Shown: in pieces, positions 1 through 64,000 of the stretch
Position numbering within the stretch: the stretch's first letter is position 1
Layout of the letters: every line of letters begins with the position of its first letter
Assembly: GCA_029933125.1 (NCBI GenBank)
Contig: JAOZOU010000002.1
Span: forward strand, 172,281-236,280
DNA length: 64,000 nucleotides
Source of the DNA: a bacterium
GTDB taxonomy: Bacteria > Arandabacterota > Arandabacteria > Arandabacterales > Arandabacteraceae
Direction of reading: 5' to 3'
Position numbers and translations under genes: made by a program
The notes under the pieces: generated by a model
What the model was told of the DNA's origin: nothing
Seen by the model: the letters and a program-made list of their open reading frames with translations, nothing else
Databases searched by the model: none

Positions 1-1454
1 TCCCCGAAAGCGACATGGACATCGTCATCCTCAAAGTCAGTCTACCAGTCGGCACACCTCTTGAGGAAACGCGGCACTATGTGAAGCAGATAGAGGCAAT
101 TGCCCAGAGTCTCAATGATGTGGAGACAGTAGTCTCATTCATCGGGGTGGAGGAAACTACGAAGATGGGCGTTGCTTTTGGGATGGGTGTGAAGGGTCCG
201 AATGAAGGCGAGATAATGATAAGGTTGAAGGAAAAGCGCGAGAGGACGTCTGCCGAAGTAACCGATTACTTGAGGAAGCATATTCCCCCTTACTTTGATG
301 GTAAGGTTGAGTTCATTGATATGGCGCAAATGATGATCTCGGGTGGGGCAATTGGAGCCCCAATCGAGGTGAAGATATTTGGGAAGGACCTCAATGTCCT
401 CAAAGACATAGCCGGCAGGATATCAGATGAAATTACCAGAGTCCCGGGCATCCAGGATGTTAGGGTCTCCCTTGAAGAGGGCAAGCCTGAATACACCATA
501 TACCTCGACAGAAGAAAGGCTGCCAAGCTTGGGGTTTCTGCTGGGCTTATTGGGCAGGAAATCCGGGCGGCATTTGAAGGGCAGCTGGCAACCCGCTATC
601 GTGAAGCAGGTGACGAATTTGATCTGGTGGTCAAGCTCAATGACGACCAGAACGATAAGCCGTCAGATATTGGCCTTCTTCCAATTGCTACACTCAGCGG
701 GAGAACGGTGAGAGTAGGGGACATCGCTAATGTAGAAAGGGGCACGGGTCCCGTTGAACTCACTCGAGAAGGGCAGAAAAGACTCATCACGGTATCGGCA
801 AATGTCTCGGGGAGGAGTCTGGGAAAGGTAGTCAAGGATGTGAACCGGAGACTAAGGGGTGTAGCACTGCCGGAAGGCTACTTCATCAAGGTTGGTGGCG
901 AGGCGGAGAAGATGAATGAAACCTTCTATTGGCTATCCTGGGGTTTCGCCTTTGCAGTTTTGCTCGTATACATGATTATGGCTTCCGAGTTTGAATCCTT
1001 TGTCCACCCCTTTACAATCATGTTTACGGTACCGCTTGCCTGGATTGGGGTCTGTGCTGGCTTGTTGATCTCAGGGACAAGCCTTTCACTTACTTCAATG
1101 ATGGGAATTCTGGTTCTGGCAGGGGTGATTGTAAACAACGGGATTGTACTTGTGGACTACATTAATCTTCTCCGAAGGAAGGGGATGGACAAGATCCAGG
1201 CAATTGTACTGGCTGGCAAGACGAAGCTTAGAGCCGTTATTCTTACTGCCCTCACAGCAATCCTTGCAATGGGTCCGATGGCGCTTTCTCACGAACGAGG
1301 AGCTGAGATGCGTGCACCTATGGCAGTTTCGGTGATCGGAGGGCTGCTTGTCGGCACACTTCTCACACTTCTTGTGATACCAGTTCTTTATTGCATCTTC
1401 GATGATTTGACAGGCAAGCTCAGGGCGAAGTCGCACAAGATCCTGGCTGAGTGA
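1..1454 (+). CDS. RND-family efflux pump inner-membrane subunit, 3' part
   Basis: This is the C-terminal half of an AcrB/HAE1-type RND transporter; the gene enters from the left edge and its frame is open from base 3. RND pumps use the proton gradient to move drugs, metals or lipids through a tripartite channel across both membranes. About 480 of the usual 1,000 or more residues remain. They begin at the conserved 'LPVGTPLEET' strand that follows TM7, cover the second periplasmic porter/docking half (to about residue 300), and end with TM8-TM12, including the 'VIVNNGIVLVDY' helix typical of TM10. No adaptor or TolC gene follows, so any partners lie upstream. The gene converges on the HD-GYP gene. 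Family is clear; substrate cannot be read from this half. Confidence 0.93.
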   Translation, partial: PESDMDIVILKVSLPVGTPLEETRHYVKQIEAIAQSLNDVETVVSFIGVEETTKMGVAFGMGVKGPNEGEIMIRLKEKRERTSAEVTDYLRKHIPPYFDGKVEFIDMAQMMISGGAIGAPIEVKIFGKDLNVLKDIAGRISDEITRVPGIQDVRVSLEEGKPEYTIYLDRRKAAKLGVSAGLIGQEIRAAFEGQLATRYREAGDEFDLVVKLNDDQNDKPSDIGLLPIATLSGRTVRVGDIANVERGTGPVELTREGQKRLITVSANVSGRSLGKVVKDVNRRLRGVALPEGYFIKVGGEAEKMNETFYWLSWGFAFAVLLVYMIMASEFESFVHPFTIMFTVPLAWIGVCAGLLISGTSLSLTSMMGILVLAGVIVNNGIVLVDYINLLRRKGMDKIQAIVLAGKTKLRAVILTALTAILAMGPMALSHERGAEMRAPMAVSVIGGLLVGTLLTLLVIPVLYCIFDDLTGKLRAKSHKILAE

Positions 1455-1595
1455 ACGGGACAGGGAGCGGACACAATCCTTAACCCGATGTCTGTTGCTT
1501 TGGGACAACTTAGTTGGTGGCAAAGCTGCAATGTCGCTCAGGGACATCTTATCTCTCCAGGGCGTATGTTAACCGTTGATGCTGTATTGAGACAA

Positions 1596-1614
1596 AAGCT
1601 TGGGACCCGAGCTT
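1596..1614 (-). terminator. Candidate intrinsic terminator of the HD-GYP transcript
   Basis: On the minus strand a hairpin AAGCT-C-GGG-T-CCC-A-AGCTT lies just past the stop codon of the HD-GYP gene and runs into TTTT. The T tract is short, so it may be weak. It sits in the gap between two convergent genes. Confidence 0.4.
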
Positions 1615-1617
1615 CAA

Positions 1618-3096
1618 TCACGAGAGCAAGTAATCACGCGGATTTATGCCAGCATCGTTGCACGAAAGAGCATCAACCACTGAATAGACGAATTCGCCGC
1701 TTGCTTTGTCAATGACTCCGAGGTCTATGTAGCGCTCTTCCTGAATTGGATTACCCTTGGCGTCTGCAATGAGGCGAACAACTGCACGGTCGGGATCGTT
1801 GCTGAGATCGCTTCGGCGGACAACTATGCCAGCTTCTCCGGTATTGAGTCGCAGGATCGTTCCAACCGGAAACAGGCCAAGGGCATTAGCAAAGGCTTTC
1901 ACAAGAATTGGATCAAACTTGGTGCCGGCTTGATCGACAAGGTAGCGCATGGCATCGTGTGGCGAGTAAACTTTGTTGCGATAGGGTCGCTCAGTTGTCA
2001 TTGCATCAAACGTATCAGCTATCCTAACTATGCGGCTGAAGAGATCGATGGGTGTCTCACCTGGCACCTTGGGATAGCCAGATAGATCCAAATTGAGATG
2101 GTGCTGGAATGCCACAATCATGGAATGGAGAGCCTGCTCATTCGGAACACCTATCCTCGAGAGATATCTTACTCCCATAAGTGTATGATTGCGGATCGCC
2201 TTCCATTCATCTACATCGAGAACGCCAATCTTGTTCAAAATAGCGGGCGGTATAGCAATCTTGCCGACGTCATGCATCATTGCGGCAAGCCCAAGCCTTG
2301 ATTGCCACGTTCTGTGAAGACCCAACCTTTGACCTATTGCCAAAGAGAGGATGCAGACGTTTACGCTGTGGGTGAAGGTATATTCGTCATGATCCTTGAT
2401 TGCAGTGAGAGCGAGGACGGAGGATTCGTCCTCGAGAAGAGCATCAGCAGCTGCCTGGACAGCTCTCCTTGCCTTTCTCAGACTAACAGCTGCGCGATGG
2501 GTTGGTGCCATGAGCACTTCCCTTGCTGTTGCAAGAGCATTGAAGAAGGCGCGTCGTGCGCGCTCACGGGGTGTTGGTGGTTTTATGCCGAGATCCTCAA
2601 GGTCCTCATCTGTTTCCTTGGCAGGTAGTATCGTTATGTGGGTTATGCCTAATTTAGCGATCTCCCGAGCAAGGTCTGTGCCTGTGATCGACTCTGCTTC
2701 GAAATCGGCAAGACAAGCAACGAATCTCATCATCTCGTTGACTGTTACGCCTGCATCGATAAGGATCTTTTCTATTTTCAAAGCCCTTGCTTTGGCAAGC
2801 ATATGCTTATAACTGCTGAAATTGGAAACATCGCATCGAATTCTTTCGCTATTTATAAAGATGCAATCGCGCCAGAGCCTCACCTCAATTGAACCCCCCT
2901 TGAGAAGCTCCTCAACTGTCTTCATGAGTGCGGTAGCAGCTTTGGCTACAGTATCATTCTGGGGATCGTAGATGTGAAGCAGCCTGTCGATAGCACTGAG
3001 CTGAGATATAAGTGCACGGCCAGCCTGCAATTCAGCAGCGAGCTCATCCTGCTCGAGATCTGCTATGGCTTTCTCTATCACCTTCTCATTTGTCAT
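1618..3096 (-). CDS. HD-GYP domain cyclic-di-GMP phosphodiesterase-like protein
   Basis: A 492-residue cytosolic protein with a C-terminal HD-GYP domain, the family that hydrolyses cyclic di-GMP. The HD pair is at residues 275-276 in 'MMHDVGKIAIP', the HH pair at 332-333, 'SGYP' at 339-342 and 'DTFDAMTTERPYR' at about 361-373. The usual HHE..DGSGYP reads 'HHLNLDLSGYP', a variant I believe occurs in other HD-GYP proteins. The first ~135 residues contain no receiver or membrane helix. They form an alpha/beta domain that resembles the N-terminus of the neighbouring HEAT protein (hydrophobic strand, GVT..E, hydrophobic helix). The two genes overlap by 11 bases and must be co-transcribed. Family is secure; the sensed signal is unknown. 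Confidence 0.9.
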   Translation of the reverse strand: MTNEKVIEKAIADLEQDELAAELQAGRALISQLSAIDRLLHIYDPQNDTVAKAATALMKTVEELLKGGSIEVRLWRDCIFINSERIRCDVSNFSSYKHMLAKARALKIEKILIDAGVTVNEMMRFVACLADFEAESITGTDLAREIAKLGITHITILPAKETDEDLEDLGIKPPTPRERARRAFFNALATAREVLMAPTHRAAVSLRKARRAVQAAADALLEDESSVLALTAIKDHDEYTFTHSVNVCILSLAIGQRLGLHRTWQSRLGLAAMMHDVGKIAIPPAILNKIGVLDVDEWKAIRNHTLMGVRYLSRIGVPNEQALHSMIVAFQHHLNLDLSGYPKVPGETPIDLFSRIVRIADTFDAMTTERPYRNKVYSPHDAMRYLVDQAGTKFDPILVKAFANALGLFPVGTILRLNTGEAGIVVRRSDLSNDPDRAVVRLIADAKGNPIQEERYIDLGVIDKASGEFVYSVVDALSCNDAGINPRDYLLS

Positions 3097-4738
3097 TGGT
3101 AATCCTCTTAAGTGCAGTTTGCGCAGCCTTTCTCAATCTCCCTGAAGAATGCTCAATGAGATGCTCAAGGAGTTCTTCAGCCATCGCTGGATCAAGCAAA
3201 TGTGCTATCTCCACTAGAGCGATTTTTGTATCTTCGGCATCGCGCCTCCTGATGAGAGGTCTAACCTTAAGTATGCTTTTGGCAACCTGGCCCTGCGCTT
3301 GCGAGGGTAAACCGCGCATGGTGAGTAATAAGGCCATCTTAGAATCATGCCGAAGGCGTCCAAATTCCTTTGATGTGAAAATTCTGCGAAGTCTATCGAC
3401 TGAGAGCTCTCCCTCGAGGCGTACGAGTGAGACGAGCGCTCTTCGCTTAACCCCTACGTCTGCATCATTGCTAAGATGTGTAAGTGCAGCAATACTCTCT
3501 TGAGATCTAACGCTGCCCAGCATCGAAGCAACCCTGCGTCTTATTCTGGCAACAGGATACTCAGCGAAAGTTGCAGCCAGATTTAGAGCACGCTCACTTC
3601 CGATTGTCTCTAGTGCTGCAAGTATTGCCTCGACTATCTCAGGTGACGAGTCTTGACCTGATTCCATGAGGCATTCCGGACTCTCACTTGCAAGAGTTGC
3701 CAGAGCGCTTATTATGGTCTGCTTTGAAGAGGGATTATCGCAAACAGGAAACATTCCAAGAATCGGACTGACAGCCTCGGTATTGAGTCTTGAGAGATAT
3801 GACAGACACTGGACGTGTTGGATCTCATCCGTCGTTGCAAGCAAGTCTCGAATGACCCTTAGGTTTTCCTCTGAAAGTCTTGTCGCTATTATTCTCTTGA
3901 GGATTTCATCAGCCTGGTCATCCTTCAGGGTTTCGGCCATTATCCTGACCCTTGCGAGCGCATCAGCTGCAAGTCCGATCTGGCGTGTTGCAAGGCATTT
4001 GTCAAGAAAGCCAATGAGAGCATTCTCAAGATCGACGAAAGTATCCACGGTTGGCTGGGTCTCGAAGGTCCATGAAAGAATCTGCCAGACCTTGCGCAGG
4101 AAAAGGTCGTCGTGAATGGAGAAGGTGAGTTCCTGAATCTCTTGGATTTCATTTGGGGTGAGCACTATGGCTGGCTTTATGGCGGCAACATCATCAGCCA
4201 CCTTATTCCACTTAACAGGCGTACTGAGGGACCTGGCAGGCTTCTGCGAAGCTTCTTTGGTCACCTGAGAGGCTTCCAAACCTCCGGACTCAATATCTGT
4301 AACCTCGACATATGATATTCCATGCAGGTCCTTCTCCCAGAGGATGGTTACCAGGTCATCGTCTATGCGATCGACTTCAAGTGCCTTACTCAAGGCATCG
4401 AAGAAGGCTACGAGCTCATCAGTGGTTACGTCTTGATGAAAGGTTATGAGTCTTATTCCGTCGCGGTAGAGCCTGAAGGCAAGGCTTTGATGCTTATCAG
4501 AGTCGGTGTAGACGACCTCACCTTTGTGGAGAAGCTCAAACTCTCTAACAACAAGGGTGAGAGCATCATTTTCATCGAAGAAGCGATCAAGCGCATCTTT
4601 AACGTTCTCAAGTGAGCGGATGAACATTCGGTTGTTCGGTAGGTACATCTGGTAGGTCTTCGCAGCTTTGACCAGAAGGCTTACGATCTCCTTGACTTGT
4701 TCTTGACTTGATGTGGAAACTTCTTCACACGATGTCAC
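3086..4738 (-). CDS. HEAT-repeat protein with an HD-GYP-linked N-terminal domain
   Basis: A protein of about 550 residues. The first ~130 form a domain like that of the downstream HD-GYP protein. The rest (about 200-550) is a string of alpha-helical repeats of HEAT type, for example 'VARIRRRVASMLGSV' and 'DADVGVKRRALVSLVRLEG', ending 'LRKAAQTALKRI'. HEAT solenoids bind other proteins, so a scaffold or regulator of the HD-GYP partner is a fair inference. I chose the GTG at 4738 because GGAGG stands seven bases before it. An in-frame ATG at 4813 would add 25 residues encoded by a perfect hairpin and not resembling a domain. No signal peptide or membrane helix is seen. Confidence 0.8.
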   Translation of the reverse strand: MTSCEEVSTSSQEQVKEIVSLLVKAAKTYQMYLPNNRMFIRSLENVKDALDRFFDENDALTLVVREFELLHKGEVVYTDSDKHQSLAFRLYRDGIRLITFHQDVTTDELVAFFDALSKALEVDRIDDDLVTILWEKDLHGISYVEVTDIESGGLEASQVTKEASQKPARSLSTPVKWNKVADDVAAIKPAIVLTPNEIQEIQELTFSIHDDLFLRKVWQILSWTFETQPTVDTFVDLENALIGFLDKCLATRQIGLAADALARVRIMAETLKDDQADEILKRIIATRLSEENLRVIRDLLATTDEIQHVQCLSYLSRLNTEAVSPILGMFPVCDNPSSKQTIISALATLASESPECLMESGQDSSPEIVEAILAALETIGSERALNLAATFAEYPVARIRRRVASMLGSVRSQESIAALTHLSNDADVGVKRRALVSLVRLEGELSVDRLRRIFTSKEFGRLRHDSKMALLLTMRGLPSQAQGQVAKSILKVRPLIRRRDAEDTKIALVEIAHLLDPAMAEELLEHLIEHSSGRLRKAAQTALKRITNDK

Positions 4739-4754
4739 ACGGACCCCTCCGGAA

Positions 4755-4773
4755 GCCCAGCCTGCGGCTGGGC
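4755..4773. repeat. Perfect 8-bp hairpin before the HEAT gene
   Basis: GCCCAGCC-TGC-GGCTGGGC is a perfect palindromic stem with a three-base loop. It lies 17 bases upstream of the preferred GTG start of the HEAT gene. It could be part of the mRNA leader or a REP-like palindrome. No second copy was noticed. Confidence 0.5.
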
Positions 4774-4821
4774 ACACTACCGCGTTAGGCTTTATCTTAC
4801 CTAATATCGGCATTCTACTTG

Positions 4822-4971
4822 CTACGCTTTAAGTAGCCCATCCTCGCAGAAGCCAATGGTAATCCCGCCCGCAGGTATCCTTGCTATGTCCGACAGGACA
4901 CGCTCGAGCCTCTTAAAATCTATCGCGCAAGTTATGATTTCGAGACTGACACGGTGGGACTGAGGATACAA
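4822..4971 (-). CDS. Possible 49-residue ORF or gene remnant
   Basis: From a TTG at 4971 the minus strand is open for 49 codons to a TAG at 4822. The composition looks protein-like ('SLEIITCAIDFKRLERVL', then 'GGITIGFCEDGLLKA' at the end). There is no good ribosome binding site, and an in-frame TGA lies four codons upstream of the TTG. It could be the worn 3' end of a lost gene or chance. I do not recognise it. Confidence 0.2.
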   Translation of the reverse strand: MYPQSHRVSLEIITCAIDFKRLERVLSDIARIPAGGITIGFCEDGLLKA

Positions 4972-5010
4972 CCCATTGTTTCAAAATATGGTGGTGAGAG
5001 GATGGGTTGT
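4968..5010. repeat. 9-bp inverted repeat in the long intergenic region
   Basis: ACAACCCAT and ATGGGTTGT are perfect complements separated by 25 bases. The repeat spans the TTG of the possible 49-residue ORF. It may be a hairpin or an operator. Confidence 0.4.
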
Positions 5011-5310
5011 TTATGAGATATGGGTGTTGACGGGTGAATAAAGCCTCAGAATTTCTGGGCTGCATCATCGTCACTAAAGGCTGCAGCCTATCGATGGAAG
5101 AAAGTCTAGGGTGATAGCTCTAGGTTTGAACTGGTAGGCGGGGCAATGTGAGTCCGCACACTTGCACCTCCAAGTTGCCTGATCTGGCTCACGTGACACC
5201 CGCACTTCTGTGATTATTTCTGCCTCTACTATGAACATGGGTTGCTTCTTCCTTTTGGGGCCGGGCGAAAAGGGCTCATATTTGAAAGACTAGTCATAGG
5301 ATCGGATGTG
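5011..5310. other. Gene-free stretch upstream of the malic enzyme promoter
   Basis: No convincing ORF on either strand. The only notable content is the 15-mer GCGGGGCAATGTGAG near 5137, which recurs near 53282 in another gene-free region. Confidence 0.5.
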
Positions 5311-5338
5311 TTGACAAAGCAAAAGATAGTGTTATAGT
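5311..5338 (+). promoter_or_regulatory. Sigma-70-type promoter of the double malic enzyme
   Basis: TTGACA (5311-5316), 16 bases, then TATAGT (5333-5338). It lies about 60 bases before the ATG at 5400, whose ribosome binding site AGGAGG is at 5385-5390. Confidence 0.75.
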
Positions 5339-5399
5339 AAGGGACGGCCACGTCGCAGGGCGGCGGTGGCTTGTGCTTTATCTCAGGAGGCAGAAGACA

Positions 5400-8015
5400 A
5401 TGAGGAAGAGTAAGAAGGCTAAGGCAAAGATTCACGGGAAGCGCTCTCAGGCAGCAAAAGCGCGTGCTGGGGCAGCAGGCTCTGAGACTGGTCGGAAGGC
5501 AAAGACTCTGAAAGCGCTTTCACTTGAGTATCGTAAGCAGCATGGTGGTTTGATTGGTATTGAGAGCAAGGTTCCCATAAAAGACAAGCACGCTTTAAGC
5601 GTGGTCTATACGCCAGGTGTAGGCAGCCCATGCGTAGAGATCCACGCCAACAAGGAGAAGTCGTTTGATTACACATGTCGAGGTAACACAATTGCTGTGC
5701 TCACGGATGGTTCAGCTGTGTTGGGTCTAGGCAACGTTGGACCAAAGGCTGCGCTGCCTGTCATGGAAGCCAAGTCCGTGATATTCAAGACCCTGGCTGG
5801 TATCGATGCCTTCCCTATCTGCGTTGATACTCAGGATCCTGAAGAGATTGTCAAGGTTGGATTGGCTCTTGTTCCAACCTTCGGTGCAATAGCAATTGAG
5901 GACATTTCTGCTCCCAGATGCTTTGTCATTGAGGAACAGCTGGCAAGAGGAATGAGCATACCGGTTTTTCACAGTGACCAGCATGGTGCAGCTATTGCAG
6001 TGTTTGCTGCCCTCACCAACGCTCTCAAGGTGGTCAAGAAAAAGATGGCAGGTCTCAAGGTTGTAATCTCAGGAGCCGGAGCCGCTGGTATAGCAATAAC
6101 CCGGATGCTCGATGATGTTGGCGTCAGGAATATCATCGTTTGCGATACGCGAGGCGCAATCTACGAAGGAAGGCTTGAGCACATGAATTGGGCGAAGGCT
6201 GAGCTTGCCCGCCATACGAATCCAAGAAGGGAGAAGGGCAAGCTAGCTGATGTGCTTAAAGGTGCTGACGTTTTCGTCGGGGTCTCGGCTGGTAACATAG
6301 TTACCAAGGAGATGATAAAATCAATGGCTTCAGATGCCATTGTCTTCTCGCTTGCCTCCCCCGTACCTGAGATAAAGGCTAAGGCTGCTCGAGAAGCGGG
6401 TGCAGCAATTGTTGGCTCCAGCCTTCCTGAGGAAGCCAACGAGGTTTCTTGTTTGCTAGCCTATCCAGGCTTCTTCAGAGGCTTGCTTGAGGTTCGAGCC
6501 AGAAATGTCAACAAGCAAATGAAACTTGCTGCTGCTAAAGCTATTGCTTCACTTGTCAAGAAAGAGGATCTTGCTGCGGGTCGGGTTGTTCCCAAGCCTA
6601 TGGACTTGCGTGTCCCGGTTGCAGTCGCCAAGGCAGTTGCTCAAGCTGCAATTGAAACAGGCGAAGCACGAAAGGCTGTTGACCCCGCAACAGTTGCCGA
6701 AAGGATGCAAAGGTATCTTTACGAAGGTGAGGCAGCGCTCGTTGAGAAGGCAGATGAGGAACCCAAGGCGAGTCTTGGGGAGGAGTCGATTGCTCTCGTC
6801 GAACGCTATCACGGTGCTATTGGGATAAAAACGAATGTCAGCCTCCGGGATGAGCGAATGCTCGGTATAATCTCAACTCCGGGAGCTGCTGATGTAGTTG
6901 AAGTGATAAAGCGAAGCCCGAACAAGGTCTTTGATTACACTTGCAAGGGCAATCTTGTGGCAATTGTGACTGATGGGAGCGCCGTTCTGGGCCTTGGCAA
7001 CATTGGACCCGAAGCAGCTATGCCAGTCATGGAGGGCAAGGCTGTTCTTTTTAAGACATTTGCCGGGGTTGAAGCCTTTCCCATCTGTGTTGATAGTCAG
7101 GATCCCGTTGAGATAGTTGACGTCGTGAGTCGAATTGCACCGAGTTTCGGTGGCATAAATCTTGAAGACATATCAGCTCCGAGATGCTTCCAAATCGAGC
7201 GTGAGCTCACCAAGCGCCTTGACATCTTCGTCTTTCACGATGATCAACATGGAACGGCAGTTGTTGTGCTTGCAGGTTTGCTCAATGCCTTAAAGCTTGT
7301 TGGCAAGAAAATTGAAGAGATAACCATAGCTATGAACGGCGCTGGAGCAAGTGCCATAGCAGTCGCCAAGCTGCTCCTTAAGGTCGGAGTTAAGGACATA
7401 GTGATGTGTGACCGCAGAGGAATAATCTATGAGGGTCGTCCTGAAGGGATGAACTGGGCTAAGGTTGAAATGGCAAAGATAACTAATAGAGAGAAATTGA
7501 AGGGGGATCTTGCTGAGGCTATAAAGGGTCGAGATGTTTTCATCGGGCTTTCATCTGCAAACATCGTCTCGAGGCAGATGGTAAGATCTATGGCTAAGGA
7601 TCCGATCATCTTTGCCCTTGCCAATCCGGTGCCTGAAATAATGCCAGCTGATGCAATAGAAGCAGGTGCCAGGGTTGTAGCCACTGGGAGATCGGATCTT
7701 GCAAATCAGATAAACAATGCACTCGCTTTTCCTGGAATCTTTCGTGGTGCCCTCGACACCCGAGCTCGTCGCATAAACGATGACATGAAGGTCGCAGCGG
7801 CTCATGGACTTGCAAGTCTTGTTGATGAAAGCGATCTCAGTCCAGAACATATCATACCCAATCCTCTTGATCTGCGCGTGCCATCTGCTGTGGCTGCAGC
7901 TGTTGCTGAGGCAGCGATTCGTACAGGTGTGGCAAGACTTAAGATCGATCCCAAAAAGGTTGCTGCAAGAACGCGTGAATATGTGTATGAGGGAAGGCTT
8001 GTTCCACTTGAGTAG
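5400..8015 (+). CDS. Tandem (fused) double malic enzyme
   Basis: An 871-residue protein made of a lysine-rich tail (about 1-35) and two complete malic enzyme units (about 45-455 and 465-865), each near 400 residues, the length of a whole short bacterial malic enzyme. Malic enzymes oxidatively decarboxylate malate to pyruvate with NAD(P). Both copies keep 'TDGSAVLGLGN.GP', the catalytic-lysine region 'PVMEAK' or 'PVMEGK', and a dinucleotide-binding 'GAGA'. Copy 1 keeps the catalytic tyrosine motif 'YTPG' (Tyr70) but has 'FHSDQHGAA' (Ser192) for FHDDQHGTA. Copy 2 has intact 'FHDDQHGTA' (Asp614, Asp615) but 'STPG' (Ser492) in place of YTPG. Each half thus lacks a different conserved residue. ATG 5400 is set by AGGAGG nine bases before; a Met at 5373 lacks one. 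Activity and cofactor are uncertain. Confidence 0.9.
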   Translation: MRKSKKAKAKIHGKRSQAAKARAGAAGSETGRKAKTLKALSLEYRKQHGGLIGIESKVPIKDKHALSVVYTPGVGSPCVEIHANKEKSFDYTCRGNTIAVLTDGSAVLGLGNVGPKAALPVMEAKSVIFKTLAGIDAFPICVDTQDPEEIVKVGLALVPTFGAIAIEDISAPRCFVIEEQLARGMSIPVFHSDQHGAAIAVFAALTNALKVVKKKMAGLKVVISGAGAAGIAITRMLDDVGVRNIIVCDTRGAIYEGRLEHMNWAKAELARHTNPRREKGKLADVLKGADVFVGVSAGNIVTKEMIKSMASDAIVFSLASPVPEIKAKAAREAGAAIVGSSLPEEANEVSCLLAYPGFFRGLLEVRARNVNKQMKLAAAKAIASLVKKEDLAAGRVVPKPMDLRVPVAVAKAVAQAAIETGEARKAVDPATVAERMQRYLYEGEAALVEKADEEPKASLGEESIALVERYHGAIGIKTNVSLRDERMLGIISTPGAADVVEVIKRSPNKVFDYTCKGNLVAIVTDGSAVLGLGNIGPEAAMPVMEGKAVLFKTFAGVEAFPICVDSQDPVEIVDVVSRIAPSFGGINLEDISAPRCFQIERELTKRLDIFVFHDDQHGTAVVVLAGLLNALKLVGKKIEEITIAMNGAGASAIAVAKLLLKVGVKDIVMCDRRGIIYEGRPEGMNWAKVEMAKITNREKLKGDLAEAIKGRDVFIGLSSANIVSRQMVRSMAKDPIIFALANPVPEIMPADAIEAGARVVATGRSDLANQINNALAFPGIFRGALDTRARRINDDMKVAAAHGLASLVDESDLSPEHIIPNPLDLRVPSAVAAAVAEAAIRTGVARLKIDPKKVAARTREYVYEGRLVPLE

Positions 8016-8020
8016 ACCAA

Positions 8021-8104
8021 GCGGGTTGTGAACACATTATCTAGGCCCCATGCCTGGCTAGTAGCTGCTCAAGTCTTCAACAGCTGAGTGTGTTCCCAAC
8101 CCGC
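8021..8104. repeat. Long inverted repeat between convergent genes
   Basis: GCGGGTTG-T-GAACACA (8021-8036) pairs with TGTGTTC-C-CAACCCGC (8089-8104): 15 base pairs and one mismatch. The 52-base interior can fold further: AGGC/GCCT at 8043-8055 and AGCTG/CAGCT at 8063-8085, giving a branched shape. A small hairpin (ACCGA/TCGGT) follows near 8106. There is no T tract, so a classic terminator is unlikely. It may be a mobile-element relic, a structured RNA or a site for the adjacent HTH protein. Confidence 0.6.
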
Positions 8105-8126
8105 AACCGACCTTCGGCTTCGGTCG

Positions 8127-8318
8127 TCAATCATCTGTCTTCATGCGTTTCTTCTTGAGTTGCTCATAAAACATGCTATCAAGCACATCTTTCTTGAAAC
8201 GCCACTGCCCTCCGACCTTGATACCCGGTACTTTACCTTTCTTAACCAGGCGGTAGAGTGTCCACTTCTTGATGTGGAGATATTCTGCAGCTCCCCTGAT
8301 GTCGAAAATGACGTCCAT
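8127..8318 (-). CDS. Small excisionase-family helix-turn-helix DNA-binding protein
   Basis: A 63-residue protein in the AlpA/excisionase-like winged helix class. 'DIRGAAEYLHIKKWTLYRLVKKGKVPGIKVGGQWRF' is the familiar pattern, quoted in two parts: 'AAEYLHIKKWTLYRLVKKGK' is the helix-turn-helix and 'VPGIKVGGQWRF' the wing. The tail is basic ('EQLKKKRMK'). A Shine-Dalgarno-like GGAGG is eight bases upstream of the ATG. Such proteins regulate nearby promoters or direct recombination. No integrase, recombinase or phage gene is nearby, so a stand-alone regulator is more likely. It converges on the malic enzyme gene with the long inverted repeat in between. Confidence 0.8.
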   Translation of the reverse strand: MDVIFDIRGAAEYLHIKKWTLYRLVKKGKVPGIKVGGQWRFKKDVLDSMFYEQLKKKRMKTDD

Positions 8319-8521
8319 CGAGCCACCTCCTCAGGCGATTATCGATAAGCTAAGACTCGTCATTGCATCCGTTTTCTAACTAAGCTTCGGCAAGCCCCAT
8401 CGAATCTTTAGAAGAAATTGGAAGTCTTTTTGTGTGATAATCTGTATTGGTTCAAAAGGTGTGACTGTTTGGCTGTGTTGACTTGCGGTCGATCCTTCAG
8501 GTATCAAGCACTGGCAAGCGC

Positions 8522-11500
8522 TTACACCTCAAGGTGAACTGGCAGAAGAGGATGGGTGAAGAAGATAATCGCTTCCTTTGGGGCTTTGCCCGTGGCTCGC
8601 CTTAATGCTTCGCTGTAGATCGCCAACTGAGGTTCATATCTCCTGGCAGCTTCATCAGCCTTGCCTCCAGGAATCTTTTCGGTCTTAAAGTCGAGAATCG
8701 AAAAGCCGTCATCTTCGCAAAAGATGACATCGATTTTGCCTTCGTAGATGACACCTTTATCATGGTAGGCAAAGGGGACCTCTTTGAAATAGTCACGTGA
8801 TCTTATATGTTTGATGACATCGGAGGAAAGTACCAGGTTTACAACTCTTGTCGCTTCGCTGATTAGTTCATTGCTTGCTTGATAGTCGCCGAGGAGAGCA
8901 CTTGCCTCGCTCACTTCAACCTTACCAACTTCCCAGTCTGCGAGTTCAAGCAGGCGATGGACAATGTTGCCAAAGAGAAGACTCGTGCCATCACCGGTTG
9001 TCACCTCTTCTACAACCTCATGTTTAAGTACCTCAGTTGCTGTGATTATTGGTGTGCCCTTTGCAAGCGAGGTAAGGAGTTTCTCGTTGCGCTTAAGCCA
9101 TCTCTTTTTCAAAGCCTCAATTCTGGCAAGATCCTTCTTATTCGCCTTCTCCCTAATTTTGACTCTAAATGCAGGTTGAAATCTCCTTGATGTATCGAGA
9201 GTCTCACTTGGATAGATCATTATACCTTTAGCCCAGGTGAATTTCCCAATCTCTGAAGCAGATTCAGGTATGAAAGGAGCCAGATAACTTAGCATCGATC
9301 CCTTGCGGAGAAGGCCGGTCTTAGTTACTTCAGCCTGGCTCACCCAATAGCATGGAACAACGAGATAGTCCCTTGCACGCGTAAATGCTACATAGAGGAG
9401 GCGCTTTTCTTCGGCCTCCGAACGTTTCCTCTCAAAATCCGATAGCTCCGACCAGTTGGCTGTGTGAAGGAGTGACCTGGTCTTACCCATTCTTATAGCC
9501 AGATCAGACTTCATCCTGTCAACTATAAAGGTTTCTCGAGCATACCTCGGCGAGGCAAGATCACAAAGAATGACCATTGGGAACTCAAGCCCTTTGGCTT
9601 TGTGAATGGTGAGTATTCTGACAAAATTATCCGATCCCTCAACCGTTGGTGCCTCACCCTCCTCGGCCTCGATGCGCTGCATCTGACTCAGGTACTTTAC
9701 GATTCCTGTGAATGTCTGGATGCCTCTTTCGTAAAGAGCGTGACCGATTTCACCTATCTTCTTGAGATTCGCGAGACGTTGCTCGCCGCCTGGCTTGAGG
9801 AGATAGGTAAGGTGTGCTCCCGTTGCCTCAAAGAGATGGTCAAGCAGGTTATCAAGGCTGATATCATTCCTCTGCTTGCGGAGCTCCCGTAGAAGAGCAA
9901 ATGGCCCCTCCAGGGGTGTGCCTGAAGCATCAGCTAGATAGTTGAGCGGCTTACCGAAAAGCAGAAGATCTTCATCACTGAGTCCAAAAAAGGGTGATCT
10001 CAGAGCTCTAATCAGTGCTACCGTATCGTAGGGATTTTCAATTGCCTTGAGGGTTGCGATGAGATCTTCCACTTCCTGTCTGAGATAGAAATGCTTTCCA
10101 CCGACGATGCGATAATCGATTTCGTAAAGCCTCAAAGCATCTTCTATCGCTCTAAGAGGCGTGTGTGTTCTAAGGAGTATGGCAATATCCTTATAGGCAA
10201 GATGGCGGAAACGCCCCTCATGTTTGTCCCAGATGATGAATTCTTCCTCATCGATTGCCTTGCGGATAAAAGCCGCTATGAACATCGATTCAGCAATGCG
10301 ACGCTCTGCTGTTGTTGGAAATCGAACGAGTTGCTTTGGAGGGTAGATAAGAATAACCCCCGGCGAGGGGTGGCACGTCTCAGGCGGGCGCCCTGGCAGA
10401 AGCGGAACATAATCAGGTTGATATGCGCCATCGTCAGGCTGGCATATGAGCTTTTGAAATATGCTATTGACGAAATCTATGATTGCTCGACCAGACCTGA
10501 AACTTGTGGATATAGACAGGTGGTTGGAGGAAGGTAATACAGATTTTGCACTGGTATACATTTCTATATCCGCACGCCGGAAGCGATAGATGCTTTGCTT
10601 GGGGTCACCAACGAGGAAAAGTTTGCCAGGGGCAATTGCGGTATCGCTCAGAGATCTCACTGACTTCCCATCTTGAGAACTCAGGTAGAAGACGATCTCT
10701 GCTTGAAGTGGATCTGTATCCTGGAACTCGTCGACAAGAAGGTATTTGTAATGAGACTCGAAGTACTGCCTCACCTCAGGGGAGTCCCTGAGCATGTTAC
10801 GTGTCAAAAGAAGGAGATCATGAAAATCAAGAACCCCCCGCTGAGATTTCAAGCTTTGATAGCGATCAAGAAACTCTTTCAGGTTCTCTGCGAGGCGTGA
10901 AATCGCATTATGAGCAATTGTTCTTCTCAAGGTCTCATGGATCTCGCTGAGCTCTATGAGCTTCGCATAGTGACTTGGCGCGATTTGGTTTGCTTTGCGC
11001 TTCGAAGGTACAGGGATGTAGAGGTCTCGAAAGATATAGGCCAGCACCTCAAGCATCCCCTGCAGTCTCTCAATTGCACCGAGTTCGCTCCTTAACACCA
11101 CATCCATCTCGGGGTTGCCAAGCGTGCTTGTCGCAAGCTCCCTGAGCTTGCGCTTGAATTGCGTCAGGGTTTGCTCTATGGGGATTGTCTGGGGCAGAAG
11201 ATCAAGTAAGTCACGATTGGCTGCAAGAGCAAAAGCAAGACTTTTTATCGAATCAAGACTTATCCCGAGCAGCAGGGCATACCTGATAGATTCGTCATTT
11301 TCTTCCATACGCTCAGTGAGGAATTCCTCCCAGGCTTCTTCGGCCATGAGTGAGGCCTCGAGCTCATCAGCTATCTCAAATCCGGGGTCAACTCTCGCTT
11401 CGACAGCTCGCTGGCGCAAAAGCTTTGAACAGAAAGCATGTATGGTACTTACCTGCATATGTTCTAAATGTTGGAGACAATATCTTAGGCTCCTGACATC

Positions 11501-11755
11501 TCTATCCCCTGAGCTTTCCAAGCGCCTCGCTAGCTCTTGCTCAAGTCGCGTCTTGAGTTCCGCAGCCGCTCTCTCGGTGAAAGTGATTGCGACGATATCC
11601 TCAGGACGAGCTCCTTTCCGGATTACAAGATTGAGGATGCGATCGATAAGGAGTGTGGTTTTGCCTGTCCCAGCGGACGCCTCAACTATATGAGAGTGAT
11701 CTAGCTCATTTTGAGCCCGCTCGCGAGCCTTAGTGTCTTTCCTACGTATCTTCAT
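8522..11755 (-). CDS. addA: AddA-like helicase-nuclease subunit of the AddAB recombination enzyme
   Basis: A 1,077-residue UvrD/Rep-family superfamily 1 helicase with a C-terminal RecB-type nuclease. Walker A is at about residues 26-34 ('ASAGTGKTT'), motif II is 'LLVDEFQDTDPLQ' near 340, and motif VI is 'LLYVAFTRARDYLVV'. The nuclease carries 'GKIDVIF' and 'ILDFKTEK' close to the C-terminus. AddAB processes double-strand breaks for RecA loading, with AddA as the motor that moves 3' to 5'. The ATG overlaps the addB stop by four bases (ATGA), so the pair is translationally coupled. RecB would be an alternative name, but the AddB-like partner points to AddA. Confidence 0.88.
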   Translation of the reverse strand: MKIRRKDTKARERAQNELDHSHIVEASAGTGKTTLLIDRILNLVIRKGARPEDIVAITFTERAAAELKTRLEQELARRLESSGDRDVRSLRYCLQHLEHMQVSTIHAFCSKLLRQRAVEARVDPGFEIADELEASLMAEEAWEEFLTERMEENDESIRYALLLGISLDSIKSLAFALAANRDLLDLLPQTIPIEQTLTQFKRKLRELATSTLGNPEMDVVLRSELGAIERLQGMLEVLAYIFRDLYIPVPSKRKANQIAPSHYAKLIELSEIHETLRRTIAHNAISRLAENLKEFLDRYQSLKSQRGVLDFHDLLLLTRNMLRDSPEVRQYFESHYKYLLVDEFQDTDPLQAEIVFYLSSQDGKSVRSLSDTAIAPGKLFLVGDPKQSIYRFRRADIEMYTSAKSVLPSSNHLSISTSFRSGRAIIDFVNSIFQKLICQPDDGAYQPDYVPLLPGRPPETCHPSPGVILIYPPKQLVRFPTTAERRIAESMFIAAFIRKAIDEEEFIIWDKHEGRFRHLAYKDIAILLRTHTPLRAIEDALRLYEIDYRIVGGKHFYLRQEVEDLIATLKAIENPYDTVALIRALRSPFFGLSDEDLLLFGKPLNYLADASGTPLEGPFALLRELRKQRNDISLDNLLDHLFEATGAHLTYLLKPGGEQRLANLKKIGEIGHALYERGIQTFTGIVKYLSQMQRIEAEEGEAPTVEGSDNFVRILTIHKAKGLEFPMVILCDLASPRYARETFIVDRMKSDLAIRMGKTRSLLHTANWSELSDFERKRSEAEEKRLLYVAFTRARDYLVVPCYWVSQAEVTKTGLLRKGSMLSYLAPFIPESASEIGKFTWAKGIMIYPSETLDTSRRFQPAFRVKIREKANKKDLARIEALKKRWLKRNEKLLTSLAKGTPIITATEVLKHEVVEEVTTGDGTSLLFGNIVHRLLELADWEVGKVEVSEASALLGDYQASNELISEATRVVNLVLSSDVIKHIRSRDYFKEVPFAYHDKGVIYEGKIDVIFCEDDGFSILDFKTEKIPGGKADEAARRYEPQLAIYSEALRRATGKAPKEAIIFFTHPLLPVHLEV

Positions 11756-14700
11756 TTTTCATCTCGCATCTGCAAGAACGGAAGAATTCGCCTATCACCT
11801 TGCTTACGTTCAAAGATGTACTGCTGAGAGCTGCCGCAGATCTCCCTGAAATCACAATAGCTGCACGAGTATCTATCCGGAACGGCAAAGAAATAGCCAT
11901 TCTCGATGCCGTTAACTATAGTACCTATTAGGGTCTCGAAATCCTTCCAACGCTCCCCGAGGATCTGTGTATGGAAGCGTATTTCACGCTTTCTCGGCTC
12001 CTCCATGAGAAAAAAGTAGGCGGCATAGGTAATTTCCACAGGTCGAGCTAGGCTTTCAAAGAATGCTCTGGCGGCGAGGATGTACATGGGCAGCTGAAGG
12101 TTGCGCCCGCCATTGAAATCGTCATGCTCAACTCTTGCCTTACCTGTTTTATAGTCAACGACGCGTGCCTGAGTTCCGTCTTTGCTTAGATCGATGCGGT
12201 CTATCCTTCCACAGAGGTGAATCTTACGTTTCCCCATCTCAAGGTAAACATCCCGAGGCATAGCGCCTTCATAGCTCTTATCATACCCCCACATGAGCTC
12301 GAAATATGCCGGAAGGTAGGCTTCGTCTTTGAGGGTATCCTCGAAGAAGGTTTCGAGGTGTTCCATTATTCTTGATTTTTCCGACTCCCAGATCATGGTA
12401 TAGGGAAACACATTTATGGTTGCGTATTCCTCAAACTTACGCTTTGCAATTCTTTTGAGAAGATTCCAGTCGGATTGCTTCAATCTCAAAGGTCTTCCTC
12501 TTTTCTCAACGAGATCACTGAAGAATTCATAAAGGATCGAGTGGACGAGTTCCCCCCTCAGAGCAGGATCCAGTGTCGTAAGATCAGCAGGTTCAGGAGC
12601 TGGTTCCACGCTCAAGATGTAGCTCAGGAAGTACTTGAAGGGGCATCTTGCATAAGTCTCGAATGCTGTAGGCGAGATGGCTCTGGCTTCAATAGAATGG
12701 TCTCGAGCAAGCCTCTGGCGTGCATCTTCTGAGGTGAGCATACCATCGAATTGGGTGAACTCAGGTTTTCCCCAGCGTTTTGCTTCAGCCTCGATGATTC
12801 GCGTCAGGTCCTTTTCGGTGCTTAGAAAATCGACGATACTAGTGATTTTTCTCCTATTTAAACCCTCAGCTGCAATAGCGACTTCAAACTCACGCCGAGT
12901 CAAGGCTCTAGTTGGATCCTCAGGAGCAATACGTGAAAGTGGGATATATCTTAGGATAGTTGAAGTGGCAAGTCTCTCAGGGATAGGTTCCTTACCTTCA
13001 AGTGTACCGATGACGGCATAGAGGAAAGGAGATGGCAAATGCTCGCGCATCGAATAGGGTTCGAGGCGTGGGTAAGAGAGGACGAGGCATTTGCTGGCAC
13101 AAGAGGTTGCGATTTTGAAAAGCAACCTTTCTTCGTCGTACCGACGCAAGGTCTTCAAGGTGAGAGGCTTCTGAGGTGTACCGCCAAGTAGTTTGTTTAT
13201 CTCCACTCGCTCATTCTCAGTGAGTATGGGATCTTCACTTGGCTTCGCTGGAAAGTAGCCATCAATTAAACCGGGGACTACAACTACATCAAAATTGAGG
13301 CCGCGTGCAGCCATTACACTGACTATCGCCGGTCCATTGCGCTGGAATCTCCCCGATGGTACGGAGGCATTCTCAAGCACGCTTTGAACTGCATGCATGA
13401 ATTCGGAAGTCGTTGGATGGCCAACACCATCAAGATAGCTGAGCCCTTCGATCTCGTCTCTTACCTCTTCTAACATAGGATCACCAGCTTTTGGGCTTTC
13501 CCATTGGGCAATATTGGCAAGCAGGTTATTCATGGCTTTGGCTTTGGAACCCCAGGTAGGACTGGTTTCGATTTCATTGAGATGTTGTGAGATGTGTTTG
13601 AAGAAAGCCGTGAGACTTCTCAGGGCTTCCTTTTCATTATCTGTCTTTGACCTCACCGAACTATGAGTCGGCTGACTCAAGGCCTTCTCATATGCCTTAA
13701 GACGTTCTAGCCATTGTTGCCTTCCCTTTATGATACCGGCTCTTATTGTGATTGCATCCCAAAGATCGACACCATCATGGGCCATGTAAGGCTGGATTAG
13801 GTTGGCAAGCTCAATGACCTTTTCCCTTGAATAATTTGTCTCATAAATTTCACCAAGCATCTGGGCACACTTTCCAGCCGGAGCTCCTGCGAGTGTCGCA
13901 GCTCCGGGGATATAGGCCTGAATTCCTACCTTGCCAAGTATTTGCCCGAAGAGCTCACTGTAAGGCTGGGGCTTTCTAAGCAAGATGCCTGTCCTGCTGA
14001 GATCAATATCCCTTTCGAGGCAGATTTGTAGAAGGGCTCTTACTGCTTCCTGAGCTTCTGCTTGCTCTCCAGGTGCAGAGATTATCACAACGTTGTGTTC
14101 ACTTCCGCCATATGCCTTGTGTGCATTGAAGAGATTGGTATTTAGATGAGTGAGTGCATCTGTGCCGTCATATGTTGGCGTAAGTGAAATCTCCCCGAAG
14201 CCAAGCTCACCCAACCACTTCTTTGTTGGGAGTGCATAGGCATAGGAGACGCCTTCTTCAAAAGGGAAAAAGATAGTAGCCGCCTTTGATTGCGCTGCTG
14301 CCTCGATTAGAGATTGCTGGAGAGCATTGAAATCATAGAAGCCATAGATGAGCAGTCTTGGAGAGGAGGTGAGGGGTTTCCACGAGGCAATACGTTTCGT
14401 AGCAGTAAGCAATGCGTCATGCATATCATACCAGCCTGATTGGCTCTTGATAATCTCATAGCTTCCCCAGATTCTTGCTAAGTCACGTATCTTGCGCCTG
14501 ACGGTTCCCGCGAAATTCTTGCTAAGCTGCTTTAGTTTCTCTGGGGTCAAGGAGGCGTCCTTTAGGTCATCTACTGTATCGAGAATACTGTGAACCAATC
14601 CTGGGAAGTGGCTTACAGGCGCGAAGTAAAACCTCGGCACCTTCTTCGAAAGATCTTCAACTACAGATTTCACGATGGCTTCATCAGCAAACGCTGGTAG

Positions 14701-14964
14701 ACGGAGCATTCGATTCCCATCTCTGCTATTCCTTGAGATTTCAAGGCTCACATCTTCGATTGTGAAAAAGCGTATGTTGAGATGGTCAATGCCTCTTTCC
14801 GGGAGAAGCCTTGAAAGATGGAGAGCAGCGAGGTGGGAGGGCACGAAGACTACTATTGGCTGGACAGAATCGATAGACTTCAGGTGCTTGATCTCTTTGA
14901 TGAAAGTCTGCTCAAGTGCTCGATAGCTTCCCGCGAAGACAATGTGTTTTTCGGAATCTATCAC
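11752..14964 (-). CDS. addB: AddB-like nuclease subunit of the AddAB recombination enzyme
   Basis: A 1,070-residue protein with an inactive helicase-like front and a C-terminal PD-(D/E)XK nuclease. No Walker A is seen: the start reads 'HIVFAGSYRALEQTF', unlike the GXXGXGK(S/T) of Bacillus AddB. The nuclease shows 'CGRIDRIDL', 'ARVVDYKTGK' and the 'LQLPMY' glutamine. The iron-sulfur staple is visible as 'YARCPFKYF' (about 770) and 'SCSYCDFREIC' near the end, giving four cysteines. The start is GTG at 14964, with no strong ribosome binding site. It is the first gene of the pair with addA. The family call is firm; absence of the ATP site is what I see. Confidence 0.85.
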   Translation of the reverse strand: MIDSEKHIVFAGSYRALEQTFIKEIKHLKSIDSVQPIVVFVPSHLAALHLSRLLPERGIDHLNIRFFTIEDVSLEISRNSRDGNRMLRLPAFADEAIVKSVVEDLSKKVPRFYFAPVSHFPGLVHSILDTVDDLKDASLTPEKLKQLSKNFAGTVRRKIRDLARIWGSYEIIKSQSGWYDMHDALLTATKRIASWKPLTSSPRLLIYGFYDFNALQQSLIEAAAQSKAATIFFPFEEGVSYAYALPTKKWLGELGFGEISLTPTYDGTDALTHLNTNLFNAHKAYGGSEHNVVIISAPGEQAEAQEAVRALLQICLERDIDLSRTGILLRKPQPYSELFGQILGKVGIQAYIPGAATLAGAPAGKCAQMLGEIYETNYSREKVIELANLIQPYMAHDGVDLWDAITIRAGIIKGRQQWLERLKAYEKALSQPTHSSVRSKTDNEKEALRSLTAFFKHISQHLNEIETSPTWGSKAKAMNNLLANIAQWESPKAGDPMLEEVRDEIEGLSYLDGVGHPTTSEFMHAVQSVLENASVPSGRFQRNGPAIVSVMAARGLNFDVVVVPGLIDGYFPAKPSEDPILTENERVEINKLLGGTPQKPLTLKTLRRYDEERLLFKIATSCASKCLVLSYPRLEPYSMREHLPSPFLYAVIGTLEGKEPIPERLATSTILRYIPLSRIAPEDPTRALTRREFEVAIAAEGLNRRKITSIVDFLSTEKDLTRIIEAEAKRWGKPEFTQFDGMLTSEDARQRLARDHSIEARAISPTAFETYARCPFKYFLSYILSVEPAPEPADLTTLDPALRGELVHSILYEFFSDLVEKRGRPLRLKQSDWNLLKRIAKRKFEEYATINVFPYTMIWESEKSRIMEHLETFFEDTLKDEAYLPAYFELMWGYDKSYEGAMPRDVYLEMGKRKIHLCGRIDRIDLSKDGTQARVVDYKTGKARVEHDDFNGGRNLQLPMYILAARAFFESLARPVEITYAAYFFLMEEPRKREIRFHTQILGERWKDFETLIGTIVNGIENGYFFAVPDRYSCSYCDFREICGSSQQYIFERKQGDRRILPFLQMRDEK

Positions 14965-15067
14965 TATGCTGCTCGCTTTTGATGTAAAACGCCCTTTCCG
15001 CTATACGATTTTAGCCTTAAGGTTGCGCAATCCGCAAGTATTATGGCTTTTGATGGGGCATCCAGGA

Positions 15068-15559
15068 TTAGGCCTTTGGTTTGAGAATGAGGAGTTTTGC
15101 GTTTATTGCAACGATGACTGTGCTGAGCGACATGAGGATGGCTCCAATGGCAGGGCTCAAAAGAATCCCAGCCTTATAGAACACACCAGCAGCAAGCGGA
15201 ATTGCAACGGCATTGTAACCTGTTGCCCAGGCAAGATTCTGAACCATCTTGGCATAACTCTTTCTGGCAGGACCTACGATTGAGACTGCGTCGAGACGAT
15301 TACCCCTCACAAGAACGGTGTCAGCTGTTTCGACAGCTACTTAAGTACCGATTCCTATAGCAATCCCTACATCCGTATGTTCGAGCGCGAAGGCAAAGTC
15401 TGATTGAAGTGCTGCCGGCCAGATGGCAAGTGTCAATCCACTGCTAGCAATGGCAATTATTGTCAGCCAGAGATCTGCTCTATTAGCAAGATCCTGTGTC
15501 GGCGATCTTGACTGCTGAGCTTCACGCACAGGCTCGATTACTTGGGCCAGGGAAGTCCC
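15068..15559 (-). pseudogene. Relic of a copper/heavy-metal P1B-type ATPase
   Basis: One minus-strand frame holds two recognisable pieces of a CopA/CopB-like metal-pumping ATPase. The upstream piece covers the membrane part ('VREAQQSRSPTQDLANRADL', then 'SDFAFALE') and jumps directly to 'DVGIAIGIGT' of the P-domain hinge. The CPX motif, DKTGT and ATP domain, several hundred residues, are deleted. An in-frame TAA (15341-15343) then sits where an Asp is expected. The frame continues 'VAVETADTVLVRGN', the last helices 'QNLAWATGYNAVAIPLAAG' and 'LLSPAIGAILMSLSTVIVAI', and the normal end. It cannot make a working pump. The 5' limit is approximate. Confidence 0.85.
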
Positions 15560-15644
15560 AGGCGAATATAGGGATCACCAGGAAGCCCTATACTTTTATG
15601 ATACTTGCTAAATCTTGCCTTTGCATCTTAAAGGAGGTAAGCGT

Positions 15645-15767
15645 TTGCCAGGTTTGCGCAGCGTGGTCAGAGTCGAGGCCGAAGGCAGTGAGCCGGTGGA
15701 CGCTGGCAACCAGACAGGTGGGCATCCCGGTGTCTGGAAACAACGGCGGCTTTTCAGATGGAGTTAG
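15645..15767 (+). CDS. Possible 40-residue small protein within an RNA-like structure
   Basis: A strong AAGGAGG at 15631-15637 stands seven bases before a TTG that opens a 40-codon frame ('MPGLRSVVRVEAEGSEPVD' at the start, 'WKQRRLFRWS' at the end). The product would be hydrophilic and basic at its C-terminus. I do not recognise it. The same bases contain paired segments: CAGCGT (15659-15664) with ACGCTG (15700-15705), and CCAGACA (15710-15716) with TGTCTGG (15731-15737). The stretch may therefore be a structured RNA or a leader ORF. Codon evidence is too slight to decide. Confidence 0.3.
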   Translation: MPGLRSVVRVEAEGSEPVDAGNQTGGHPGVWKQRRLFRWS

Positions 15768-15814
15768 CTGTGTCAGGTTTAAGCCAACCGCGAAGGGGGA
15801 TTAAGTATTGATGG

Positions 15815-15842
15815 TTGAAACTCTGAATTTCAGTTGTATAAT
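15815..15842 (+). promoter_or_regulatory. Sigma-70-type promoter of the zinc-ribbon gene
   Basis: TTGAAA (15815-15820), 16 bases, then a perfect TATAAT (15837-15842), about 80 bases ahead of the ATG at 15923. Confidence 0.75.
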
Positions 15843-15922
15843 CGGTATATGCGATGGGCATTTAGAAAACCTTGTATTGAATTTGCTCATGCAGGGTTAG
15901 CCATTGCCTGGCGAGGAGACGT

Positions 15923-16819
15923 ATGAAAGTTAGGTGTCCTCGATGCGGCTTTCTTGATGAAGGCAATTTCTGTAGCAACTGTGGGGCGCGCCTACCATCA
16001 ACAGGTGCTGATTCCAAGACGAAGCCAGTCTCACCAGCTTCCTGGCTTGAGAAGTGTCCAGTTTGTAAGACTGGAAAGCTCTTGCTTGTTGAAAAACGTG
16101 GCTTGCTTGGGATAGGCAAACATCAAGATGTTGAATGTAATCTCTGCGGGGCTGTCTTTGTTCCCAAAGGGAAAGGTTACAAACTTTCGAAGGTGAATGA
16201 CACATCAAGTGCTACTTGGAAGGCTTATGGCAATAAGGTGCTCAAGGAGCATGAATGGGCAAACATTGCCAATGGTGGCTTGAGCGATGAGGAGCAGAAA
16301 TCTGCCGACATGGAAATGTGGCTGAGCGAGTTGCGGGAAGGAAGAGTGAGGATAACAGTCGGAGGCGATGCCCCGATACTTCCTAAGAGGGACGAGGACA
16401 TCCATATTGCTCTTGACGGTGTTTCACTTCAGGAAGCGCGAGCTGTGAGGACGGGGAGCTATGGCGGACCAAGTGTTCGCCTTTCTAAGGGGCTTTACTT
16501 TCGTGTAGGAGGATTCAGCGCCCAATCGCATGATGAGATCAAGGTAATTGACGAAGGCACATTCGTTGTGACCAATAAACGTCTTATCTTTGTTGGCAAG
16601 AAGCGAACCTACAGTGTCAATTTGCGCAAGATAATATCAGTTGAGCCCTTCGAGGATGCCGTTGGTATAAGCAGGGAAGGAAGGCAGAAAGTTCAATACT
16701 TCACTGGGCTTGACAGGGCAAAGCTAACGATCACAATCGATGGCAGAAAACATGTGGAAAAGCTCTCAGGCCTTATCATCATGTATCTAATTGAAGGGCT
16801 CGTCAAACAGCTGGGTTAA
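15923..16819 (+). CDS. Double zinc-ribbon protein with a PH/GRAM-like C-terminal domain
   Basis: A 298-residue protein. A first zinc ribbon uses 'CPRCG' and 'CSNCG' (residues 4-21), and a second 'CPVCKTGKL' and 'CNLCGAVF' (about 49-80). After a polar linker, the last ~110 residues ('LYFRVGGFSAQS', 'GTFVVTNKRLIFVGKKRTYS', 'LRKIISVEPFEDAVGI') look like the beta-rich bacterial PH-like domain often joined to zinc ribbons. No membrane helix is present. The specific role is unknown; such proteins may bind other proteins or lipids. The gene stands alone between its promoter and the convergent TldE gene. The start is the ATG that leads straight into the first ribbon. Confidence 0.75.
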   Translation: MKVRCPRCGFLDEGNFCSNCGARLPSTGADSKTKPVSPASWLEKCPVCKTGKLLLVEKRGLLGIGKHQDVECNLCGAVFVPKGKGYKLSKVNDTSSATWKAYGNKVLKEHEWANIANGGLSDEEQKSADMEMWLSELREGRVRITVGGDAPILPKRDEDIHIALDGVSLQEARAVRTGSYGGPSVRLSKGLYFRVGGFSAQSHDEIKVIDEGTFVVTNKRLIFVGKKRTYSVNLRKIISVEPFEDAVGISREGRQKVQYFTGLDRAKLTITIDGRKHVEKLSGLIIMYLIEGLVKQLG

Positions 16820-16840
16820 GGTAACGAGCTCGTGTTTCCC

Positions 16841-18193
16841 CTAAAACTCAGTTTTACCGCTGAAGTTGAAGTCCTTGATCTTGAGTGCCGGAACCACATT
16901 CGCACCATACCAGTTTGACAGGTGCAAGTGAGCTTCCTTCGAGATCATCTCGACATTTGAGAAAGCATCAAGCATGCTATGGGTGAAGCGCAGATTCTTG
17001 ACCGGATACTTGACTTTGCCATTTTCGACATAGAAGGTTCCATCCCGTGTCATGCCGGTAAAAAGAGCCCGTCGGGTATCGAGAAGTCCATTTATGTAGT
17101 GGAAACGGGTAACCACAAGTCCCCTGTCTAGAGATTCGATCATCTCTTCGATTGTGTGTTCGCCTGGCCCAAAGAAGATATTTATGGGAAGGGCAGAGAT
17201 CTCTTCACCTGGTGGAAGAGCGTGGCCTGTGGATTGTTTTCCTTCCTTTCGGGCTGTAATCGTGTTGTAAACGACATTCTTTGCTACGCCATTCTCAATG
17301 AGAGAGATTCGTTGTCTGGGTACACCCTCGAAATCGAAGGGCATGGGGATACCTTTCGTATCAAGGCCATCATCCCAGATCGAGATATTTTCTCCCATTA
17401 TGCGCTCGCCAAGTCTGCCACTCATGAAGCTACGACCTTCCTGGAAGGATTCGGCACCGAAGCCAATGTAGGAAAGCCAGTTCATGATCTCGTCAACAGC
17501 CTCAGGTGATATAACGACATCATACCTGCCTTCTTCGATCTCTCTTGGGTTCTGGCTGTCAGCGCATATCTTGGTCGCCTTCTCACCTATCTTGCGGGCA
17601 TCGAAGTCGGCTATGTTGAGGCTGGAAAAGTCAGCATAGCCAGAGCTTGTTGGGGACATAACGACTGTATTCATGTAGGCTGATGTAGACCTGTGGTATT
17701 GACTTGTTCCCAGGGAATTGGCATAGGCTATCTCATCAGCAGTTGTTGAGTGAGAGCCAGCTGCCAGGAAGCCCAGCTTTTCTGCTTCAGCTATGACCAT
17801 CTTCACATTCTCGGCACGGCGAACAGGTGTGCAGTTTGCAGTCTCCTCATAGAAGGCTTCCACCTTAGGTGCTCGTGGCGAGTTCGCAAAGGATTCGAAA
17901 TTTGGGTTTGGAACCTGGGAATCAGCTATCTGGGCAGCACGCCTAGCAAGTTGCCTTAAGGATTCGGTATCGGTGAGATTGGATCTTGCAACACCAATCT
18001 TCTTTCCCTTGGCAACCCTCAGAAGGATAACTGTATCCCTTTCAAAGACGTTCTGATGAATTGTCGAGTTGGCAAATCGTGTAAGCCCACTCGCCCTACC
18101 AAGAAGGACTGCTTCAGCCTGTTCAACCTCAACCATTGTCAGGAGCTTCTTAAGAATCTCTAATGCTTTTGCTTCACCTATCATCTTATACAC
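16841..18193 (-). CDS. TldE/PmbA-family protein, first TldD/TldE pair
   Basis: A 450-residue member of the PmbA/TldE family, the non-metal partner of TldD. TldD/TldE heterodimers are metalloproteases that cleave unfolded peptides, known from microcin B17 maturation and CcdA degradation. No HExxxH occurs, as expected for TldE. Typical segments are 'GLTRFANSTIHQNV' near the N-terminus, 'VVISPEAVDEIMNWLS' and the C-terminal 'GLLDTRRALFTGMTRDGTFY'. The start overlaps the end of the upstream tldD-like gene by eight bases, so they form one operon. Which member is catalytic follows from the family, not from this sequence alone. Confidence 0.88.
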   Translation of the reverse strand: MYKMIGEAKALEILKKLLTMVEVEQAEAVLLGRASGLTRFANSTIHQNVFERDTVILLRVAKGKKIGVARSNLTDTESLRQLARRAAQIADSQVPNPNFESFANSPRAPKVEAFYEETANCTPVRRAENVKMVIAEAEKLGFLAAGSHSTTADEIAYANSLGTSQYHRSTSAYMNTVVMSPTSSGYADFSSLNIADFDARKIGEKATKICADSQNPREIEEGRYDVVISPEAVDEIMNWLSYIGFGAESFQEGRSFMSGRLGERIMGENISIWDDGLDTKGIPMPFDFEGVPRQRISLIENGVAKNVVYNTITARKEGKQSTGHALPPGEEISALPINIFFGPGEHTIEEMIESLDRGLVVTRFHYINGLLDTRRALFTGMTRDGTFYVENGKVKYPVKNLRFTHSMLDAFSNVEMISKEAHLHLSNWYGANVVPALKIKDFNFSGKTEF

Positions 18194-19616
18194 CTACCCT
18201 CACTTTTCTGAATCGTGCGGGAGCCGCACCATGAGCCACATGGGCTACCTGCATGGGTTCGCCCTTGCCACAGCTCGGAATACCCCAGATATGCCAGTGC
18301 TTGGAATTGCAGACGGCATCGCATGAAGCCCAGAATTCAGGCGTTATACCTGTATAGACTGCATTCTTAACCAGTCCCTCAATCTTTCCATTCCTTATTC
18401 GCCAGGCAATCTCGGTCCCAAACTGGAAGTTGAGGCGCTTATCATCAATGCTCCAGCTCTTATTGGAATCAACCATGATACCATCCTTGGTATCCTTGAT
18501 AAGATCTTCCAGCTCCCATTCACCTGGCTCAAGGTTGATGTTTGTCATGCGAATGAGAGGGATGCGATTCCAACCATCCGCACGCATACAGCCATTACTC
18601 TTCTGGTTAAGCTTTGCTGCTGTTTCTCTTGAGGTTAGATATCCAACGAAGATGCCATTCTCGACTATGGGGGTGCGTTGGGCTGGGACGCCTTCATCGT
18701 CATAGCCGAATGTTCCAAGTCCTCCTTCACATGTTGCATCCTGGAAGATCGAGACATGTTCCGAACCGTAGCGGAAGTTGCCCATCTTCTCAACTGTAAG
18801 AAAACTTGTGCCTGCGAAGCTTGCCTCCATCCCAAAAACACGATCGAGTTCGGTCGGGTGTCCGCACGATTCATGTACTTGCAATGCTAGCTGAGAGCCG
18901 CCGATTATGAGATCCATCTCAGCCGATGGGCATTGAGGTGCCTTAAGCAGGGCTGCTGCCTCCTCGGCGGTCTTTTCGGCATTGTCAACAAGCTTCATTT
19001 GCTGGACAAATTCAAAGCCTCGTGTTGCCGTATCACCCCAGGAGGTCGGATAAGACCTCTTCTGAACATCACCATCGCCAATTGCAGTTGCGGCGATACC
19101 CGCACCGCTTTCAATTATTGTCTGCTCGATGTCTGCTCCTTCAGTGCTCAGGAAAACTTTATCAGTTCGGTAGAATTGCATCGAACCCTCCGAGACCTTG
19201 ATCATGCGATTCTTGCGCATGATACGATCAGCCTCAAGCAGGATCGCTATCTTCTCATCTAGGGATACACTGAAGGGATCCTTGATTATTTTTGTCCTGT
19301 ATGTATCCACCTTCGGCTCTTCCTCGCTCAAGACAACATCCCACTTCTTGAGCAAGCTTGTTGCTTTGGCAATCTCAATAGCTTCGCCTGCTACACGCGA
19401 AGCCTCTTCTTCTGAAAGGACTGAGCTGCTCGAGAATCCCCAGCATCCATTCACTATTACCCTTATGCCGAAACCCCTCGAGATCTCATCAGAGATTGAA
19501 TCAACTGATCCGTTCTTGACAAGAATCTTCTCGCTTCTTGTGGTGACGAGCCGAGCATCGGCATAATCAACTTTGTTTTTTATGCTGGCGAGCACATTCT
19601 TGAGTGCATCTTTCAC
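18186..19616 (-). CDS. TldD-family metalloprotease, first TldD/TldE pair
   Basis: A 476-residue TldD-like protease. The zinc motif HExxxH is 'HESCGH' at residues 248-253, followed by 'PTELDRVFGMEASFAGTSFL'. This differs from the classical HEAIGH of the second copy in this window (HEAIGH at 249-254 of that protein). Other family marks are 'GFGIRVIVNGCWGFSSSS' near the N-terminus and 'PIVENGIFVGYLTSRETA'. The GTG at 19616 is preceded by AGGAGG at good spacing. It is co-transcribed with the TldE-like gene downstream. The substrate is unknown; no microcin-like precursor was seen nearby. Confidence 0.88.
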   Translation of the reverse strand: MKDALKNVLASIKNKVDYADARLVTTRSEKILVKNGSVDSISDEISRGFGIRVIVNGCWGFSSSSVLSEEEASRVAGEAIEIAKATSLLKKWDVVLSEEEPKVDTYRTKIIKDPFSVSLDEKIAILLEADRIMRKNRMIKVSEGSMQFYRTDKVFLSTEGADIEQTIIESGAGIAATAIGDGDVQKRSYPTSWGDTATRGFEFVQQMKLVDNAEKTAEEAAALLKAPQCPSAEMDLIIGGSQLALQVHESCGHPTELDRVFGMEASFAGTSFLTVEKMGNFRYGSEHVSIFQDATCEGGLGTFGYDDEGVPAQRTPIVENGIFVGYLTSRETAAKLNQKSNGCMRADGWNRIPLIRMTNINLEPGEWELEDLIKDTKDGIMVDSNKSWSIDDKRLNFQFGTEIAWRIRNGKIEGLVKNAVYTGITPEFWASCDAVCNSKHWHIWGIPSCGKGEPMQVAHVAHGAAPARFRKVRVGV

Positions 19617-19688
19617 AAGAATCCCCTCCTACCTATTGTTGGATTCACTACACCCGGGATTCCAAAGATCGACAGGTTGCAACCAGTC

Positions 19689-19717
19689 ATGAAACCACGC
19701 TTGCCGATAAATGTCAA
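19689..19717 (-). promoter_or_regulatory. Candidate promoter of the first TldD/TldE operon
   Basis: On the minus strand TTGACA (19717-19712), 17 bases, then TTTCAT (19694-19689), some 70 bases upstream of the GTG at 19616. The -35 is perfect and the -10 matches four of six. Confidence 0.5.
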
Positions 19718-19861
19718 GCTTTGGATGGGGCAGCAGCCATGCGGGTAGAGCGTTATGCGGGCCTTAGCACTATGGGTTAATGGGTTCTATTGATTGGAAG
19801 CGAGCTTGTGCTTGATTGAGGTCAGTGGCAACTGTCTCCTTTAGTTTCCGAGACTGCTTAT

Positions 19862-20929
19862 TCACAAGTTGATTCCGACTATGCCACTGTACCTGTTCTC
19901 ATGTCCAAGGGCTTCGGCTAAGGGGCGCCTGGCAAAATCGAACCGAGCTTGCAGGCTTCCAAGGTGGAGGCTAAGTCCAAGTCCCCAGGTAAAGTCGCGG
20001 ATTCGCCCTGGCTTGTCATTGATGTAGCCTACACGCATATGGAAAGTCTCGACCAGGCTAATCTCGCTTCCCCATTTCAAAATCAGTTCTTTATCACTGT
20101 TCCTATAGGTCTCATCTATAAGATCCAGATAAGACGAAAGGGCTAGGAGAGGTGGCCTAAATCCAACAAGGGACAATACACTTTTGTAAGGGGCGGTTTC
20201 CATCCTGAATCCTACCCCTGCACGCAGACACATCGGCAGGGGGGCCTTGGAGGCATCACACAGCTCGACATCCCTGCCAAAATTAAGATAGCTCAGCCCA
20301 CCGGAAAGGCTGAGGCGACCATTGGTGCCAATCTTCTCTTCGATCTTGGCCCACAGGCCCACATCCCCAGCCCAGGCACCAGGCTCGCAGGGCTTGTCCG
20401 GAGCCCAGGGCGTTCCGACAGACCACTTCCAGCGCTTGATAGCTGCTCCTGTACCGATGTGGAAATTCTCCGAAGGGCTCATTCCCCACGCAACCAGGAA
20501 CCTGAGGTAACGCTCGTATGACTTGTAGGGCTGGATGGGCTCACCGGAAGATGTCCTTTCCCACCACCTGCCGTAGGAGAGCTCAGCATAATCTACGCCG
20601 CCGGCTATCGTAGTTAACTTATCCGCAGACGATTGAAAGCCAAAGTAGGTGCCAACAGTGACAATGTGGACATCGTCTGCCAGCATGGGGATGAGATTGG
20701 AGTAGCCGCCTGCAAGGTAGACACCTTTAAGACCGGACAGAAGTGCGGGGTTATAGAGAGCATTGCATGGGTCACCTTCATCGGCAACGCCCGTCTCACC
20801 CATCCCATAGCTTCTCGCCGATGGCGACATGACCAGAGATGGAGCTGTGGCTTCGCCTACTGCCTCAAGCGAGGTTACGCCAGAAACAAGAACCATAGCA
20901 ATTGCAAGCAGGATGCATCGGAACATCAT
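19862..20929 (-). CDS. PorV/PorQ-like outer-membrane beta-barrel protein
   Basis: A 355-residue exported protein. The signal peptide is clear ('MMFRCILLAIAMVLVSGVTS'), and the mature start 'SARSYGMGETGVADEGDP' with 'ALYNPALL' is the hallmark of PorV/PorQ and FadL-like barrels of FCB bacteria. The rest alternates short amphipathic strands with polar turns and ends in an aromatic/hydrophobic strand 'RYSGIVGINL'. In Bacteroidetes PorV shuttles type IX cargo; here it could serve proteins with FlgD-like tails, which is inference. AGGAGG six bases before the ATG at 20929 fixes the start; the frame is open further upstream but without a signal peptide there. Confidence 0.75.
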   Translation of the reverse strand: MMFRCILLAIAMVLVSGVTSLEAVGEATAPSLVMSPSARSYGMGETGVADEGDPCNALYNPALLSGLKGVYLAGGYSNLIPMLADDVHIVTVGTYFGFQSSADKLTTIAGGVDYAELSYGRWWERTSSGEPIQPYKSYERYLRFLVAWGMSPSENFHIGTGAAIKRWKWSVGTPWAPDKPCEPGAWAGDVGLWAKIEEKIGTNGRLSLSGGLSYLNFGRDVELCDASKAPLPMCLRAGVGFRMETAPYKSVLSLVGFRPPLLALSSYLDLIDETYRNSDKELILKWGSEISLVETFHMRVGYINDKPGRIRDFTWGLGLSLHLGSLQARFDFARRPLAEALGHENRYSGIVGINL

Positions 20930-21229
20930 CGGGAACCTCCTAGGAAAAGGATAGGTGCAGAAGACAACCCGAGAATCACCAACTCTGCATGCCCTCGAAA
21001 AAGCAAGAACCTTTACGGTTGTCACTGTATCGTGTGTGAGGAATCCTGTCAGGCCACCAGGCTCTTTATTGCCCAATTAGGTTATCACGCCAAGAGCACT
21101 GACCTGATGATGCAGCCCTGAGAGCAGTGAGCTTGCCGCTTCTCCTAAAGCCATCGCAGCGACCGTGGGAACCCTGTCGCGTCTTAAGTGTTGACAGTTT
21201 ATAGGGTTTGGGCATAGGGTTTGTCCACG
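20930..21229. other. Divergent intergenic region
   Basis: No convincing gene. A TTGACA at 21191-21196 has only a poor -10 (near 21214), so the promoter nearer the radical SAM gene is preferred. Confidence 0.5.
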
Positions 21230-21246
21230 GGATGGCTTTGCCATCC
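21230..21246. promoter_or_regulatory. Palindrome overlapping the -35 of the radical SAM operon
   Basis: GGATGGC-TTT-GCCATCC is a perfect 7-bp inverted repeat that covers the -35 hexamer. Its placement suggests an operator, but the binding protein is unknown. Confidence 0.45.
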
Positions 21247-21267
21247 AGGTGTCTGTCATGCTATAAT
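21238..21267 (+). promoter_or_regulatory. Promoter of the radical SAM operon
   Basis: TTGCCA (21238-21243), 18 bases, then TGC-TATAAT (perfect -10 at 21262-21267 with an extended TG). Transcription would begin near 21274, only about 13 bases before the ATG at 21287, which supports that start. Confidence 0.7.
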
Positions 21268-21286
21268 CAAAAGTGGGGTGTTGGCT

Positions 21287-22627
21287 ATGACAGTCGCTGA
21301 CCGCCTGTTCATTTTCACTGCCAAGGGTGCTGTCAGAGCAGGTATGAAGATTCTTCCACTTGTATCTGACGAGACTCTTCTAAAGTTCTCACGCCGGAAG
21401 ATCGCCGAGGTTCCGTGGCCTGAAGGTCGGGACTTCATGGAGAGACTGCTGGTTTTCGGCAAGCGCGCCATATCGGAGGCAAGCGAGAATTGTCGGCAGA
21501 AAGCTGCCATGAATTTCTTCTACAACTTCTTGGTTGTGGGATATGTAAAGCGCAAGGCTTTTGGCCAAGAACATGGTTTCCGACCGCCATACTTGCTTGT
21601 CATAAGTCCTACGATGAGATGCAACCTCCATTGTTATGGCTGCTATGCGGGCAGCTATGCCAAGGCAGATCTCGACCTGGATACAGTTTGCCGTGTCATT
21701 GACGAAGCCAAGTCGATGGGTGCCTACTTTATTGTGATATCAGGTGGTGAGCCTTTTGCCTGGCCCCATATCTATGATCTCTTTGAACGTCAGCATGATG
21801 CCTTCTTCCAGGTTTACACAAATGGGAGCCTCATAGACGAAGGTGCAGCAAAGCGCTTATCCGAGCTTGGTAATGTTGTTCCGTGCATAAGTGTTGAAGG
21901 TTTTGAGGATGAAACGGATAGGCGACGGGGAAAGGGTGCCTTCAAAGCCATCATGAGAGCGATGGATGCCCTGCGTGAGAATGGGGTTATCTTCGGCTTC
22001 TCGGCAACAGCAACCCGAGAGAATAACGATTTTGTAGTGAGTGACGAATTTGTTGATTTCTATGAGAAGAAGGGTTGTTTCATTGGTTGGTACTTTAACT
22101 ATATACCCATTGGCAGGAAGCCGGATATTGATCTCATGCCAACACCCGAACAGCGTATCTATCGCAGACGAAGACTGTTGCAATTAAGGAGTGAACGGAG
22201 AATTGTGCTTGCTGATTTCTGGAATGATGGTCCTCTGACAGGTGGGTGCATTGCTGGTGGCAGAAGTTATCTCCACATAAACTCTAATGGTGACGTTGAG
22301 CCTTGCGTTTTCACCCACTTTGCTCTCCATAACATAAAGAAGACGAGCTTGGTGGATGTGCTCAAGAGTGATTTCTTCAGAGCCATAAGGAAGCGTATCC
22401 CTTATAGCGACAATTATCTCCGTCCGTGCATGATAATTGATCACCCTTATGTCTTGAGAGAAGTTGTAGAGAAATACGGCGCCCGACCCACCCATCCAGG
22501 CGCAGAAGCGCTTCTTACGGAGCTGAGATCCGATCTTGATCGTTATGCTGCCGCCTATGGGAAACTGGCTGACGAGGAATGGTATCGGGTTGAACAGGAA
22601 GGACAATTGAAAGCCAGTGGAGCATAA
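21287..22627 (+). CDS. Radical SAM enzyme with cysteine-bearing C-terminal extension
   Basis: A 446-residue radical SAM protein. The 4Fe-4S cluster motif is 'CNLHCYGC' (Cys 112, 116, 119), followed by 'VISGGEP', the SAM-binding loop. The C-terminal third has more cysteines ('GGCIAGG', 'EPCVF', 'RPCMII') and 'LHINSNGDVEPC', the pattern of SPASM-like domains that hold extra clusters. About 85 residues precede the barrel. Substrate is unknown. SPASM enzymes often modify peptides, but no precursor is seen. The next gene, a MATE exporter, overlaps its end by 11 bases, so export of the product is a plausible inference. Confidence 0.85.
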   Translation: MTVADRLFIFTAKGAVRAGMKILPLVSDETLLKFSRRKIAEVPWPEGRDFMERLLVFGKRAISEASENCRQKAAMNFFYNFLVVGYVKRKAFGQEHGFRPPYLLVISPTMRCNLHCYGCYAGSYAKADLDLDTVCRVIDEAKSMGAYFIVISGGEPFAWPHIYDLFERQHDAFFQVYTNGSLIDEGAAKRLSELGNVVPCISVEGFEDETDRRRGKGAFKAIMRAMDALRENGVIFGFSATATRENNDFVVSDEFVDFYEKKGCFIGWYFNYIPIGRKPDIDLMPTPEQRIYRRRRLLQLRSERRIVLADFWNDGPLTGGCIAGGRSYLHINSNGDVEPCVFTHFALHNIKKTSLVDVLKSDFFRAIRKRIPYSDNYLRPCMIIDHPYVLREVVEKYGARPTHPGAEALLTELRSDLDRYAAAYGKLADEEWYRVEQEGQLKASGA

Positions 22628-23996
22628 CAAGCGGGGGCTAGGGGCTACTGTATTCAGGCTCTCCTGGCCTGCAAGTGTAGAATTCCTTATCATTACAAGT
22701 ATTGTCTTCGCTGACATTCTATTCCTCGCTCGCCTGGGAAGCAGCGTAATCGCAGGGGTTGGTGTTTCAGTCACCATCTTCAGGGTCTTCTACGAAGCCT
22801 TCAATTCGATGGCAGTGGCTTCCACAACTGCTGTCGCGCAGGCATTCGGAGCTCGAAACCAATCACTTGCAACTCGATGCGCAGGACATTCACTTACCCT
22901 TGCACTTGTGCTCGGATGCCTATCAGGAGCACTTGGTGTAGCAGTTGCGGAGCCGGCAATGAGGCTCATGGGTATAAGTGGAAGCGTGCTTGAAGCAGGT
23001 GTAACCTATATGCGTATTAACATGCTGGCCTCGCCCTTCTATGCTGTTGCTCTGGCAGGCGGAGGCATCCTTAAAGGGGTTGGCGACACACGCACACCCA
23101 TGATTTTCACCCTCATTGCAAGCGTGTTTAAGATTGGGCTGAGTGCCATTCTCATTTTCGGAAGATGGGGATTGCCTCCTCTTGGGGTTGCAGGAGCTGC
23201 TCTAGCAACTCTCATCGGCTACTCTCTCAATGCTCTGCTTATGCTCATCAAACTGCTGCAGGGATTCTCGGGAATGAGGCTGGAGTGGTCGTCACTCAGG
23301 CTCGATATGGGCTTGCTCAAACGGCTTGCTGTGCTTGCTTGGCCAGTCGCTGTTGAGCGTATGATAATGAGAACGGGTTTTGTCTTCTACATGAGGATTG
23401 TGAGCGCTCTTGGGACAGTTGCACTTGCTGCCAATCAGATTGCGTTGCGCCTGGAATCGGTGTCGCTTACAGTTGGATTTGGCTTCACAGTCGCAGCAAC
23501 AACTCTTGTGGGGCAGTCCGTCGGACGGCGTGATGTCGCAGGAGCCAAGGCAAGAGCGTACGTTACCATGAGGATGGCACTCATAGCTATGGGCTCAATG
23601 ACCTTCTTGCTTATTCTCCTGAGACACCTCGCAGTTGGAATGTTTAAGCCTGAAGCGGATGTGAGAAACCTGGCAACCATTTGTCTTACAATCGGGGCCT
23701 TTGAGCTGCCTGCCTTTGGGATTCTCTTTACTTTTGCAGGTGCCCTGAGAGGAGCAGGGGATACGAGAAGTCCAATGCTTGTTGCGCTTTTCGGCACATT
23801 TCTGCTCAGACTTCCTCTTGTGTATCTTCTGGGTGTAAACTTTGGACTTGGTCTGAAGGGCATCTGGTACGGTACTCTCATTGACTGGATAGGGAGGGCG
23901 ACACTTATGGCAATCATTTTCAGAAGAGGTGCCTGGAAGTCGAAAACTTTCATTGAAGAAGCTGAGGTAGTCGATATAGAGGAGATGGAAGCATAA
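22617..23996 (+). CDS. MATE-family multidrug/metabolite exporter
   Basis: A 459-residue inner-membrane protein with about twelve helices in two related halves. 'GVGVSVTIFRVFYEAFNSMA' and 'LAGGGILKGVGDTRTP' in the first half repeat as 'ANQIALRLESVSLTVGFGFT' and 'FAGALRGAGDTRSP' in the second, typical of MATE proteins that export cations or metabolites with Na+ or H+. GTG 22617 is the first possible start, because an in-frame TGA lies three codons upstream. It overlaps the radical SAM gene by 11 bases. Its substrate may be the product of that enzyme; this is inference from context. Confidence 0.9.
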   Translation: MEHNKRGLGATVFRLSWPASVEFLIITSIVFADILFLARLGSSVIAGVGVSVTIFRVFYEAFNSMAVASTTAVAQAFGARNQSLATRCAGHSLTLALVLGCLSGALGVAVAEPAMRLMGISGSVLEAGVTYMRINMLASPFYAVALAGGGILKGVGDTRTPMIFTLIASVFKIGLSAILIFGRWGLPPLGVAGAALATLIGYSLNALLMLIKLLQGFSGMRLEWSSLRLDMGLLKRLAVLAWPVAVERMIMRTGFVFYMRIVSALGTVALAANQIALRLESVSLTVGFGFTVAATTLVGQSVGRRDVAGAKARAYVTMRMALIAMGSMTFLLILLRHLAVGMFKPEADVRNLATICLTIGAFELPAFGILFTFAGALRGAGDTRSPMLVALFGTFLLRLPLVYLLGVNFGLGLKGIWYGTLIDWIGRATLMAIIFRRGAWKSKTFIEEAEVVDIEEMEA

Positions 23997-24006
23997 GGAG
24001 GGAGAT

Positions 24007-24261
24007 ATGAAGAAAGTCATCGCGACAGTCAAAAGTGGAAAATGCAACCAGGGATTCCACAAGGTTGGTGATTCGTGGGTAATCGGTGAGCTTACGCCTG
24101 AAGGCATGTGCACATCTGCCTTCGATGCTATTTTCCCACTTGTGCTTACACTTCAATGCGGTGGGAAGTTTTTCTGGGAGAAGGATCCAAACGTGACCTA
24201 TGCCTCGTGTCCCGATGATACGGGTCTTGTCTTTGAGATCAAACTGGTTGGCGAGGAATAA
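24007..24261 (+). CDS. TIGR04076-family small protein
   Basis: An 84-residue protein that matches the TIGR04076 family pattern: 'KVIATVKSGKCNQGFHKVGD' at the start, 'TPEGMCTSAFDAIFPLVLTL' in the middle, then 'WEKDP' and 'ASCPDD'. Three conserved cysteines suggest a metal or redox site. The function of the family is unknown. GGAGG is seven bases before the ATG. It lies ten bases after the MATE gene and is clearly part of the operon. Confidence 0.8.
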   Translation: MKKVIATVKSGKCNQGFHKVGDSWVIGELTPEGMCTSAFDAIFPLVLTLQCGGKFFWEKDPNVTYASCPDDTGLVFEIKLVGEE

Positions 24262-24281
24262 GAAACGCAATTGGAGAAGCG

Positions 24282-25325
24282 GTGCGGTCGAGGCAACTTC
24301 GAAGATCTTCAAGCAGGTCAGATGTTCTGGCAGGGAGGTTTGAGGGTAAGCTCCCCCACGCGCTGCTTGATAAGCTCCTTTCTCAACTCAGCGAGCCAGG
24401 GCGAGATGTCATCATTGGTCCCCAGGTTGGTGAGGATGCTTTTGCTGCACGCGTAGGGAAAAAGGTTGTAGTAGCCTCAACTGACCCCATAACTTTCACA
24501 AGCCATGAAATTGGATACTACCTCGTTAACATCAATGCCAACGATGTCGCAACAATGGGAGCTCAGCCGAGGTGGCTACTCGCAACTGCTCTTTTACCAA
24601 AGGGCATCTCGAGAGGTGCAATCGCAAGGCTCTTTGCTGAGATTGATAAAGCCTGCCTCGAAGTGGGGGCAAGTCTTTGTGGGGGCCACACCGAGATTAC
24701 GGGTGTAGTGAGTCAGCCAGTTGTTATCGGAACCATGCTTGGCGTGGTTGATGAGGACAGACTTGTTCGACCTCAAAGGGTGAGATCTGGTGATTGTGTG
24801 CTTCTTACCAAAAGGCTGGCGATTGAAGGCACCGCCATTATTGCACGTGAGCGACCCGAGGATGTGAGGCTACTGCTTGGGAGGAAGTCATTTGCCAGGG
24901 CAATGAAGTTCTTGCATGATCCTGGCATAAGTATTGTTGCCGAGGCTCTCACCGCTGTGAGAGTTGCCAGGGTTCATGCAATGCATGATCCCACTGAGGG
25001 TGGGCTGATTTGGGGCATAAAGGAGCTTAGCCTTGCAACGGGTAAGGGAATTGAGGTAGATCTCGAGAGCATACCGATCTATCCTGAGACGAGGCTGTTG
25101 TGTGAGCACTTTGGAATAAATGTTCTGGGGCTTATTGCATCAGGTTCCCTCCTGATCGTTGCGAGTGAGAAGGATTCGAAAAGGATAATGCGATCGCTCA
25201 GAAGGCGAGGTGTGGAATGCAACCCCATCGGTATTGTCAAGGGCAAACAAGTTGTTCTGAGGAAGCATGGTAAGAAGGTAAGACTTCCTGAGATTGCCTC
25301 TGACGAGATAACGAGGATCTTGTAA
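24282..25325 (+). CDS. AIR-synthase/HypE-like protein
   Basis: A protein of about 347 residues of the PurM/HypE/SelD superfamily. Marks are 'GKLPHALLDKLL' near the N-terminus, 'IGPQVGEDAFAA', 'DPITFTSHEIGYYLVNINAN', 'DVATMGAQP' and 'MHDPTEGGLIWGI'. These proteins bind ATP and activate an amide or carboxylate. HypE makes the cyanide ligand of NiFe hydrogenases, but no hyp or hydrogenase gene is here, and this shorter class is often only called hydrogenase-maturation-like. The start is uncertain: GTG 24282 leads into an arginine-rich stretch before the conserved part. It is last in the radical SAM operon. Confidence 0.75.
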   Translation: MRSRQLRRSSSRSDVLAGRFEGKLPHALLDKLLSQLSEPGRDVIIGPQVGEDAFAARVGKKVVVASTDPITFTSHEIGYYLVNINANDVATMGAQPRWLLATALLPKGISRGAIARLFAEIDKACLEVGASLCGGHTEITGVVSQPVVIGTMLGVVDEDRLVRPQRVRSGDCVLLTKRLAIEGTAIIARERPEDVRLLLGRKSFARAMKFLHDPGISIVAEALTAVRVARVHAMHDPTEGGLIWGIKELSLATGKGIEVDLESIPIYPETRLLCEHFGINVLGLIASGSLLIVASEKDSKRIMRSLRRRGVECNPIGIVKGKQVVLRKHGKKVRLPEIASDEITRIL

Positions 25326-25371
25326 GGCTCCCCGAGGATGGGAAACCCGAGCCTACGAGGCCTGTAACTTG

Positions 25372-26547
25372 CTACACTTTAAGTTGCGTTCCCCAGATGA
25401 GCAGAGCCACGACAGCAGCGAGGCTGACTATTGCTCCATAAGCAAAAGTAGCTTCGGGCTTCACTTGCCAGAGAATGCCGGCAAGGAGACTTGCTGGCAG
25501 TGTTGCGAGCCCTGTTGCTGTGTGGAAAGCCCCCAGTGCAGTTGCCTTGATTTGCGCAGGCGCGAGATCGGACACCATTGCCCGCTGATTGCCATCCACA
25601 ATGGCATGGACAATGCCATAGAGGGCAAACAGGAAGCCAAATGCAAGGCGTGAATCCAGGAAGACAAAGCCAAAGCAAACGCCTGCGAAAAGCCCGTAGC
25701 CAACCACCAGAACGGGCCTTCTCCCTATCCTGTCAGAGAGTAAGCCAAAGGGAAGAGCGAAACCTGCATAGAAGATGTTGAAAAGTACGTACAAGAGGAT
25801 GGGAGCTCCAATAGCAAGTCTCCCTTCAAAGAGGTGCTGAGCTCTCAGGATGAAAAACATATAGCTGAAATTGCCGAGCGTGAAAATGGTTGCAGCAAGG
25901 ATAAAGAGACGCAGGTTGTGGGGAAGCGACATCAGGTTGACTTTGAGATTCCTAAATTGTGGTTTACCTTTTATCTCCCTAACGAAATATATGGGTAGGA
26001 GGGATGAGAAAGCAACGAGAGCTGCAATCAGGATGACTTTTCCAAGATCGAGCCCCAGGAACCAATAAAGCAAGAAAACAAGTACCGAACCCAGGAGGGC
26101 GCCGAGCGTATCAAGTGCACGATGAATTCCAAAAGCCTTGCCCCTCGTCCCTGGCATGGAGTCAGCTATTATTGCGTCCCTCGGGGCCGTTCTCATACCC
26201 TTCCCGACTCTTTCAAGCCCAGCGAAAACCAGTACTTGCTGCCAAGTCTTCGAGAGGGCAAGCAGCAGCTTGAAGCCTGACGAAAGCGCATAACCTGATG
26301 AAAGAAATATCTTTCTTCTTCCTGTTGTGTCAGACCACCAGCCACATATTACTTTGAGTAGACTAGCAATGCTCTCCCTGAGACCACCAATCGCACCAAT
26401 CGCCAATCCACCGCCACCCAAAGATGTGATGAACATGGGAAGGATTGGAATAATCATTTCACTGCTGAGGTCGTTGAGGAAACTCACGATCCCCAGAATG
26501 ACGACATTGCGACTCAAACTACCAGCAGACTTTCCCACATCCATCAA
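25372..26547 (-). CDS. MFS transporter
   Basis: A 391-residue major facilitator with about twelve helices. Seen are 'WWSDTTGRRKIF' after helix 2 and 'FGLLSDRIGRRPVL' in the second half, the paired MFS signature loops, plus 'APRDAIIADSMPGTRGKAFG' in the first half. The pattern resembles the YfcJ/FsrR-like drug and metabolite exporters. The substrate is unknown. The start codon overlaps the stop of the upstream 70-residue membrane protein (ATGA), so they are co-transcribed. The 3' end carries an 18-base word that recurs near 4820. Confidence 0.88.
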   Translation of the reverse strand: MMDVGKSAGSLSRNVVILGIVSFLNDLSSEMIIPILPMFITSLGGGGLAIGAIGGLRESIASLLKVICGWWSDTTGRRKIFLSSGYALSSGFKLLLALSKTWQQVLVFAGLERVGKGMRTAPRDAIIADSMPGTRGKAFGIHRALDTLGALLGSVLVFLLYWFLGLDLGKVILIAALVAFSSLLPIYFVREIKGKPQFRNLKVNLMSLPHNLRLFILAATIFTLGNFSYMFFILRAQHLFEGRLAIGAPILLYVLFNIFYAGFALPFGLLSDRIGRRPVLVVGYGLFAGVCFGFVFLDSRLAFGFLFALYGIVHAIVDGNQRAMVSDLAPAQIKATALGAFHTATGLATLPASLLAGILWQVKPEATFAYGAIVSLAAVVALLIWGTQLKV

Positions 26548-26756
26548 TTTTCTTTATCCTGCTTTGCTCTTCGCTGGCGGGCCTGAAGATAGGAAAGTGT
26601 CACCCCGAGGATGATACCCAGCCTGATGGCTGTTGCCCAATCGAACCAGCCATCGCCATGAGCGATGAGACTATAGATGTAAGAGACAACTGCAGAGACG
26701 ACAAATACAATTGCAAATGTGATGACGCCGTCAAGCAAAGCCTGAGCTATTCTCAT
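26544..26756 (-). CDS. Small two-helix membrane protein
   Basis: A 70-residue protein with two hydrophobic stretches ('GVITFAIVFVVSAVVSYIYS' and 'AIRLGIILGVTLSYL') and a basic tail 'ARQRRAKQ'. ATG 26756 is six bases after AAGGAG; an in-frame Met at 26801 lacks a site. It overlaps the MFS gene by four bases. I do not recognise a family; it may be an accessory to the transporter. Confidence 0.7.
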   Translation of the reverse strand: MRIAQALLDGVITFAIVFVVSAVVSYIYSLIAHGDGWFDWATAIRLGIILGVTLSYLQARQRRAKQDKEN

Positions 26757-26825
26757 TTCAAACTCCTTCGCTTGGTATCCTCCCCCTGTCATGCATACCA
26801 CTGCCTCCCGCCCGAGTCTCCCATA

Positions 26826-26854
26826 TGATCATCGTAAAATCGCAATTGTGTCAA
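26826..26854 (-). promoter_or_regulatory. Candidate promoter of the small membrane protein-MFS operon
   Basis: On the minus strand TTGACA (26854-26849) with a weak -10 17 bases on (TGATCA, 26831-26826); GATCAT one base further is also possible. About 70 bases upstream of the ATG at 26756. Confidence 0.4.
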
Positions 26855-26892
26855 GCGCTTTCAAAGCTTATGCTTGAGCGTGGGGTGCTTCA

Positions 26893-27981
26893 ATGACACG
26901 GATCTACATCTTGATTCTCTTGCTCTCTCAGGTGGGCAGTGCTGTTCCAAAGGATCCCGGTTTGGTAAGGGGGGGTGGTTCCACTTGCGAGCAGCTTATT
27001 TCGGGAGTCGATCTATCGGATCTATCCCCGATCGAATCTAAGGGAGTACGATTTTACAATCCGGATGGCGAAGAGGAGGACTTACTCTCCATACTTAAGA
27101 AGGCTGGTGTAAACATGGCTAGGCTGAGGGTGTGGGTAGACCCCGAAGATAGCCATTCGAGCCTCAGGGAGGTGAAGGAGGCTTGTGAGGAATTGAGAGC
27201 TCTTGGTTTCGACTTATGGATCGCCTTACACTATTCGGATACTTGGGCTGATCCTGGCCATCAGATTCTGCCGCGAAGATGGCGAGGCATGTCATACGAT
27301 CTTCTCAAGGATAGCCTCTACTCATATACGCAGATGGTAGTTCGTGAGACAAAGCCCAGTATCATCCAGATAGGTAACGAGACTAATGCGGGTTTCCTCT
27401 TCCCATATGGCCGCATCATCGACACCAATGAGGGGTTCAAGGGACTAATTTCGACCGCTATTAGGGCTGTAAGGGAGATCAGTCCCGACACAAGGATAGC
27501 TATTCATTATGCTGGCTACCGGGGAGCTGAGGAATTCTTCGCTGGGCTCGCAGGTATGGACTACGACATAATTGCTGTTTCCTATTACCCCTGGGCGCAC
27601 GGCAAAGATCTCGAAGAGTTGAGATCGACACTGAGAAACCTGTCGGAGATTTTCGGGAAGGACATTGTCATAGCCGAGACAGCTTATCCCTTTACACTCG
27701 ACTGGAATGATTGGACTCATAATATAGTGGGGGTCAAGCAACACCTGATATTGCCTGACTACCCCGCTACACCCGAGGGCCAATTGGCTTTTCTTCAGAG
27801 GATAAAGGAAATCATCACTGAGACGCCGCGAGGAATAGGTTTTTGCTATTGGGGAGGGGCTCTCGTTGCTTTTGACGGACCTGAGTCATCGCAAGGATCA
27901 CACTGGGAGAATCTGGCTCTCTTCGATTTTGGTAACAGGGCGCTGCCGGTGCTTAAGGTATTTGATTCAGGCAAACCATGA
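26893..27981 (+). CDS. GH53 endo-beta-1,4-galactanase, secreted
   Basis: A 362-residue exported glycoside hydrolase of family 53, which cleaves beta-1,4-galactan side chains of pectin-type polymers. There is a signal peptide of about 17 residues ('MTRIYILILLLSQVGSA'). The acid/base glutamate is Glu163 in 'IQIGNETNAG' and the nucleophile Glu262 in 'IVIAETAYPF'. Also seen are 'GVDLSDLSPIESKGVRFYN' (GH53 start), 'MARLRVWVDP' and 'LHYSDTWADPGHQ'. The length fits a single catalytic domain. No other pectin gene is near, and it is divergent from the MFS operon. Confident by motif; substrate by family. Confidence 0.9.
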   Translation: MTRIYILILLLSQVGSAVPKDPGLVRGGGSTCEQLISGVDLSDLSPIESKGVRFYNPDGEEEDLLSILKKAGVNMARLRVWVDPEDSHSSLREVKEACEELRALGFDLWIALHYSDTWADPGHQILPRRWRGMSYDLLKDSLYSYTQMVVRETKPSIIQIGNETNAGFLFPYGRIIDTNEGFKGLISTAIRAVREISPDTRIAIHYAGYRGAEEFFAGLAGMDYDIIAVSYYPWAHGKDLEELRSTLRNLSEIFGKDIVIAETAYPFTLDWNDWTHNIVGVKQHLILPDYPATPEGQLAFLQRIKEIITETPRGIGFCYWGGALVAFDGPESSQGSHWENLALFDFGNRALPVLKVFDSGKP

Positions 27982-28108
27982 GGACGTAAGCTTGACCATG
28001 GTGAGAGCGAGGGGTTCGAAGAGAAAGTCTGTCAATTGAAAGTTCAGGAAAAAGGGATCTTTGCACGTGTCTTCAGCCTGGCTCGCAAACTGCGATTAGC
28101 TCTTCGCC

Positions 28109-28137
28109 TTGACATGTGTAATCCTGTGTTCTAACAT
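28109..28137 (+). promoter_or_regulatory. Sigma-70-type promoter of the inositol-lipid cassette
   Basis: TTGACA (28109-28114), 17 bases, TAACAT (28132-28137). The -35 plus TGT and the -10 are the same as in the pyr promoter. It lies about 35 bases before the GTG at 28170. Confidence 0.7.
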
Positions 28138-28169
28138 CTTGCAATTCAAAAGCGTAGGGGCGGAACGGC

Positions 28170-28769
28170 GTGCTGATACCGCTAAGCATAAGAATGGGCT
28201 TCAGGAAAATGCTCTCACCCCTTGCAAGATTGCTCAACTCAGCAAGCATAAGTCCAAATCAACTGACACTTCTTGGGCTTGCCCCGGCTGTCCTTGCTGC
28301 AGTCTTTTTTGCAAAAGCGAGGGTGAGATGGGGAGGCGTACTCGTCGGGATTTCAGGGCTCCTTGATCTCATGGATGGTCTTGTGGCCAGAAGCGGTAAT
28401 CGTCAGACGACCTTTGGCGCCTTACTCGATTCTACAGTTGACAGGTATGCAGAGATTGCTATCTTTTTAGGGCTTGCTATCCTCTTCAGGGATGGCATCA
28501 CCCTTTATGGAGTCATGCTTGCGTTGGCAGGCTCCCTGATGGTAAGTTATCTCAAAGCCAGGGCTGAGGGGCTGGGTTCGGAATGTGATGTGGGTATACT
28601 TCAGCGACCTGAGCGCTTGGTGATTGTTATCGTCGGAGCCCTCCTGGGTAAGGAGGCTCTCAAGTGGGCAGTGTGGCTTGTTGCGATTCTTGCGAACTTC
28701 ACTGCTTTGGAGAGGCTTGTGCGGACGAAAGGGCGTATGAGCTCTCAGTCTAACAGGAACAAAGTTTAG
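28170..28769 (+). CDS. CDP-alcohol phosphatidyltransferase, probably phosphatidylinositol-phosphate synthase
   Basis: A 199-residue membrane enzyme with the CDP-alcohol phosphotransferase motif D-x2-DG-x2-AR-x8-G-x3-D-x3-D, seen as 'DLMDGLVAR' followed by '[14 protein letters not shown]'. It swaps the CMP of a CDP-lipid for an alcohol phosphate or alcohol. '[20 protein letters not shown]' opens the first helix. The next gene makes inositol 1-phosphate (Ino1). I infer that the acceptor is inositol phosphate, as in mycobacterial and archaeal PIP or AIP synthases. The exact start is open: GTG 28170 or ATG 28194. Confidence 0.85.
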
Positions 28770-28783
28770 AATGGAGGTTGGAG

Positions 28784-29905
28784 ATGGGAAAGGTAAGAGC
28801 AGCAATTATTGGCGTTGGTAATTGTGCATCGGCACTTGTTCAGGGAGTTCATTATTACAGGAATGCCAAAGAGGGTGAGATAATCCCCGGTATTATGCAT
28901 GTCAACCTGGGGGGATACCACATAAGCGACATTGAATTTGTAGCCGCTATTGACATCGATGCAAACAAGGTCGGCAAGGATCTGTCTGAGGCTATATTCA
29001 CCAAACCTAACAACACCTATAAATTCTGTGACGTTCCGAAGACGGGTGTCAAGGTGGTGCGAGGCATGACCCATGATGGTCTTGGACTTTACCTTTCAAA
29101 GATCATAAAGAAAGCACCAGGCAAGACGGATGACATCGTGAAGGTTCTCAAAGACAATGGGGTTGATGTTGTTGTCAACTTCCTTCCAGTCGGAAGTGAG
29201 GAGGCAACTAAATGGTACGTGGAGCAGATCCTGGAAGCTGGCTGCGGCTTTGTCAACGGCATCCCTGTCTTTATTGCAAGGGAGGAATACTGGCAGGAAA
29301 GATTTATTCAGCGGGGTCTGCCCGTGATTGGCGATGACATAAAGAGCCAGGTTGGTGCAACCATTGTCCACAGGGTTTTGACAAGGCTCTTCAGGGATAG
29401 AGGTGTGCGCCTTGAACGAACAAGTCAGCTCAACGTTGGTGGAAATACTGATTTTCTCAATATGCTTGAGCGTTCCCGACTTGAATCGAAGAAGATATCC
29501 AAGACAACAGCTGTTACCTCCATGCTTGATTACGACATAGGCGAAGGCAATGTACATATCGGGCCTAGCGACTATGTCTCATGGCTTACCGATAGGAAGT
29601 GGGCGTACATTCGACTTGAGGGACGCACCTTTGGCGATGTTCCTCTCAATATTGAGCTGAAGCTCGAGGTTTGGGATTCGCCTAATTCGGCAGGTGTGAT
29701 GATAGATGCAATAAGATGCTGTAAGCTTGCAATGGATGCTGGGATGTCAGGAGCGATTATTGCGCCTAGCGCCTACTTTATGAAGTCCCCACCCAAGCAA
29801 TTTCCTGACGATGTGGCAAGGGATATGGTTGAGCAATTCATAAAGGATTCTGTTGGTAAGAAGAAACCCGTTCACAAGAAAGCAGCCAAGAAAGCTCGTA
29901 AGTAG
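28784..29905 (+). CDS. ino1: myo-Inositol-1-phosphate synthase
   Basis: A 373-residue enzyme that converts glucose 6-phosphate to L-myo-inositol 1-phosphate with NAD. It is of the short bacterial/archaeal class. Seen are '[17 protein letters not shown]' (NAD binding), '[12 protein letters not shown]', '[15 protein letters not shown]', '[12 protein letters not shown]' and '[13 protein letters not shown]'. The last 15 residues are lysine-rich ('[14 protein letters not shown]'), a tail the core does not need. ATG 28784 is preceded by GGAGGTTGGAG; a TTG six bases earlier is less likely. It lies 14 bases after the CDP-alcohol transferase gene and supplies its likely substrate. Confidence 0.92.
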
Positions 29906-29928
29906 ACTTCGAGAAACGCTACTTGAAT

Positions 29929-29977
29929 TTGGGCTTCGATTACGGGTATCATCTTGCTGAGCCGTAACGAAGCCCAA
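29929..29977. repeat. 16-bp hairpin between ino1 and tmk
   Basis: TTGGGCTTCGATTACGG (29929-29945) pairs with CCGTAACGAAGCCCAA (29962-29977): 16 pairs, one bulged A and a 16-base loop. There is no T tract after it. It may be a processing or stability element, or a Rho-type terminator. Confidence 0.65.
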
Positions 29978-30008
29978 TGTGTTAGGATCAGCATGCTACC
30001 CTGAGAAG

Positions 30009-30647
30009 ATGAGCATGAAGGGAATTTTTATTACGTTCGAGGGTATTGAAGGTAGTGGTAAGTCAACTCAGGCTCAGCTTATAAGGGATCTTCTTATTGG
30101 CATGGGTTTTGAAGTTGTGCTGACACGGGAACCTGGCGGTTCTCCAATTGGTGAGAAGATAAGGGAGATCTTGCTTGATTCTTCTAATCGAGAAATGGAA
30201 GCCATGACAGAGCTTCTGCTTTACGAAGCTAGCAGGTACCAACATGTTGCTGAGGTGATAAGGCCTGCACTTGACGATGGCAAAATCGTGATCTGCGACA
30301 GGTTCTTTGATGCTTCCACTGCTTATCAGGGTTACGGTCGCGGTATTAAGATTGATACAGTGAACAAGTTGAATCTTATTGCAACAAATGGACTGAGAGC
30401 TGATCTTACTATTGTGCTGGATCTTCCCGTGGAGGAGGGTCTCAGACGTCTTGGGAGGCGACCTGATCGCATTGAAGGTGAGAAGGCAGAATTCCATGAG
30501 AGGGTTCGTCAGGGCTATCTTAAGATTGCTGAAAGTGAACCCGAAAGGGTGAAACTCCTCAATGCTCGAGGCTCAATAGATGAAACATTTGAGAAAGTCA
30601 AGCAAGTGATCAACGACTATCTAAAACTCAGGAAAGTGAGGTCTTAG
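30009..30647 (+). CDS. tmk: Thymidylate kinase
   Basis: A 212-residue dTMP kinase (dTMP to dTDP). P-loop 'FEGIEGSGKSTQ' at about 8-19, the 'REPGGSPIGEKIRE' motif, 'DRFFDASTAYQGYGRG' (the DRY/H-type motif) and a lid with 'RRPDRIEGE'. The length and motif order fit the bacterial enzyme. ATG 30009 is chosen because the P-loop domain begins right after it; an ATG ten codons upstream adds a non-conserved stretch. It leads the tmk-ctp-HAD-dus-larB-larC chain, in which spacings are short or negative. Confidence 0.93.
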   Translation: MSMKGIFITFEGIEGSGKSTQAQLIRDLLIGMGFEVVLTREPGGSPIGEKIREILLDSSNREMEAMTELLLYEASRYQHVAEVIRPALDDGKIVICDRFFDASTAYQGYGRGIKIDTVNKLNLIATNGLRADLTIVLDLPVEEGLRRLGRRPDRIEGEKAEFHERVRQGYLKIAESEPERVKLLNARGSIDETFEKVKQVINDYLKLRKVRS

Positions 30648-30649
30648 CT

Positions 30650-32209
30650 ATGGGGCATATCAGGGGCATGAAGCTAGGTCTGATCGTTACCGCAATCGGA
30701 CTTGCAGGTATAGCAAGCATGGTGCTCGCAAGAGCTACCAATCCTATAGAGAGCGCAATGCTCTTCAATGAGGTCCTTAAGCACATAAGGGATGACTATG
30801 TTGATGAGGTTGACCTCGACAAGCTCATGACAGGTGCCATCAGGGGTATGCTCAACACGCTCGATCCCCATAGCCAGTATCTCACTCCCAAGCAATATGA
30901 GGATCTCATGGTAAGCACTCACGGAAGTTTCGGCGGCCTGGGTATCGAGATAGATATTCGCAATGGGTGGTTGACCGTTATCGCACCCATCGAGGGAACA
31001 CCTGCTTATAGAGCTGGTATAAGAGGCGGTGATCGCATCGTAAAGATCGAGGGAAGGTCGACTCGTGGCATCACAATGACAGAGGCTGTACAAAAGCTGA
31101 GAGGGCCCAAGGGGACAAAGGTAACGATTACCATCCAGCGTGAGGGTGAGCCAGAGCTTATCGATTACACCATCACCCGCGATATTATCAAGATAAAGAG
31201 TGTGCCATTCTCCACAATGATTGACGGCGACATTGGCTACGTCAGGATTGCTGCATTTTCAGATGATACAGCCGATGAGCTGAGAGAAGCTCTCGCGAAG
31301 CTCAGGAATCAGGGTATGAAGAAACTCATAATCGATCTCAGGCGCAATACTGGAGGTCTGCTTTCCCAGGCAATAGAGGTTAGCGAGCAGTTTGTCAAGC
31401 CTGGCCAGGTAATTGTTTCGACAAAGGGACGCAGACGTGAGCAGAATCGTATCTATAGAGCCGGTCCACGAGCTAAGGGCGGAGATTACCCGTTGGTAGT
31501 GTTAGTTGACAATCAAAGTGCGAGTGCGTCGGAGATAGTTGCTGGAGCCATTCAGGATCTCGATCGAGGTCTTGTTGTTGGGCTTTCCACATTTGGGAAG
31601 GGTACAGTTCAGAGTGTTATGAGACTGAGTGGTGGGGGTGCCCTTAAGCTAACAACAGCCAAGTATTACACTCCGAGCGGACGCAATATCAACAAGGATG
31701 AGGAAGGCTCTGAGGAGTCTGCCATCATTCGTAGCGACGTTTCTGATTCCAATCATGTTTACTACACCATTGGTGGCAGGAAGGTCTATGGTGGGGGTGG
31801 TATTAAACCCGATATCAAGATCGAGCCTGAGGAGATGCCCAAGATTGCAAGTAGACTCGCAAGAGAAGGTCTCATCTTTGAATATGCAGTCCACTATGTT
31901 GCCACTCACAAGGATGTAGGGCCTGACTTTGGTGAGGATCCTGGCTTGATTACAGACTTCAAAAGCTTCATCAAGGATAAAGAATTTGAGTTCACTGACG
32001 CTGAGTTTGAAGATGGCAAAGATTTTCTCCTAATAATGCTAAGGTCGGAGATAGCCAGAAAGATCTGGGGCGATGAGGCTGCGTACGAGATATCGATTGA
32101 AGGCGATAGCCAGCTTCAAAAAGTCATAGACATCATGGAGAAGGCAAATACGCTTTCCGATCTCTTTGCCCTGGCAGCCACGTATTCCGATGAGAGCCAG
32201 AAGAATTGA
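30650..32209 (+). CDS. C-terminal processing (S41/CtpA) periplasmic protease
   Basis: A 519-residue exported serine protease of the Ctp/Tsp family. An N-terminal signal or anchor ('LIVTAIGLAGIASMVLA') is followed by 'LDPHSQYL', a PDZ domain (about 95-175) with 'GGLGIEI' and 'GIRGGDRIVKIEG', and the protease core. The catalytic Ser is in 'NQSASASEIVAGA' (about 291) and the Lys in 'TFGKGTVQS' (about 318). A 120-residue C-terminal extension follows, of a kind seen in several FCB-type homologues. Such proteases trim or degrade envelope proteins. The stop overlaps the HAD gene start. Confidence 0.92.
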   Translation: MGHIRGMKLGLIVTAIGLAGIASMVLARATNPIESAMLFNEVLKHIRDDYVDEVDLDKLMTGAIRGMLNTLDPHSQYLTPKQYEDLMVSTHGSFGGLGIEIDIRNGWLTVIAPIEGTPAYRAGIRGGDRIVKIEGRSTRGITMTEAVQKLRGPKGTKVTITIQREGEPELIDYTITRDIIKIKSVPFSTMIDGDIGYVRIAAFSDDTADELREALAKLRNQGMKKLIIDLRRNTGGLLSQAIEVSEQFVKPGQVIVSTKGRRREQNRIYRAGPRAKGGDYPLVVLVDNQSASASEIVAGAIQDLDRGLVVGLSTFGKGTVQSVMRLSGGGALKLTTAKYYTPSGRNINKDEEGSEESAIIRSDVSDSNHVYYTIGGRKVYGGGGIKPDIKIEPEEMPKIASRLAREGLIFEYAVHYVATHKDVGPDFGEDPGLITDFKSFIKDKEFEFTDAEFEDGKDFLLIMLRSEIARKIWGDEAAYEISIEGDSQLQKVIDIMEKANTLSDLFALAATYSDESQKN

Positions 32210-32868
32210 TGGAAGCATCGCTTTTCATAGACTTTGATGGAACGATTTCGCCGGTGGATATATCCAACAGGTTTTTCAGGGCTTTTGCTGGCGAAGATGC
32301 AGAAACTGCTATAGATGAGTGGAAGGCTGGCAAGATAAGCTCAGTTGAATGTTTGCAGCGAGAACTTGCTGCCTTTAGAGGCGACATCTCAGAGCTCGCA
32401 CGTTTTGCACGGCGCCAACCAATTGATCCTGGCTTTCACTCCTTACTTGAGGAATGCACGGACATCGGTGTTGATGTGTTCGTCGTAAGTGATGGGCTTG
32501 ACTACTATATAAGAGCATTCCTTCAGGAGCATGGCTGTGCAATCGAGTTTTATGCCAATGTGCTCGAGGTCGTCGATGGCAAACCTTCCTTGAAATTTCC
32601 CTTTTTCAATGAAGCATGTGGCAAGTGTGCCAACTGTAAGTCGGGTCATGTTGAAGCGGAGAAGCGGAAGGGTAAGCGCATTGTCTATGTAGGTGATGGG
32701 CTTTCAGACAAGTGTGCAGCTGCCAAGGCGGATTTGGTTTTTGCCAAGGGCGATCTCAAATCCTACTGCATCGCCAATGATATCCCCTTTGAAGAGTTTC
32801 GGAGCCTCGAGGATGTTGCCAAGAGAATCCGTCCAGCCCTTGAGCACCTGCACAGATCGACCATATGA
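32209..32868 (+). CDS. MtnX/SerB-like HAD phosphatase
   Basis: A 219-residue HAD subfamily IB phosphatase. 'FIDFDGTISPVD' holds the nucleophile Asp, 'VVSDG' the second motif, and 'VYVGDGLSDKCAA' the last acidic motif. A cysteine cluster 'CGKCANC' occurs before the last motif, at the place where MtnX proteins also carry cysteines. The closest well-known relatives act in methionine salvage, but no other salvage gene is here, so the substrate is open. ATG 32209 overlaps the ctp stop (TGATG), and its end overlaps dus by four bases. Confidence 0.8.
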   Translation: MEASLFIDFDGTISPVDISNRFFRAFAGEDAETAIDEWKAGKISSVECLQRELAAFRGDISELARFARRQPIDPGFHSLLEECTDIGVDVFVVSDGLDYYIRAFLQEHGCAIEFYANVLEVVDGKPSLKFPFFNEACGKCANCKSGHVEAEKRKGKRIVYVGDGLSDKCAAAKADLVFAKGDLKSYCIANDIPFEEFRSLEDVAKRIRPALEHLHRSTI

Positions 32869-33842
32869 AGCTCAACTCAACTGAGCTCGGCAAGGTTTTT
32901 CTGGCGCCTCTCAGCGGTGTGGCTGACTCGCCATTTCGCCGCATATGCAAGCGCTTGGGAGCTGAAACCGTCTATAGCGAAATGGTCAGTTGTGAAGGAC
33001 TTACTCGCCAGAATAGGCTGAGCTTTGAGATCCTCAGGTTTCATGAAGAGGAACATCCCATTGGAATTCAGATATTCGGTAACGACCCAGGTAGGATGGC
33101 AGAGGCTGCAAGGATAGTTGAAGCAACACATGCAGATTTCATCGACCTGAATATGGCGTGTCCGACGCGCAAGATCGTCGCTCACGGTGCAGGTTGTGCA
33201 TTAATGCTTCAGCCTGAAACCGCCAGAGCCATAGCTAAAGCCGTGGTAAGAGCAACGAGCCTACCGGTCACGGCAAAGCTGCGGCTCGGCTGGGATGAAG
33301 ATAACATAAACGTCATCGAATTTGCCAGAATGCTTGAGGATGTTGGTATCAAAGCCTTAGGCATTCATGGAAGGACGCGCAAACAGGGTTTCAAGGGCAG
33401 AGCAGCATGGGAGCGAATTGCTGAGGTTAAGGCTAACGTCTCGATCCCTGTAATCCTGAGCGGAGACGTCAGGGAAGCAAGCGATGTTGCCTCGGCATTT
33501 GAGAAAACCGGGTGCGATGCAGTAATGGTGGCGAGGGGGGTGTATGGTCGCCCCTGGATATTCCGTGCTATCCACCGCCATCTTGAGGGTAAGCCTTTCA
33601 ATGAGCCAGCTCCGGAACAGATCTATAAGATAATTCTCGATCACCTCGATATGGCTATTGAACACTATGGTCAATCACTGGCTGCAATACGCTTCCGCAA
33701 ACATCTTTTGTGGTATACAAGGGCTATGCCGGGTGTGGTAGCATTAAGACCGATGATGTCACGAGTTAGAACACGGACTGATGTGGTTAGCCTCCTTGAG
33801 AAGATATTTGGGAAAAATCTGAGCGATGTAAGAGATTTATGA
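32865..33842 (+). CDS. dusB: tRNA-dihydrouridine synthase (DusB type)
   Basis: A 325-residue FMN enzyme that reduces uridines in tRNA D-loops with NADPH. 'APLSGVADSPFRRICKRLGA' is the flavin-binding start; 'FIDLNMACPTRKIVAHGAGC' holds the catalytic Cys (CP..K). 'GIHGRTRKQGF' and 'VMVARGVYGRPWIF' complete the pattern. The C-terminal helical domain fits DusB. The usual 'CP' is preceded by A rather than G, a mild variant. Overlaps neighbours on both sides by four bases. Confidence 0.92.
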   Translation: MKLNSTELGKVFLAPLSGVADSPFRRICKRLGAETVYSEMVSCEGLTRQNRLSFEILRFHEEEHPIGIQIFGNDPGRMAEAARIVEATHADFIDLNMACPTRKIVAHGAGCALMLQPETARAIAKAVVRATSLPVTAKLRLGWDEDNINVIEFARMLEDVGIKALGIHGRTRKQGFKGRAAWERIAEVKANVSIPVILSGDVREASDVASAFEKTGCDAVMVARGVYGRPWIFRAIHRHLEGKPFNEPAPEQIYKIILDHLDMAIEHYGQSLAAIRFRKHLLWYTRAMPGVVALRPMMSRVRTRTDVVSLLEKIFGKNLSDVRDL

Positions 33843-34603
33843 GGAGCAAGAGGGATATGGAGAAACCTGCTATCCGCAAGATACTCGAAGCTCTGAGCAA
33901 AGGTAAACTCAGTGTCGATGAAGCTCTTGAGAGGCTTGCTCATTCATACGAGTCCGTGGAATTTGCAACCCTTGACCTTGGGAGACATCTACGTACGGGC
34001 ATAGATGAAGTCATCCTTTGCGAGGGAAAGACATGTGATGAAGTAGTCTCAATCGCTCGTGTCATATATAAGCGCACAAATCGCCTACTCGCAACAAGAG
34101 CTACTCCTGATGTCTACTCTGTGATGAAGGAGGAAATCCCCGAGGCATGCTATCATGAAAGGGCAAGGGTAATAGTTGTGGGAAGGCACAGGCGCAGGGC
34201 AAGAGGCCGCATAGCAGTCGTGACTGCTGGGACATCAGACATTGGAGTGGCTGAAGAAGCTGCGATAACCGCTGAGTTTTTTGGCAATCCTGTTGACAGG
34301 GTCTACGATGTCGGGGTGGCAGGTCTCCACAGACTTCTAGGGCATTTAGAGAAGCTCAAAAGAGCTAGCGTCACCATAGTTGTTGCAGGTATGGAAGGTG
34401 CTTTGCCGAGTGTCGTTGGGGGACTCATTGGTGGACCAATTATTGCTGTGCCGACAAGTGTTGGGTATGGAGCAGGCTTTCAAGGTCTGGCGCCCTTGCT
34501 TGCGATGCTCAGCTCATGCGCTCCTGGTGTCACTGTCGTAAACATTGACAATGGCTTTGGCGCTGCCGTGGCCGCGACCTTGATTAATTTGAAAAGGGGT
34601 TAG
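33839..34603 (+). CDS. larB: LarB, pyridinium-3,5-biscarboxylic acid synthase
   Basis: A 254-residue member of the LarB family, related to PurE. It carboxylates and hydrolyses nicotinic acid adenine dinucleotide in the first step of the nickel-pincer cofactor. The N-terminus 'ILEALSKGKLSVDEALERL' is typical. 'VVTAGTSDIGVAEEAA' and 'GMEGALPSVVGGL' match the PurE-like nucleotide site, and 'PTSVGYGAGFQGLAPLLAML' the end. The gene overlaps dus by four bases and is followed three bases later by larC. The sulfur transferase LarE and a LarA racemase are not in the window. Confidence 0.92.
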   Translation: MRSKRDMEKPAIRKILEALSKGKLSVDEALERLAHSYESVEFATLDLGRHLRTGIDEVILCEGKTCDEVVSIARVIYKRTNRLLATRATPDVYSVMKEEIPEACYHERARVIVVGRHRRRARGRIAVVTAGTSDIGVAEEAAITAEFFGNPVDRVYDVGVAGLHRLLGHLEKLKRASVTIVVAGMEGALPSVVGGLIGGPIIAVPTSVGYGAGFQGLAPLLAMLSSCAPGVTVVNIDNGFGAAVAATLINLKRG

Positions 34604-34606
34604 GGA

Positions 34607-35776
34607 TTGAGGATAGGCTACTTTGACTGCTTCTCGGGCGCAAGTGGTGATATGATTGTTGCGAGCCTCATTGACGCTGGTTTTGATGCCAAAGAGCTTG
34701 AGGAGCACCTTGAAGGGCTCGGACTGGGAAAGATAAGACTACAGACCGAGTGTGTGATGCGGGGTGGAATCCGCGCTAGGTCATTCAGGTTTGAATCAAG
34801 TGCACCTAAGGAACCTCTCACATATAAGGGTGTAGTTGAACTCCTGGAGACCTCGAAGCTCAGTGAGGCTATCAAGGCGAGCTCACTTAAGATCTTTGAT
34901 CTTCTTGCCTCCGCTGAGGCAAGTGTGCATGGCATTGCAAAAGAGGATGTGCATTTTCATGAGGTCGGTGCAATTGATTCGATTGTTGATATTGTTGCAG
35001 CTTCGGTTGGTCTTGAGTCTTTGGGACTTGCCCAAGTCATAAGCTCCCCCATAACACTTGGAATGGGTTCAGTTGAGTGTCAGCATGGCACCCTGCCTGT
35101 GCCGTCGCCAGCAACTCTTGAGCTCGTAAAGGGGCTGCCCATAAGGGGCTGGAAAGTGGATTCGGAGCTAACAACGCCAACGGGTGCAGCGATTCTGAAA
35201 GCTTTTGCGTCTTATTTCGGTGAGATCCCACCGATGGAGGTTAAGGCAGTAGGTTACGGAGCAGGAACGAAGGAGATCAGTGGGATTCCCAATATCTTGC
35301 GCTTCATCCTTGGGGAGAGACTTGATTATGATAAAGATCGAATTCTCGTTGTTGAGACCAACATAGATGATATGAATCCTGAGATTTTCTCGCATCTCAT
35401 CGGAGACCTTATAGCCATGGGTGCCCTTGATGCCTGGGTTACGAGTGTCATGATGAAGAAAGGACGGCCTGGTTTCAATCTCACTGTTCTCGCTCAGCCA
35501 GAGAAACTTTCAAGAATCGCTTCCCACATCTTCACCGAAACAACGACCTCAGGGCTTAGGATCAACGAGGTCAGTCGCTATAAGCTCAAGCGCAGGATTG
35601 TTGAGGTTGAGACGCGATTTGGAAAGATCAAAGCCAAGGTCTTTGACACAGGTAAAGGGCAAAGATGCATGCCCGAATATGAAGATTGCCTGCGTGTGGC
35701 CAGGACCACGGGATTACCTGTAAGGGAGATTATCGAAGATGTCAAGAACGCTTTCAGGATTATGGGAGACTCCTAA
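34607..35776 (+). CDS. larC: LarC, nickel insertion protein for the nickel-pincer cofactor
   Basis: A 389-residue LarC. 'GYFDCFSGASGDM' at the N-terminus, 'HFHEVGAIDSIVDIV', 'TPTGAAILKA', 'ETNIDDMNPEIF' and 'MKKGRPGFNLTVL' are the family marks. It uses CTP to insert nickel into the pincer molecule. Unlike the split larC1/larC2 of Lactobacillus it is one frame. The start is TTG at 34607, three bases after larB and directly before the conserved motif. The cofactor's client enzyme is unknown here. Confidence 0.92.
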   Translation: MRIGYFDCFSGASGDMIVASLIDAGFDAKELEEHLEGLGLGKIRLQTECVMRGGIRARSFRFESSAPKEPLTYKGVVELLETSKLSEAIKASSLKIFDLLASAEASVHGIAKEDVHFHEVGAIDSIVDIVAASVGLESLGLAQVISSPITLGMGSVECQHGTLPVPSPATLELVKGLPIRGWKVDSELTTPTGAAILKAFASYFGEIPPMEVKAVGYGAGTKEISGIPNILRFILGERLDYDKDRILVVETNIDDMNPEIFSHLIGDLIAMGALDAWVTSVMMKKGRPGFNLTVLAQPEKLSRIASHIFTETTTSGLRINEVSRYKLKRRIVEVETRFGKIKAKVFDTGKGQRCMPEYEDCLRVARTTGLPVREIIEDVKNAFRIMGDS

Positions 35777-36509
35777 GACGCCTCTCTTTGTTTTGATGCT
35801 TCTCTTGCTTGCTCTTTCGTGCCATCGCAAGCCAGTAAAGGTCGTTGTAGGGAAGGAAGGCTACACGCATGTCATCTCGAAGGGTGAAACACTTGAATCA
35901 ATTGCCGAGCACTACTATGGTGATGCATCCCTTGGAAAGGCTCTCGGACAATACAATGGAATGGATCCCCTCAAGCCTCTCGAGCCCGGGACAACACTTC
36001 TTGTGCCTTTCGACAGAAAGGAACTCGAGAATATAAAGGCATCTCAGGATGCATCAATAGTGTACAATCGAGGCACTGTCCTCGCACGTACAGGTCAGTA
36101 TGAGCAAGCTCTGAATTATCTCGAGCAAGCAGTTGAGATGGATCCAACTCTGGTCGATGCCTGGTACAATCTGGCACTCGTCTATCATCATCTCGAGCGG
36201 CCTGAGAAGGCATTACCGATCTTGAGAAATCTCTGTCAGAACTACCCTCGGGAAAAGACTTTTCATTATAGTCTTGGCGCAACCTGGAGGCAGATGGATC
36301 AGAATGAGGAAGCTCTTAAGGAATTCAAGCTCGCTCTCGAGATCGATCCCCAATACAGAGAGGCTCAGTATGCACTTGCGCTTACTCTTGAGGCACTTGG
36401 GAAGGGCAGGAAGGCTATAAAAGCATGGGAGCGCTACCTTGAAATGGATGCCGATTCCGTCTGGGCGGATGAGGCGAGAATGCATCTTGAGAGGTTGAGG
36501 CGAAGGTAG
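35739..36509 (+). CDS. LysM and TPR lipoprotein
   Basis: A 256-residue protein. After a charged start, 'LFVLMLLLLALSC' ends in a lipobox cysteine, so it is probably anchored to a membrane. A LysM-like domain ('HVISKGETLESIAEHYYGDA', then 'PGTTLLVPF') at about 45-90 may bind peptidoglycan. Three or more TPR repeats follow ('YNRGTVLARTGQYEQALNYL', 'WYNLALVYHHLERPEKALP', 'YALALTLEALGKGRKAIKAW'). It overlaps the end of larC by 38 bases; ATG 35739 gives the best signal peptide. The partner is unknown; envelope scaffolding is the likely role. Confidence 0.8.
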   Translation: MSRTLSGLWETPKTPLFVLMLLLLALSCHRKPVKVVVGKEGYTHVISKGETLESIAEHYYGDASLGKALGQYNGMDPLKPLEPGTTLLVPFDRKELENIKASQDASIVYNRGTVLARTGQYEQALNYLEQAVEMDPTLVDAWYNLALVYHHLERPEKALPILRNLCQNYPREKTFHYSLGATWRQMDQNEEALKEFKLALEIDPQYREAQYALALTLEALGKGRKAIKAWERYLEMDADSVWADEARMHLERLRRR

Positions 36510-36513
36510 GGAA

Positions 36514-37347
36514 TTGCTAGAGGTTTCAAACTTAAGGTTCAACTACGATCCCCAGGCTTCTGTTCTCAGTGGCATCACCTTTTCTCTTGCGAGTGGCGAA
36601 CGCCTCGGCATAGTAGGGGACAACGGAAGCGGCAAGACGACACTGGCAAGGCTGTGCTGCGGTCTTCTTTCCCCCACCGATGGCAGCGTAACTGTTGATG
36701 GTATGGATACACGGGATAATGATAGGATTTTTGCTGTTCGCTCAAAGGTCGGGCTTGTTTTTCAGGATCCAGAAGATCAGATTGTGGAGACAACCGTAGA
36801 AAGAGAAATTGCCTTTGGACTTCGTAATATTGGGCTATCTTCGGAAGAAATTGAAAAACGCGTGGCTGAATCCCTTGAAACCTTTGCTATTGCCCACCTA
36901 CGCGTAAGACCTTGCAATTTGCTTTCTGCTGGAGAGAAGCAGCTAGTAAACATTGCCTCTGTTTTCGCGATGAGACCACGCTATATTGTGCTTGATGAAT
37001 CCACCTCCCTTCTTGATCCGGTGGCTCGTAAGCATCTCCTGATAGCACTTGAGAGGCTCCTCGATTCCACGGGTGCTGGTCTGATTTTTATCTCCAACAG
37101 GCTTGAAGACATATGGTTATGTGAACGCATTGCTTTGCTAGAAGGCGGCAGGTTCAGTTTTTTGGGCACAAGGCAGGAGTTTCTCGAGAATCTTCTCAAA
37201 GCGGGCCAACCCGTCTATGGTCTGTGGTTACTTCTTAAGAAGCTTATGTCTCATTTGACTGACTCAAGAGATCTTCTTATTGCATGCGACGAGTTTGATG
37301 CTGTCTCTATAGCCAGGGCATTGGCTACGATAGGCTCAGGAGGCTAG
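36514..37347 (+). CDS. Energy-coupling factor ATPase (EcfA1-like)
   Basis: A 277-residue ABC ATPase of the CbiO/EcfA class. Walker A 'GDNGSGKTTLAR', Q-loop 'LVFQDPEDQIVETTVEREIA' (the EcfA-type Q-loop), signature 'LSAGEKQLV' and Walker B 'YIVLDESTSLLDP'. ECF transporters take up vitamins and metals with paired ATPases, EcfT and a substrate-binding S protein. Only the two ATPases are here. TTG 36514 is the start, four bases after the lipoprotein gene. EcfA1 versus EcfA2 is my assignment by order. Confidence 0.87.
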   Translation: MLEVSNLRFNYDPQASVLSGITFSLASGERLGIVGDNGSGKTTLARLCCGLLSPTDGSVTVDGMDTRDNDRIFAVRSKVGLVFQDPEDQIVETTVEREIAFGLRNIGLSSEEIEKRVAESLETFAIAHLRVRPCNLLSAGEKQLVNIASVFAMRPRYIVLDESTSLLDPVARKHLLIALERLLDSTGAGLIFISNRLEDIWLCERIALLEGGRFSFLGTRQEFLENLLKAGQPVYGLWLLLKKLMSHLTDSRDLLIACDEFDAVSIARALATIGSGG

Positions 37348-37348
37348 A

Positions 37349-38173
37349 TTGGCAATCGTTCTTGAAAATTTATCCTTCGCATACGCTCAAGATGAAATCA
37401 TAAGCAAAGCAAGTTTGATTTTTCTTGAAGGCAAGATCCATCTTGTGATCGGATTGAACGGCTCAGGCAAAACAACACTTGCTTTGCTTCTCGCCGGCGT
37501 TCTCACACCAACAGCAGGAAGCATTTGGGTAGATGGGCAAGATCCAAGTTCCAGGATTTTTGACAGATCCAAGCTCCAGCTTGCATTCCAGTTTCCTGAG
37601 GCCCAGATCTTTGAATCAACCGTTGAGGCTGAGATCTCATTTGCTCTTGCCAATTTTGGGTTGTCGGGATCTGATCTCAAAGAACGTTTGATGTGGGCCT
37701 GCACGAGCGTTGGGTTGCCTCGAGAGTTGCTGACACGCGACCCGGCAAAGCTGAGTTTTGGTGAAAGGCGAAGAGTTGCTCTTGCCTCGGTCATTGCAAT
37801 TAGACCGAAATATCTCATTCTTGATGAACCTTTCGCCGGGCTTGACTGGAAGGGCAGATCATATTTAGTCAAGCTTGTAGCTGATCTTGCCAGCTCAGGT
37901 ATGACCATATTGATACTTACTCATGAGGTTGACGTCGTAGGGGAGATTGGTGACACCATTACCCTGCTGGAGGGGGCTAAGCTCAGCGAGTGCCTCAGCC
38001 CAAGGGATTTCTTCGCCTTGCACTCAGAGGATTCATGGTACATTCCAGATCATATTCGTGTTCAGAGATATCTTGCCTCCATCGGTTTTCTAGCTGAAGC
38101 AACCTTTGTGCGGATTGATGAAGTGAGTGAGGCGATTGCTGAAACTATCACCAACGGAGGTAGAACTCAGTGA
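37349..38173 (+). CDS. Energy-coupling factor ATPase (EcfA2-like)
   Basis: A 274-residue partner ATPase. Walker A 'GLNGSGKTTLAL', Q-loop 'AFQFPEAQIFESTVEAEIS', signature 'LSFGERRRVALAS', Walker B 'YLILDEPFAGLD'. TTG 37349 follows GGAGG by five bases. It is the last gene before the pyr promoter. No EcfT-like membrane gene or S-component lies within the window, so the pair probably serves modules encoded elsewhere. Some S proteins share such a common engine (group II ECF systems). Confidence 0.87.
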   Translation: MAIVLENLSFAYAQDEIISKASLIFLEGKIHLVIGLNGSGKTTLALLLAGVLTPTAGSIWVDGQDPSSRIFDRSKLQLAFQFPEAQIFESTVEAEISFALANFGLSGSDLKERLMWACTSVGLPRELLTRDPAKLSFGERRRVALASVIAIRPKYLILDEPFAGLDWKGRSYLVKLVADLASSGMTILILTHEVDVVGEIGDTITLLEGAKLSECLSPRDFFALHSEDSWYIPDHIRVQRYLASIGFLAEATFVRIDEVSEAIAETITNGGRTQ

Positions 38174-38190
38174 AAACCTTGAAACTTGAC

Positions 38191-38219
38191 TTGACATGTG
38201 GGGAGGGGTAGGGTAACAT
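38191..38219 (+). promoter_or_regulatory. Promoter of the pyrimidine operon
   Basis: TTGACA (38191-38196), 17 bases, TAACAT (38214-38219). Transcription would start near 38226, giving a leader of about 130 bases before pyrR. Confidence 0.8.
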
Positions 38220-38230
38220 CTCTCTGGTCT

Positions 38231-38264
38231 CCTTTAAACTAGTACTGTGAGACTAGTAAGGAGG
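38231..38264 (+). promoter_or_regulatory. PyrR-binding-loop-like hairpin covering the leader-peptide ribosome site
   Basis: Lower stem CCTTT/GGAGG (two G.U pairs), symmetric AA/AA internal loop, upper stem ACTAGT/ACTAGT (38238-38243 and 38252-38257) and terminal loop A-CTGTGA-G. The hexaloop fits CNGNGA of the PyrR consensus ARUCCNGNGAGGYU. In RNA the site reads AGUACUGUGAGACU, ten of the twelve specified positions. The 3' strand of the lower stem is the Shine-Dalgarno of the leader peptide, so folding would block its translation. PyrR binding is inference from this match and from pyrR being the next gene. Confidence 0.7.
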
Positions 38265-38268
38265 AAAT

Positions 38269-39827
<1,559 letters not shown>

Positions 39828-39853
<26 letters not shown>

Positions 39854-41120
39854 GATAGTTGATCCCTCGCAGAATCTTGATGAAGAAGGCGATCTCCTCA
39901 TTGAGAATGAAACAATTGCTGAAATCGGCTCGCTTAGCGTAGGTGATGCACATGTGATCGATGCACGTGGACTGGTTGTTTGTCCGGGACTCGTGGACAT
40001 GCATGTGCATCTCAGAGAGCCTGGCAGAGAAGATGAGGAGACAATTGAAACTGGTGCAAGGGCGGCTATTGCTGGAGGCTTTACCTCAATAGCATGCATG
40101 CCTAATACCCAGCCTCCGATCGAGAGCGAGGAAGGAACCCGCTTTGTGCTGGCAAAAGCAAGGCAAGCACGCGCTGCCAAGGTCTTTCCAATTGCAGCTG
40201 CCACTGGGGGGCTCAAGGGTGAGATGCTTGCCGAAATTGGATCGGCAATTAGGGCTGGTGCAGTTGGCATTTCCGATGATGGATTTCCCATAGAGAGTCC
40301 AGCTCTCATGCGGAGAGCTCTGGAATATGTAGCCATGTTTGATAGACCTGTCATGTCTCATTGTGAGGACAAATCACTCAGCGGCAAGGGAATGATGCAT
40401 GAGGGCCTGATGTCAACACTTCTTGGCATGGGCGGTATCCCACCTCAGGCTGAGTCTATCAGCGTAGCCCGTGACCTTATGCTTACGGAGCTAACCAGAT
40501 CGAGATTGCATGTTTGCCATGTATCAACATGTGAAAGCATTGAGCTCATACATCGGGCAAAGGCGAAGGGCATCCGTATAACCTGTGAGGTAACGCCTCA
40601 TCACCTGGTTCTTACGGATGAGCACCTCAAGGATTTTGATACCAACATGAAGGTAAATCCTCCCTTGAGAAGCAAGGAACACATCATCTGCCTGCGACAG
40701 GCTCTCAGGGAAGGCTTAATCGATGCAATAGCTTCGGATCACGCGCCCCATGCCCCTGAGGAGAAGGATCAGGAATTCGCGCTTGCACCTTTTGGGATGA
40801 TTGGCCTTGAGACAACCCTTGGTATTGCTTGCACCTACCTGTATCACGAGGCAATCATTCCCCTCGCATCCCTGATTGCCCTTCTGAGCTCGAGACCTGC
40901 GCGGATACTCAAGATCGATGCTGGAACCCTGAGGAAGGGCTCGCCAGCTGATATTACAATCTTCGATCCAGACTATGAGTGGGTGGTCGATCCTTCAAAA
41001 TTCTACTCAAAATCCCGTAACTGCCCATTTTCGGGTTGGAAGCTTAAGGGAAGAGTGATTAGTGTCATAGTAGATGGTAGGGTATTATTTCGAGATGGTC
41101 AGATAATGGAGGAGGAATAG
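39828..41120 (+). CDS. pyrC: Dihydroorotase, type I
   Basis: A 430-residue zinc amidohydrolase that closes carbamoyl aspartate to dihydroorotate. '[16 protein letters not shown]' carries the HxH ligands (59, 61). 'CMPNTQP', 'AVGISDDGF' (Asp where type II enzymes have a carbamylated lysine), 'MSHCED', 'HVCHVST' and 'ASDHAPH' complete the type I site. In Aquifex such enzymes work in complex with ATCase, which the pyrB-pyrC overlap would suit. GTG 39828, after a GGGGGGAAG ribosome site, is preferred over a frame start at 39810. Confidence 0.94.
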
Positions 41121-41759
41121 ATGAACGAGGTGGAACGCTTCCATCTTCTGAAATTGAAGAAAGTCAAAAAGGCTCTTGAGCGCAATGGTATGAGAGCCTA
41201 TGTCGCAAAAGACAGGCATCATGCCTTAAGAAAAGCACTTAGTCTCATTCGCAAAGGCGCCGAAGTTGGACTTGGAGGTTCAAGAACAGTCGCTGAAATC
41301 GGTCTCCTCGATGCCTTACGCAAGGGCAATTACAAACTCTATGATCAGTACCAGCCTTCCCTTTCTAAAGCAAAGGCTATGGAGATGAGGATGAAGGGGG
41401 CAAGGGCTCGCTACTTTGTCTCGGGGACGAATGCCATTACTGAGGATGGAAAGCTCGTCAATATCGATGGCATCGGTAATCGTCTGGCTGGCTTCTGTTT
41501 CGGCCCTGAGAAGGTTATAATTGTGATTGGGAGGAACAAGATCGTTCCAGACATTGATGCTGCAATCTATCGCGCCAAAAATGTGGCTGCACCCATCAAC
41601 GCAATTAGGTTTGGGCTAAATACTCCTTGTGTCATGACAGCCAGATGCAGCGATTGCGAATCCCCTCAGCGCATCTGCAGCTTTACCCTCATCATAGACA
41701 GGCAGAAGGTGAAAGATCGTATCAATGTGATCCTCGTGAATGAGGATCTGGGATTCTAG
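41121..41759 (+). CDS. LUD-domain (LutC/YkgG-like) protein
   Basis: A 212-residue member of the DUF162/LUD family, whose best known members LutB and LutC serve lactate oxidation. 'KALSLIRKGAEVGLGGSRTV' and 'ARYFVSGTNAITEDGKLVNI' are typical, and a C-terminal 'CSDCESPQRICS' adds three cysteines. The stand-alone class is common but has no firm function. It lies directly after pyrC with its own ribosome site (GGAGGAAT) and is inside the pyr transcript. A redox link to dihydroorotate metabolism is a guess. Confidence 0.82.
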   Translation: MNEVERFHLLKLKKVKKALERNGMRAYVAKDRHHALRKALSLIRKGAEVGLGGSRTVAEIGLLDALRKGNYKLYDQYQPSLSKAKAMEMRMKGARARYFVSGTNAITEDGKLVNIDGIGNRLAGFCFGPEKVIIVIGRNKIVPDIDAAIYRAKNVAAPINAIRFGLNTPCVMTARCSDCESPQRICSFTLIIDRQKVKDRINVILVNEDLGF

Positions 41760-41761
41760 CT

Positions 41762-43393
41762 ATGCGCATACTGTTCATTTCCCTTGCAATTATTGCGAGC
41801 TCAATATCCTGTGCTTACTACAACATATACTGGATGGCTCAACACGAGTATGATGAGGTTCTCACCAAGATGAACAACTATGATTTCTGGGATCCCTACT
41901 CGCAGCCAAAAGTCACCGGCGGAAGTGTCAAACTCCTTGATTCATGTATTAAGCGTTGCGGGAAGATTCTCTTGCTTTACCCGAAAAGTAAGTGGGTTGA
42001 CGACGCACTGCTTCTCATGGGTAATTGCTTCGTTCTCAAACGTGATTTACCCAAAGCTATGAAGAAATATGAGGAGATTCTGACTTTGTTTGCTGATAGT
42101 CCTCTGAGTGATGAAGCGAGGTATATGAAAGCCTACACGCTTGTACTTGAGGATTCTCCTGAGCAAGCCCTTAGTGAGATAGAACACCTCCTCGAGACCA
42201 CGAAGAATAAAAGGATAAGGCAAAAATCCCTCTATCTGCGTGCAAGGATCGATTTTGAAAAGAAGAGATGGGAAAAGGTTATCACAGATTGTGAGAGTTA
42301 TCTGGATCAGTTTTCTGATGGAGAGCGAGCTCAGGAGGTAAGGCTAATTCTTGCGAGAAGCTTTCTCAGAGTTGGCAAGCCGCAACAAGCAATTGATCTC
42401 CTCAAGAAGCTCGGCAGAAGAGATGATTCCTTCGGACTTGCTGCCTCGATGACTATGGGTAGGGCTCTCAGAATGATTGGAGACAATGACCAGGCTCTAA
42501 AGGTGTTTGAACATCTCGAGGCTGAGGCGGGTGAGGACACTGTTAAGGCTCGTGCACTCCTTGAAATTGCTGACATGAAAGTTTCTCAGAAGAACTTTGA
42601 TGGTGCGCTATCAGCTCTTGCTGAAGCTGATAGTCTGCTTCCGCCGAAGGAAGATGTCTTGAGATCAGAGGTGCTCTTTACCACTGGGAAAATCTATGAA
42701 AAGTATTTGGGTGATCTTCGCAAAGCAGCAGAAGCCTATTCCAAAGCAAGTAAGCTCAAGTCGGACCTAGGAGATGCTGCTCGGCTGAGGGCGAAGGCGC
42801 TCCATTCTCTCGAGAAATATCAGAACACATTGAACGATTCCATACCTGATTTGCCCCAGGACAAAGCCAGGACACTTCTCTTGATAGGTGAAATCTACCA
42901 GGAGGATCTTGGATGGGAACGAGAGGCTGTTGCTAGTTTCAAAGCCGTGATTGATAGCTTCCCAGCGACACAATCAGCCGCTAAAGCGATGCTTCATCTG
43001 GCATCCATAATGGAGGCTGATGGGGATACGCTTGCCAATGCTTATTACAGAAAAGTCATAAGGCTCTTCCCCAAAACGGCTTATGCTAATTTCGCTCGCC
43101 ACAAACTGAATCTGCCTCTCGTGGATATTGTAAAGGAGGTGGCTGATACGACTGCCGTGCCTGAGAGCCTCAAGGTTTCAGTTCCACATGAGATTGTAAT
43201 TCCAGGCGAGGAAGCTGATACGAATCAGGCTGGCTCTAAGCCTCAGGTAGGCGATACAATACAGGAGATACAAATGCACTCAGTTGGGGGAGACGAGGCT
43301 GATACGAGTGGCAGTACCGGCACATCAAGGGTAACTCTGCCAGGCTCGGAGGAAAGACCCGAACCAGTCGATAGCCTCAAAGGAAAGAATTGA
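41762..43393 (+). CDS. TPR-repeat lipoprotein
   Basis: A 543-residue protein with a lipoprotein signal ('LFISLAIIASSISC') and many TPR-like helical repeats over about 60-450 ('LLMGNCFVLKRDLPKAMKKY', 'LLIGEIYQEDLGWEREAVAS', 'AKAMLHLASIMEADGD'). It begins like the YfiO/Tol-Pal-type cell-envelope TPR proteins ('AYYNIYWMAQHEYDEVL'). The last ~90 residues are low-complexity and acidic with Asp-Thr pairs ('EADTNQAG', 'DEADTSGSTG'). It has no evident link to pyrimidines but lies in the middle of the pyr operon, overlapping pyrK by four bases. Confidence 0.75.
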   Translation: MRILFISLAIIASSISCAYYNIYWMAQHEYDEVLTKMNNYDFWDPYSQPKVTGGSVKLLDSCIKRCGKILLLYPKSKWVDDALLLMGNCFVLKRDLPKAMKKYEEILTLFADSPLSDEARYMKAYTLVLEDSPEQALSEIEHLLETTKNKRIRQKSLYLRARIDFEKKRWEKVITDCESYLDQFSDGERAQEVRLILARSFLRVGKPQQAIDLLKKLGRRDDSFGLAASMTMGRALRMIGDNDQALKVFEHLEAEAGEDTVKARALLEIADMKVSQKNFDGALSALAEADSLLPPKEDVLRSEVLFTTGKIYEKYLGDLRKAAEAYSKASKLKSDLGDAARLRAKALHSLEKYQNTLNDSIPDLPQDKARTLLLIGEIYQEDLGWEREAVASFKAVIDSFPATQSAAKAMLHLASIMEADGDTLANAYYRKVIRLFPKTAYANFARHKLNLPLVDIVKEVADTTAVPESLKVSVPHEIVIPGEEADTNQAGSKPQVGDTIQEIQMHSVGGDEADTSGSTGTSRVTLPGSEERPEPVDSLKGKN

Positions 43394-44202
43394 GTTCAGG
43401 AAGCAAATCCCTAATGGTCAAAAATCTCATATGCGAAGTCATAGCCAACGAGCGCATTTCAGATGACTTCTATCTCCTGAGGATTGTTGCTCCACCACTT
43501 GCGAGTCACTGCGCGCCAGGTCAATTCATTTTTCTCCGAGGCTTAAAAGATGGTTGGCCCTATCTGCGTCGGGCATTCTCGATCTATAGCTCCGACGGCG
43601 AATCTCATATAGAGGTGGTCTATAAGGTTGTTGGTAGGGCTACCCGGCTTATGACGAAGATGAAGTCCTGTGAGAAGGTAGACGTAATAGGTCCTCTCGG
43701 GACATCATTCTCACCTCCTCGAGGCAAGGTTGTGGCTGTTGCTGGTGGGATTGGACTCCCGCCCCTTGCTTACTACTGTCAGCGCTATGCTGGCATTGCT
43801 GAGAGACTTACCCTCATCATTGGTGCTTCAAGCCGAAGCGAGCTTCTCGTACCTGTTGGACTGCTAGCAGAGGGTGTGGAAGTAATAACTTTTACTGAGG
43901 ATGGTTCGCGAGGGAACAAGGGTACCGCTGTCGAAGGCTTAAGCATGACTATCAAGCGCTACGGGGAGCCCTCAATGATAATCGCCTGCGGACCGCAATT
44001 GATGCTCAGGCGAGTTGCGGAGGTTGCAGAAGCTAGTTCCATAGCCTGCGAAGTGTGCGTCGAGGAGAAGATGGGATGTGGGCTTGGGCTTTGTCTGGGA
44101 TGTGCCATACCTGGAGAAGGCGGTGGCTTCCTCCATGCTTGCAGTGATGGGCCTGTGATCGATGCTAACAGGATTGCCTGGGACAGGTGGTGCAGGGTAT
44201 GA
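43390..44202 (+). CDS. pyrK: Dihydroorotate dehydrogenase electron-transfer subunit
   Basis: A 270-residue PyrK, the FAD and 2Fe-2S subunit that passes electrons from class 1B DHODH to NAD. The FAD motif is 'RRAFSIYS' (60-67) and the NAD site starts at 'VVAVAGGIGLPPL'. The cluster cysteines are in 'CEVCVEEKMGCGLGLCLGC' and 'HACSDGPV' near the C-terminus. The start is TTG 43390 behind AAAGGAAAG. It overlaps pyrD by four bases, as expected for a complex. Confidence 0.95.
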   Translation: MSSGSKSLMVKNLICEVIANERISDDFYLLRIVAPPLASHCAPGQFIFLRGLKDGWPYLRRAFSIYSSDGESHIEVVYKVVGRATRLMTKMKSCEKVDVIGPLGTSFSPPRGKVVAVAGGIGLPPLAYYCQRYAGIAERLTLIIGASSRSELLVPVGLLAEGVEVITFTEDGSRGNKGTAVEGLSMTIKRYGEPSMIIACGPQLMLRRVAEVAEASSIACEVCVEEKMGCGLGLCLGCAIPGEGGGFLHACSDGPVIDANRIAWDRWCRV

Positions 44203-45134
44203 GCATTGCTGTGAAACTGGGAAATCTTGAGCTCCGTACACCGCTTATCGGAGCTTCAGGCTTATTCGGATATGGAGATGGATATCGTGACCTCATAGGC
44301 TTTGATCTCTTCGGAGCAGTTGTTACCAAGACAATCACACTCAAGGAACGTCAGGGCAATCACGGGCCACGCCTTGTTGATGTCGGCTTCGGGCTTATCA
44401 ATTCTATTGGTCTTGAGAACATCGGCATTGATCGATTCCTCGATGAGGTATTGCCGAGCCTCGATCTCAACACCTGTCTTTTTGTGAGCATTGGTGGCTT
44501 TGGTGTTGATGAGTACGCTGAAATTGCAAAGCGACTTGACTGTGTCACGGGGATAGATGCTCTTGAAGTCAACATCTCCTGCCCTAATGTATCCGACGGT
44601 GGCATTGCCTTCGGTTCAAATGCGAGACTGACAGCTGAAGTCATATCAAGCGTCAGGGAAAATACCAAGCTACCAATAATTGCCAAGTTGCCGCCTCTTA
44701 CAGTTGGCATTGAGGTAATTGTAAAAGCCGCGCAAGATGCAGGAGCTCAGGCTCTCACTCTCGCCAACACCTACCCAGCTATGGCAATAGATATCGATAG
44801 CGAACGCCCGAGCCTGGGCGCAATCAGTGGTGGACTCAGTGGTAGAGCCATAAAGCCGCTGACTTTGCTGCTCGTCTGGAAAGCCTATACGGTTGCGAAG
44901 ATTCCCATAATTGCCTCAGGCGGCGTCGAGGATTCAAGGGATTGCATAGAATACTTACTCGCTGGTGCCAGTGCCTGCGAAATTGGAAGCATAATGTTGC
45001 GCGATCTTGATGCCCCTCTGAGAATAGTCCATGGAATAAAGAATTTCATTCGCACTCATGGCTATCGAGACATAGGTGAACTTCTCGGCAAAGCACATCG
45101 TAAGGAGGAAAGAAGTGAAACAAAGGAGATCTGA
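44199..45134 (+). CDS. pyrD: Dihydroorotate dehydrogenase, class 1B catalytic subunit
   Basis: A 311-residue FMN enzyme oxidising dihydroorotate to orotate. 'GNLELRTPLIGASGLFGYG' opens the barrel; 'VNISCPNVSDGGIAFG', 'IIAKLPPLT' and 'GGLSGRAIKPLTLLLVW' are the family motifs, with 'IIASGGVEDSRD' near the end. The adjacent pyrK marks class 1B (NAD-linked). ATG 44199 overlaps the pyrK stop. The 3' end overlaps pyrF by 20 bases. Confidence 0.95.
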   Translation: MSIAVKLGNLELRTPLIGASGLFGYGDGYRDLIGFDLFGAVVTKTITLKERQGNHGPRLVDVGFGLINSIGLENIGIDRFLDEVLPSLDLNTCLFVSIGGFGVDEYAEIAKRLDCVTGIDALEVNISCPNVSDGGIAFGSNARLTAEVISSVRENTKLPIIAKLPPLTVGIEVIVKAAQDAGAQALTLANTYPAMAIDIDSERPSLGAISGGLSGRAIKPLTLLLVWKAYTVAKIPIIASGGVEDSRDCIEYLLAGASACEIGSIMLRDLDAPLRIVHGIKNFIRTHGYRDIGELLGKAHRKEERSETKEI

Positions 45135-45819
45135 GATAATCCTCGCTCTTGATACAGACGATATCGAGGAGGCAAGAAATCTTGCCAAGCTTGCACAAGA
45201 GCTGGTTAAGATCTTTAAAATTGGTCCGATTCTTTTCATCTCACATGGGCTTAAGGCGATGGATGTCGTTAAAGATGGCGGGGGTGAGATCTTCCTCGAT
45301 CTCAAGCTCCATGACATACCCAATACTGTGAAGGGTGGCGTAAAAGCGGCATGTTCACTTGGTGTCAGAATGATTACGCTTCATCTTGCTGGAGGTATTG
45401 AAATGATCAAAGGAGCAGTTGATGGTGCCATCGAAGGAAGCCAGAAATATGGTGGCATCAAACCCCTGCTCATCGGTGTGACGCGGCTTACGAGTTTGAG
45501 CAAAGAGCGTGGTCTTCATGATGATGTGTTGCGCCTTTCCGAAGTGGCCGCGAAGAGCGGCATTGATGGCATTGTCTGCTCAGCACAGGAGGTTGCCTCT
45601 GTAAAGCAAGCTTATGGCGATAATCTTATCACTGTTGTTCCGGGTATAAGACTTACAAAAGAAAACAAAGATGATCAGGCAAGGGTTGCAACTCCAGAGG
45701 ATGCTGCAAGGGCTGGTGCTGACTATATAGTTGTCGGCAGAACTGTTACCAGATCAAGTGATCCAGCACGAGCACTCCAGCATGTCGTCGAGGGGATAGA
45801 GAATGCTCAAAGAAGCTGA
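45115..45819 (+). CDS. pyrF: Orotidine 5'-phosphate decarboxylase
   Basis: A 234-residue OMP decarboxylase. 'LALDTDDIEEA' opens the barrel, 'DLKLHDIPNTVKGGV' carries the Asp-Lys-Asp catalytic set, and 'VVPGIRL' and 'YIVVGRTVTRSSDP' the phosphate-binding end. GTG 45115 follows AAGGAGG by six bases, so the longer frame from 45076 is not used. It lies between pyrD and pyrE with overlaps on both sides. Confidence 0.95.
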   Translation: MKQRRSEIILALDTDDIEEARNLAKLAQELVKIFKIGPILFISHGLKAMDVVKDGGGEIFLDLKLHDIPNTVKGGVKAACSLGVRMITLHLAGGIEMIKGAVDGAIEGSQKYGGIKPLLIGVTRLTSLSKERGLHDDVLRLSEVAAKSGIDGIVCSAQEVASVKQAYGDNLITVVPGIRLTKENKDDQARVATPEDAARAGADYIVVGRTVTRSSDPARALQHVVEGIENAQRS

Positions 45820-46417
45820 GGGGGTAAGTGGAGTCATTGATTTGATGATATCAACTGGTGCTCTTCTCAATGGCCATTTCGAGCTTGCGTCTGGTCTGCA
45901 CAGTGCAATCTACATTCAGTGTGCCAAGCTTCTTGAGCACCCCGTTGACGCATCTACAATCGGAACCAAGCTCGCAGGTCTTCTTAAAGATTCAGTTGCC
46001 CCACGCAAGCCGCAAGTTGTTCTAAGTCCAGCTCTTGGAGGTGTGATAATTGGACATGAGGTTGCGAGATCTTTGGGTTGTCGCCACATTTTTGCTGAAA
46101 GGATTGGCGGCAAGATGATCCTGAGGAGAGGATTCGAGATAAAACCCGGGGAGGGTGTGATAATTGTTGAGGATGTGATTACCACTGGAAGTTCGGCCGA
46201 TGAGGTCTTACAGATTGCTCGAACTGCAGGGGCAAGCACATTTGCTCTCGGCATGATCGTCAACCGGAGTCATGGCTTGAGATATGATATGCCGATTGTA
46301 TATCTTGTTAAAGGCGATATTCCAACCTATGAGCCAGATCGCTGTCCTTTGTGCGAACAAGGTTTGCCCCTTGAGAAACCAGGGACCAAGCGAAGTCAGA
46401 TTGGGGGAGTTGACTGA
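45803..46417 (+). CDS. pyrE: Orotate phosphoribosyltransferase
   Basis: A 204-residue PRTase making OMP from orotate. 'GHFELASGLHSAIYIQCAKL', 'VVLSPALGGVIIGHEVAR', and the PRPP loop 'VIIVEDVITTGSSADEVL' are plain. A C-terminal tail has 'DRCPLCEQGLP', a cysteine pair that some PyrE proteins carry. It overlaps pyrF by 17 bases and the next gene by one (TGATG). carA and carB are not in the operon, so carbamoyl phosphate is made elsewhere. Confidence 0.95.
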   Translation: MLKEAEGVSGVIDLMISTGALLNGHFELASGLHSAIYIQCAKLLEHPVDASTIGTKLAGLLKDSVAPRKPQVVLSPALGGVIIGHEVARSLGCRHIFAERIGGKMILRRGFEIKPGEGVIIVEDVITTGSSADEVLQIARTAGASTFALGMIVNRSHGLRYDMPIVYLVKGDIPTYEPDRCPLCEQGLPLEKPGTKRSQIGGVD

Positions 46418-46938
46418 TGGCTAGGGCAATGAGACGACATGATCTGATGCCTTTTGTCAAGCTAGCGGTTGAATGGGGCGCAAAGTCTGCGAAGGTCATC
46501 AAAGCTTCAAGCGTGCGGTGCGAACCCTGGGTGAGATTTAAATGCCAATTTGGCTGCAGTGGCTATAACAAGAGGCTTACCTGCCCCCCATTTACGCCCA
46601 CCCCCGAGCAAACAGCTAAGGCTGTCGCATGCTACGAGCGGGCTATTCTCATTCACGCTAATGATTATGACATCGTCAATGAGATTGTTCCTAATCTCGA
46701 AAGGCAAATCTTTCTTGCGGGTTATTACAAAGCTTTGGGATTTGGCTCAGGTCCTTGCTATCTTTGTCAGAGGTGCAACATAAGGGGAAGATGCAAACAC
46801 CCCTATGATGCTCGCCCGGCGATGGAAGCCTGTGGCATTGATGTCTTCCACACTGCGCGTGTCAACGGCTTTCCCATAAGGGTCGTAACATCACCAGAGC
46901 AACAGGGTGACTATTTTGGACTCATCTTAGTCGATTGA
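46417..46938 (+). CDS. DUF2284 cysteine-rich metal-binding protein
   Basis: A 173-residue protein of the DUF2284 family, presumed to bind metal or an iron-sulfur cluster. Cysteines occur in 'VRCEPWVRFKCQFGCSGY', 'LTCPPFTP' and 'CYLCQRCNIRGRCKHP'. 'RPAMEACGIDVFHTARVNGF' is the conserved tail. The function is not known. It follows pyrE in the same transcript, with start and stop codons fused. Confidence 0.82.
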   Translation: MARAMRRHDLMPFVKLAVEWGAKSAKVIKASSVRCEPWVRFKCQFGCSGYNKRLTCPPFTPTPEQTAKAVACYERAILIHANDYDIVNEIVPNLERQIFLAGYYKALGFGSGPCYLCQRCNIRGRCKHPYDARPAMEACGIDVFHTARVNGFPIRVVTSPEQQGDYFGLILVD

Positions 46939-46947
46939 GAGGAAAAA

Positions 46948-47760
46948 TTGTTTCCCGGTGCTTCACTCAGATTAGGTAGAATTAAGGGCATCGAAATAGA
47001 TGTCAACGCCACGTGGCTCATTGTTTTTGCTCTTTTGGTCTATTCATTGCGCACTGAATATTTCGCCAGATATGTTGAGGATATTGGATCAACAACCACA
47101 TGGATTATCAGCATTGTAGGAGCTGTTATTCTCTTCGCCTCAGTACTTGTCCACGAACTCTCTCATTCCCTTGTTGGACTAAGTCAGGGGTTGCCGATAA
47201 GAAGAATAACTCTTTTCATATTCGGTGGAGTCGCTCAGATGGGAGCTGAGCCCGCCACGCCTGGTGCAGAGCTCAAGATGGCAATTGCAGGACCTGTTGC
47301 CAGTTTCGCAATTGCTGGGGTCGCTGGTCTTTTGCGCTTCGGGCTACTCTCCAGGCACGCTACTGGCGGACCGGTGCTTCTGGCCAGATATGTGATGATT
47401 GCCAACATTGTCCTCGGTTGCTTCAACATGCTTCCAGGTTTTCCACTGGACGGCGGAAGGGTTTTGCGTGCAATTCTCTGGAAGTCATCGGGGAATTATT
47501 TCAAAGCTACGCGCCTGGCTGCCAGAATGGGTCGTATCATTGGGCTTTCCTTTGTCTTCCTGGGAATGACCGCAGCCGTGGCTTTTTCTTCGCCGGGATT
47601 CCTGTGGCTTGCTTTCATAGGCACATTCCTTGAAAGGCTTGCGTTTATTAGCGAGGTCAGCCTTAGGCGCCTTTACGAAACCTATCTCCAAAGGCAATGG
47701 ATTGTGGGGGAGGGCTTAATCACCAGCGATCGTCATTTCAGTAATGACGAAGGTGGGTGA
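46948..47760 (+). CDS. Site-2 protease-like M50 zinc metallopeptidase
   Basis: A 270-residue membrane protease. 'LVHELSHSLVGL' holds HExxH in the membrane, and 'NMLPGFPLDGGRVLRAILW' supplies the third zinc ligand (Asp). About six helices are seen and no CBS or PDZ domain. Site-2 proteases cut membrane anchors of anti-sigma factors or other regulators. The TTG at 46948 is preceded by AGAGG. It is probably the last gene of the pyr transcript. Its 3' end overlaps the opposing TldE gene by 45 bases. Confidence 0.87.
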   Translation: MFPGASLRLGRIKGIEIDVNATWLIVFALLVYSLRTEYFARYVEDIGSTTTWIISIVGAVILFASVLVHELSHSLVGLSQGLPIRRITLFIFGGVAQMGAEPATPGAELKMAIAGPVASFAIAGVAGLLRFGLLSRHATGGPVLLARYVMIANIVLGCFNMLPGFPLDGGRVLRAILWKSSGNYFKATRLAARMGRIIGLSFVFLGMTAAVAFSSPGFLWLAFIGTFLERLAFISEVSLRRLYETYLQRQWIVGEGLITSDRHFSNDEGG

Positions 47761-49047
47761 GCCGATTCTACCGAAGAAGCGGAGATCCGATCCTACAGCC
47801 TCTATATCGCTTAGCATCTTGAGCAGATTGCCGGCGATCGTAATTCCATCGACAGGTTTGATGATCCTGCCATTGTTTATCCACAATCCCTCAGCTCCTC
47901 TTGAAAAATCACCTGTTGTTATGTTTACCCCGAAGCCAAGCAGATTTGTAATCAGAATACCATTGCCGATATTGGCTATGATCTCATCACGCGATGCCTT
48001 GCCGGGTATTAGATAGAAATTGTTGGCTCCAACCGAAGGGATGGAGCTGGAACCACGACGTGCATTCCCGGTTGATCTGGCTCCAGCCTTTCTGGCGGAG
48101 CGCACATCGTAGAGATAGCTTTTCACGATGCCTTTATCGATACAGATCGTTCGACGCGTCGGTATACCTTCAGCATCGAATGGACGTGAGCCAACTCTGC
48201 GTGGCAGTTTTCCGTCATCGACAAATGTGGCTAAGTTTGTACCAACCTTCTGACCTCTGCGGTCTTTGAGAAATGACATTCCCTTGAGTATGTTTTCACC
48301 GTTTACGCTCGCAAAAATGTTCTCAACCACTTCTGCACCCGTACGAGGATCGAAGGCCACGCTCGCCTTCTGAGTCTTGATAGGTCTTGCGCCCAGCATT
48401 TGGATTGCACGCTGGGCTGCTGTCGAACCTACAACTGGAGGAGGTTCGAGTTCATCGAGAAAACGTTCTGTCGACAGCCACATCCCCATACGTTTCTCAC
48501 CGTTTTGCTCAGCGACGGGGACACATGTAAGATCGAATCGAGTAGCACTGTAACCAATTGGCTCAGATTTATCGCTCGCGAGCACAATTGTCACCTTGTG
48601 GTCACTATAGGATGCGCCATAAGTGTTCTTTATTCTGGAATCAAAATCATAAGCAGCCTGCTCGCAAGCCAGCGCCATATCAATCTTCTTGGCAAGAGGC
48701 GTATCATCGATCTTTGAATCATAGATCTCGAGAGCCTCAGGCTTGGCATAGCTCTCAATTCCTGATGCTGGATCAGGTGAGCCGTTGATGGCAAATGCAC
48801 GCGCTTGCTCAATGGCATCGTGGATCGCAGCTTCAGAAAAATCGGTGGTGAAGCTGAAGCCAAGCGATCTGTTTATGAAGAAGCGGATGCCGATACCACA
48901 AAAGTTCGATTGTTCGATGCTTTCGATTTCACCTTTTCTGACTTTGATATCAATTTCGGTGCCCATCTCAATGAGGCAGTCGCACTCATCTGCACCTCTA
49001 AGCTTAGCCTTCTTCACTATGCTTGTGGCAAGATCAACCTTGTCCAT
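47716..49047 (-). CDS. pmbA: TldE/PmbA-family protein, second TldD/TldE pair
   Basis: A 443-residue PmbA/TldE protein, partner of the TldD just upstream. 'GIGIRFFINRSLGFSFTTDF', 'VAFDPRTGAEVVENIFASVN' and 'SKASRDEIIANIGNGILITN'-type segments fit the family ('GNGILITNLLGFGVN', 'GDFSRGAEGLWI'). No HExxxH. ATG 49047 stands two bases after the tldD stop; a longer frame to 49140 would overlap tldD and shows no homology. The pair is only distantly similar to the pair at 16.8-19.6 kb. Confidence 0.9.
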   Translation of the reverse strand: MDKVDLATSIVKKAKLRGADECDCLIEMGTEIDIKVRKGEIESIEQSNFCGIGIRFFINRSLGFSFTTDFSEAAIHDAIEQARAFAINGSPDPASGIESYAKPEALEIYDSKIDDTPLAKKIDMALACEQAAYDFDSRIKNTYGASYSDHKVTIVLASDKSEPIGYSATRFDLTCVPVAEQNGEKRMGMWLSTERFLDELEPPPVVGSTAAQRAIQMLGARPIKTQKASVAFDPRTGAEVVENIFASVNGENILKGMSFLKDRRGQKVGTNLATFVDDGKLPRRVGSRPFDAEGIPTRRTICIDKGIVKSYLYDVRSARKAGARSTGNARRGSSSIPSVGANNFYLIPGKASRDEIIANIGNGILITNLLGFGVNITTGDFSRGAEGLWINNGRIIKPVDGITIAGNLLKMLSDIEAVGSDLRFFGRIGSPTFVITEMTIAGD

Positions 49048-49049
49048 TG

Positions 49050-50459
49050 CTATGCCTTTGTTCCTCCGACTGTTATTTCGGATATTCTCACAGTAGGAAT
49101 TCCATTGCCCACCGGTATAAGTTGGCCAGCCTTGCCACATGTACCTCCCCCGGTGTCGAAGGCGAAATCATTGCCAACCATGTCGATCTTCTTGAGAATT
49201 TCCGCCCCATTACCGATGAGATTCGCACCTCTTACAGGAGGTCCAACCTTACCATTTTCTATGAGGTAGCCTTCGATCACTTCAAAGACAAAGTTGCCGC
49301 TGGCGATGTCAACCTGCCCACCACCGATTCTTTTGGCATAGAACCCCTTCTTGACAGATCCGATTATCTCATCCACTGCACTTGATCCCCCAAGCATGAA
49401 GGTATTCGTCATGCGAACTGTAGGCATAAACCTATATGATTGCCGTCTTCCATTGCCTGTTGGTCTAGCGTCAACAAGTCTTGCATTGAGGCGGTCATAG
49501 AGGAAACTTTTGAGAATGCCATTCTCGACAAGGATTGTCCTCTGAGAAAGAGTACCCTCATCATCAATGTTTATTGTTCCCCTTAGACCCGGTATGGATC
49601 CATCATCGATGATTGTGCAAAGCTCGCTAGCGACCTGTTGTCCGATCTTGCCAGCAAAGATGGAGGTTCTCTTTCTTATGAAATCTCCCTCAAAGCCATG
49701 TCCAATTGCTTCGTGTAGAAGCACGCCACCTCGTCCACTGCCAAGGACGAGTGTCATCTTGCCGGCTGGAGCTTCCTGTGCTTCGAGAAGCCTTATGGCT
49801 TGGTGAGCAGCTTCAGTTGCACAGCTCCGAGGATCATGTTCGTCAAAAATCTCGTAGCCAATGCTTCCACTTACAACCTTCATCCCCCTTTGTCTAAGAC
49901 CGTTTTGCTCAGCAATGACAATTATTCTGAGAGATATAACTACCTGGTGGTCAGTGACAAAAGTGCCTTCCGAATTAGCAACCGTAATAATCTTGTCTGA
50001 ATCGATAACTGCCGCAAGTACCTCTCTTATTCGCCGATCGGTGCTTCTGGCAGCATCGTCAGCTGAGCGGGCGATCTCTATTTTCTTAGCCCCTTCAAAG
50101 TCAGGAGGATATATTCGCGGTCTTGACCTGAGTTCAGCAAAGCTAACCTTACCAACCTCAATGGGATGGATGGATTTTCCTTGTTTTGCTATCTGTCCAG
50201 CAACCTTGGCAGCTTCGACTATGGCTTTAGGGTCAATGCCATCAGTGTATGCATAGCCAATCTCTTCACCGTTGAGAGCTCTTATACCAACGCCAAGGAG
50301 AAGTCCGCGAGAAGCTTCCCTGACAACTTGCTCTTCGACGCGAACTGTATCAGTAACGCGCCGCTCAGCATAGACCTCGGCGAAATCTGCACCCTGTGCA
50401 AGAGCGGCATTTAGTGACTGGCGAACAATGCCGGGATCTAAAAGTGACTCTTGTTTCAT
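49050..50459 (-). CDS. tldD: TldD metalloprotease, second TldD/TldE pair
   Basis: A 469-residue classical TldD with 'LLHEAIGHGFEGDFIRK' (HExxxH at 249-254), 'TDTVRVEEQVVREASRGLLL' near the N-terminus, 'TLSQRTILVENGILKSFLYD' and 'PTVRMTNTFMLGG'. TldD/TldE cleaves unfolded peptides and antitoxins in E. coli. ATG 50459 is preferred because a promoter-like TTGACA covers the alternative TTG start at 50510. No strong ribosome site is seen at either. Confidence 0.92.
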   Translation of the reverse strand: MKQESLLDPGIVRQSLNAALAQGADFAEVYAERRVTDTVRVEEQVVREASRGLLLGVGIRALNGEEIGYAYTDGIDPKAIVEAAKVAGQIAKQGKSIHPIEVGKVSFAELRSRPRIYPPDFEGAKKIEIARSADDAARSTDRRIREVLAAVIDSDKIITVANSEGTFVTDHQVVISLRIIVIAEQNGLRQRGMKVVSGSIGYEIFDEHDPRSCATEAAHQAIRLLEAQEAPAGKMTLVLGSGRGGVLLHEAIGHGFEGDFIRKRTSIFAGKIGQQVASELCTIIDDGSIPGLRGTINIDDEGTLSQRTILVENGILKSFLYDRLNARLVDARPTGNGRRQSYRFMPTVRMTNTFMLGGSSAVDEIIGSVKKGFYAKRIGGGQVDIASGNFVFEVIEGYLIENGKVGPPVRGANLIGNGAEILKKIDMVGNDFAFDTGGGTCGKAGQLIPVGNGIPTVRISEITVGGTKA

Positions 50460-50481
50460 TGCAGTGTCCAATAGCTTGTTA

Positions 50482-50510
50482 TGTTTATCATGAAGCACCT
50501 CAGGTGTCAA
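50482..50510 (-). promoter_or_regulatory. Candidate promoter of the second TldD/TldE operon
   Basis: On the minus strand TTGACA (50510-50505), 17 bases, then TAAACA (50487-50482). The -35 is perfect, the -10 poor. It lies 23 bases before the ATG at 50459. Confidence 0.4.
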
Positions 50511-50633
50511 GCAGAGTCAGCAAGATGATATTAGAAAAGATGAAACCCTTGCTCCGAATGGTGATCAAAAGAGTAGCCTAAGATTGAAAACAAACGAAGG
50601 GGTAGTCGATGAGGAGGTCTCACTAGCAATCAA

Positions 50634-50712
50634 GGCTTCGCCCGCTGACTTGAATCGGTGGTAATGGGTCGCGCCACGGCTTCCGGTTTCGGGAAGGGTC
50701 GCGGGCGAAGTC
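50634..50712. ncRNA. Strongly paired intergenic element, unknown family
   Basis: CTTCGCCCGC (50636-50645) pairs perfectly with GCGGGCGAAG (50701-50710); a G.U and a G-C extend it to 12 pairs. Inside are a hairpin CTTCC/GGAAG (50680-50696) and a GTGG/CCAC pair (50658-50677), a shape like a small structured RNA. GGGTCGCG occurs twice (50666 and 50696). It lies between the PAS gene and the second tldD. Strand and function are unknown; it is not a tRNA or another family I recognise. Confidence 0.4.
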
Positions 50713-50786
50713 CTCCCTCTTCTCACAGGCAATCTCACTCATGGAAAAGGCAAGGATATGGTTTGAGATTGTTAAGCCTCGTGGTC

Positions 50787-53054
50787 CTAATGCGAATGTG
50801 ATGGAGTGAAAACTATGAGAATGCCAGATGGGCTTCTACTTGCATCGTGCACTATGGCTGAGGAGAAGGAGATTTCAAGGTGGCTTCCATCGCTACGAAT
50901 GAGATTTGCCGTGCCTTGAAATTTCCCGGTCTCGACGCTCTGTCTTAAATCGGTTTTTTCGGACGTAGAAGATGATAGGCAGAAGGTCTTATCGAGGTCT
51001 CTATTGAGCACTTCTTCCCGGTCCTTACCCAGTAAGTTCTCGGCATTTCGATTTATGAAAAGAACCTTACCATGCATGTCCGCAAGAATAATAGCTTCAT
51101 CCATCGAAAGAAGTTTTAGCATGAGATCATCTGCTTTACTGCTTGAATGCTCATCTTGTGATGCCGTGCCGCGGTAGCCAATAAGGTTACCATCATCGTT
51201 AAGAACTGGGACTGCTCTCAAAGTCATTGGAATGGGCCGACCTTGTTTGCTACGAAATGTGATCAGCCAATCATCAAGATCTTGCCTGCCTTGCAAAAGC
51301 TGGACAAGCTTTTCCCATGAGCTGAGCGCATCACTGGCAAAGACAAAGTCATGGATGTAAGCTCCAAGAATCTCTTCAGCCTTATATCCAAGCATAGACT
51401 CTACCGCACCATTTGAATAGGTGACCACACAGTTGGGGTCTATCTCCCAGATCCACTCCCTTGACAGCTGTGCAATGTCTTTGAAGCGCTGTTGAGTATT
51501 CTTAAGCTGCCTCTCGAAACGTTTTGCTTCTGTCACATCTTTGATCGTCAAGATAAAGGCTTTAGGGTTACCTGTTCCATCATGGATAAGAGCTGCGTCA
51601 ATCTGAGCTGAAAAATGTGAACCATCGCTGCGGGTCATTATGAAGTCTTTTTCTCTTATGCACCCAGATCTAAGAGCCTCCTTGAAACTCATTAGAGCTT
51701 TTCTTTGGTACGATGGGACAACAAAAGAGAATGCATTCTTGGCAATGAGTTTTTCTGGTGATTCAACCCCAAAAAGATTTGCTGTCCTTTGTGAAACCTC
51801 GGTGAAATTTCCCTCAAGATCTATAACAGCCACAGCATCGGTTGTTGTCTTGAGAAGGGTCTCATACATCTGTTGTCTTTCCCTGATAATTTCACTCGCT
51901 CGTTTGGTCTCCGTGATGTCTGCCATTATACCTGTTATGCCCTTGAATTCTTCTGTATCATAGGAGGCTGTGCATGAAATGCGGATGAAGTGGGTCGTTC
52001 CATCCTTGGATATCACCCTGAGCTCTTCGCTTTGCTGGGGATCTGTTGCACAGCGCTCGAAAGTGACCAGGAGTGTGGGCGTGTCATCCGGATGAACAAA
52101 GCAATCGAAGGGCTTACCAATTATCTCATCAGGCTGGTAGCCGAGCATTTGCTTGATAACAGGGCTTATGTAAGTGAATCTGCCGGAGGGGTCTAAGGTG
52201 AAAATCACCTCATTGATGTTCTCAACGAGTGAGCGATATTTCTCTTCTGATTTTCTTAGTGCCTCCTCGGCGCGCACAGCCTCGGTGACGTCGAGGAGAG
52301 CAGCTTGAATGGCTGGTTTCCCGTTGACGACAACTGCGCTTGCGTATATTTCGGCATTCCAGATTGTGCCATCCTTGCGCACTCCGCGAAAAGTATAATG
52401 CTGAGGTATGGTTTGAGCTTTTAGCCTTGTCTGATATCTACCCCAGACGAGATCCTGGTCGTCTGGATGAACCAGATTTCTAACGCCATCTGGATCAAGA
52501 TTGAGAATCTCATCAACAGTGTACCCAGTCATTTTTGCAAGAGCAGGATTTGCGAAGAGAAGCCTCATGTCCTGAATCACAATGATACCCTGCAATGATT
52601 GTTCTACAAGCTGCTTGTAGGTTGCTTCGGATTCCTCCTTGCTGATCTCTACTTGCCTTATGTCGGTTATATCCACTGTCACTGCAACAGCGCTTTTGAC
52701 ACGGCCATTGCTGTCAGTTGTCGGATAGCACTTTATGATGCGCGTCCTACTATCGGTTGTGAGTTCAGCAGTCTGGGGTTTTCCTGTTTCGATGGTTTGA
52801 AGAACTGGACAACCTTCACACGGCTGTTTCCTCTTGTACCATACCTCGTAGCAGTACTTGCCTATGATGCTTCGTGAATGCAATCCGACAGACTCACAAG
52901 CAGCCCGATTTGCCCAGAGGATTCGCAGGTCGAGGTCGTGATCAACAACCAGTTCTTCAATTTTATCGAGGACAAAATTCGCCTTTTCCGCGTCTGTGAG
53001 AAGCCCCGGCATTGAGCTTAGAGTGTCATGCTCACTGTGTGTAGTGGATCTCAC
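50787..53054 (-). CDS. Multi-PAS protein without output domain
   Basis: A 755-residue soluble protein built of about six PAS domains: roughly 25-130, 150-265, 270-385, 395-510, 520-640 and 650-750. PAS/PAC marks are 'KSEEKYRSLVENINEVIFTL', 'MLGYQPDEIIGKPF', 'VTEAVRAEEALRKSEEKY' and 'SMLGYKAEEILGAYIHDF'. The first has a cysteine cluster ('YCYEVWYKRKQPCEGCPV') that could bind a cofactor. It ends in the last PAS ('PSGILIVFTPSHSH') with no kinase, GGDEF, EAL or HTH. It may present signals to a separate partner. GTG 53054 follows AAGGA. A short basic ORF ends two bases upstream. Confidence 0.85.
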   Translation of the reverse strand: MRSTTHSEHDTLSSMPGLLTDAEKANFVLDKIEELVVDHDLDLRILWANRAACESVGLHSRSIIGKYCYEVWYKRKQPCEGCPVLQTIETGKPQTAELTTDSRTRIIKCYPTTDSNGRVKSAVAVTVDITDIRQVEISKEESEATYKQLVEQSLQGIIVIQDMRLLFANPALAKMTGYTVDEILNLDPDGVRNLVHPDDQDLVWGRYQTRLKAQTIPQHYTFRGVRKDGTIWNAEIYASAVVVNGKPAIQAALLDVTEAVRAEEALRKSEEKYRSLVENINEVIFTLDPSGRFTYISPVIKQMLGYQPDEIIGKPFDCFVHPDDTPTLLVTFERCATDPQQSEELRVISKDGTTHFIRISCTASYDTEEFKGITGIMADITETKRASEIIRERQQMYETLLKTTTDAVAVIDLEGNFTEVSQRTANLFGVESPEKLIAKNAFSFVVPSYQRKALMSFKEALRSGCIREKDFIMTRSDGSHFSAQIDAALIHDGTGNPKAFILTIKDVTEAKRFERQLKNTQQRFKDIAQLSREWIWEIDPNCVVTYSNGAVESMLGYKAEEILGAYIHDFVFASDALSSWEKLVQLLQGRQDLDDWLITFRSKQGRPIPMTLRAVPVLNDDGNLIGYRGTASQDEHSSSKADDLMLKLLSMDEAIILADMHGKVLFINRNAENLLGKDREEVLNRDLDKTFCLSSSTSEKTDLRQSVETGKFQGTANLIRSDGSHLEISFSSAIVHDASRSPSGILIVFTPSHSH

Positions 53055-53056
53055 TT

Positions 53057-53194
53057 TCAGTCCTTGTCTGTGGGTTGATTTACATCTTGAATATCCTGTC
53101 TCCTACGCATCCTGATGTTTCTGTCCCCAAAAAGCCTGAGCCTCTGCGTCCAAGTACGTCTTACTCGTCGAGCAACAGGAGAAACCTCAGGCAA
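53057..53194 (-). CDS. Possible 45-residue basic ORF upstream of the PAS gene
   Basis: A TTG at 53194 after AAAGG opens a 45-codon frame that ends two bases before the PAS gene start, suggesting translational coupling. The product would be very basic ('MPEVSPVARRVRRTWTQRLR', 'DRNIRMRRRQDIQ'). The frame is open still further upstream (to about 53245) without another start. The ribosome site and TTG lie within a perfect hairpin (53189-53202). I do not recognise it; it could be a real small protein, a leader peptide or chance. Confidence 0.3.
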   Translation of the reverse strand: MPEVSPVARRVRRTWTQRLRLFGDRNIRMRRRQDIQDVNQPTDKD

Positions 53195-53212
53195 GTTTGC
53201 CTTTGATTTTTT
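53189..53212 (+). terminator. Terminator-like hairpin facing plus
   Basis: AGGCAA-GT-TTGCCT then TTGA and six Ts: a rho-independent terminator in form, on the plus strand. No plus-strand gene precedes it. It could end an unannotated short plus RNA, or stop transcription running against the PAS gene. Confidence 0.45.
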
Positions 53213-53557
53213 CGGCTCAGATGGGTGTGTGCTTGAACTATTTTAGTGGCACCCCAGGTGGCGTAGGCGCTTTTTCAGCGAGAGCGGGGCAATGTGAGCG
53301 CGATAATCTCACTTAGAAGGCGCAACCAAACTCACAAGAGCTTTTGCAAGCATCATTGGGGCTCAAGGCCATAGCCGAGGCTATTGCCTATTCCCAAACT
53401 GTTCTAAGGAGCCGCATCCCTTCATCCGATGCCAGCATTGACTGCATGCCATCCATGCAAGACTTAACGTAGATGCGAGGGTCCGGTGCTCCTCGGTCAT
53501 GATGGCTGTTCACCGCTTTGCTCTCTGGCATTTCGGCTTTCATGTGCTTAATAAATC
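53213..53557. other. Gene-free region between divergent genes
   Basis: No convincing ORF. It has a small CACC-CCA-GGTG hairpin near 53250 followed by a T run, and the 15-mer GCGGGGCAATGTGAG near 53282 that also occurs near 5137. Confidence 0.45.
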
Positions 53558-53566
53558 TGGTATAAT
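53558..53566 (+). promoter_or_regulatory. Extended -10 promoter of the O-acetylation genes
   Basis: TGG-TATAAT: a perfect -10 (53561-53566) with an extended TG but no good -35. It would give a 5' UTR of about 130 bases with a hairpin GCGAGG-CCCAGT-CCTCGC at 53651-53668. Confidence 0.55.
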
Positions 53567-53705
53567 TAGCAAAAGTGACTTAAACCTTAGGATTGGCGGA
53601 ACCACCTGGCCTTCCTAAGCACAGCCCAGGGTTAGAAGCAGCCGGAGTATGCGAGGCCCAGTCCTCGCCTGCTTTGTTCAGAAAAACTAGGTAAGAGGCT
53701 ATTGC

Positions 53706-55133
53706 ATGCTCTTTAACTCCTTTATTTTCATCATATTTCTTTGCTGCGTTGTACCTATCTATCACTTTCTGAACCGGCGTTACCGTAACCTGTTTCTGCT
53801 CGGTGCAAGCTACCTCTTCTATGGCTACTGGGACTGGCGCTTTCTCTCCCTTATACTCGCTTCGACACTTCTCGACTTCCATGTGGGCAGGGCGATTTAT
53901 CATAATGAGGATGAAGGTAGACGCAGGTTCTTACTTTTCCTGAGTGTTGCAGGCAATCTCACCATACTAGGTTTCTTCAAATACTACAATTTCTTCGCTG
54001 ACTCTTTTGCAGCCCTTGCATCTGTTTTTGGCCTCAAGCTTGACTATGCTCATCTCAACATAATCCTTCCTGTTGGAATATCGTTTTACACTTTTCAGAC
54101 CTTGTCTTATACGATTGACATTTATCGTAGAAAACTTGAACCGACTGACTCCTTCAGAGATTTTGCTCTCTTTGTGGCCTTTTTCCCCCAACTTGTTGCC
54201 GGTCCGATTGAGCGAGCGAAGCATCTCTTACCCCAAATTGAGAAGAGTCCATCTGCAACCGCTGAGGATTTCAGGGAAGGGCTGGCGCTTATCACTATTG
54301 GACTTTTCAAGAAGGTAATGATCGGTGATACCTGTGGCAGGATTGTTGATCAGATCTTCGCTGATCCCAAGCTTTATAGTTCGCCTGAGCTGATGATGGG
54401 GCTCATGCTTTTTGCTATTCAGGTTTATGCTGACTTCTCGGGGTACAGCAGCATTGCACGTGGAACTGCGCGCTTCCTGGGTATTCACATTATGGTCAAC
54501 TTCAATCAGCCTTATCTCTCTGCGAATATTACAGAGCTCTGGAAACGCTGGCACATATCGCTTTCCAGCTGGCTCAGGGACTATGTTTACATCTCGCTGG
54601 GGGGTAACCGAAAGGGAACAGGACGAACATATTTCAACCTTTTGCTGACAATGACACTTTGCGGTCTTTGGCATGGCGCAAAGTGGACATTCGTTTTCTG
54701 GGGTTTTCTGCAGGGATCATTTCTTGCTATCCACAAGCTGATACTTCGAGGCAAGAAAGCGACCCTTGGCTTTACCTATGCAGGTGGAAGGAGCTTTTTT
54801 GTCTTCTTATGCAAGGTTGTCTGGACCCATGCCCTGTTCCTCTTTGGGTTGCTCTTCTTTAGAGCCCAGAGTTTTTCAAATGCCTCGTATATTCTTAAGG
54901 AGTTTGTTTTCTGGAAATCCTATGGCTTCGATCGTCAGATTTTCACTATCGTCTTCACCTACTACTTTGTCACAATCCTTATCGATGTTATCGAGTATTG
55001 GACAAAGGATCATGCCTTCCTGCTACGGTTGCAGCCGGCTTACAGAACAGGATTGTACTTCGCAACACTTGGCATAACCTTTGTCTATCTTTTCCAGGCA
55101 CGATCGTATCCGTTTGTGTATTTCCAGTTCTGA
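53706..55133 (+). CDS. MBOAT-family O-acyltransferase (AlgI/DltB-like)
   Basis: A 475-residue membrane protein with about ten helices. 'SYLFYGYWDWRFLSLILAST' and 'ILPVGISFYTFQTLSYTIDI' are typical of AlgI. 'QVYADFSGYSSIARG', 'NITELWKRWHISLSSWLRDY' and the catalytic His in 'LCGLWHGAKWTF' are all present. It passes acetyl groups across the inner membrane for O-acetylation of an exported polysaccharide. The next gene, an SGNH protein, would be the periplasmic transferase. No alginate biosynthesis genes are here, so the target glycan is unknown. Confidence 0.92.
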   Translation: MLFNSFIFIIFLCCVVPIYHFLNRRYRNLFLLGASYLFYGYWDWRFLSLILASTLLDFHVGRAIYHNEDEGRRRFLLFLSVAGNLTILGFFKYYNFFADSFAALASVFGLKLDYAHLNIILPVGISFYTFQTLSYTIDIYRRKLEPTDSFRDFALFVAFFPQLVAGPIERAKHLLPQIEKSPSATAEDFREGLALITIGLFKKVMIGDTCGRIVDQIFADPKLYSSPELMMGLMLFAIQVYADFSGYSSIARGTARFLGIHIMVNFNQPYLSANITELWKRWHISLSSWLRDYVYISLGGNRKGTGRTYFNLLLTMTLCGLWHGAKWTFVFWGFLQGSFLAIHKLILRGKKATLGFTYAGGRSFFVFLCKVVWTHALFLFGLLFFRAQSFSNASYILKEFVFWKSYGFDRQIFTIVFTYYFVTILIDVIEYWTKDHAFLLRLQPAYRTGLYFATLGITFVYLFQARSYPFVYFQF

Positions 55134-55146
55134 GGTGGAGGGAATT

Positions 55147-56238
55147 GTGAGAGAGCACGTTAGGTTCTTCCTCAAAATGACTTTGACATTCACAATTGCT
55201 ATGGTGTTACTTGAACTCTTCTTGCGATTCTCTGCCACAACAACGCCATCCGTTTTGGTTGATGATGATATGTTTGGCAAGATGATGAAGCCTTCCACTG
55301 ACGTAACGTTTGTCAATGAGGGTCTGCGAATTGGCAGGATCAATCGTTATGGCTATCTTGGACCTGCTTATGCTCCACGCAAGGAAGAAGGAACGGTAAG
55401 AATAGCACTTATGGGGGATTCCTATGTTGCAGGTCACCACCTTTTCGATAGGCATCACTTTAGGTATCTCCTTGAGCAGGGGCTCAATCAACTCTGTGAT
55501 AGTCACGTCGAGGTGCTCAATTTTGGCTTTCCTGCCCTCAACTTTGAACAGATGTACCTATACTATGAAGTTTTTGCCAGAAAGTTCGCACCTGATTTTG
55601 TCATCTATGTTATCGGGACAAGCAGTCTCAATCAGCCGAGTGATGAGGTTGGCCCTCGTTTAGTTGTTACAGATGATTCTGTCCATATCAGCTATGCTTT
55701 CAGATCGAGTAAGCGATTCGCTATTTCAAAGCGTTTGAGTCCCTTGAAACGTCTGGCCCTTTACTCACTGCTGCGCAAGGGGAAACAAATCTATGATCGT
55801 GGCGATGCTCCCAAGGTAATCTTTGACAAATTCTTTATCCTCGCTCGGGGTTCTGGCAGGAGCGCAGAAAAGCACTCTGTGCCGGTAGAGAGACCCGAGC
55901 GGAAGGCGATCAATAGGGCAATAGTTAGGCAACTCGGCATGAGCAATCGGGAGGGTGGACCAGTCTCAATAATAGTGACTCGTGGTGAGCTGCCGAGGGG
56001 TTTTGTCGAATTTGCGAAAAACAATGGCGTTGCCGTCTGGGATCCTTCCGCAAGGCTCGACAGCCTAGCAAGAAGTGGAATCGATCCCAACTGGTGGGCA
56101 GGTAGCCAGCGCAAGGGGCACTGGAACCAATATGCTCACCGCGTAATAGGCGATTTCTTGGTCCATAAGATGCTTCCCTTCATCAAATCTCTCGCCAAGG
56201 GTCAAAAGACATTGCGTGACCCTGACAGGGCTCCGTAG
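55147..56238 (+). CDS. SGNH/AlgX-like membrane-anchored O-acetyltransferase or esterase
   Basis: A 363-residue protein with one N-terminal helix ('FFLKMTLTFTIAMVLLELFL') and an SGNH-type domain outside. Block I is 'IALMGDSYVAGH' (Ser), and the end has 'RKGHWNQYAHRVIGDFL' with the His of the triad. In AlgJ/AlgX-like systems such a protein moves the acetyl group from MBOAT to the polymer. GTG 55147 sits five bases after GGAGG; the frame from 55081 would overlap the MBOAT gene and hide the signal helix. Confidence 0.82.
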   Translation: MREHVRFFLKMTLTFTIAMVLLELFLRFSATTTPSVLVDDDMFGKMMKPSTDVTFVNEGLRIGRINRYGYLGPAYAPRKEEGTVRIALMGDSYVAGHHLFDRHHFRYLLEQGLNQLCDSHVEVLNFGFPALNFEQMYLYYEVFARKFAPDFVIYVIGTSSLNQPSDEVGPRLVVTDDSVHISYAFRSSKRFAISKRLSPLKRLALYSLLRKGKQIYDRGDAPKVIFDKFFILARGSGRSAEKHSVPVERPERKAINRAIVRQLGMSNREGGPVSIIVTRGELPRGFVEFAKNNGVAVWDPSARLDSLARSGIDPNWWAGSQRKGHWNQYAHRVIGDFLVHKMLPFIKSLAKGQKTLRDPDRAP

Positions 56239-56298
56239 AGCAATTTCCATGCCAAAGATTGAAGCGTGCAGATTTTTAGCCCCGACCCCTCCAGAATG

Positions 56299-56307
56299 TG
56301 GTACAAT
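56299..56307 (+). promoter_or_regulatory. Extended -10 promoter of the GH57 gene
   Basis: TGG-TACAAT (TACAAT at 56302-56307) with an extended TG and no clear -35. It lies 27 bases before the ATG at 56335 and so argues against the longer frame from 56266. Confidence 0.45.
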
Positions 56308-56334
56308 TTGGGGAGTGAAGGAAAGGTTGTGAAG

Positions 56335-59300
56335 ATGAAATATAGTCTTGTGGTTCTTCTCTTGTTTGTAATGGCTGCACCTGCACATGCATCAGGCTAT
56401 AGCATCACTTTGACCGATCCAACCGGTGATGACTATGGTCCGGGGACCTATATCTATCCTCTTGATCCGGTGTTCGCCCCGGGATGCTTCGATATAACAA
56501 GGCTTACGGTTCGGGAGGTTGGTAGGAATCTACATTTCGAAGTTGAGATTGCTGGAGAAATAACTGACCCCTGGGGCTCAGGCGCGGGCTTCTCGCTTCA
56601 AAGCATCGATATCTACATCGATAAAGATGGCATATCTGGATCAGGCTCAACGGCGAGTCTTGAGCGGAGAAATTTGACCTTCTCAGCATCAAGTGCATGG
56701 GAATACGTTATCTGGTGCGCACCACCGTTTGATGGTTTTCAAACCCATGTTATCGACTCGCAAGGCAATACCTACCACGATGGTATCACTGTAAGTGCTG
56801 ATGAGAGCAGTGACGTTATAACTATCAATGTACCTGAGGCAATAATTGGCACCCCAACCTCATCCTGGCATTACATCTGCCTTATGCTTAGTCAGAACGG
56901 ATACGAGCTCGGAAGAGTGAGGCCTGTCCTGAAGAATGTAGGGCAATGGGTCTTAGGGGGAGGTGATGATAGCCAGTATGATTCAAATGTGATTGATATG
57001 GTTGCTGAAGCGGGAGTCAATCAGGAGGCTTTGCTTGCCAATTACGATCCTGAGACACGAGTTCAGCCGATTCTCATAAACAGAGTTGATGCTTCTTCTC
57101 CCGATATAGACCACTCACCTCCATCTGGCTGGGAAGCACACCAGCCTCTGATTGTAACCGCAGAGATAAGTGATGATGTTGTAACGTCGGTAACGCTTTT
57201 CTATCGGATGCCAAACGAGACCTATGATTCAACCGATTTTGTACGCACGAGTGCTACGCACTGGGAAGCAAAAGTGGCAGGGTCGGAAGTTGTTGAACCG
57301 GCTCTCGAGTATTACATCTTTGCGACAGATGCAACCAATCCGGCAACCTTGCCCGACTCATCCAATCCTTTTTCTATACCCGTTGCTCCTGATACAACCC
57401 CACCACTCATTGAGGGTTTTGAAGTCGATCCAGCTATTTTCTCCCCTAATGGTGACAATTATAAGGATTTCACCTCGGTGACTTTGAAGGTCAGTGAACC
57501 CAGCCATTTAAGTGTTACTGTAAGGGATTCGAGCGGGGCTTTCGTAAGGAGTCTTGCTGAGAGCACCTTTGCAGAAAGCACTCTTACAGTTACGTGGGAT
57601 GGCAGGGATTCCTCATCGCAGGTTGTGGGAAACGGAACCTACTGGATTGTCGCACGGGCTGAGGATCTTGCCTTCCACCCTGGACAAGCCGAATCGAGCA
57701 CAGTTGAGATCGATTTGAACCAACCTGCAAGGCAAATTGATGTAATTCTCCTTTTCCATGCCAATCAGAATCTAGTCCCTTATGGGAGAGCCGCAAATCT
57801 TGCTTGCTACAAGGGGGTGCTCACAACCCTGAGAGCACATCCTTCACTCAGGTTTGTCATCCATTTCTCAGGATCGCTTCTGAGTGATCTTCTCTGGTTT
57901 GATCCTGAAACCATTGATATCCTTCGGCAGGGGATTGCAGATGGGCAATTTGAGATTGTCGGTAGCACATACATTCAGAATATCATCTACTCAACGCGAC
58001 TTAGCCCGGACGACTTTCAATTCAATCAACATCAGATAGCTCTCCACAAGAGTCTGATTGAGCATGTGCTTGGCAGGTCTCCGGTGAGCTTCTGGAATCC
58101 AGAAAGGGTATGGACACAAAATATCGTGAAGCTCCTTACCGACAATGGTTACACAACCGTTCAGGTCGAGGATCACATACTCTGGGATAGCGGGATATCG
58201 GGTAGCGAATATGCTGTGAGGACGACAACTTACAACGGAAAATCTGTATATGTCTTCACAGATGACAAGATCTTTGAAGGCATGATAAATGGGGCTATCG
58301 ACAGTGGTGACACATCAAGCGTCCTCGGCTTCCTCCATCATCTATATCTTGAGGATGTAGATGATCTCTATGCAGTTTGCTACCACGAGGACATGGAGGC
58401 AACTGGGCTTTGGGATTATGAAAATGGTGAAGATCCTGCAATCGATCTTGCCAATCTTGACAAGCTCCTGACAGCCTTTGAAAACAATCCGTGGATAAGG
58501 GTGACAACCTATTCAGAGTTTCTCCAGAACCACCACATCTATGAAGAGGTGACACCCATCGTCGATGGTGCAGCTGACTGGATGGGGCGCGATGCCTGGT
58601 TCGATGAGAACAGTGAGCCTGAGGCCCAAGCATACAGACAGTTCTTCGATACCATCCGAGACACAATTAATGCAATTCATGCAACCTTCCCATCCTATGC
58701 TCCTGACACCCTGTCTGCTCGGCACCTGATTGACTATGCCTGGTTTACGCTTTGTGCTCATCAGTACGAATTCGCCGTGCATGGTTATCAGGGGATAGTG
58801 GGTACAACTCAGTGGGATCTTGCTCGCTGCGCTCTCGTTAGTGCCAGGGCCGCACGGGAAGCACTTCAAGGAGTGCCCCACTCCTTCGTGGGTGACATAA
58901 ACTCCGATGGCATTGATGAGATAGTGATTGTGACCGATGGGGACATGTTCGTCTTCTCGCCCTACGGTGGAAGATTGCTCTACTGGTTTGACCTGGAAGA
59001 AGGGACACAAGATGTTGGCAATGAGAATTTCATGACGAGCTACGGCGAAACCTATACGGATGATGCCAGATATGTTGAGCCAACCATTGGTTGCCAGGCT
59101 TATTCCTGGCTGTGTGGTAACATGATATTTCCCGAGATTCACACGTGGAGGTTCGAGGCGAGGCGAAGATGTCTGAACGATTCAATCTGGATCGATGGTT
59201 CACCTCAGGGTGACCTTGCTGATACAGAGCTTACCTACAGTCTCGATTCCACAAGTGTTGAGTTCTATTATTCGCTTGGACCAATAGATGTAACCAAGCA

Positions 59301-59964
59301 CATAAGCACCTCGCTTCACAACATCGCAGTAGAATATGTTTTCGAATCAAGTGCTTCCAGCCTAACGACTATTGAGATAGGTGTTGAAAATGGGCTCTCA
59401 CCCGATTGCCTGAATGTCCTCTTCAATGGCAGGCAATCTCTTAAGTACTGGGATGGAACTGATACCTCAAGTGTTTTCTATCCCTCGATGCGGGGCGCTG
59501 TCAACGTTGTAAGTGGGAAGGGGCTACTTTTTGAGTTTATGACTCAGCCCGATAAGATAACGGCGGAGGATAATGTCTTCGGTCTTGAGATAAGCCCTTA
59601 CTGGACACTCGATGTACCTCCCTTCGGCAACAGCTCTCTAACCGTCGCCCTAAGCATAGGGTCCTTCTCTGGCCTGAAGCCACCACCGAGAGAGCATGGA
59701 AACCTCATCATCAAACCCAACCCCTTCAACAGGTATGTCATGATCCTCTATAATGGGCAAAAGCATACACCAACCCATCTTCGTATTTACGACACAATGG
59801 GAAGGCTTGTTCGTGTCCTTGATGGTAAGAAAGCCTCAGCTGGGTACTTATTTACATGGAATGGACATGACTCCTTTGGCAGACAGGTGGCTAATGGGGT
59901 TTACTTTGTGAGGATTGTTCCATCAAGGACGCCAGTTGAAGCCAAAGTCATTCTGGCGCGCTAG
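56335..59964 (+). CDS. Very large secreted GH57-type glycoside hydrolase with accessory domains
   Basis: A 1,209-residue exported protein. Signal peptide 'MKYSLVVLLLFVMAAPAHAS'. About 20-235: a domain like the C-terminal part of glucodextranase ('PVFAPGCFDITRLTVREVG', 'IDIYIDKDGISGSGS'). About 362-465: a FlgD-like Ig domain ('FSPNGDNYKDFTSVTLKV'). About 470-800: a GH57 barrel with 'HANQNLVPY', 'HFSGSLL', 'FWNPERVW' (Glu near 589, likely nucleophile) and 'VQVEDHI' (Asp near 613, likely acid). A Ca-binding-like 'GDINSDGIDEIVIV' leads the amylase-type beta domain. The end (about 1122-1209, 'IKPNPFNRYVMILY', 'WNGHDSFGRQVANGVYFVRI') is a FlgD-like sorting tail. Alpha-glucan is the likely substrate; this is from the family. 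Confidence 0.85.
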   Translation: MKYSLVVLLLFVMAAPAHASGYSITLTDPTGDDYGPGTYIYPLDPVFAPGCFDITRLTVREVGRNLHFEVEIAGEITDPWGSGAGFSLQSIDIYIDKDGISGSGSTASLERRNLTFSASSAWEYVIWCAPPFDGFQTHVIDSQGNTYHDGITVSADESSDVITINVPEAIIGTPTSSWHYICLMLSQNGYELGRVRPVLKNVGQWVLGGGDDSQYDSNVIDMVAEAGVNQEALLANYDPETRVQPILINRVDASSPDIDHSPPSGWEAHQPLIVTAEISDDVVTSVTLFYRMPNETYDSTDFVRTSATHWEAKVAGSEVVEPALEYYIFATDATNPATLPDSSNPFSIPVAPDTTPPLIEGFEVDPAIFSPNGDNYKDFTSVTLKVSEPSHLSVTVRDSSGAFVRSLAESTFAESTLTVTWDGRDSSSQVVGNGTYWIVARAEDLAFHPGQAESSTVEIDLNQPARQIDVILLFHANQNLVPYGRAANLACYKGVLTTLRAHPSLRFVIHFSGSLLSDLLWFDPETIDILRQGIADGQFEIVGSTYIQNIIYSTRLSPDDFQFNQHQIALHKSLIEHVLGRSPVSFWNPERVWTQNIVKLLTDNGYTTVQVEDHILWDSGISGSEYAVRTTTYNGKSVYVFTDDKIFEGMINGAIDSGDTSSVLGFLHHLYLEDVDDLYAVCYHEDMEATGLWDYENGEDPAIDLANLDKLLTAFENNPWIRVTTYSEFLQNHHIYEEVTPIVDGAADWMGRDAWFDENSEPEAQAYRQFFDTIRDTINAIHATFPSYAPDTLSARHLIDYAWFTLCAHQYEFAVHGYQGIVGTTQWDLARCALVSARAAREALQGVPHSFVGDINSDGIDEIVIVTDGDMFVFSPYGGRLLYWFDLEEGTQDVGNENFMTSYGETYTDDARYVEPTIGCQAYSWLCGNMIFPEIHTWRFEARRRCLNDSIWIDGSPQGDLADTELTYSLDSTSVEFYYSLGPIDVTKHISTSLHNIAVEYVFESSASSLTTIEIGVENGLSPDCLNVLFNGRQSLKYWDGTDTSSVFYPSMRGAVNVVSGKGLLFEFMTQPDKITAEDNVFGLEISPYWTLDVPPFGNSSLTVALSIGSFSGLKPPPREHGNLIIKPNPFNRYVMILYNGQKHTPTHLRIYDTMGRLVRVLDGKKASAGYLFTWNGHDSFGRQVANGVYFVRIVPSRTPVEAKVILAR

Positions 59965-60001
59965 CCCCGACCTAGCTAAGGCGCCACCAATTGTTCCTTT
60001 C

Positions 60002-60031
60002 TTGACATGGGCTCTTGGGCTATGCTACTAC
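60002..60031 (+). promoter_or_regulatory. Candidate promoter of the anion/sodium carrier gene
   Basis: TTGACA (60002-60007), 18 bases, TACTAC (60026-60031), some 30 bases before the TTG start at 60060. Confidence 0.5.
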
Positions 60032-60059
60032 GTCAACCCGTGACGGAGAGGACTAGAGA

Positions 60060-61364
60060 TTGCTGACTTTGGTTTTTGTATCAGTAGTCTTCATTGCTAC
60101 CTATGCTGTGCTTGCGTTTCAGAAGCAAAAGCGAGCACGAATAGTCTGGATCGCCATCGCCCTGCTAGCAATTTTCAACTTCACCCTTGCCGACGCACCT
60201 TTCTGGAAGGCTGTGAGCGAGCCTTTAGGTGATATCAACTGGAATGTGATCGGGATATTTATCGGAACATTCTGGGTCGCTGAAGCATTCACAGTATCGC
60301 TTGTGCCGAGGCGTCTGGCAAGTGCAATTGTGAGAAGGGCGAAATCGGTTGGGATTGCTATTGTTCTGCTTGCAGGGCTTGCAGGTCTGCTTTCAGCCTT
60401 TGTTGAGAATGTTGCAACCGTTCTAATTCTTGCCCCCATAGCAATAGAGATGGCGAGAGGGTTGGGGGTTAGCCCGGTTCCTTTTTTGATTTCAATTGCC
60501 GTATCATCAAATCTTCAGGGCACAGCAACTCTCATCGGTGACCCTCCGAGCATGATTCTTGCGGCACATATGAAACTCAATTTCAATGATTTCATTGTAC
60601 TAAATGGTAAGCCTAGCATCTTCTTTGCAGTGGAGATTGGTGCCATCGCATCTCTTGGGGTACTATTTCTGATTTTCAGAAGATACCGCCAGCATGTTAC
60701 TTATCCTCCGCAGGTGAGCGTGGTGAGCTGGTTCCCTGCATCTATGCTCATTCTTATGATTGTTGCCCTTGCAATCTCTCCAGTTTTTGATCCCGATTTC
60801 CGATTTCTAGCAGGCGCAATCTGTGTTGGCTTCGGAATCATCTCGAAACTCTGGGAACGCAGGCTAGGTGAGGATAGGCCGATTGCCTATGTCACAAGAA
60901 CTCTTCGGCAGATCGACTGGGACACAACACTTTTTCTGATTGCAATCTTCGTCTTTGTAGGTGCGCTTACAAGGGCTGGGGTAATCGAACGCATGGCAGA
61001 TGCAGCTCAGGATGTCATAGGCTCAAGACCTCTTGTAGGTTTTAATCTCATCGTGTGGGTTTCCGTGCTGGTATCGGCATTTGTTGACAATGTACCATAC
61101 ATAACAGCTATGCTACCTGTGACAACATTGCTTGCTCAGCGTCTCGGGATTGCCACGTATCTCTTCCCGTTTGGGCTGCTGATCGGAAGCTGTCTTGGTG
61201 GCAACATCACCCCGATAGGAGCAGCTGCGAATATAGTTGCTGTTGGCTATCTTACCAGGCAGGGCTATAGAACTTCCTTCATTGACTTTGCAAAGATCGG
61301 GCTCCCCTTCACTCTCGCCGCCACAGCTGCAGCCTCTGCCTTTACGTGGCTCGTATGGAGCTGA
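60060..61364 (+). CDS. ArsB/NhaD/CitMHS-superfamily ion transporter
   Basis: A 434-residue inner-membrane carrier with about eleven helices in two repeats. 'VENVATVLILAPIAIEMARG' and 'SSNLQGTATLIGDPPSMIL' in the first half match 'VDNVPYITAMLPV' and 'LGGNITPIGAAANIVAVG' in the second: the paired hairpins of the ArsB/NhaD/SLC13 group. The family includes arsenite exporters, Na+/H+ antiporters and citrate carriers; I cannot choose between them. The start is TTG 60060 with GGAGAGGA upstream. It is a single gene with its own promoter. Confidence 0.85.
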   Translation: MLTLVFVSVVFIATYAVLAFQKQKRARIVWIAIALLAIFNFTLADAPFWKAVSEPLGDINWNVIGIFIGTFWVAEAFTVSLVPRRLASAIVRRAKSVGIAIVLLAGLAGLLSAFVENVATVLILAPIAIEMARGLGVSPVPFLISIAVSSNLQGTATLIGDPPSMILAAHMKLNFNDFIVLNGKPSIFFAVEIGAIASLGVLFLIFRRYRQHVTYPPQVSVVSWFPASMLILMIVALAISPVFDPDFRFLAGAICVGFGIISKLWERRLGEDRPIAYVTRTLRQIDWDTTLFLIAIFVFVGALTRAGVIERMADAAQDVIGSRPLVGFNLIVWVSVLVSAFVDNVPYITAMLPVTTLLAQRLGIATYLFPFGLLIGSCLGGNITPIGAAANIVAVGYLTRQGYRTSFIDFAKIGLPFTLAATAAASAFTWLVWS

Positions 61365-61380
61365 CTCCGACCTTTAGGCT

Positions 61381-61409
61381 TTGACTTGAGCAAACCAGTC
61401 AAGTAAACT
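61381..61409 (+). promoter_or_regulatory. Promoter of the nucleotide-sugar operon
   Basis: TTGACT (61381-61386), 17 bases, TAAACT (61404-61409). The ugd ATG lies about 60 bases downstream with GGGGAGG before it. Confidence 0.55.
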
Positions 61410-61470
61410 CTTATGATAGACTTGCTTAAAGCCGAAGATAAAAGCGAAGAAATCTGTCTGGGGAGGTGCT

Positions 61471-62787
61471 ATGTATAACATCTGTGTTGCTGGAACAGGC
61501 TACGTTGGTTTGGTAACCGGTGCGTGCCTTGCCGACTTCGGAAATAGTGTTACGTGTGTGGATATCGATAATTCAAAGATAGAAAGACTTAAGCGTTCAG
61601 AAGTCCCCTTCTATGAGCCTGGTCTGCAGGAGATAGTCAAGCGCAATGTTGAAAGAGGAAGGCTTTCCTTCTCAACAGATGTGGGCAAAGGCATCGAGGA
61701 TTCAACTGTGATCTTCGTTGCCGTTGGAACACCTATGAGTCCTGAGGGGCAGGCTGATCTTTCCTATGTCGAGATGGTTGCTCGCAGCGTTGGTGAACAT
61801 CTCAACGGATACAAGGTGGTTGTACTTAAGAGTACTGTCCCGGCTGGAACATCCAATCTTGTTGAGCGCATCATAGGCGAAACCTCAACGAGCAATCACG
61901 ACTTCGATGTCGTCTCCAATCCAGAGTTCTTAAGGGAGGGCTCTGCGGTTGAAGATTTCATGCAACCGGATCGCATCGTTCTTGGAGCATCGAGCGAGCG
62001 GGCACTAGAGGTGATGCGAGAGATCTACCGTCCGCTGATTCTGCAAGATATACCTGTTGTTGAGACGGATGTGAAGACTTCCGAGATGATCAAATATGCC
62101 TCCAACGCCTTCCTGGCCACGAAGATTTCCTTCATAAATGAGATTGCTAACATTTGTGAAAGAATTGGTGCAGATGTTTCTGTTGTGGCTCGTGCAATGG
62201 GCCTTGACAATAGGATCGGCCCACGATTCCTGAGGGCTGGAGCCGGCTATGGTGGCTCGTGCTTCCCTAAGGACACCCGTGCTCTAGTTAAAACAGCAGA
62301 AGCCGTTGGCTACGATCTTAAGATAGTAAAAGCCGCTATTCGGGTTAACGGTGAACAACGCCTTCACATGGTTGAGCTCATTGAGAAAGCGATGGGCTCA
62401 GTCGGGGGAAAGACAATCGCCATACTCGGGCTTGCTTTCAAACCAGATACCGATGATCTTAGGGAGGCACCAGCGCTGGATATAGCTTCTGCCCTTCAGA
62501 GCAAGGGAGCAAAACTTAAGGCCTATGACCCAGTTGCCATGGATCAGGCAAAGGCGTTGCTTAAGGATGTTGAATTTTCAAGGGACGTCTTTGAGGCTGT
62601 CAGGGATGCTGATGCAGCAGTCTTCGTAACCGAATGGAATGAATTCAGGGATCTTGATTTAGTCAAGGTGAGGGGCTTGATGAAATCACCAACCGTCATC
62701 GACTGCCGCAATATCTATGAGCCCTTGAGGATGAGAGGGTTGGGATTCAGATACTATAGTGTGGGACGGCCATCAACGGAGGGTTGA
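61471..62787 (+). CDS. ugd: UDP-glucose 6-dehydrogenase
   Basis: A 438-residue UDP-glucose/UDP-sugar dehydrogenase that makes UDP-glucuronate by two NAD-linked oxidations. 'AGTGYVGLVTGACLADFG' (NAD fold) at the start; 'NPEFLREGSAVEDFMQPDRI'; the catalytic Cys in 'GAGYGGSCFPKDTRAL' near 262; 'LGLAFKPDTDDLREAPAL' in the C-terminal domain. All are standard. It opens a nucleotide-sugar group with rmlC and rmlB, feeding surface polysaccharide. Confidence 0.94.
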   Translation: MYNICVAGTGYVGLVTGACLADFGNSVTCVDIDNSKIERLKRSEVPFYEPGLQEIVKRNVERGRLSFSTDVGKGIEDSTVIFVAVGTPMSPEGQADLSYVEMVARSVGEHLNGYKVVVLKSTVPAGTSNLVERIIGETSTSNHDFDVVSNPEFLREGSAVEDFMQPDRIVLGASSERALEVMREIYRPLILQDIPVVETDVKTSEMIKYASNAFLATKISFINEIANICERIGADVSVVARAMGLDNRIGPRFLRAGAGYGGSCFPKDTRALVKTAEAVGYDLKIVKAAIRVNGEQRLHMVELIEKAMGSVGGKTIAILGLAFKPDTDDLREAPALDIASALQSKGAKLKAYDPVAMDQAKALLKDVEFSRDVFEAVRDADAAVFVTEWNEFRDLDLVKVRGLMKSPTVIDCRNIYEPLRMRGLGFRYYSVGRPSTEG

Positions 62788-62788
62788 G

Positions 62789-63250
62789 ATGGATCTTATA
62801 GAAGGCGTTGCTGTCAAGAAACTAAGGGTGATCCCCGATGAACGGGGTTTTGTAATGGAGATGCTCCGCTGTGATGATGAGATATTCCAGAAATTCGGAC
62901 AGGTCTATCTTTCAGTGGCGTACCCTGGAGTCGTGAAGGGATGGCACTATCATAAGAAGCAAACTGACAACTTTGTCGTTGTAAAGGGCATGCTTAAAGT
63001 TGTGCTTTACGATCAGCGTCAAGGTTCACCAACCCATGGCGTGATAAATGAGTTCTTCATGGGTGAGAAGAATCCCATTCTCGTTGTCATTCCGCCCATG
63101 GTTGTTCACGGTGTAAAAGCTATAGGAACCGAACCTGGCTATCTTGTAAATTGCCCGACTGAGCCTTACAACCACGAAAGTCCCGATGAGTACAGGATAT
63201 CCCCTCACAGTGGGGAGATTCCTTATGATTGGAGCAGAAAGGATGGTTAG
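62789..63250 (+). CDS. rmlC: dTDP-4-dehydrorhamnose 3,5-epimerase-like cupin
   Basis: A 153-residue RmlC-type sugar epimerase. 'VIPDERGFVMEML' opens the fold, 'VVKGWHYHKKQTDNFVVVKG' carries the active His region, 'VLYDQRQGSPTHG' and 'IPPMVVHGVKAIG' follow. It is somewhat short (usual 180), with a compressed C-terminus, so it might epimerise a related dTDP sugar. ATG 62789 stands next to GGAGGG; an earlier in-frame ATG overlaps ugd. It precedes rmlB by three bases. Confidence 0.85.
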   Translation: MDLIEGVAVKKLRVIPDERGFVMEMLRCDDEIFQKFGQVYLSVAYPGVVKGWHYHKKQTDNFVVVKGMLKVVLYDQRQGSPTHGVINEFFMGEKNPILVVIPPMVVHGVKAIGTEPGYLVNCPTEPYNHESPDEYRISPHSGEIPYDWSRKDG

Positions 63251-63253
63251 CCA

Positions 63254-64000
63254 ATGGTAAGGAAACTTCTGGTCACAGGCGGCGCCGGTTTTATAGGTAG
63301 CAATTTTACGAGATACCTTCTTCGTAAGTATGAAAATATAGAGGTTATTGTGCTTGATAAGCTCACATATGCTGGCAATCTTGACAACCTCAAGGAGGTT
63401 GAAAACGATCCACGCTACACTTTCGTGCGTGGCGATATCTGTGATGCCAAGATCGTTGAAGAGGTGATGAAGGGTTGTGACTGCGTAATAAACTTTGCTG
63501 CCGAGACCCATGTAGATAGATCCATTGGTGACCCTTCTAGCTTCATTATGACAGATGTCTATGGTACCTACATTCTCCTCGAGGCAACCCGCAAGCTCAG
63601 GATACCCAAGTTCATCCAGATTTCCACTGATGAGGTCTATGGTGATGCGCGAGGTGAGCCGTCACGTGAGGATTCACCCCTTATGCCTCAGAGTCCATAT
63701 GCGGCAAGCAAGGCAGGTGCAGATCGCCTAGCCTATTCCTACTATGTGACCTATGGTACCCCTGTTGTAATCACGCGTTGCAGCAACAACTATGGTCCCA
63801 ATCAGTATCCTGAGAAGATGGTCTCACTTTTCATCACCAATGCCATAGAGGATAAACCCTTGCCTGTCTATGGCACAGGAGAGAATACAAGGGACTGGAT
63901 ATATGTGCTCGATCATGTAAAGGCACTCGATCTCATAATGAATTCAGAGGGGCTTGAGGGGGAAGTGCTCAACATTGGCAGTGGTATTGAACTTAGCATC
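63254..64000 (+). CDS. rmlB: dTDP-glucose 4,6-dehydratase, 5' part
   Basis: The first 249 codons of an extended SDR enzyme, cut by the right edge. 'LLVTGGAGFIGSNFTRYLL' binds NAD, 'NFAAETHVDRSIGDP' and 'QISTDEVYGD' hold the active Thr-Asp-Glu, and 'YAASKAGADRLA' the YxxxK. 'SNNYGPNQYPEKMVSLFI' fits RmlB well. It makes dTDP-4-keto-6-deoxyglucose, substrate of the epimerase just upstream. The ATG is three bases after the rmlC stop. The C-terminus (about 80 residues) is outside the window. Confidence 0.93.
   Translation, partial: MVRKLLVTGGAGFIGSNFTRYLLRKYENIEVIVLDKLTYAGNLDNLKEVENDPRYTFVRGDICDAKIVEEVMKGCDCVINFAAETHVDRSIGDPSSFIMTDVYGTYILLEATRKLRIPKFIQISTDEVYGDARGEPSREDSPLMPQSPYAASKAGADRLAYSYYVTYGTPVVITRCSNNYGPNQYPEKMVSLFITNAIEDKPLPVYGTGENTRDWIYVLDHVKALDLIMNSEGLEGEVLNIGSGIELSI

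Follow-up and report, generated by a model that had tools for sequence, protein, structure and literature searches.

A predicted cell-surface GH57 enzyme of unassigned specificity with a type IX-type C-terminal tail

The 64,000-nucleotide stretch of bacterial DNA analysed here (the window) encodes, at 56335-59964 on the forward strand, a protein of 1209 residues that we regard, on balance, as an extracellular, cell-surface, retaining GH57 enzyme, most likely cutting or rearranging alpha-1,4-linked glucan outside the cell. Its conserved residues and modelled fold make it in all likelihood a catalytically active protein, and its sequence features make export to the surface very probable. Alpha-glucan is the probable substrate, with hydrolysis more likely than glucan transfer. 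The case for dextran or pullulan is not stronger than that for starch or glycogen.

A single open frame begins with a GTG at 56266 and ends with the stop codon at 59964; the ATG at 56335, adopted as the start in a preliminary description of this DNA, directly begins a stretch that resembles a signal peptide by eye (MKYSLVVLLLFVMAAPAHA-SG). From the N- to the C-terminus, the first half holds this signal-like N-terminus, a Glucodextran_C module, an Ig-like domain and an FlgD-type domain, and the second half a GH57 barrel, a helical bundle, a mutarotase-like beta domain and a C-terminal FlgD/Por tail. The domain order of the preliminary description was thus borne out by Pfam, NCBIfam and model searches, and the signal peptide that it had claimed is supported as a signal-like N-terminus read by eye. 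The features, including a possible partner encoded elsewhere in the window, are as follows.

56335..56391, + strand: signal-peptide-like N-terminus, residues 1-19 (sequence by eye)
56407..57060, + strand: Glucodextran_C module (PF09985), residues 25-242 (Pfam E 1.1e-58)
57079..57393, + strand: Ig-like domain without a Pfam name, residues ~249-353 (ortholog conservation, model strands)
57394..57720, + strand: internal FlgD-type Ig domain, residues ~354-462 (Pfam FlgD_ig stretch 381-443)
57730..58539, + strand: GH57 catalytic barrel, residues 466-735 (Pfam 499-734, core model)
58102..58104, + strand: Glu590 codon, predicted catalytic nucleophile (WNPERVW), aligned with E123 of the Thermococcus litoralis 4-alpha-glucanotransferase (TLGT)
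58390..58392, + strand: Asp686 codon, predicted acid/base (HEDMEATGLW), aligned with TLGT D214
58594..58869, + strand: helical bundle with divergent CSR-5 (LCAHQYEF), residues ~754-845 (model helices, motif table)
58873..59673, + strand: mutarotase-like beta domain, residues ~847-1113 (VIA matches; equivalent to the TLGT C-terminal domain)
59716..59961, + strand: C-terminal FlgD/Por sorting-type tail, residues 1128-1209 (TIGR04183, FlgD_ig)
19862..21076, - strand: PorV/PorQ-family outer-membrane protein paralogue, possible route partner (NF033709)

The Pfam match to GH57 (499-734) reached 3e-22 and 79.7 bits over a curated cut-off of 21.2, and the barrel matched the TLGT structure 1k1w at 9.4e-14; the Glucodextran_C module matched glucodextranase (1ug9) at 6.3e-21. 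Between that module and the first FlgD domain, the Ig-like domain shows strands at a block pLDDT of 75-84 in the whole-protein model. Pfam FlgD_ig matched two stretches of the protein (1.6e-14), the better being 381-443; in the genome-wide matches, the internal domain appears as C76:229755-229943 and the C-terminal tail as C76:232056-232196. The tail exceeds the cut-off of the NCBIfam model for T9SS type A tails (TIGR04183, 31.9 bits over 23) and scores below that of Pfam Por_Secre_tail (PF18962, 1128-1205, 2.8e-5, 24.8 bits against 27). At the position of the beta domain, a sub-threshold PF09095 match was found in family member L066. Comparison of the frame with its counterpart in the nearest relative (G002) gave pN 0.17 and pS 0.77 overall, with a pN of 0.09 in the barrel; synonymous sites are saturated in most pairs. 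Purifying selection is strongest in the barrel and the helical bundle, and its action on the frame argues that this is not a chance frame.

Structure prediction, which the preliminary description had proposed, yielded for the core a GH57 fold with TLGT as its best match. The core model (pLDDT 80.2, pTM 0.82) was built on alignment A5, whose 24 rows took in 16 of the 20 TLGT-like rows, and it contains a (beta/alpha)7 barrel followed by a helical bundle, the arrangement by which GH57 is recognised. Most 10-residue blocks of the barrel have a pLDDT of 79-97 and five lie at 60-65; the block with Asp686 reaches only 63. Foldseek placed three TLGT chains at the top, and in VIA the leading 19 rows (Z 20-32) are GH57 structures, among them 1ufa and 4cmr, which we take to be such. 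TLGT 1k1x aligned over model positions 1-644, i.e. the whole core, and galactose mutarotases matched at about 380-648 with Z 16-18. GH38 mannosidases (from rank 4 in Foldseek, below the GH57 rows in VIA) and polysaccharide deacetylases (VIA, likewise below) were taken as sharing the fold only. The model of the whole mature protein, from an 8-row alignment (pLDDT 62.4, pTM 0.40, N-terminal module largely below 50), is too weak to arrange the domains, and its region-wise confidence alone was used.

The genome also encodes parts of a type IX-like secretion route, as the preliminary description had suspected; such a route is indicated by SprA, by PorU and the PorV family, and by the large number of FlgD tails at protein C-termini, all recognised in sequence. 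SprA was found over cut-off in all 8 genomes of the host phylum versus 0/14 control genomes, the PorV family in 8/8 and PorU over cut-off in 6/8; PorU of the window's own genome scores 568 bits over a cut-off of 420, and a PorV-family gene adjoins it. Among the 41 best-scoring of 90 FlgD matches in this genome, 39 are C-terminal; setting apart the internal domain of the window protein (C76:229755), positions were read for 40 matches, of which these 39 are C-terminal and 26 of the 39 bear a final Arg or Lys. The PorV-like barrel that had been noted in the same window is real, with 98 bits for NF033709 (PorV/PorQ family) over a cut-off of 90, but it is a family paralogue (61.8 for the PorV equivalog, below 250), and nothing marks it as a dedicated partner: it lies ~35 kb from the GH57 gene, is not the copy beside PorU and belongs to a family with 18 matched stretches in this genome, some of them two stretches of one protein.

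A search with the core profile found relatives in 6/8 genomes of the phylum and in 2/378 other genomes; at most 3 first-look candidates were scored per genome at a threshold of 1e-15, so that distant members could have escaped. A wider census of the two outside phyla returned the same genomes (G280, 1/4; G065, 1/1), and among viral contigs the core alignment picked up 54 matches to its pattern, none of them a relative. The next matches in other genomes were TLGT-type frames, mostly near 700-750 residues. In a tree drawn without loci L044, L056 and L045, the 8 members split from 19 TLGT-like rows with 100/100 support and a long stem; the placement of a distant relative in the own genome (L023) was left uninterpreted because its branch measures 5.6 changes per column. 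The enzyme falls in a small and uncharacterised branch of GH57. Within this branch the accessory modules vary: a CBM48-type domain replaces Glucodextran_C in L030 (by Pfam) and in L067 (by eye only), and L067 carries a type I dockerin instead of the tail.

The sequence fingerprint of the branch was compared with the rules given in the text of the 2018 GH57 survey (PMC6037648), the CSR regions being placed by us without the survey's logos; of loci L044-L065, the motif table leaves out L044 and L056 (truncated or in another frame). As far as that text describes the specificities, CSR-2 and CSR-3 agree with them, as does most of CSR-4, and CSR-1 and CSR-5 diverge: neither the NQNLV of CSR-1 (6/8 members) nor the Glu-Phe that ends CSR-5 (all 7 members holding the region) matches a feature in it. 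The survey text gives an almost invariant Lys at CSR-4 position 23 for 4-alpha-glucanotransferases, two Trp ending CSR-5 (with exceptions) for amylopullulanases, and Ala at CSR-4 position 23 plus Phe-Trp ending CSR-5 for maltogenic amylases. Position 23 is Ala in 7/8 members and Thr in the eighth, with Lys in all 20 TLGT-like rows; the transferase mark is therefore absent from 8/8 members, the two Trp from 7/7 rows with the region, and of the maltogenic marks the Ala fits seven members, but Phe-Trp is absent from 7/7. The members form a real, active-looking, surface-directed GH57 subgroup of unassigned specificity, whose fingerprint fits none in the survey text. The divergent CSR-1 and CSR-5, together with the maltogenic-type Ala, possibly indicate another substrate or mode of action.

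An exported, active GH57 enzyme with another substrate, which might be a polysaccharide from the environment, a glycan of the cell's own surface or an alpha-galactoside, would account for these divergent motifs and for the long, fully supported stem of the branch. Nucleotide-sugar genes nearby and a GH53 galactanase gene within the window point the same way, as does the presence of PF09985 on an archaeal beta-galactanase (PMC8447715), by which PF09985 alone gives no pointer to alpha-glucan. We nevertheless consider this rather unlikely, as the nearest relative with a solved full-length structure acts on alpha-glucan, two members bear a CBM48-type domain (one by eye) and most GH57 activities in the survey text are directed at alpha-glucans. 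A sub-case of the favoured alpha-glucan reading, scored separately, holds that the protein is an extracellular disproportionating 4-alpha-glucanotransferase and not a hydrolase. The three-domain core does equal TLGT over its length and the next core-profile matches are TLGT-type frames, but the missing Lys in every member, and the fact that products would diffuse off outside the cell, make transfer unlikely.

That the protein might be a non-catalytic, glucan-binding surface protein on a GH57 scaffold is brought up by the GH57-like proteins without catalytic residues described in the survey (PMC6037648). The pair whose loss would, according to the preliminary description, refute its reading is intact in the sequence alignments, however: Glu590 (CSR-3) and Asp686 (CSR-4) are invariant in 8/8 family rows, including the two from other phyla, as well as throughout the 24-row alignment A5, and conservation is highest in barrel and bundle, so that loss of activity appears very improbable. 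The location of the protein could be questioned on the ground that its tail is a mere Ig-like domain and that it stays in the periplasm. The FlgD fold is indeed also used inside proteins, and as the window protein itself has one such domain at an internal position, a FlgD fold does not by itself amount to a sorting signal; moreover, models of GldM and GldN matched none of the 8 phylum genomes, the controls being silent too. Against this stand the C-terminal position of 39 of the 40 sampled FlgD domains, most with a basic last residue, the encoded SprA, PorV family and PorU, and the dockerin in place of the tail in one member, likewise an extracellular attachment device; periplasmic retention is improbable in our view.

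The nearest known system is TLGT (1k1w/1k1x), which has the barrel, bundle and C-terminal beta domain in identical order, with both catalytic residues aligned (Z 31.8, 533 aligned residues, rmsd 9.4). It is only ~20% identical to the window protein, which has in addition the N-terminal modules and the sorting-type tail, and TLGT-like rows read N[DC]x[YFL]WH in CSR-5 versus AHQYEF. Barrel and bundle are also those of the GH57 amylopullulanases, among them Staphylothermus 7e1y and Aquifex 9jlu; 7e1y aligned over 355 residues at an rmsd of 3.4 (Z 31.8). A protein of the same genome (L022), an amylopullulanase by architecture, has a C-terminal Glucodextran_C 36% identical to the window module, i.e. 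a reversed module order, and no FlgD tail was found in it. As to export, the combination of a signal-like N-terminus and a C-terminal Ig-type tail is shared with Bacteroidota T9SS type A cargo, as are the encoded SprA, PorV and PorU; the host phylum (8 genomes) is grouped apart from Bacteroidota, and GldM and GldN went undetected with models whose controls were silent too.

The preliminary description set out from GH57 enzymes being mostly cytosolic; the impression that secreted ones are unusual has to be corrected. The Sulfolobus solfataricus alpha-amylase AmyA is a secreted GH57 enzyme that its C-terminus holds to the envelope, to the benefit of growth on starch (PMC5023256), although it is archaeal and has a hydrophobic/charged anchor motif instead of an FlgD tail; other archaeal secreted GH57 enzymes are known (PMC11046441), and GH57 proteins with signal peptide and dockerin occur in Cloacimonadota (PMC8542988). 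That of Ca. Stygibacter matches what is predicted for the window protein in being exported with a C-terminal attachment module, which is a dockerin as in L067, a T9SS tail going unmentioned in the relevant passage of PMC8542988. Secreted GH57 is not exceptional, and both secreted and dockerin-bearing GH57 enzymes are already in print; the own genome itself yielded 6 GH57 proteins, 4 of them with a signal-like stretch near the N-terminus (by eye). The passages at hand from papers that pair GH57 with type IX secretion describe no T9SS-tailed GH57 protein.

We envisage that the protein would be exported by Sec through its N-terminal signal, that the FlgD/Por tail would lead it through an SprA-type type IX channel and that a PorV/PorU-type module, whose component genes are present, would attach or process it. 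The Glucodextran_C and Ig/FlgD domains may then bind substrate and keep the barrel at a distance from the surface, with Glu590 attacking the anomeric carbon and Asp686 acting as proton donor, as conservation and fold would suggest from other GH57 enzymes. If it works as proposed, GH57 gains a branch that is exposed at the surface and type IX-tailed, and one catalytic core is seen to move between T9SS-tailed and dockerin-bearing formats; the protein would also help explain the use of external storage polysaccharide by the little-known bacteria of this phylum, and its divergent active-site motifs would offer a defined set for testing GH57 specificity. A more far-reaching idea, which we put forward tentatively and hold to be doubtful, is that this extracellular branch is a new GH57 subfamily whose specificity is its own and which has so far turned up in a single small phylum plus two isolated genomes of other phyla. 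Its common catalytic core would be combined with exchangeable modules on both sides, for glycan binding in front (either Glucodextran_C or the CBM48 type) and for surface attachment behind (either a T9SS tail or a dockerin), and its altered CSR-1 and CSR-5 would serve a substrate or linkage new to GH57.

In the neighbourhood, the window ORFs scanned (those outside 32206-47760) include no gene for alpha-glucan uptake, which counts against the favoured reading. Directly upstream of the GH57 gene are genes for an MBOAT protein and, by eye, for an SGNH-like one. They suggested a role in polysaccharide O-acetylation, an idea that was rejected, since no match to either protein was listed at 7 other family loci, some with little flank, and the PAS gene adjoins the GH57 gene in G002, while in G001 and G003 no other window-matching gene on that side lies closer to it. 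Relatives do retain a CitMHS transporter gene and nucleotide-sugar genes as neighbours.

The GH57 protein is encoded on the forward strand at 56335-59964 by a single open frame of 1209 residues, exactly as the preliminary description placed it. A longer frame containing this one opens at GTG 56266; the protein probably starts at ATG 56335, which we prefer because a signal-peptide-like stretch begins there. Pfam assigns Glucodextran_C, two FlgD_ig stretches and GH57; an extra Ig-like domain that has no Pfam name separates Glucodextran_C from the first FlgD domain. The tail matches the Por secretion family of Pfam below its cut-off and the NCBIfam model for type A T9SS tails above it. Comparison with three relatives revealed purifying selection on the frame (strongest in barrel and helical bundle, weakest in the tail), with synonymous sites saturated in nearly all comparisons.

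A profile of the core (barrel, helical bundle and mutarotase-like beta domain) aligned with Thermococcus litoralis 4-alpha-glucanotransferase (TLGT; 1k1w) at E 1.9e-21, placing E590 on E123 and D686 on D214, which we take to be the catalytic residues of TLGT. The Glu/Asp rule in the text of a 2018 GH57 survey agrees with this pair (PMC6037648). Both residues are invariant in all eight proteins that share the core (hereafter the family) and in 24/24 rows of a deeper alignment; by sequence alignment, the catalytic Glu and Asp expected of a GH57 barrel are thus retained. A core model computed from the 24-row alignment (mean pLDDT 80.2, pTM 0.82) is better defined around E590 (block pLDDT 80) than around D686 (only 63), and Foldseek ranks TLGT first among its PDB matches (E 1.5e-33). 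VIA-align superposed it on 1k1x with Z 31.8 and an rmsd of 9.4 (533 residues aligned over model positions 1-644), a high rmsd that suggests a different or poorly set domain orientation, and on the Staphylothermus amylopullulanase with Z 31.8 and an rmsd of 3.4 over 355 residues. Towards its C-terminus (about model positions 380-648) the core resembles galactose mutarotases (VIA-align Z 16-18), and one member gives a sub-threshold match there (E 5e-4, 20.2 bits versus 22) to PF09095, the C-terminal domain family of alpha-amylase/4-alpha-glucanotransferase. Therefore, the "beta domain" noted earlier behind the barrel is the third domain usual in GH57 enzymes of the TLGT type.

The survey took in 1602 GH57 sequences and fingerprints them by five conserved sequence regions (CSRs) (PMC6037648). 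We numbered the family's CSRs after its text and placed the regions ourselves. CSR-1 reads NQNLV in six of the eight members versus HQPVG in 15 of 20 TLGT-like comparison rows; CSR-4 position 23 is Ala in seven members and Thr in one versus Lys in all 20 rows; and CSR-5 reads AHQ[YF]EF in all seven members holding the region versus N[DC]x[YFL]WH in 20/20 rows. Position 23 alone is not new, since the survey text already gives Ala for maltogenic amylases and Thr for alpha-amylases (PMC6037648). The Glu-Phe end of CSR-5 is absent from the ends listed in that text (Tyr-Tyr, Phe-Phe, Phe-Trp, Trp-Trp, Phe plus a non-aromatic residue, Gly-Trp, and Thr plus Lys/His), which gives none for 4-alpha-glucanotransferases (PMC6037648). 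A tree that included 19 TLGT-like rows has a branch, supported at 100/100, that sets the eight members apart. The family is a separate GH57 group with a specificity not readable from sequence.

The core profile matched 58 of 386 genomes at E ≤1e-15, with no more than three candidates per genome being scored. In eight of the 58 (six of the eight own-phylum genomes plus G280 and G065, from other phyla) the match covers the core, or the first 294 positions of it where the contig ends; in the remaining 50 it covers the barrel half only. Two own-phylum genomes, G004 and G005, gave no match to the profile, an absence that is not certain because their completeness is only 87 and 73. Glucodextran_C precedes the core in the members from G000-G003 (by Pfam) and G006 (by alignment), and a CBM48-type domain takes its place in the G007 member at locus L030 (AMPK1_CBM, 4.8e-7). 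In the G280 member (L066), Glucodextran_C is joined by a Por tail and, judged by eye, by one more N-terminal domain. In G065, which also encodes SprA, the member has an N-terminal domain that resembles CBM48 when judged by eye, on which Pfam makes no call, and a type I dockerin (6.9e-13) at its end:

L067:8206-11091, reverse strand, core-family member with terminal type I dockerin

The exchange of Glucodextran_C for a glucan-binding-type domain favours a binding role for the former; PF09985 is also annotated, in the text of one report, on an archaeal endo-beta-1,4-galactanase, which speaks against over-reading the swap (PMC8447715). A second dockerin-like repeat gene (by eye) lies near the L067 member at L067:4462-5394. 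The N-terminus of the G001 ortholog (L027:7996-11664, reverse strand) leads into VIAC, a possible site of lipoprotein cleavage; the other orthologs have no Cys there.

As for export, SprA was above cut-off in 8/8 own-phylum genomes and 0/14 controls, the PorV/PorQ family in 8/8 and PorU in 6/8. The host genome holds 18 matched PorV/PorQ-family stretches, one of them in ORF 19862-21076, confirming the PorV-like barrel reported for the window. Another adjoins PorU on C120, a sequence of the same genome:

C120:121782-125075, PorU
C120:125177-126103, PorV-family gene adjoining PorU

FlgD_ig has 90 matches in this genome. Among 40 that we read (the best 41 minus the GH57 protein's own internal, non-C-terminal domain), 39 end within 30 residues of the stop, and 26 of these 39 proteins have Arg or Lys as final residue, as does the GH57 protein (AKVILAR). 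GldM and GldN models matched 0/8 genomes, a negative that says little because both were also silent in every control. SprA, the PorV family, PorU and the many C-terminal FlgD tails support the type IX-like route proposed at the outset; since channel and attachment parts are encoded and the motor was not found with these models, we retain the wording "type IX-like". Judged by its type IX parts only, the host genome may belong to the FCB superphylum.

Six GH57 proteins of this genome exceed the cut-off. Two, a branching-enzyme type with a BE_C domain (L025) and a 729-aa protein (L026), lack a signal-like start. The window protein, L022 (CBM48, GH57, C-terminal Glucodextran_C) and the FlgD-tailed L023 and L024 show by eye a signal-like stretch near the N-terminus, beginning in L022-L024 at a start codon later than the frame's first. 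If these readings are right (4/6), the earlier remark that GH57 enzymes are mostly cytosolic fails for this genome. L023 (L023:5214-9455, reverse strand; 1413 aa) has an NQxL-type CSR-1 by eye and its FlgD tail at the C-terminus, and is 22% identical to the window protein over 624 columns. Secreted GH57 enzymes are already on record (PMC5023256; PMC11046441), as is a GH57 protein with signal peptide and dockerin in Cloacimonadota (PMC8542988); in the passages searched from literature naming both GH57 and type IX secretion, we found no description of a GH57 protein with a T9SS tail. We regard the window protein's family as an unassigned GH57 group with an uncommon, predicted surface-type architecture.

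G001 shares the order PAS gene, GH57, CitMHS transporter, UDP-sugar dehydrogenase and cupin, and so does G002 within the reach of its short contig; in G003 a FlgD-tailed papain-type protease occupies the transporter's place. Between the PAS and GH57 genes, an MBOAT acyltransferase gene followed by an SGNH-like gene (by eye; no Pfam match) spans 53706-56238 on the forward strand, a pair confined to the host genome among the loci compared. Elsewhere in the window, two separate TldD/PmbA-type metallopeptidase gene pairs lie on the reverse strand (16841-19616, directly adjoining the PorV-family ORF, and 47716-50510), and a GH53 endo-beta-1,4-galactanase gene (26893-27981, forward strand; E 8.7e-81) encodes a second polysaccharide enzyme in this stretch. 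An 880-aa protein (5373-8015, forward strand) looks like a fusion, with malic enzyme matches that are best in its C-terminal half and weaker ones of the glutamate/alanine dehydrogenase type at residues 207-328.
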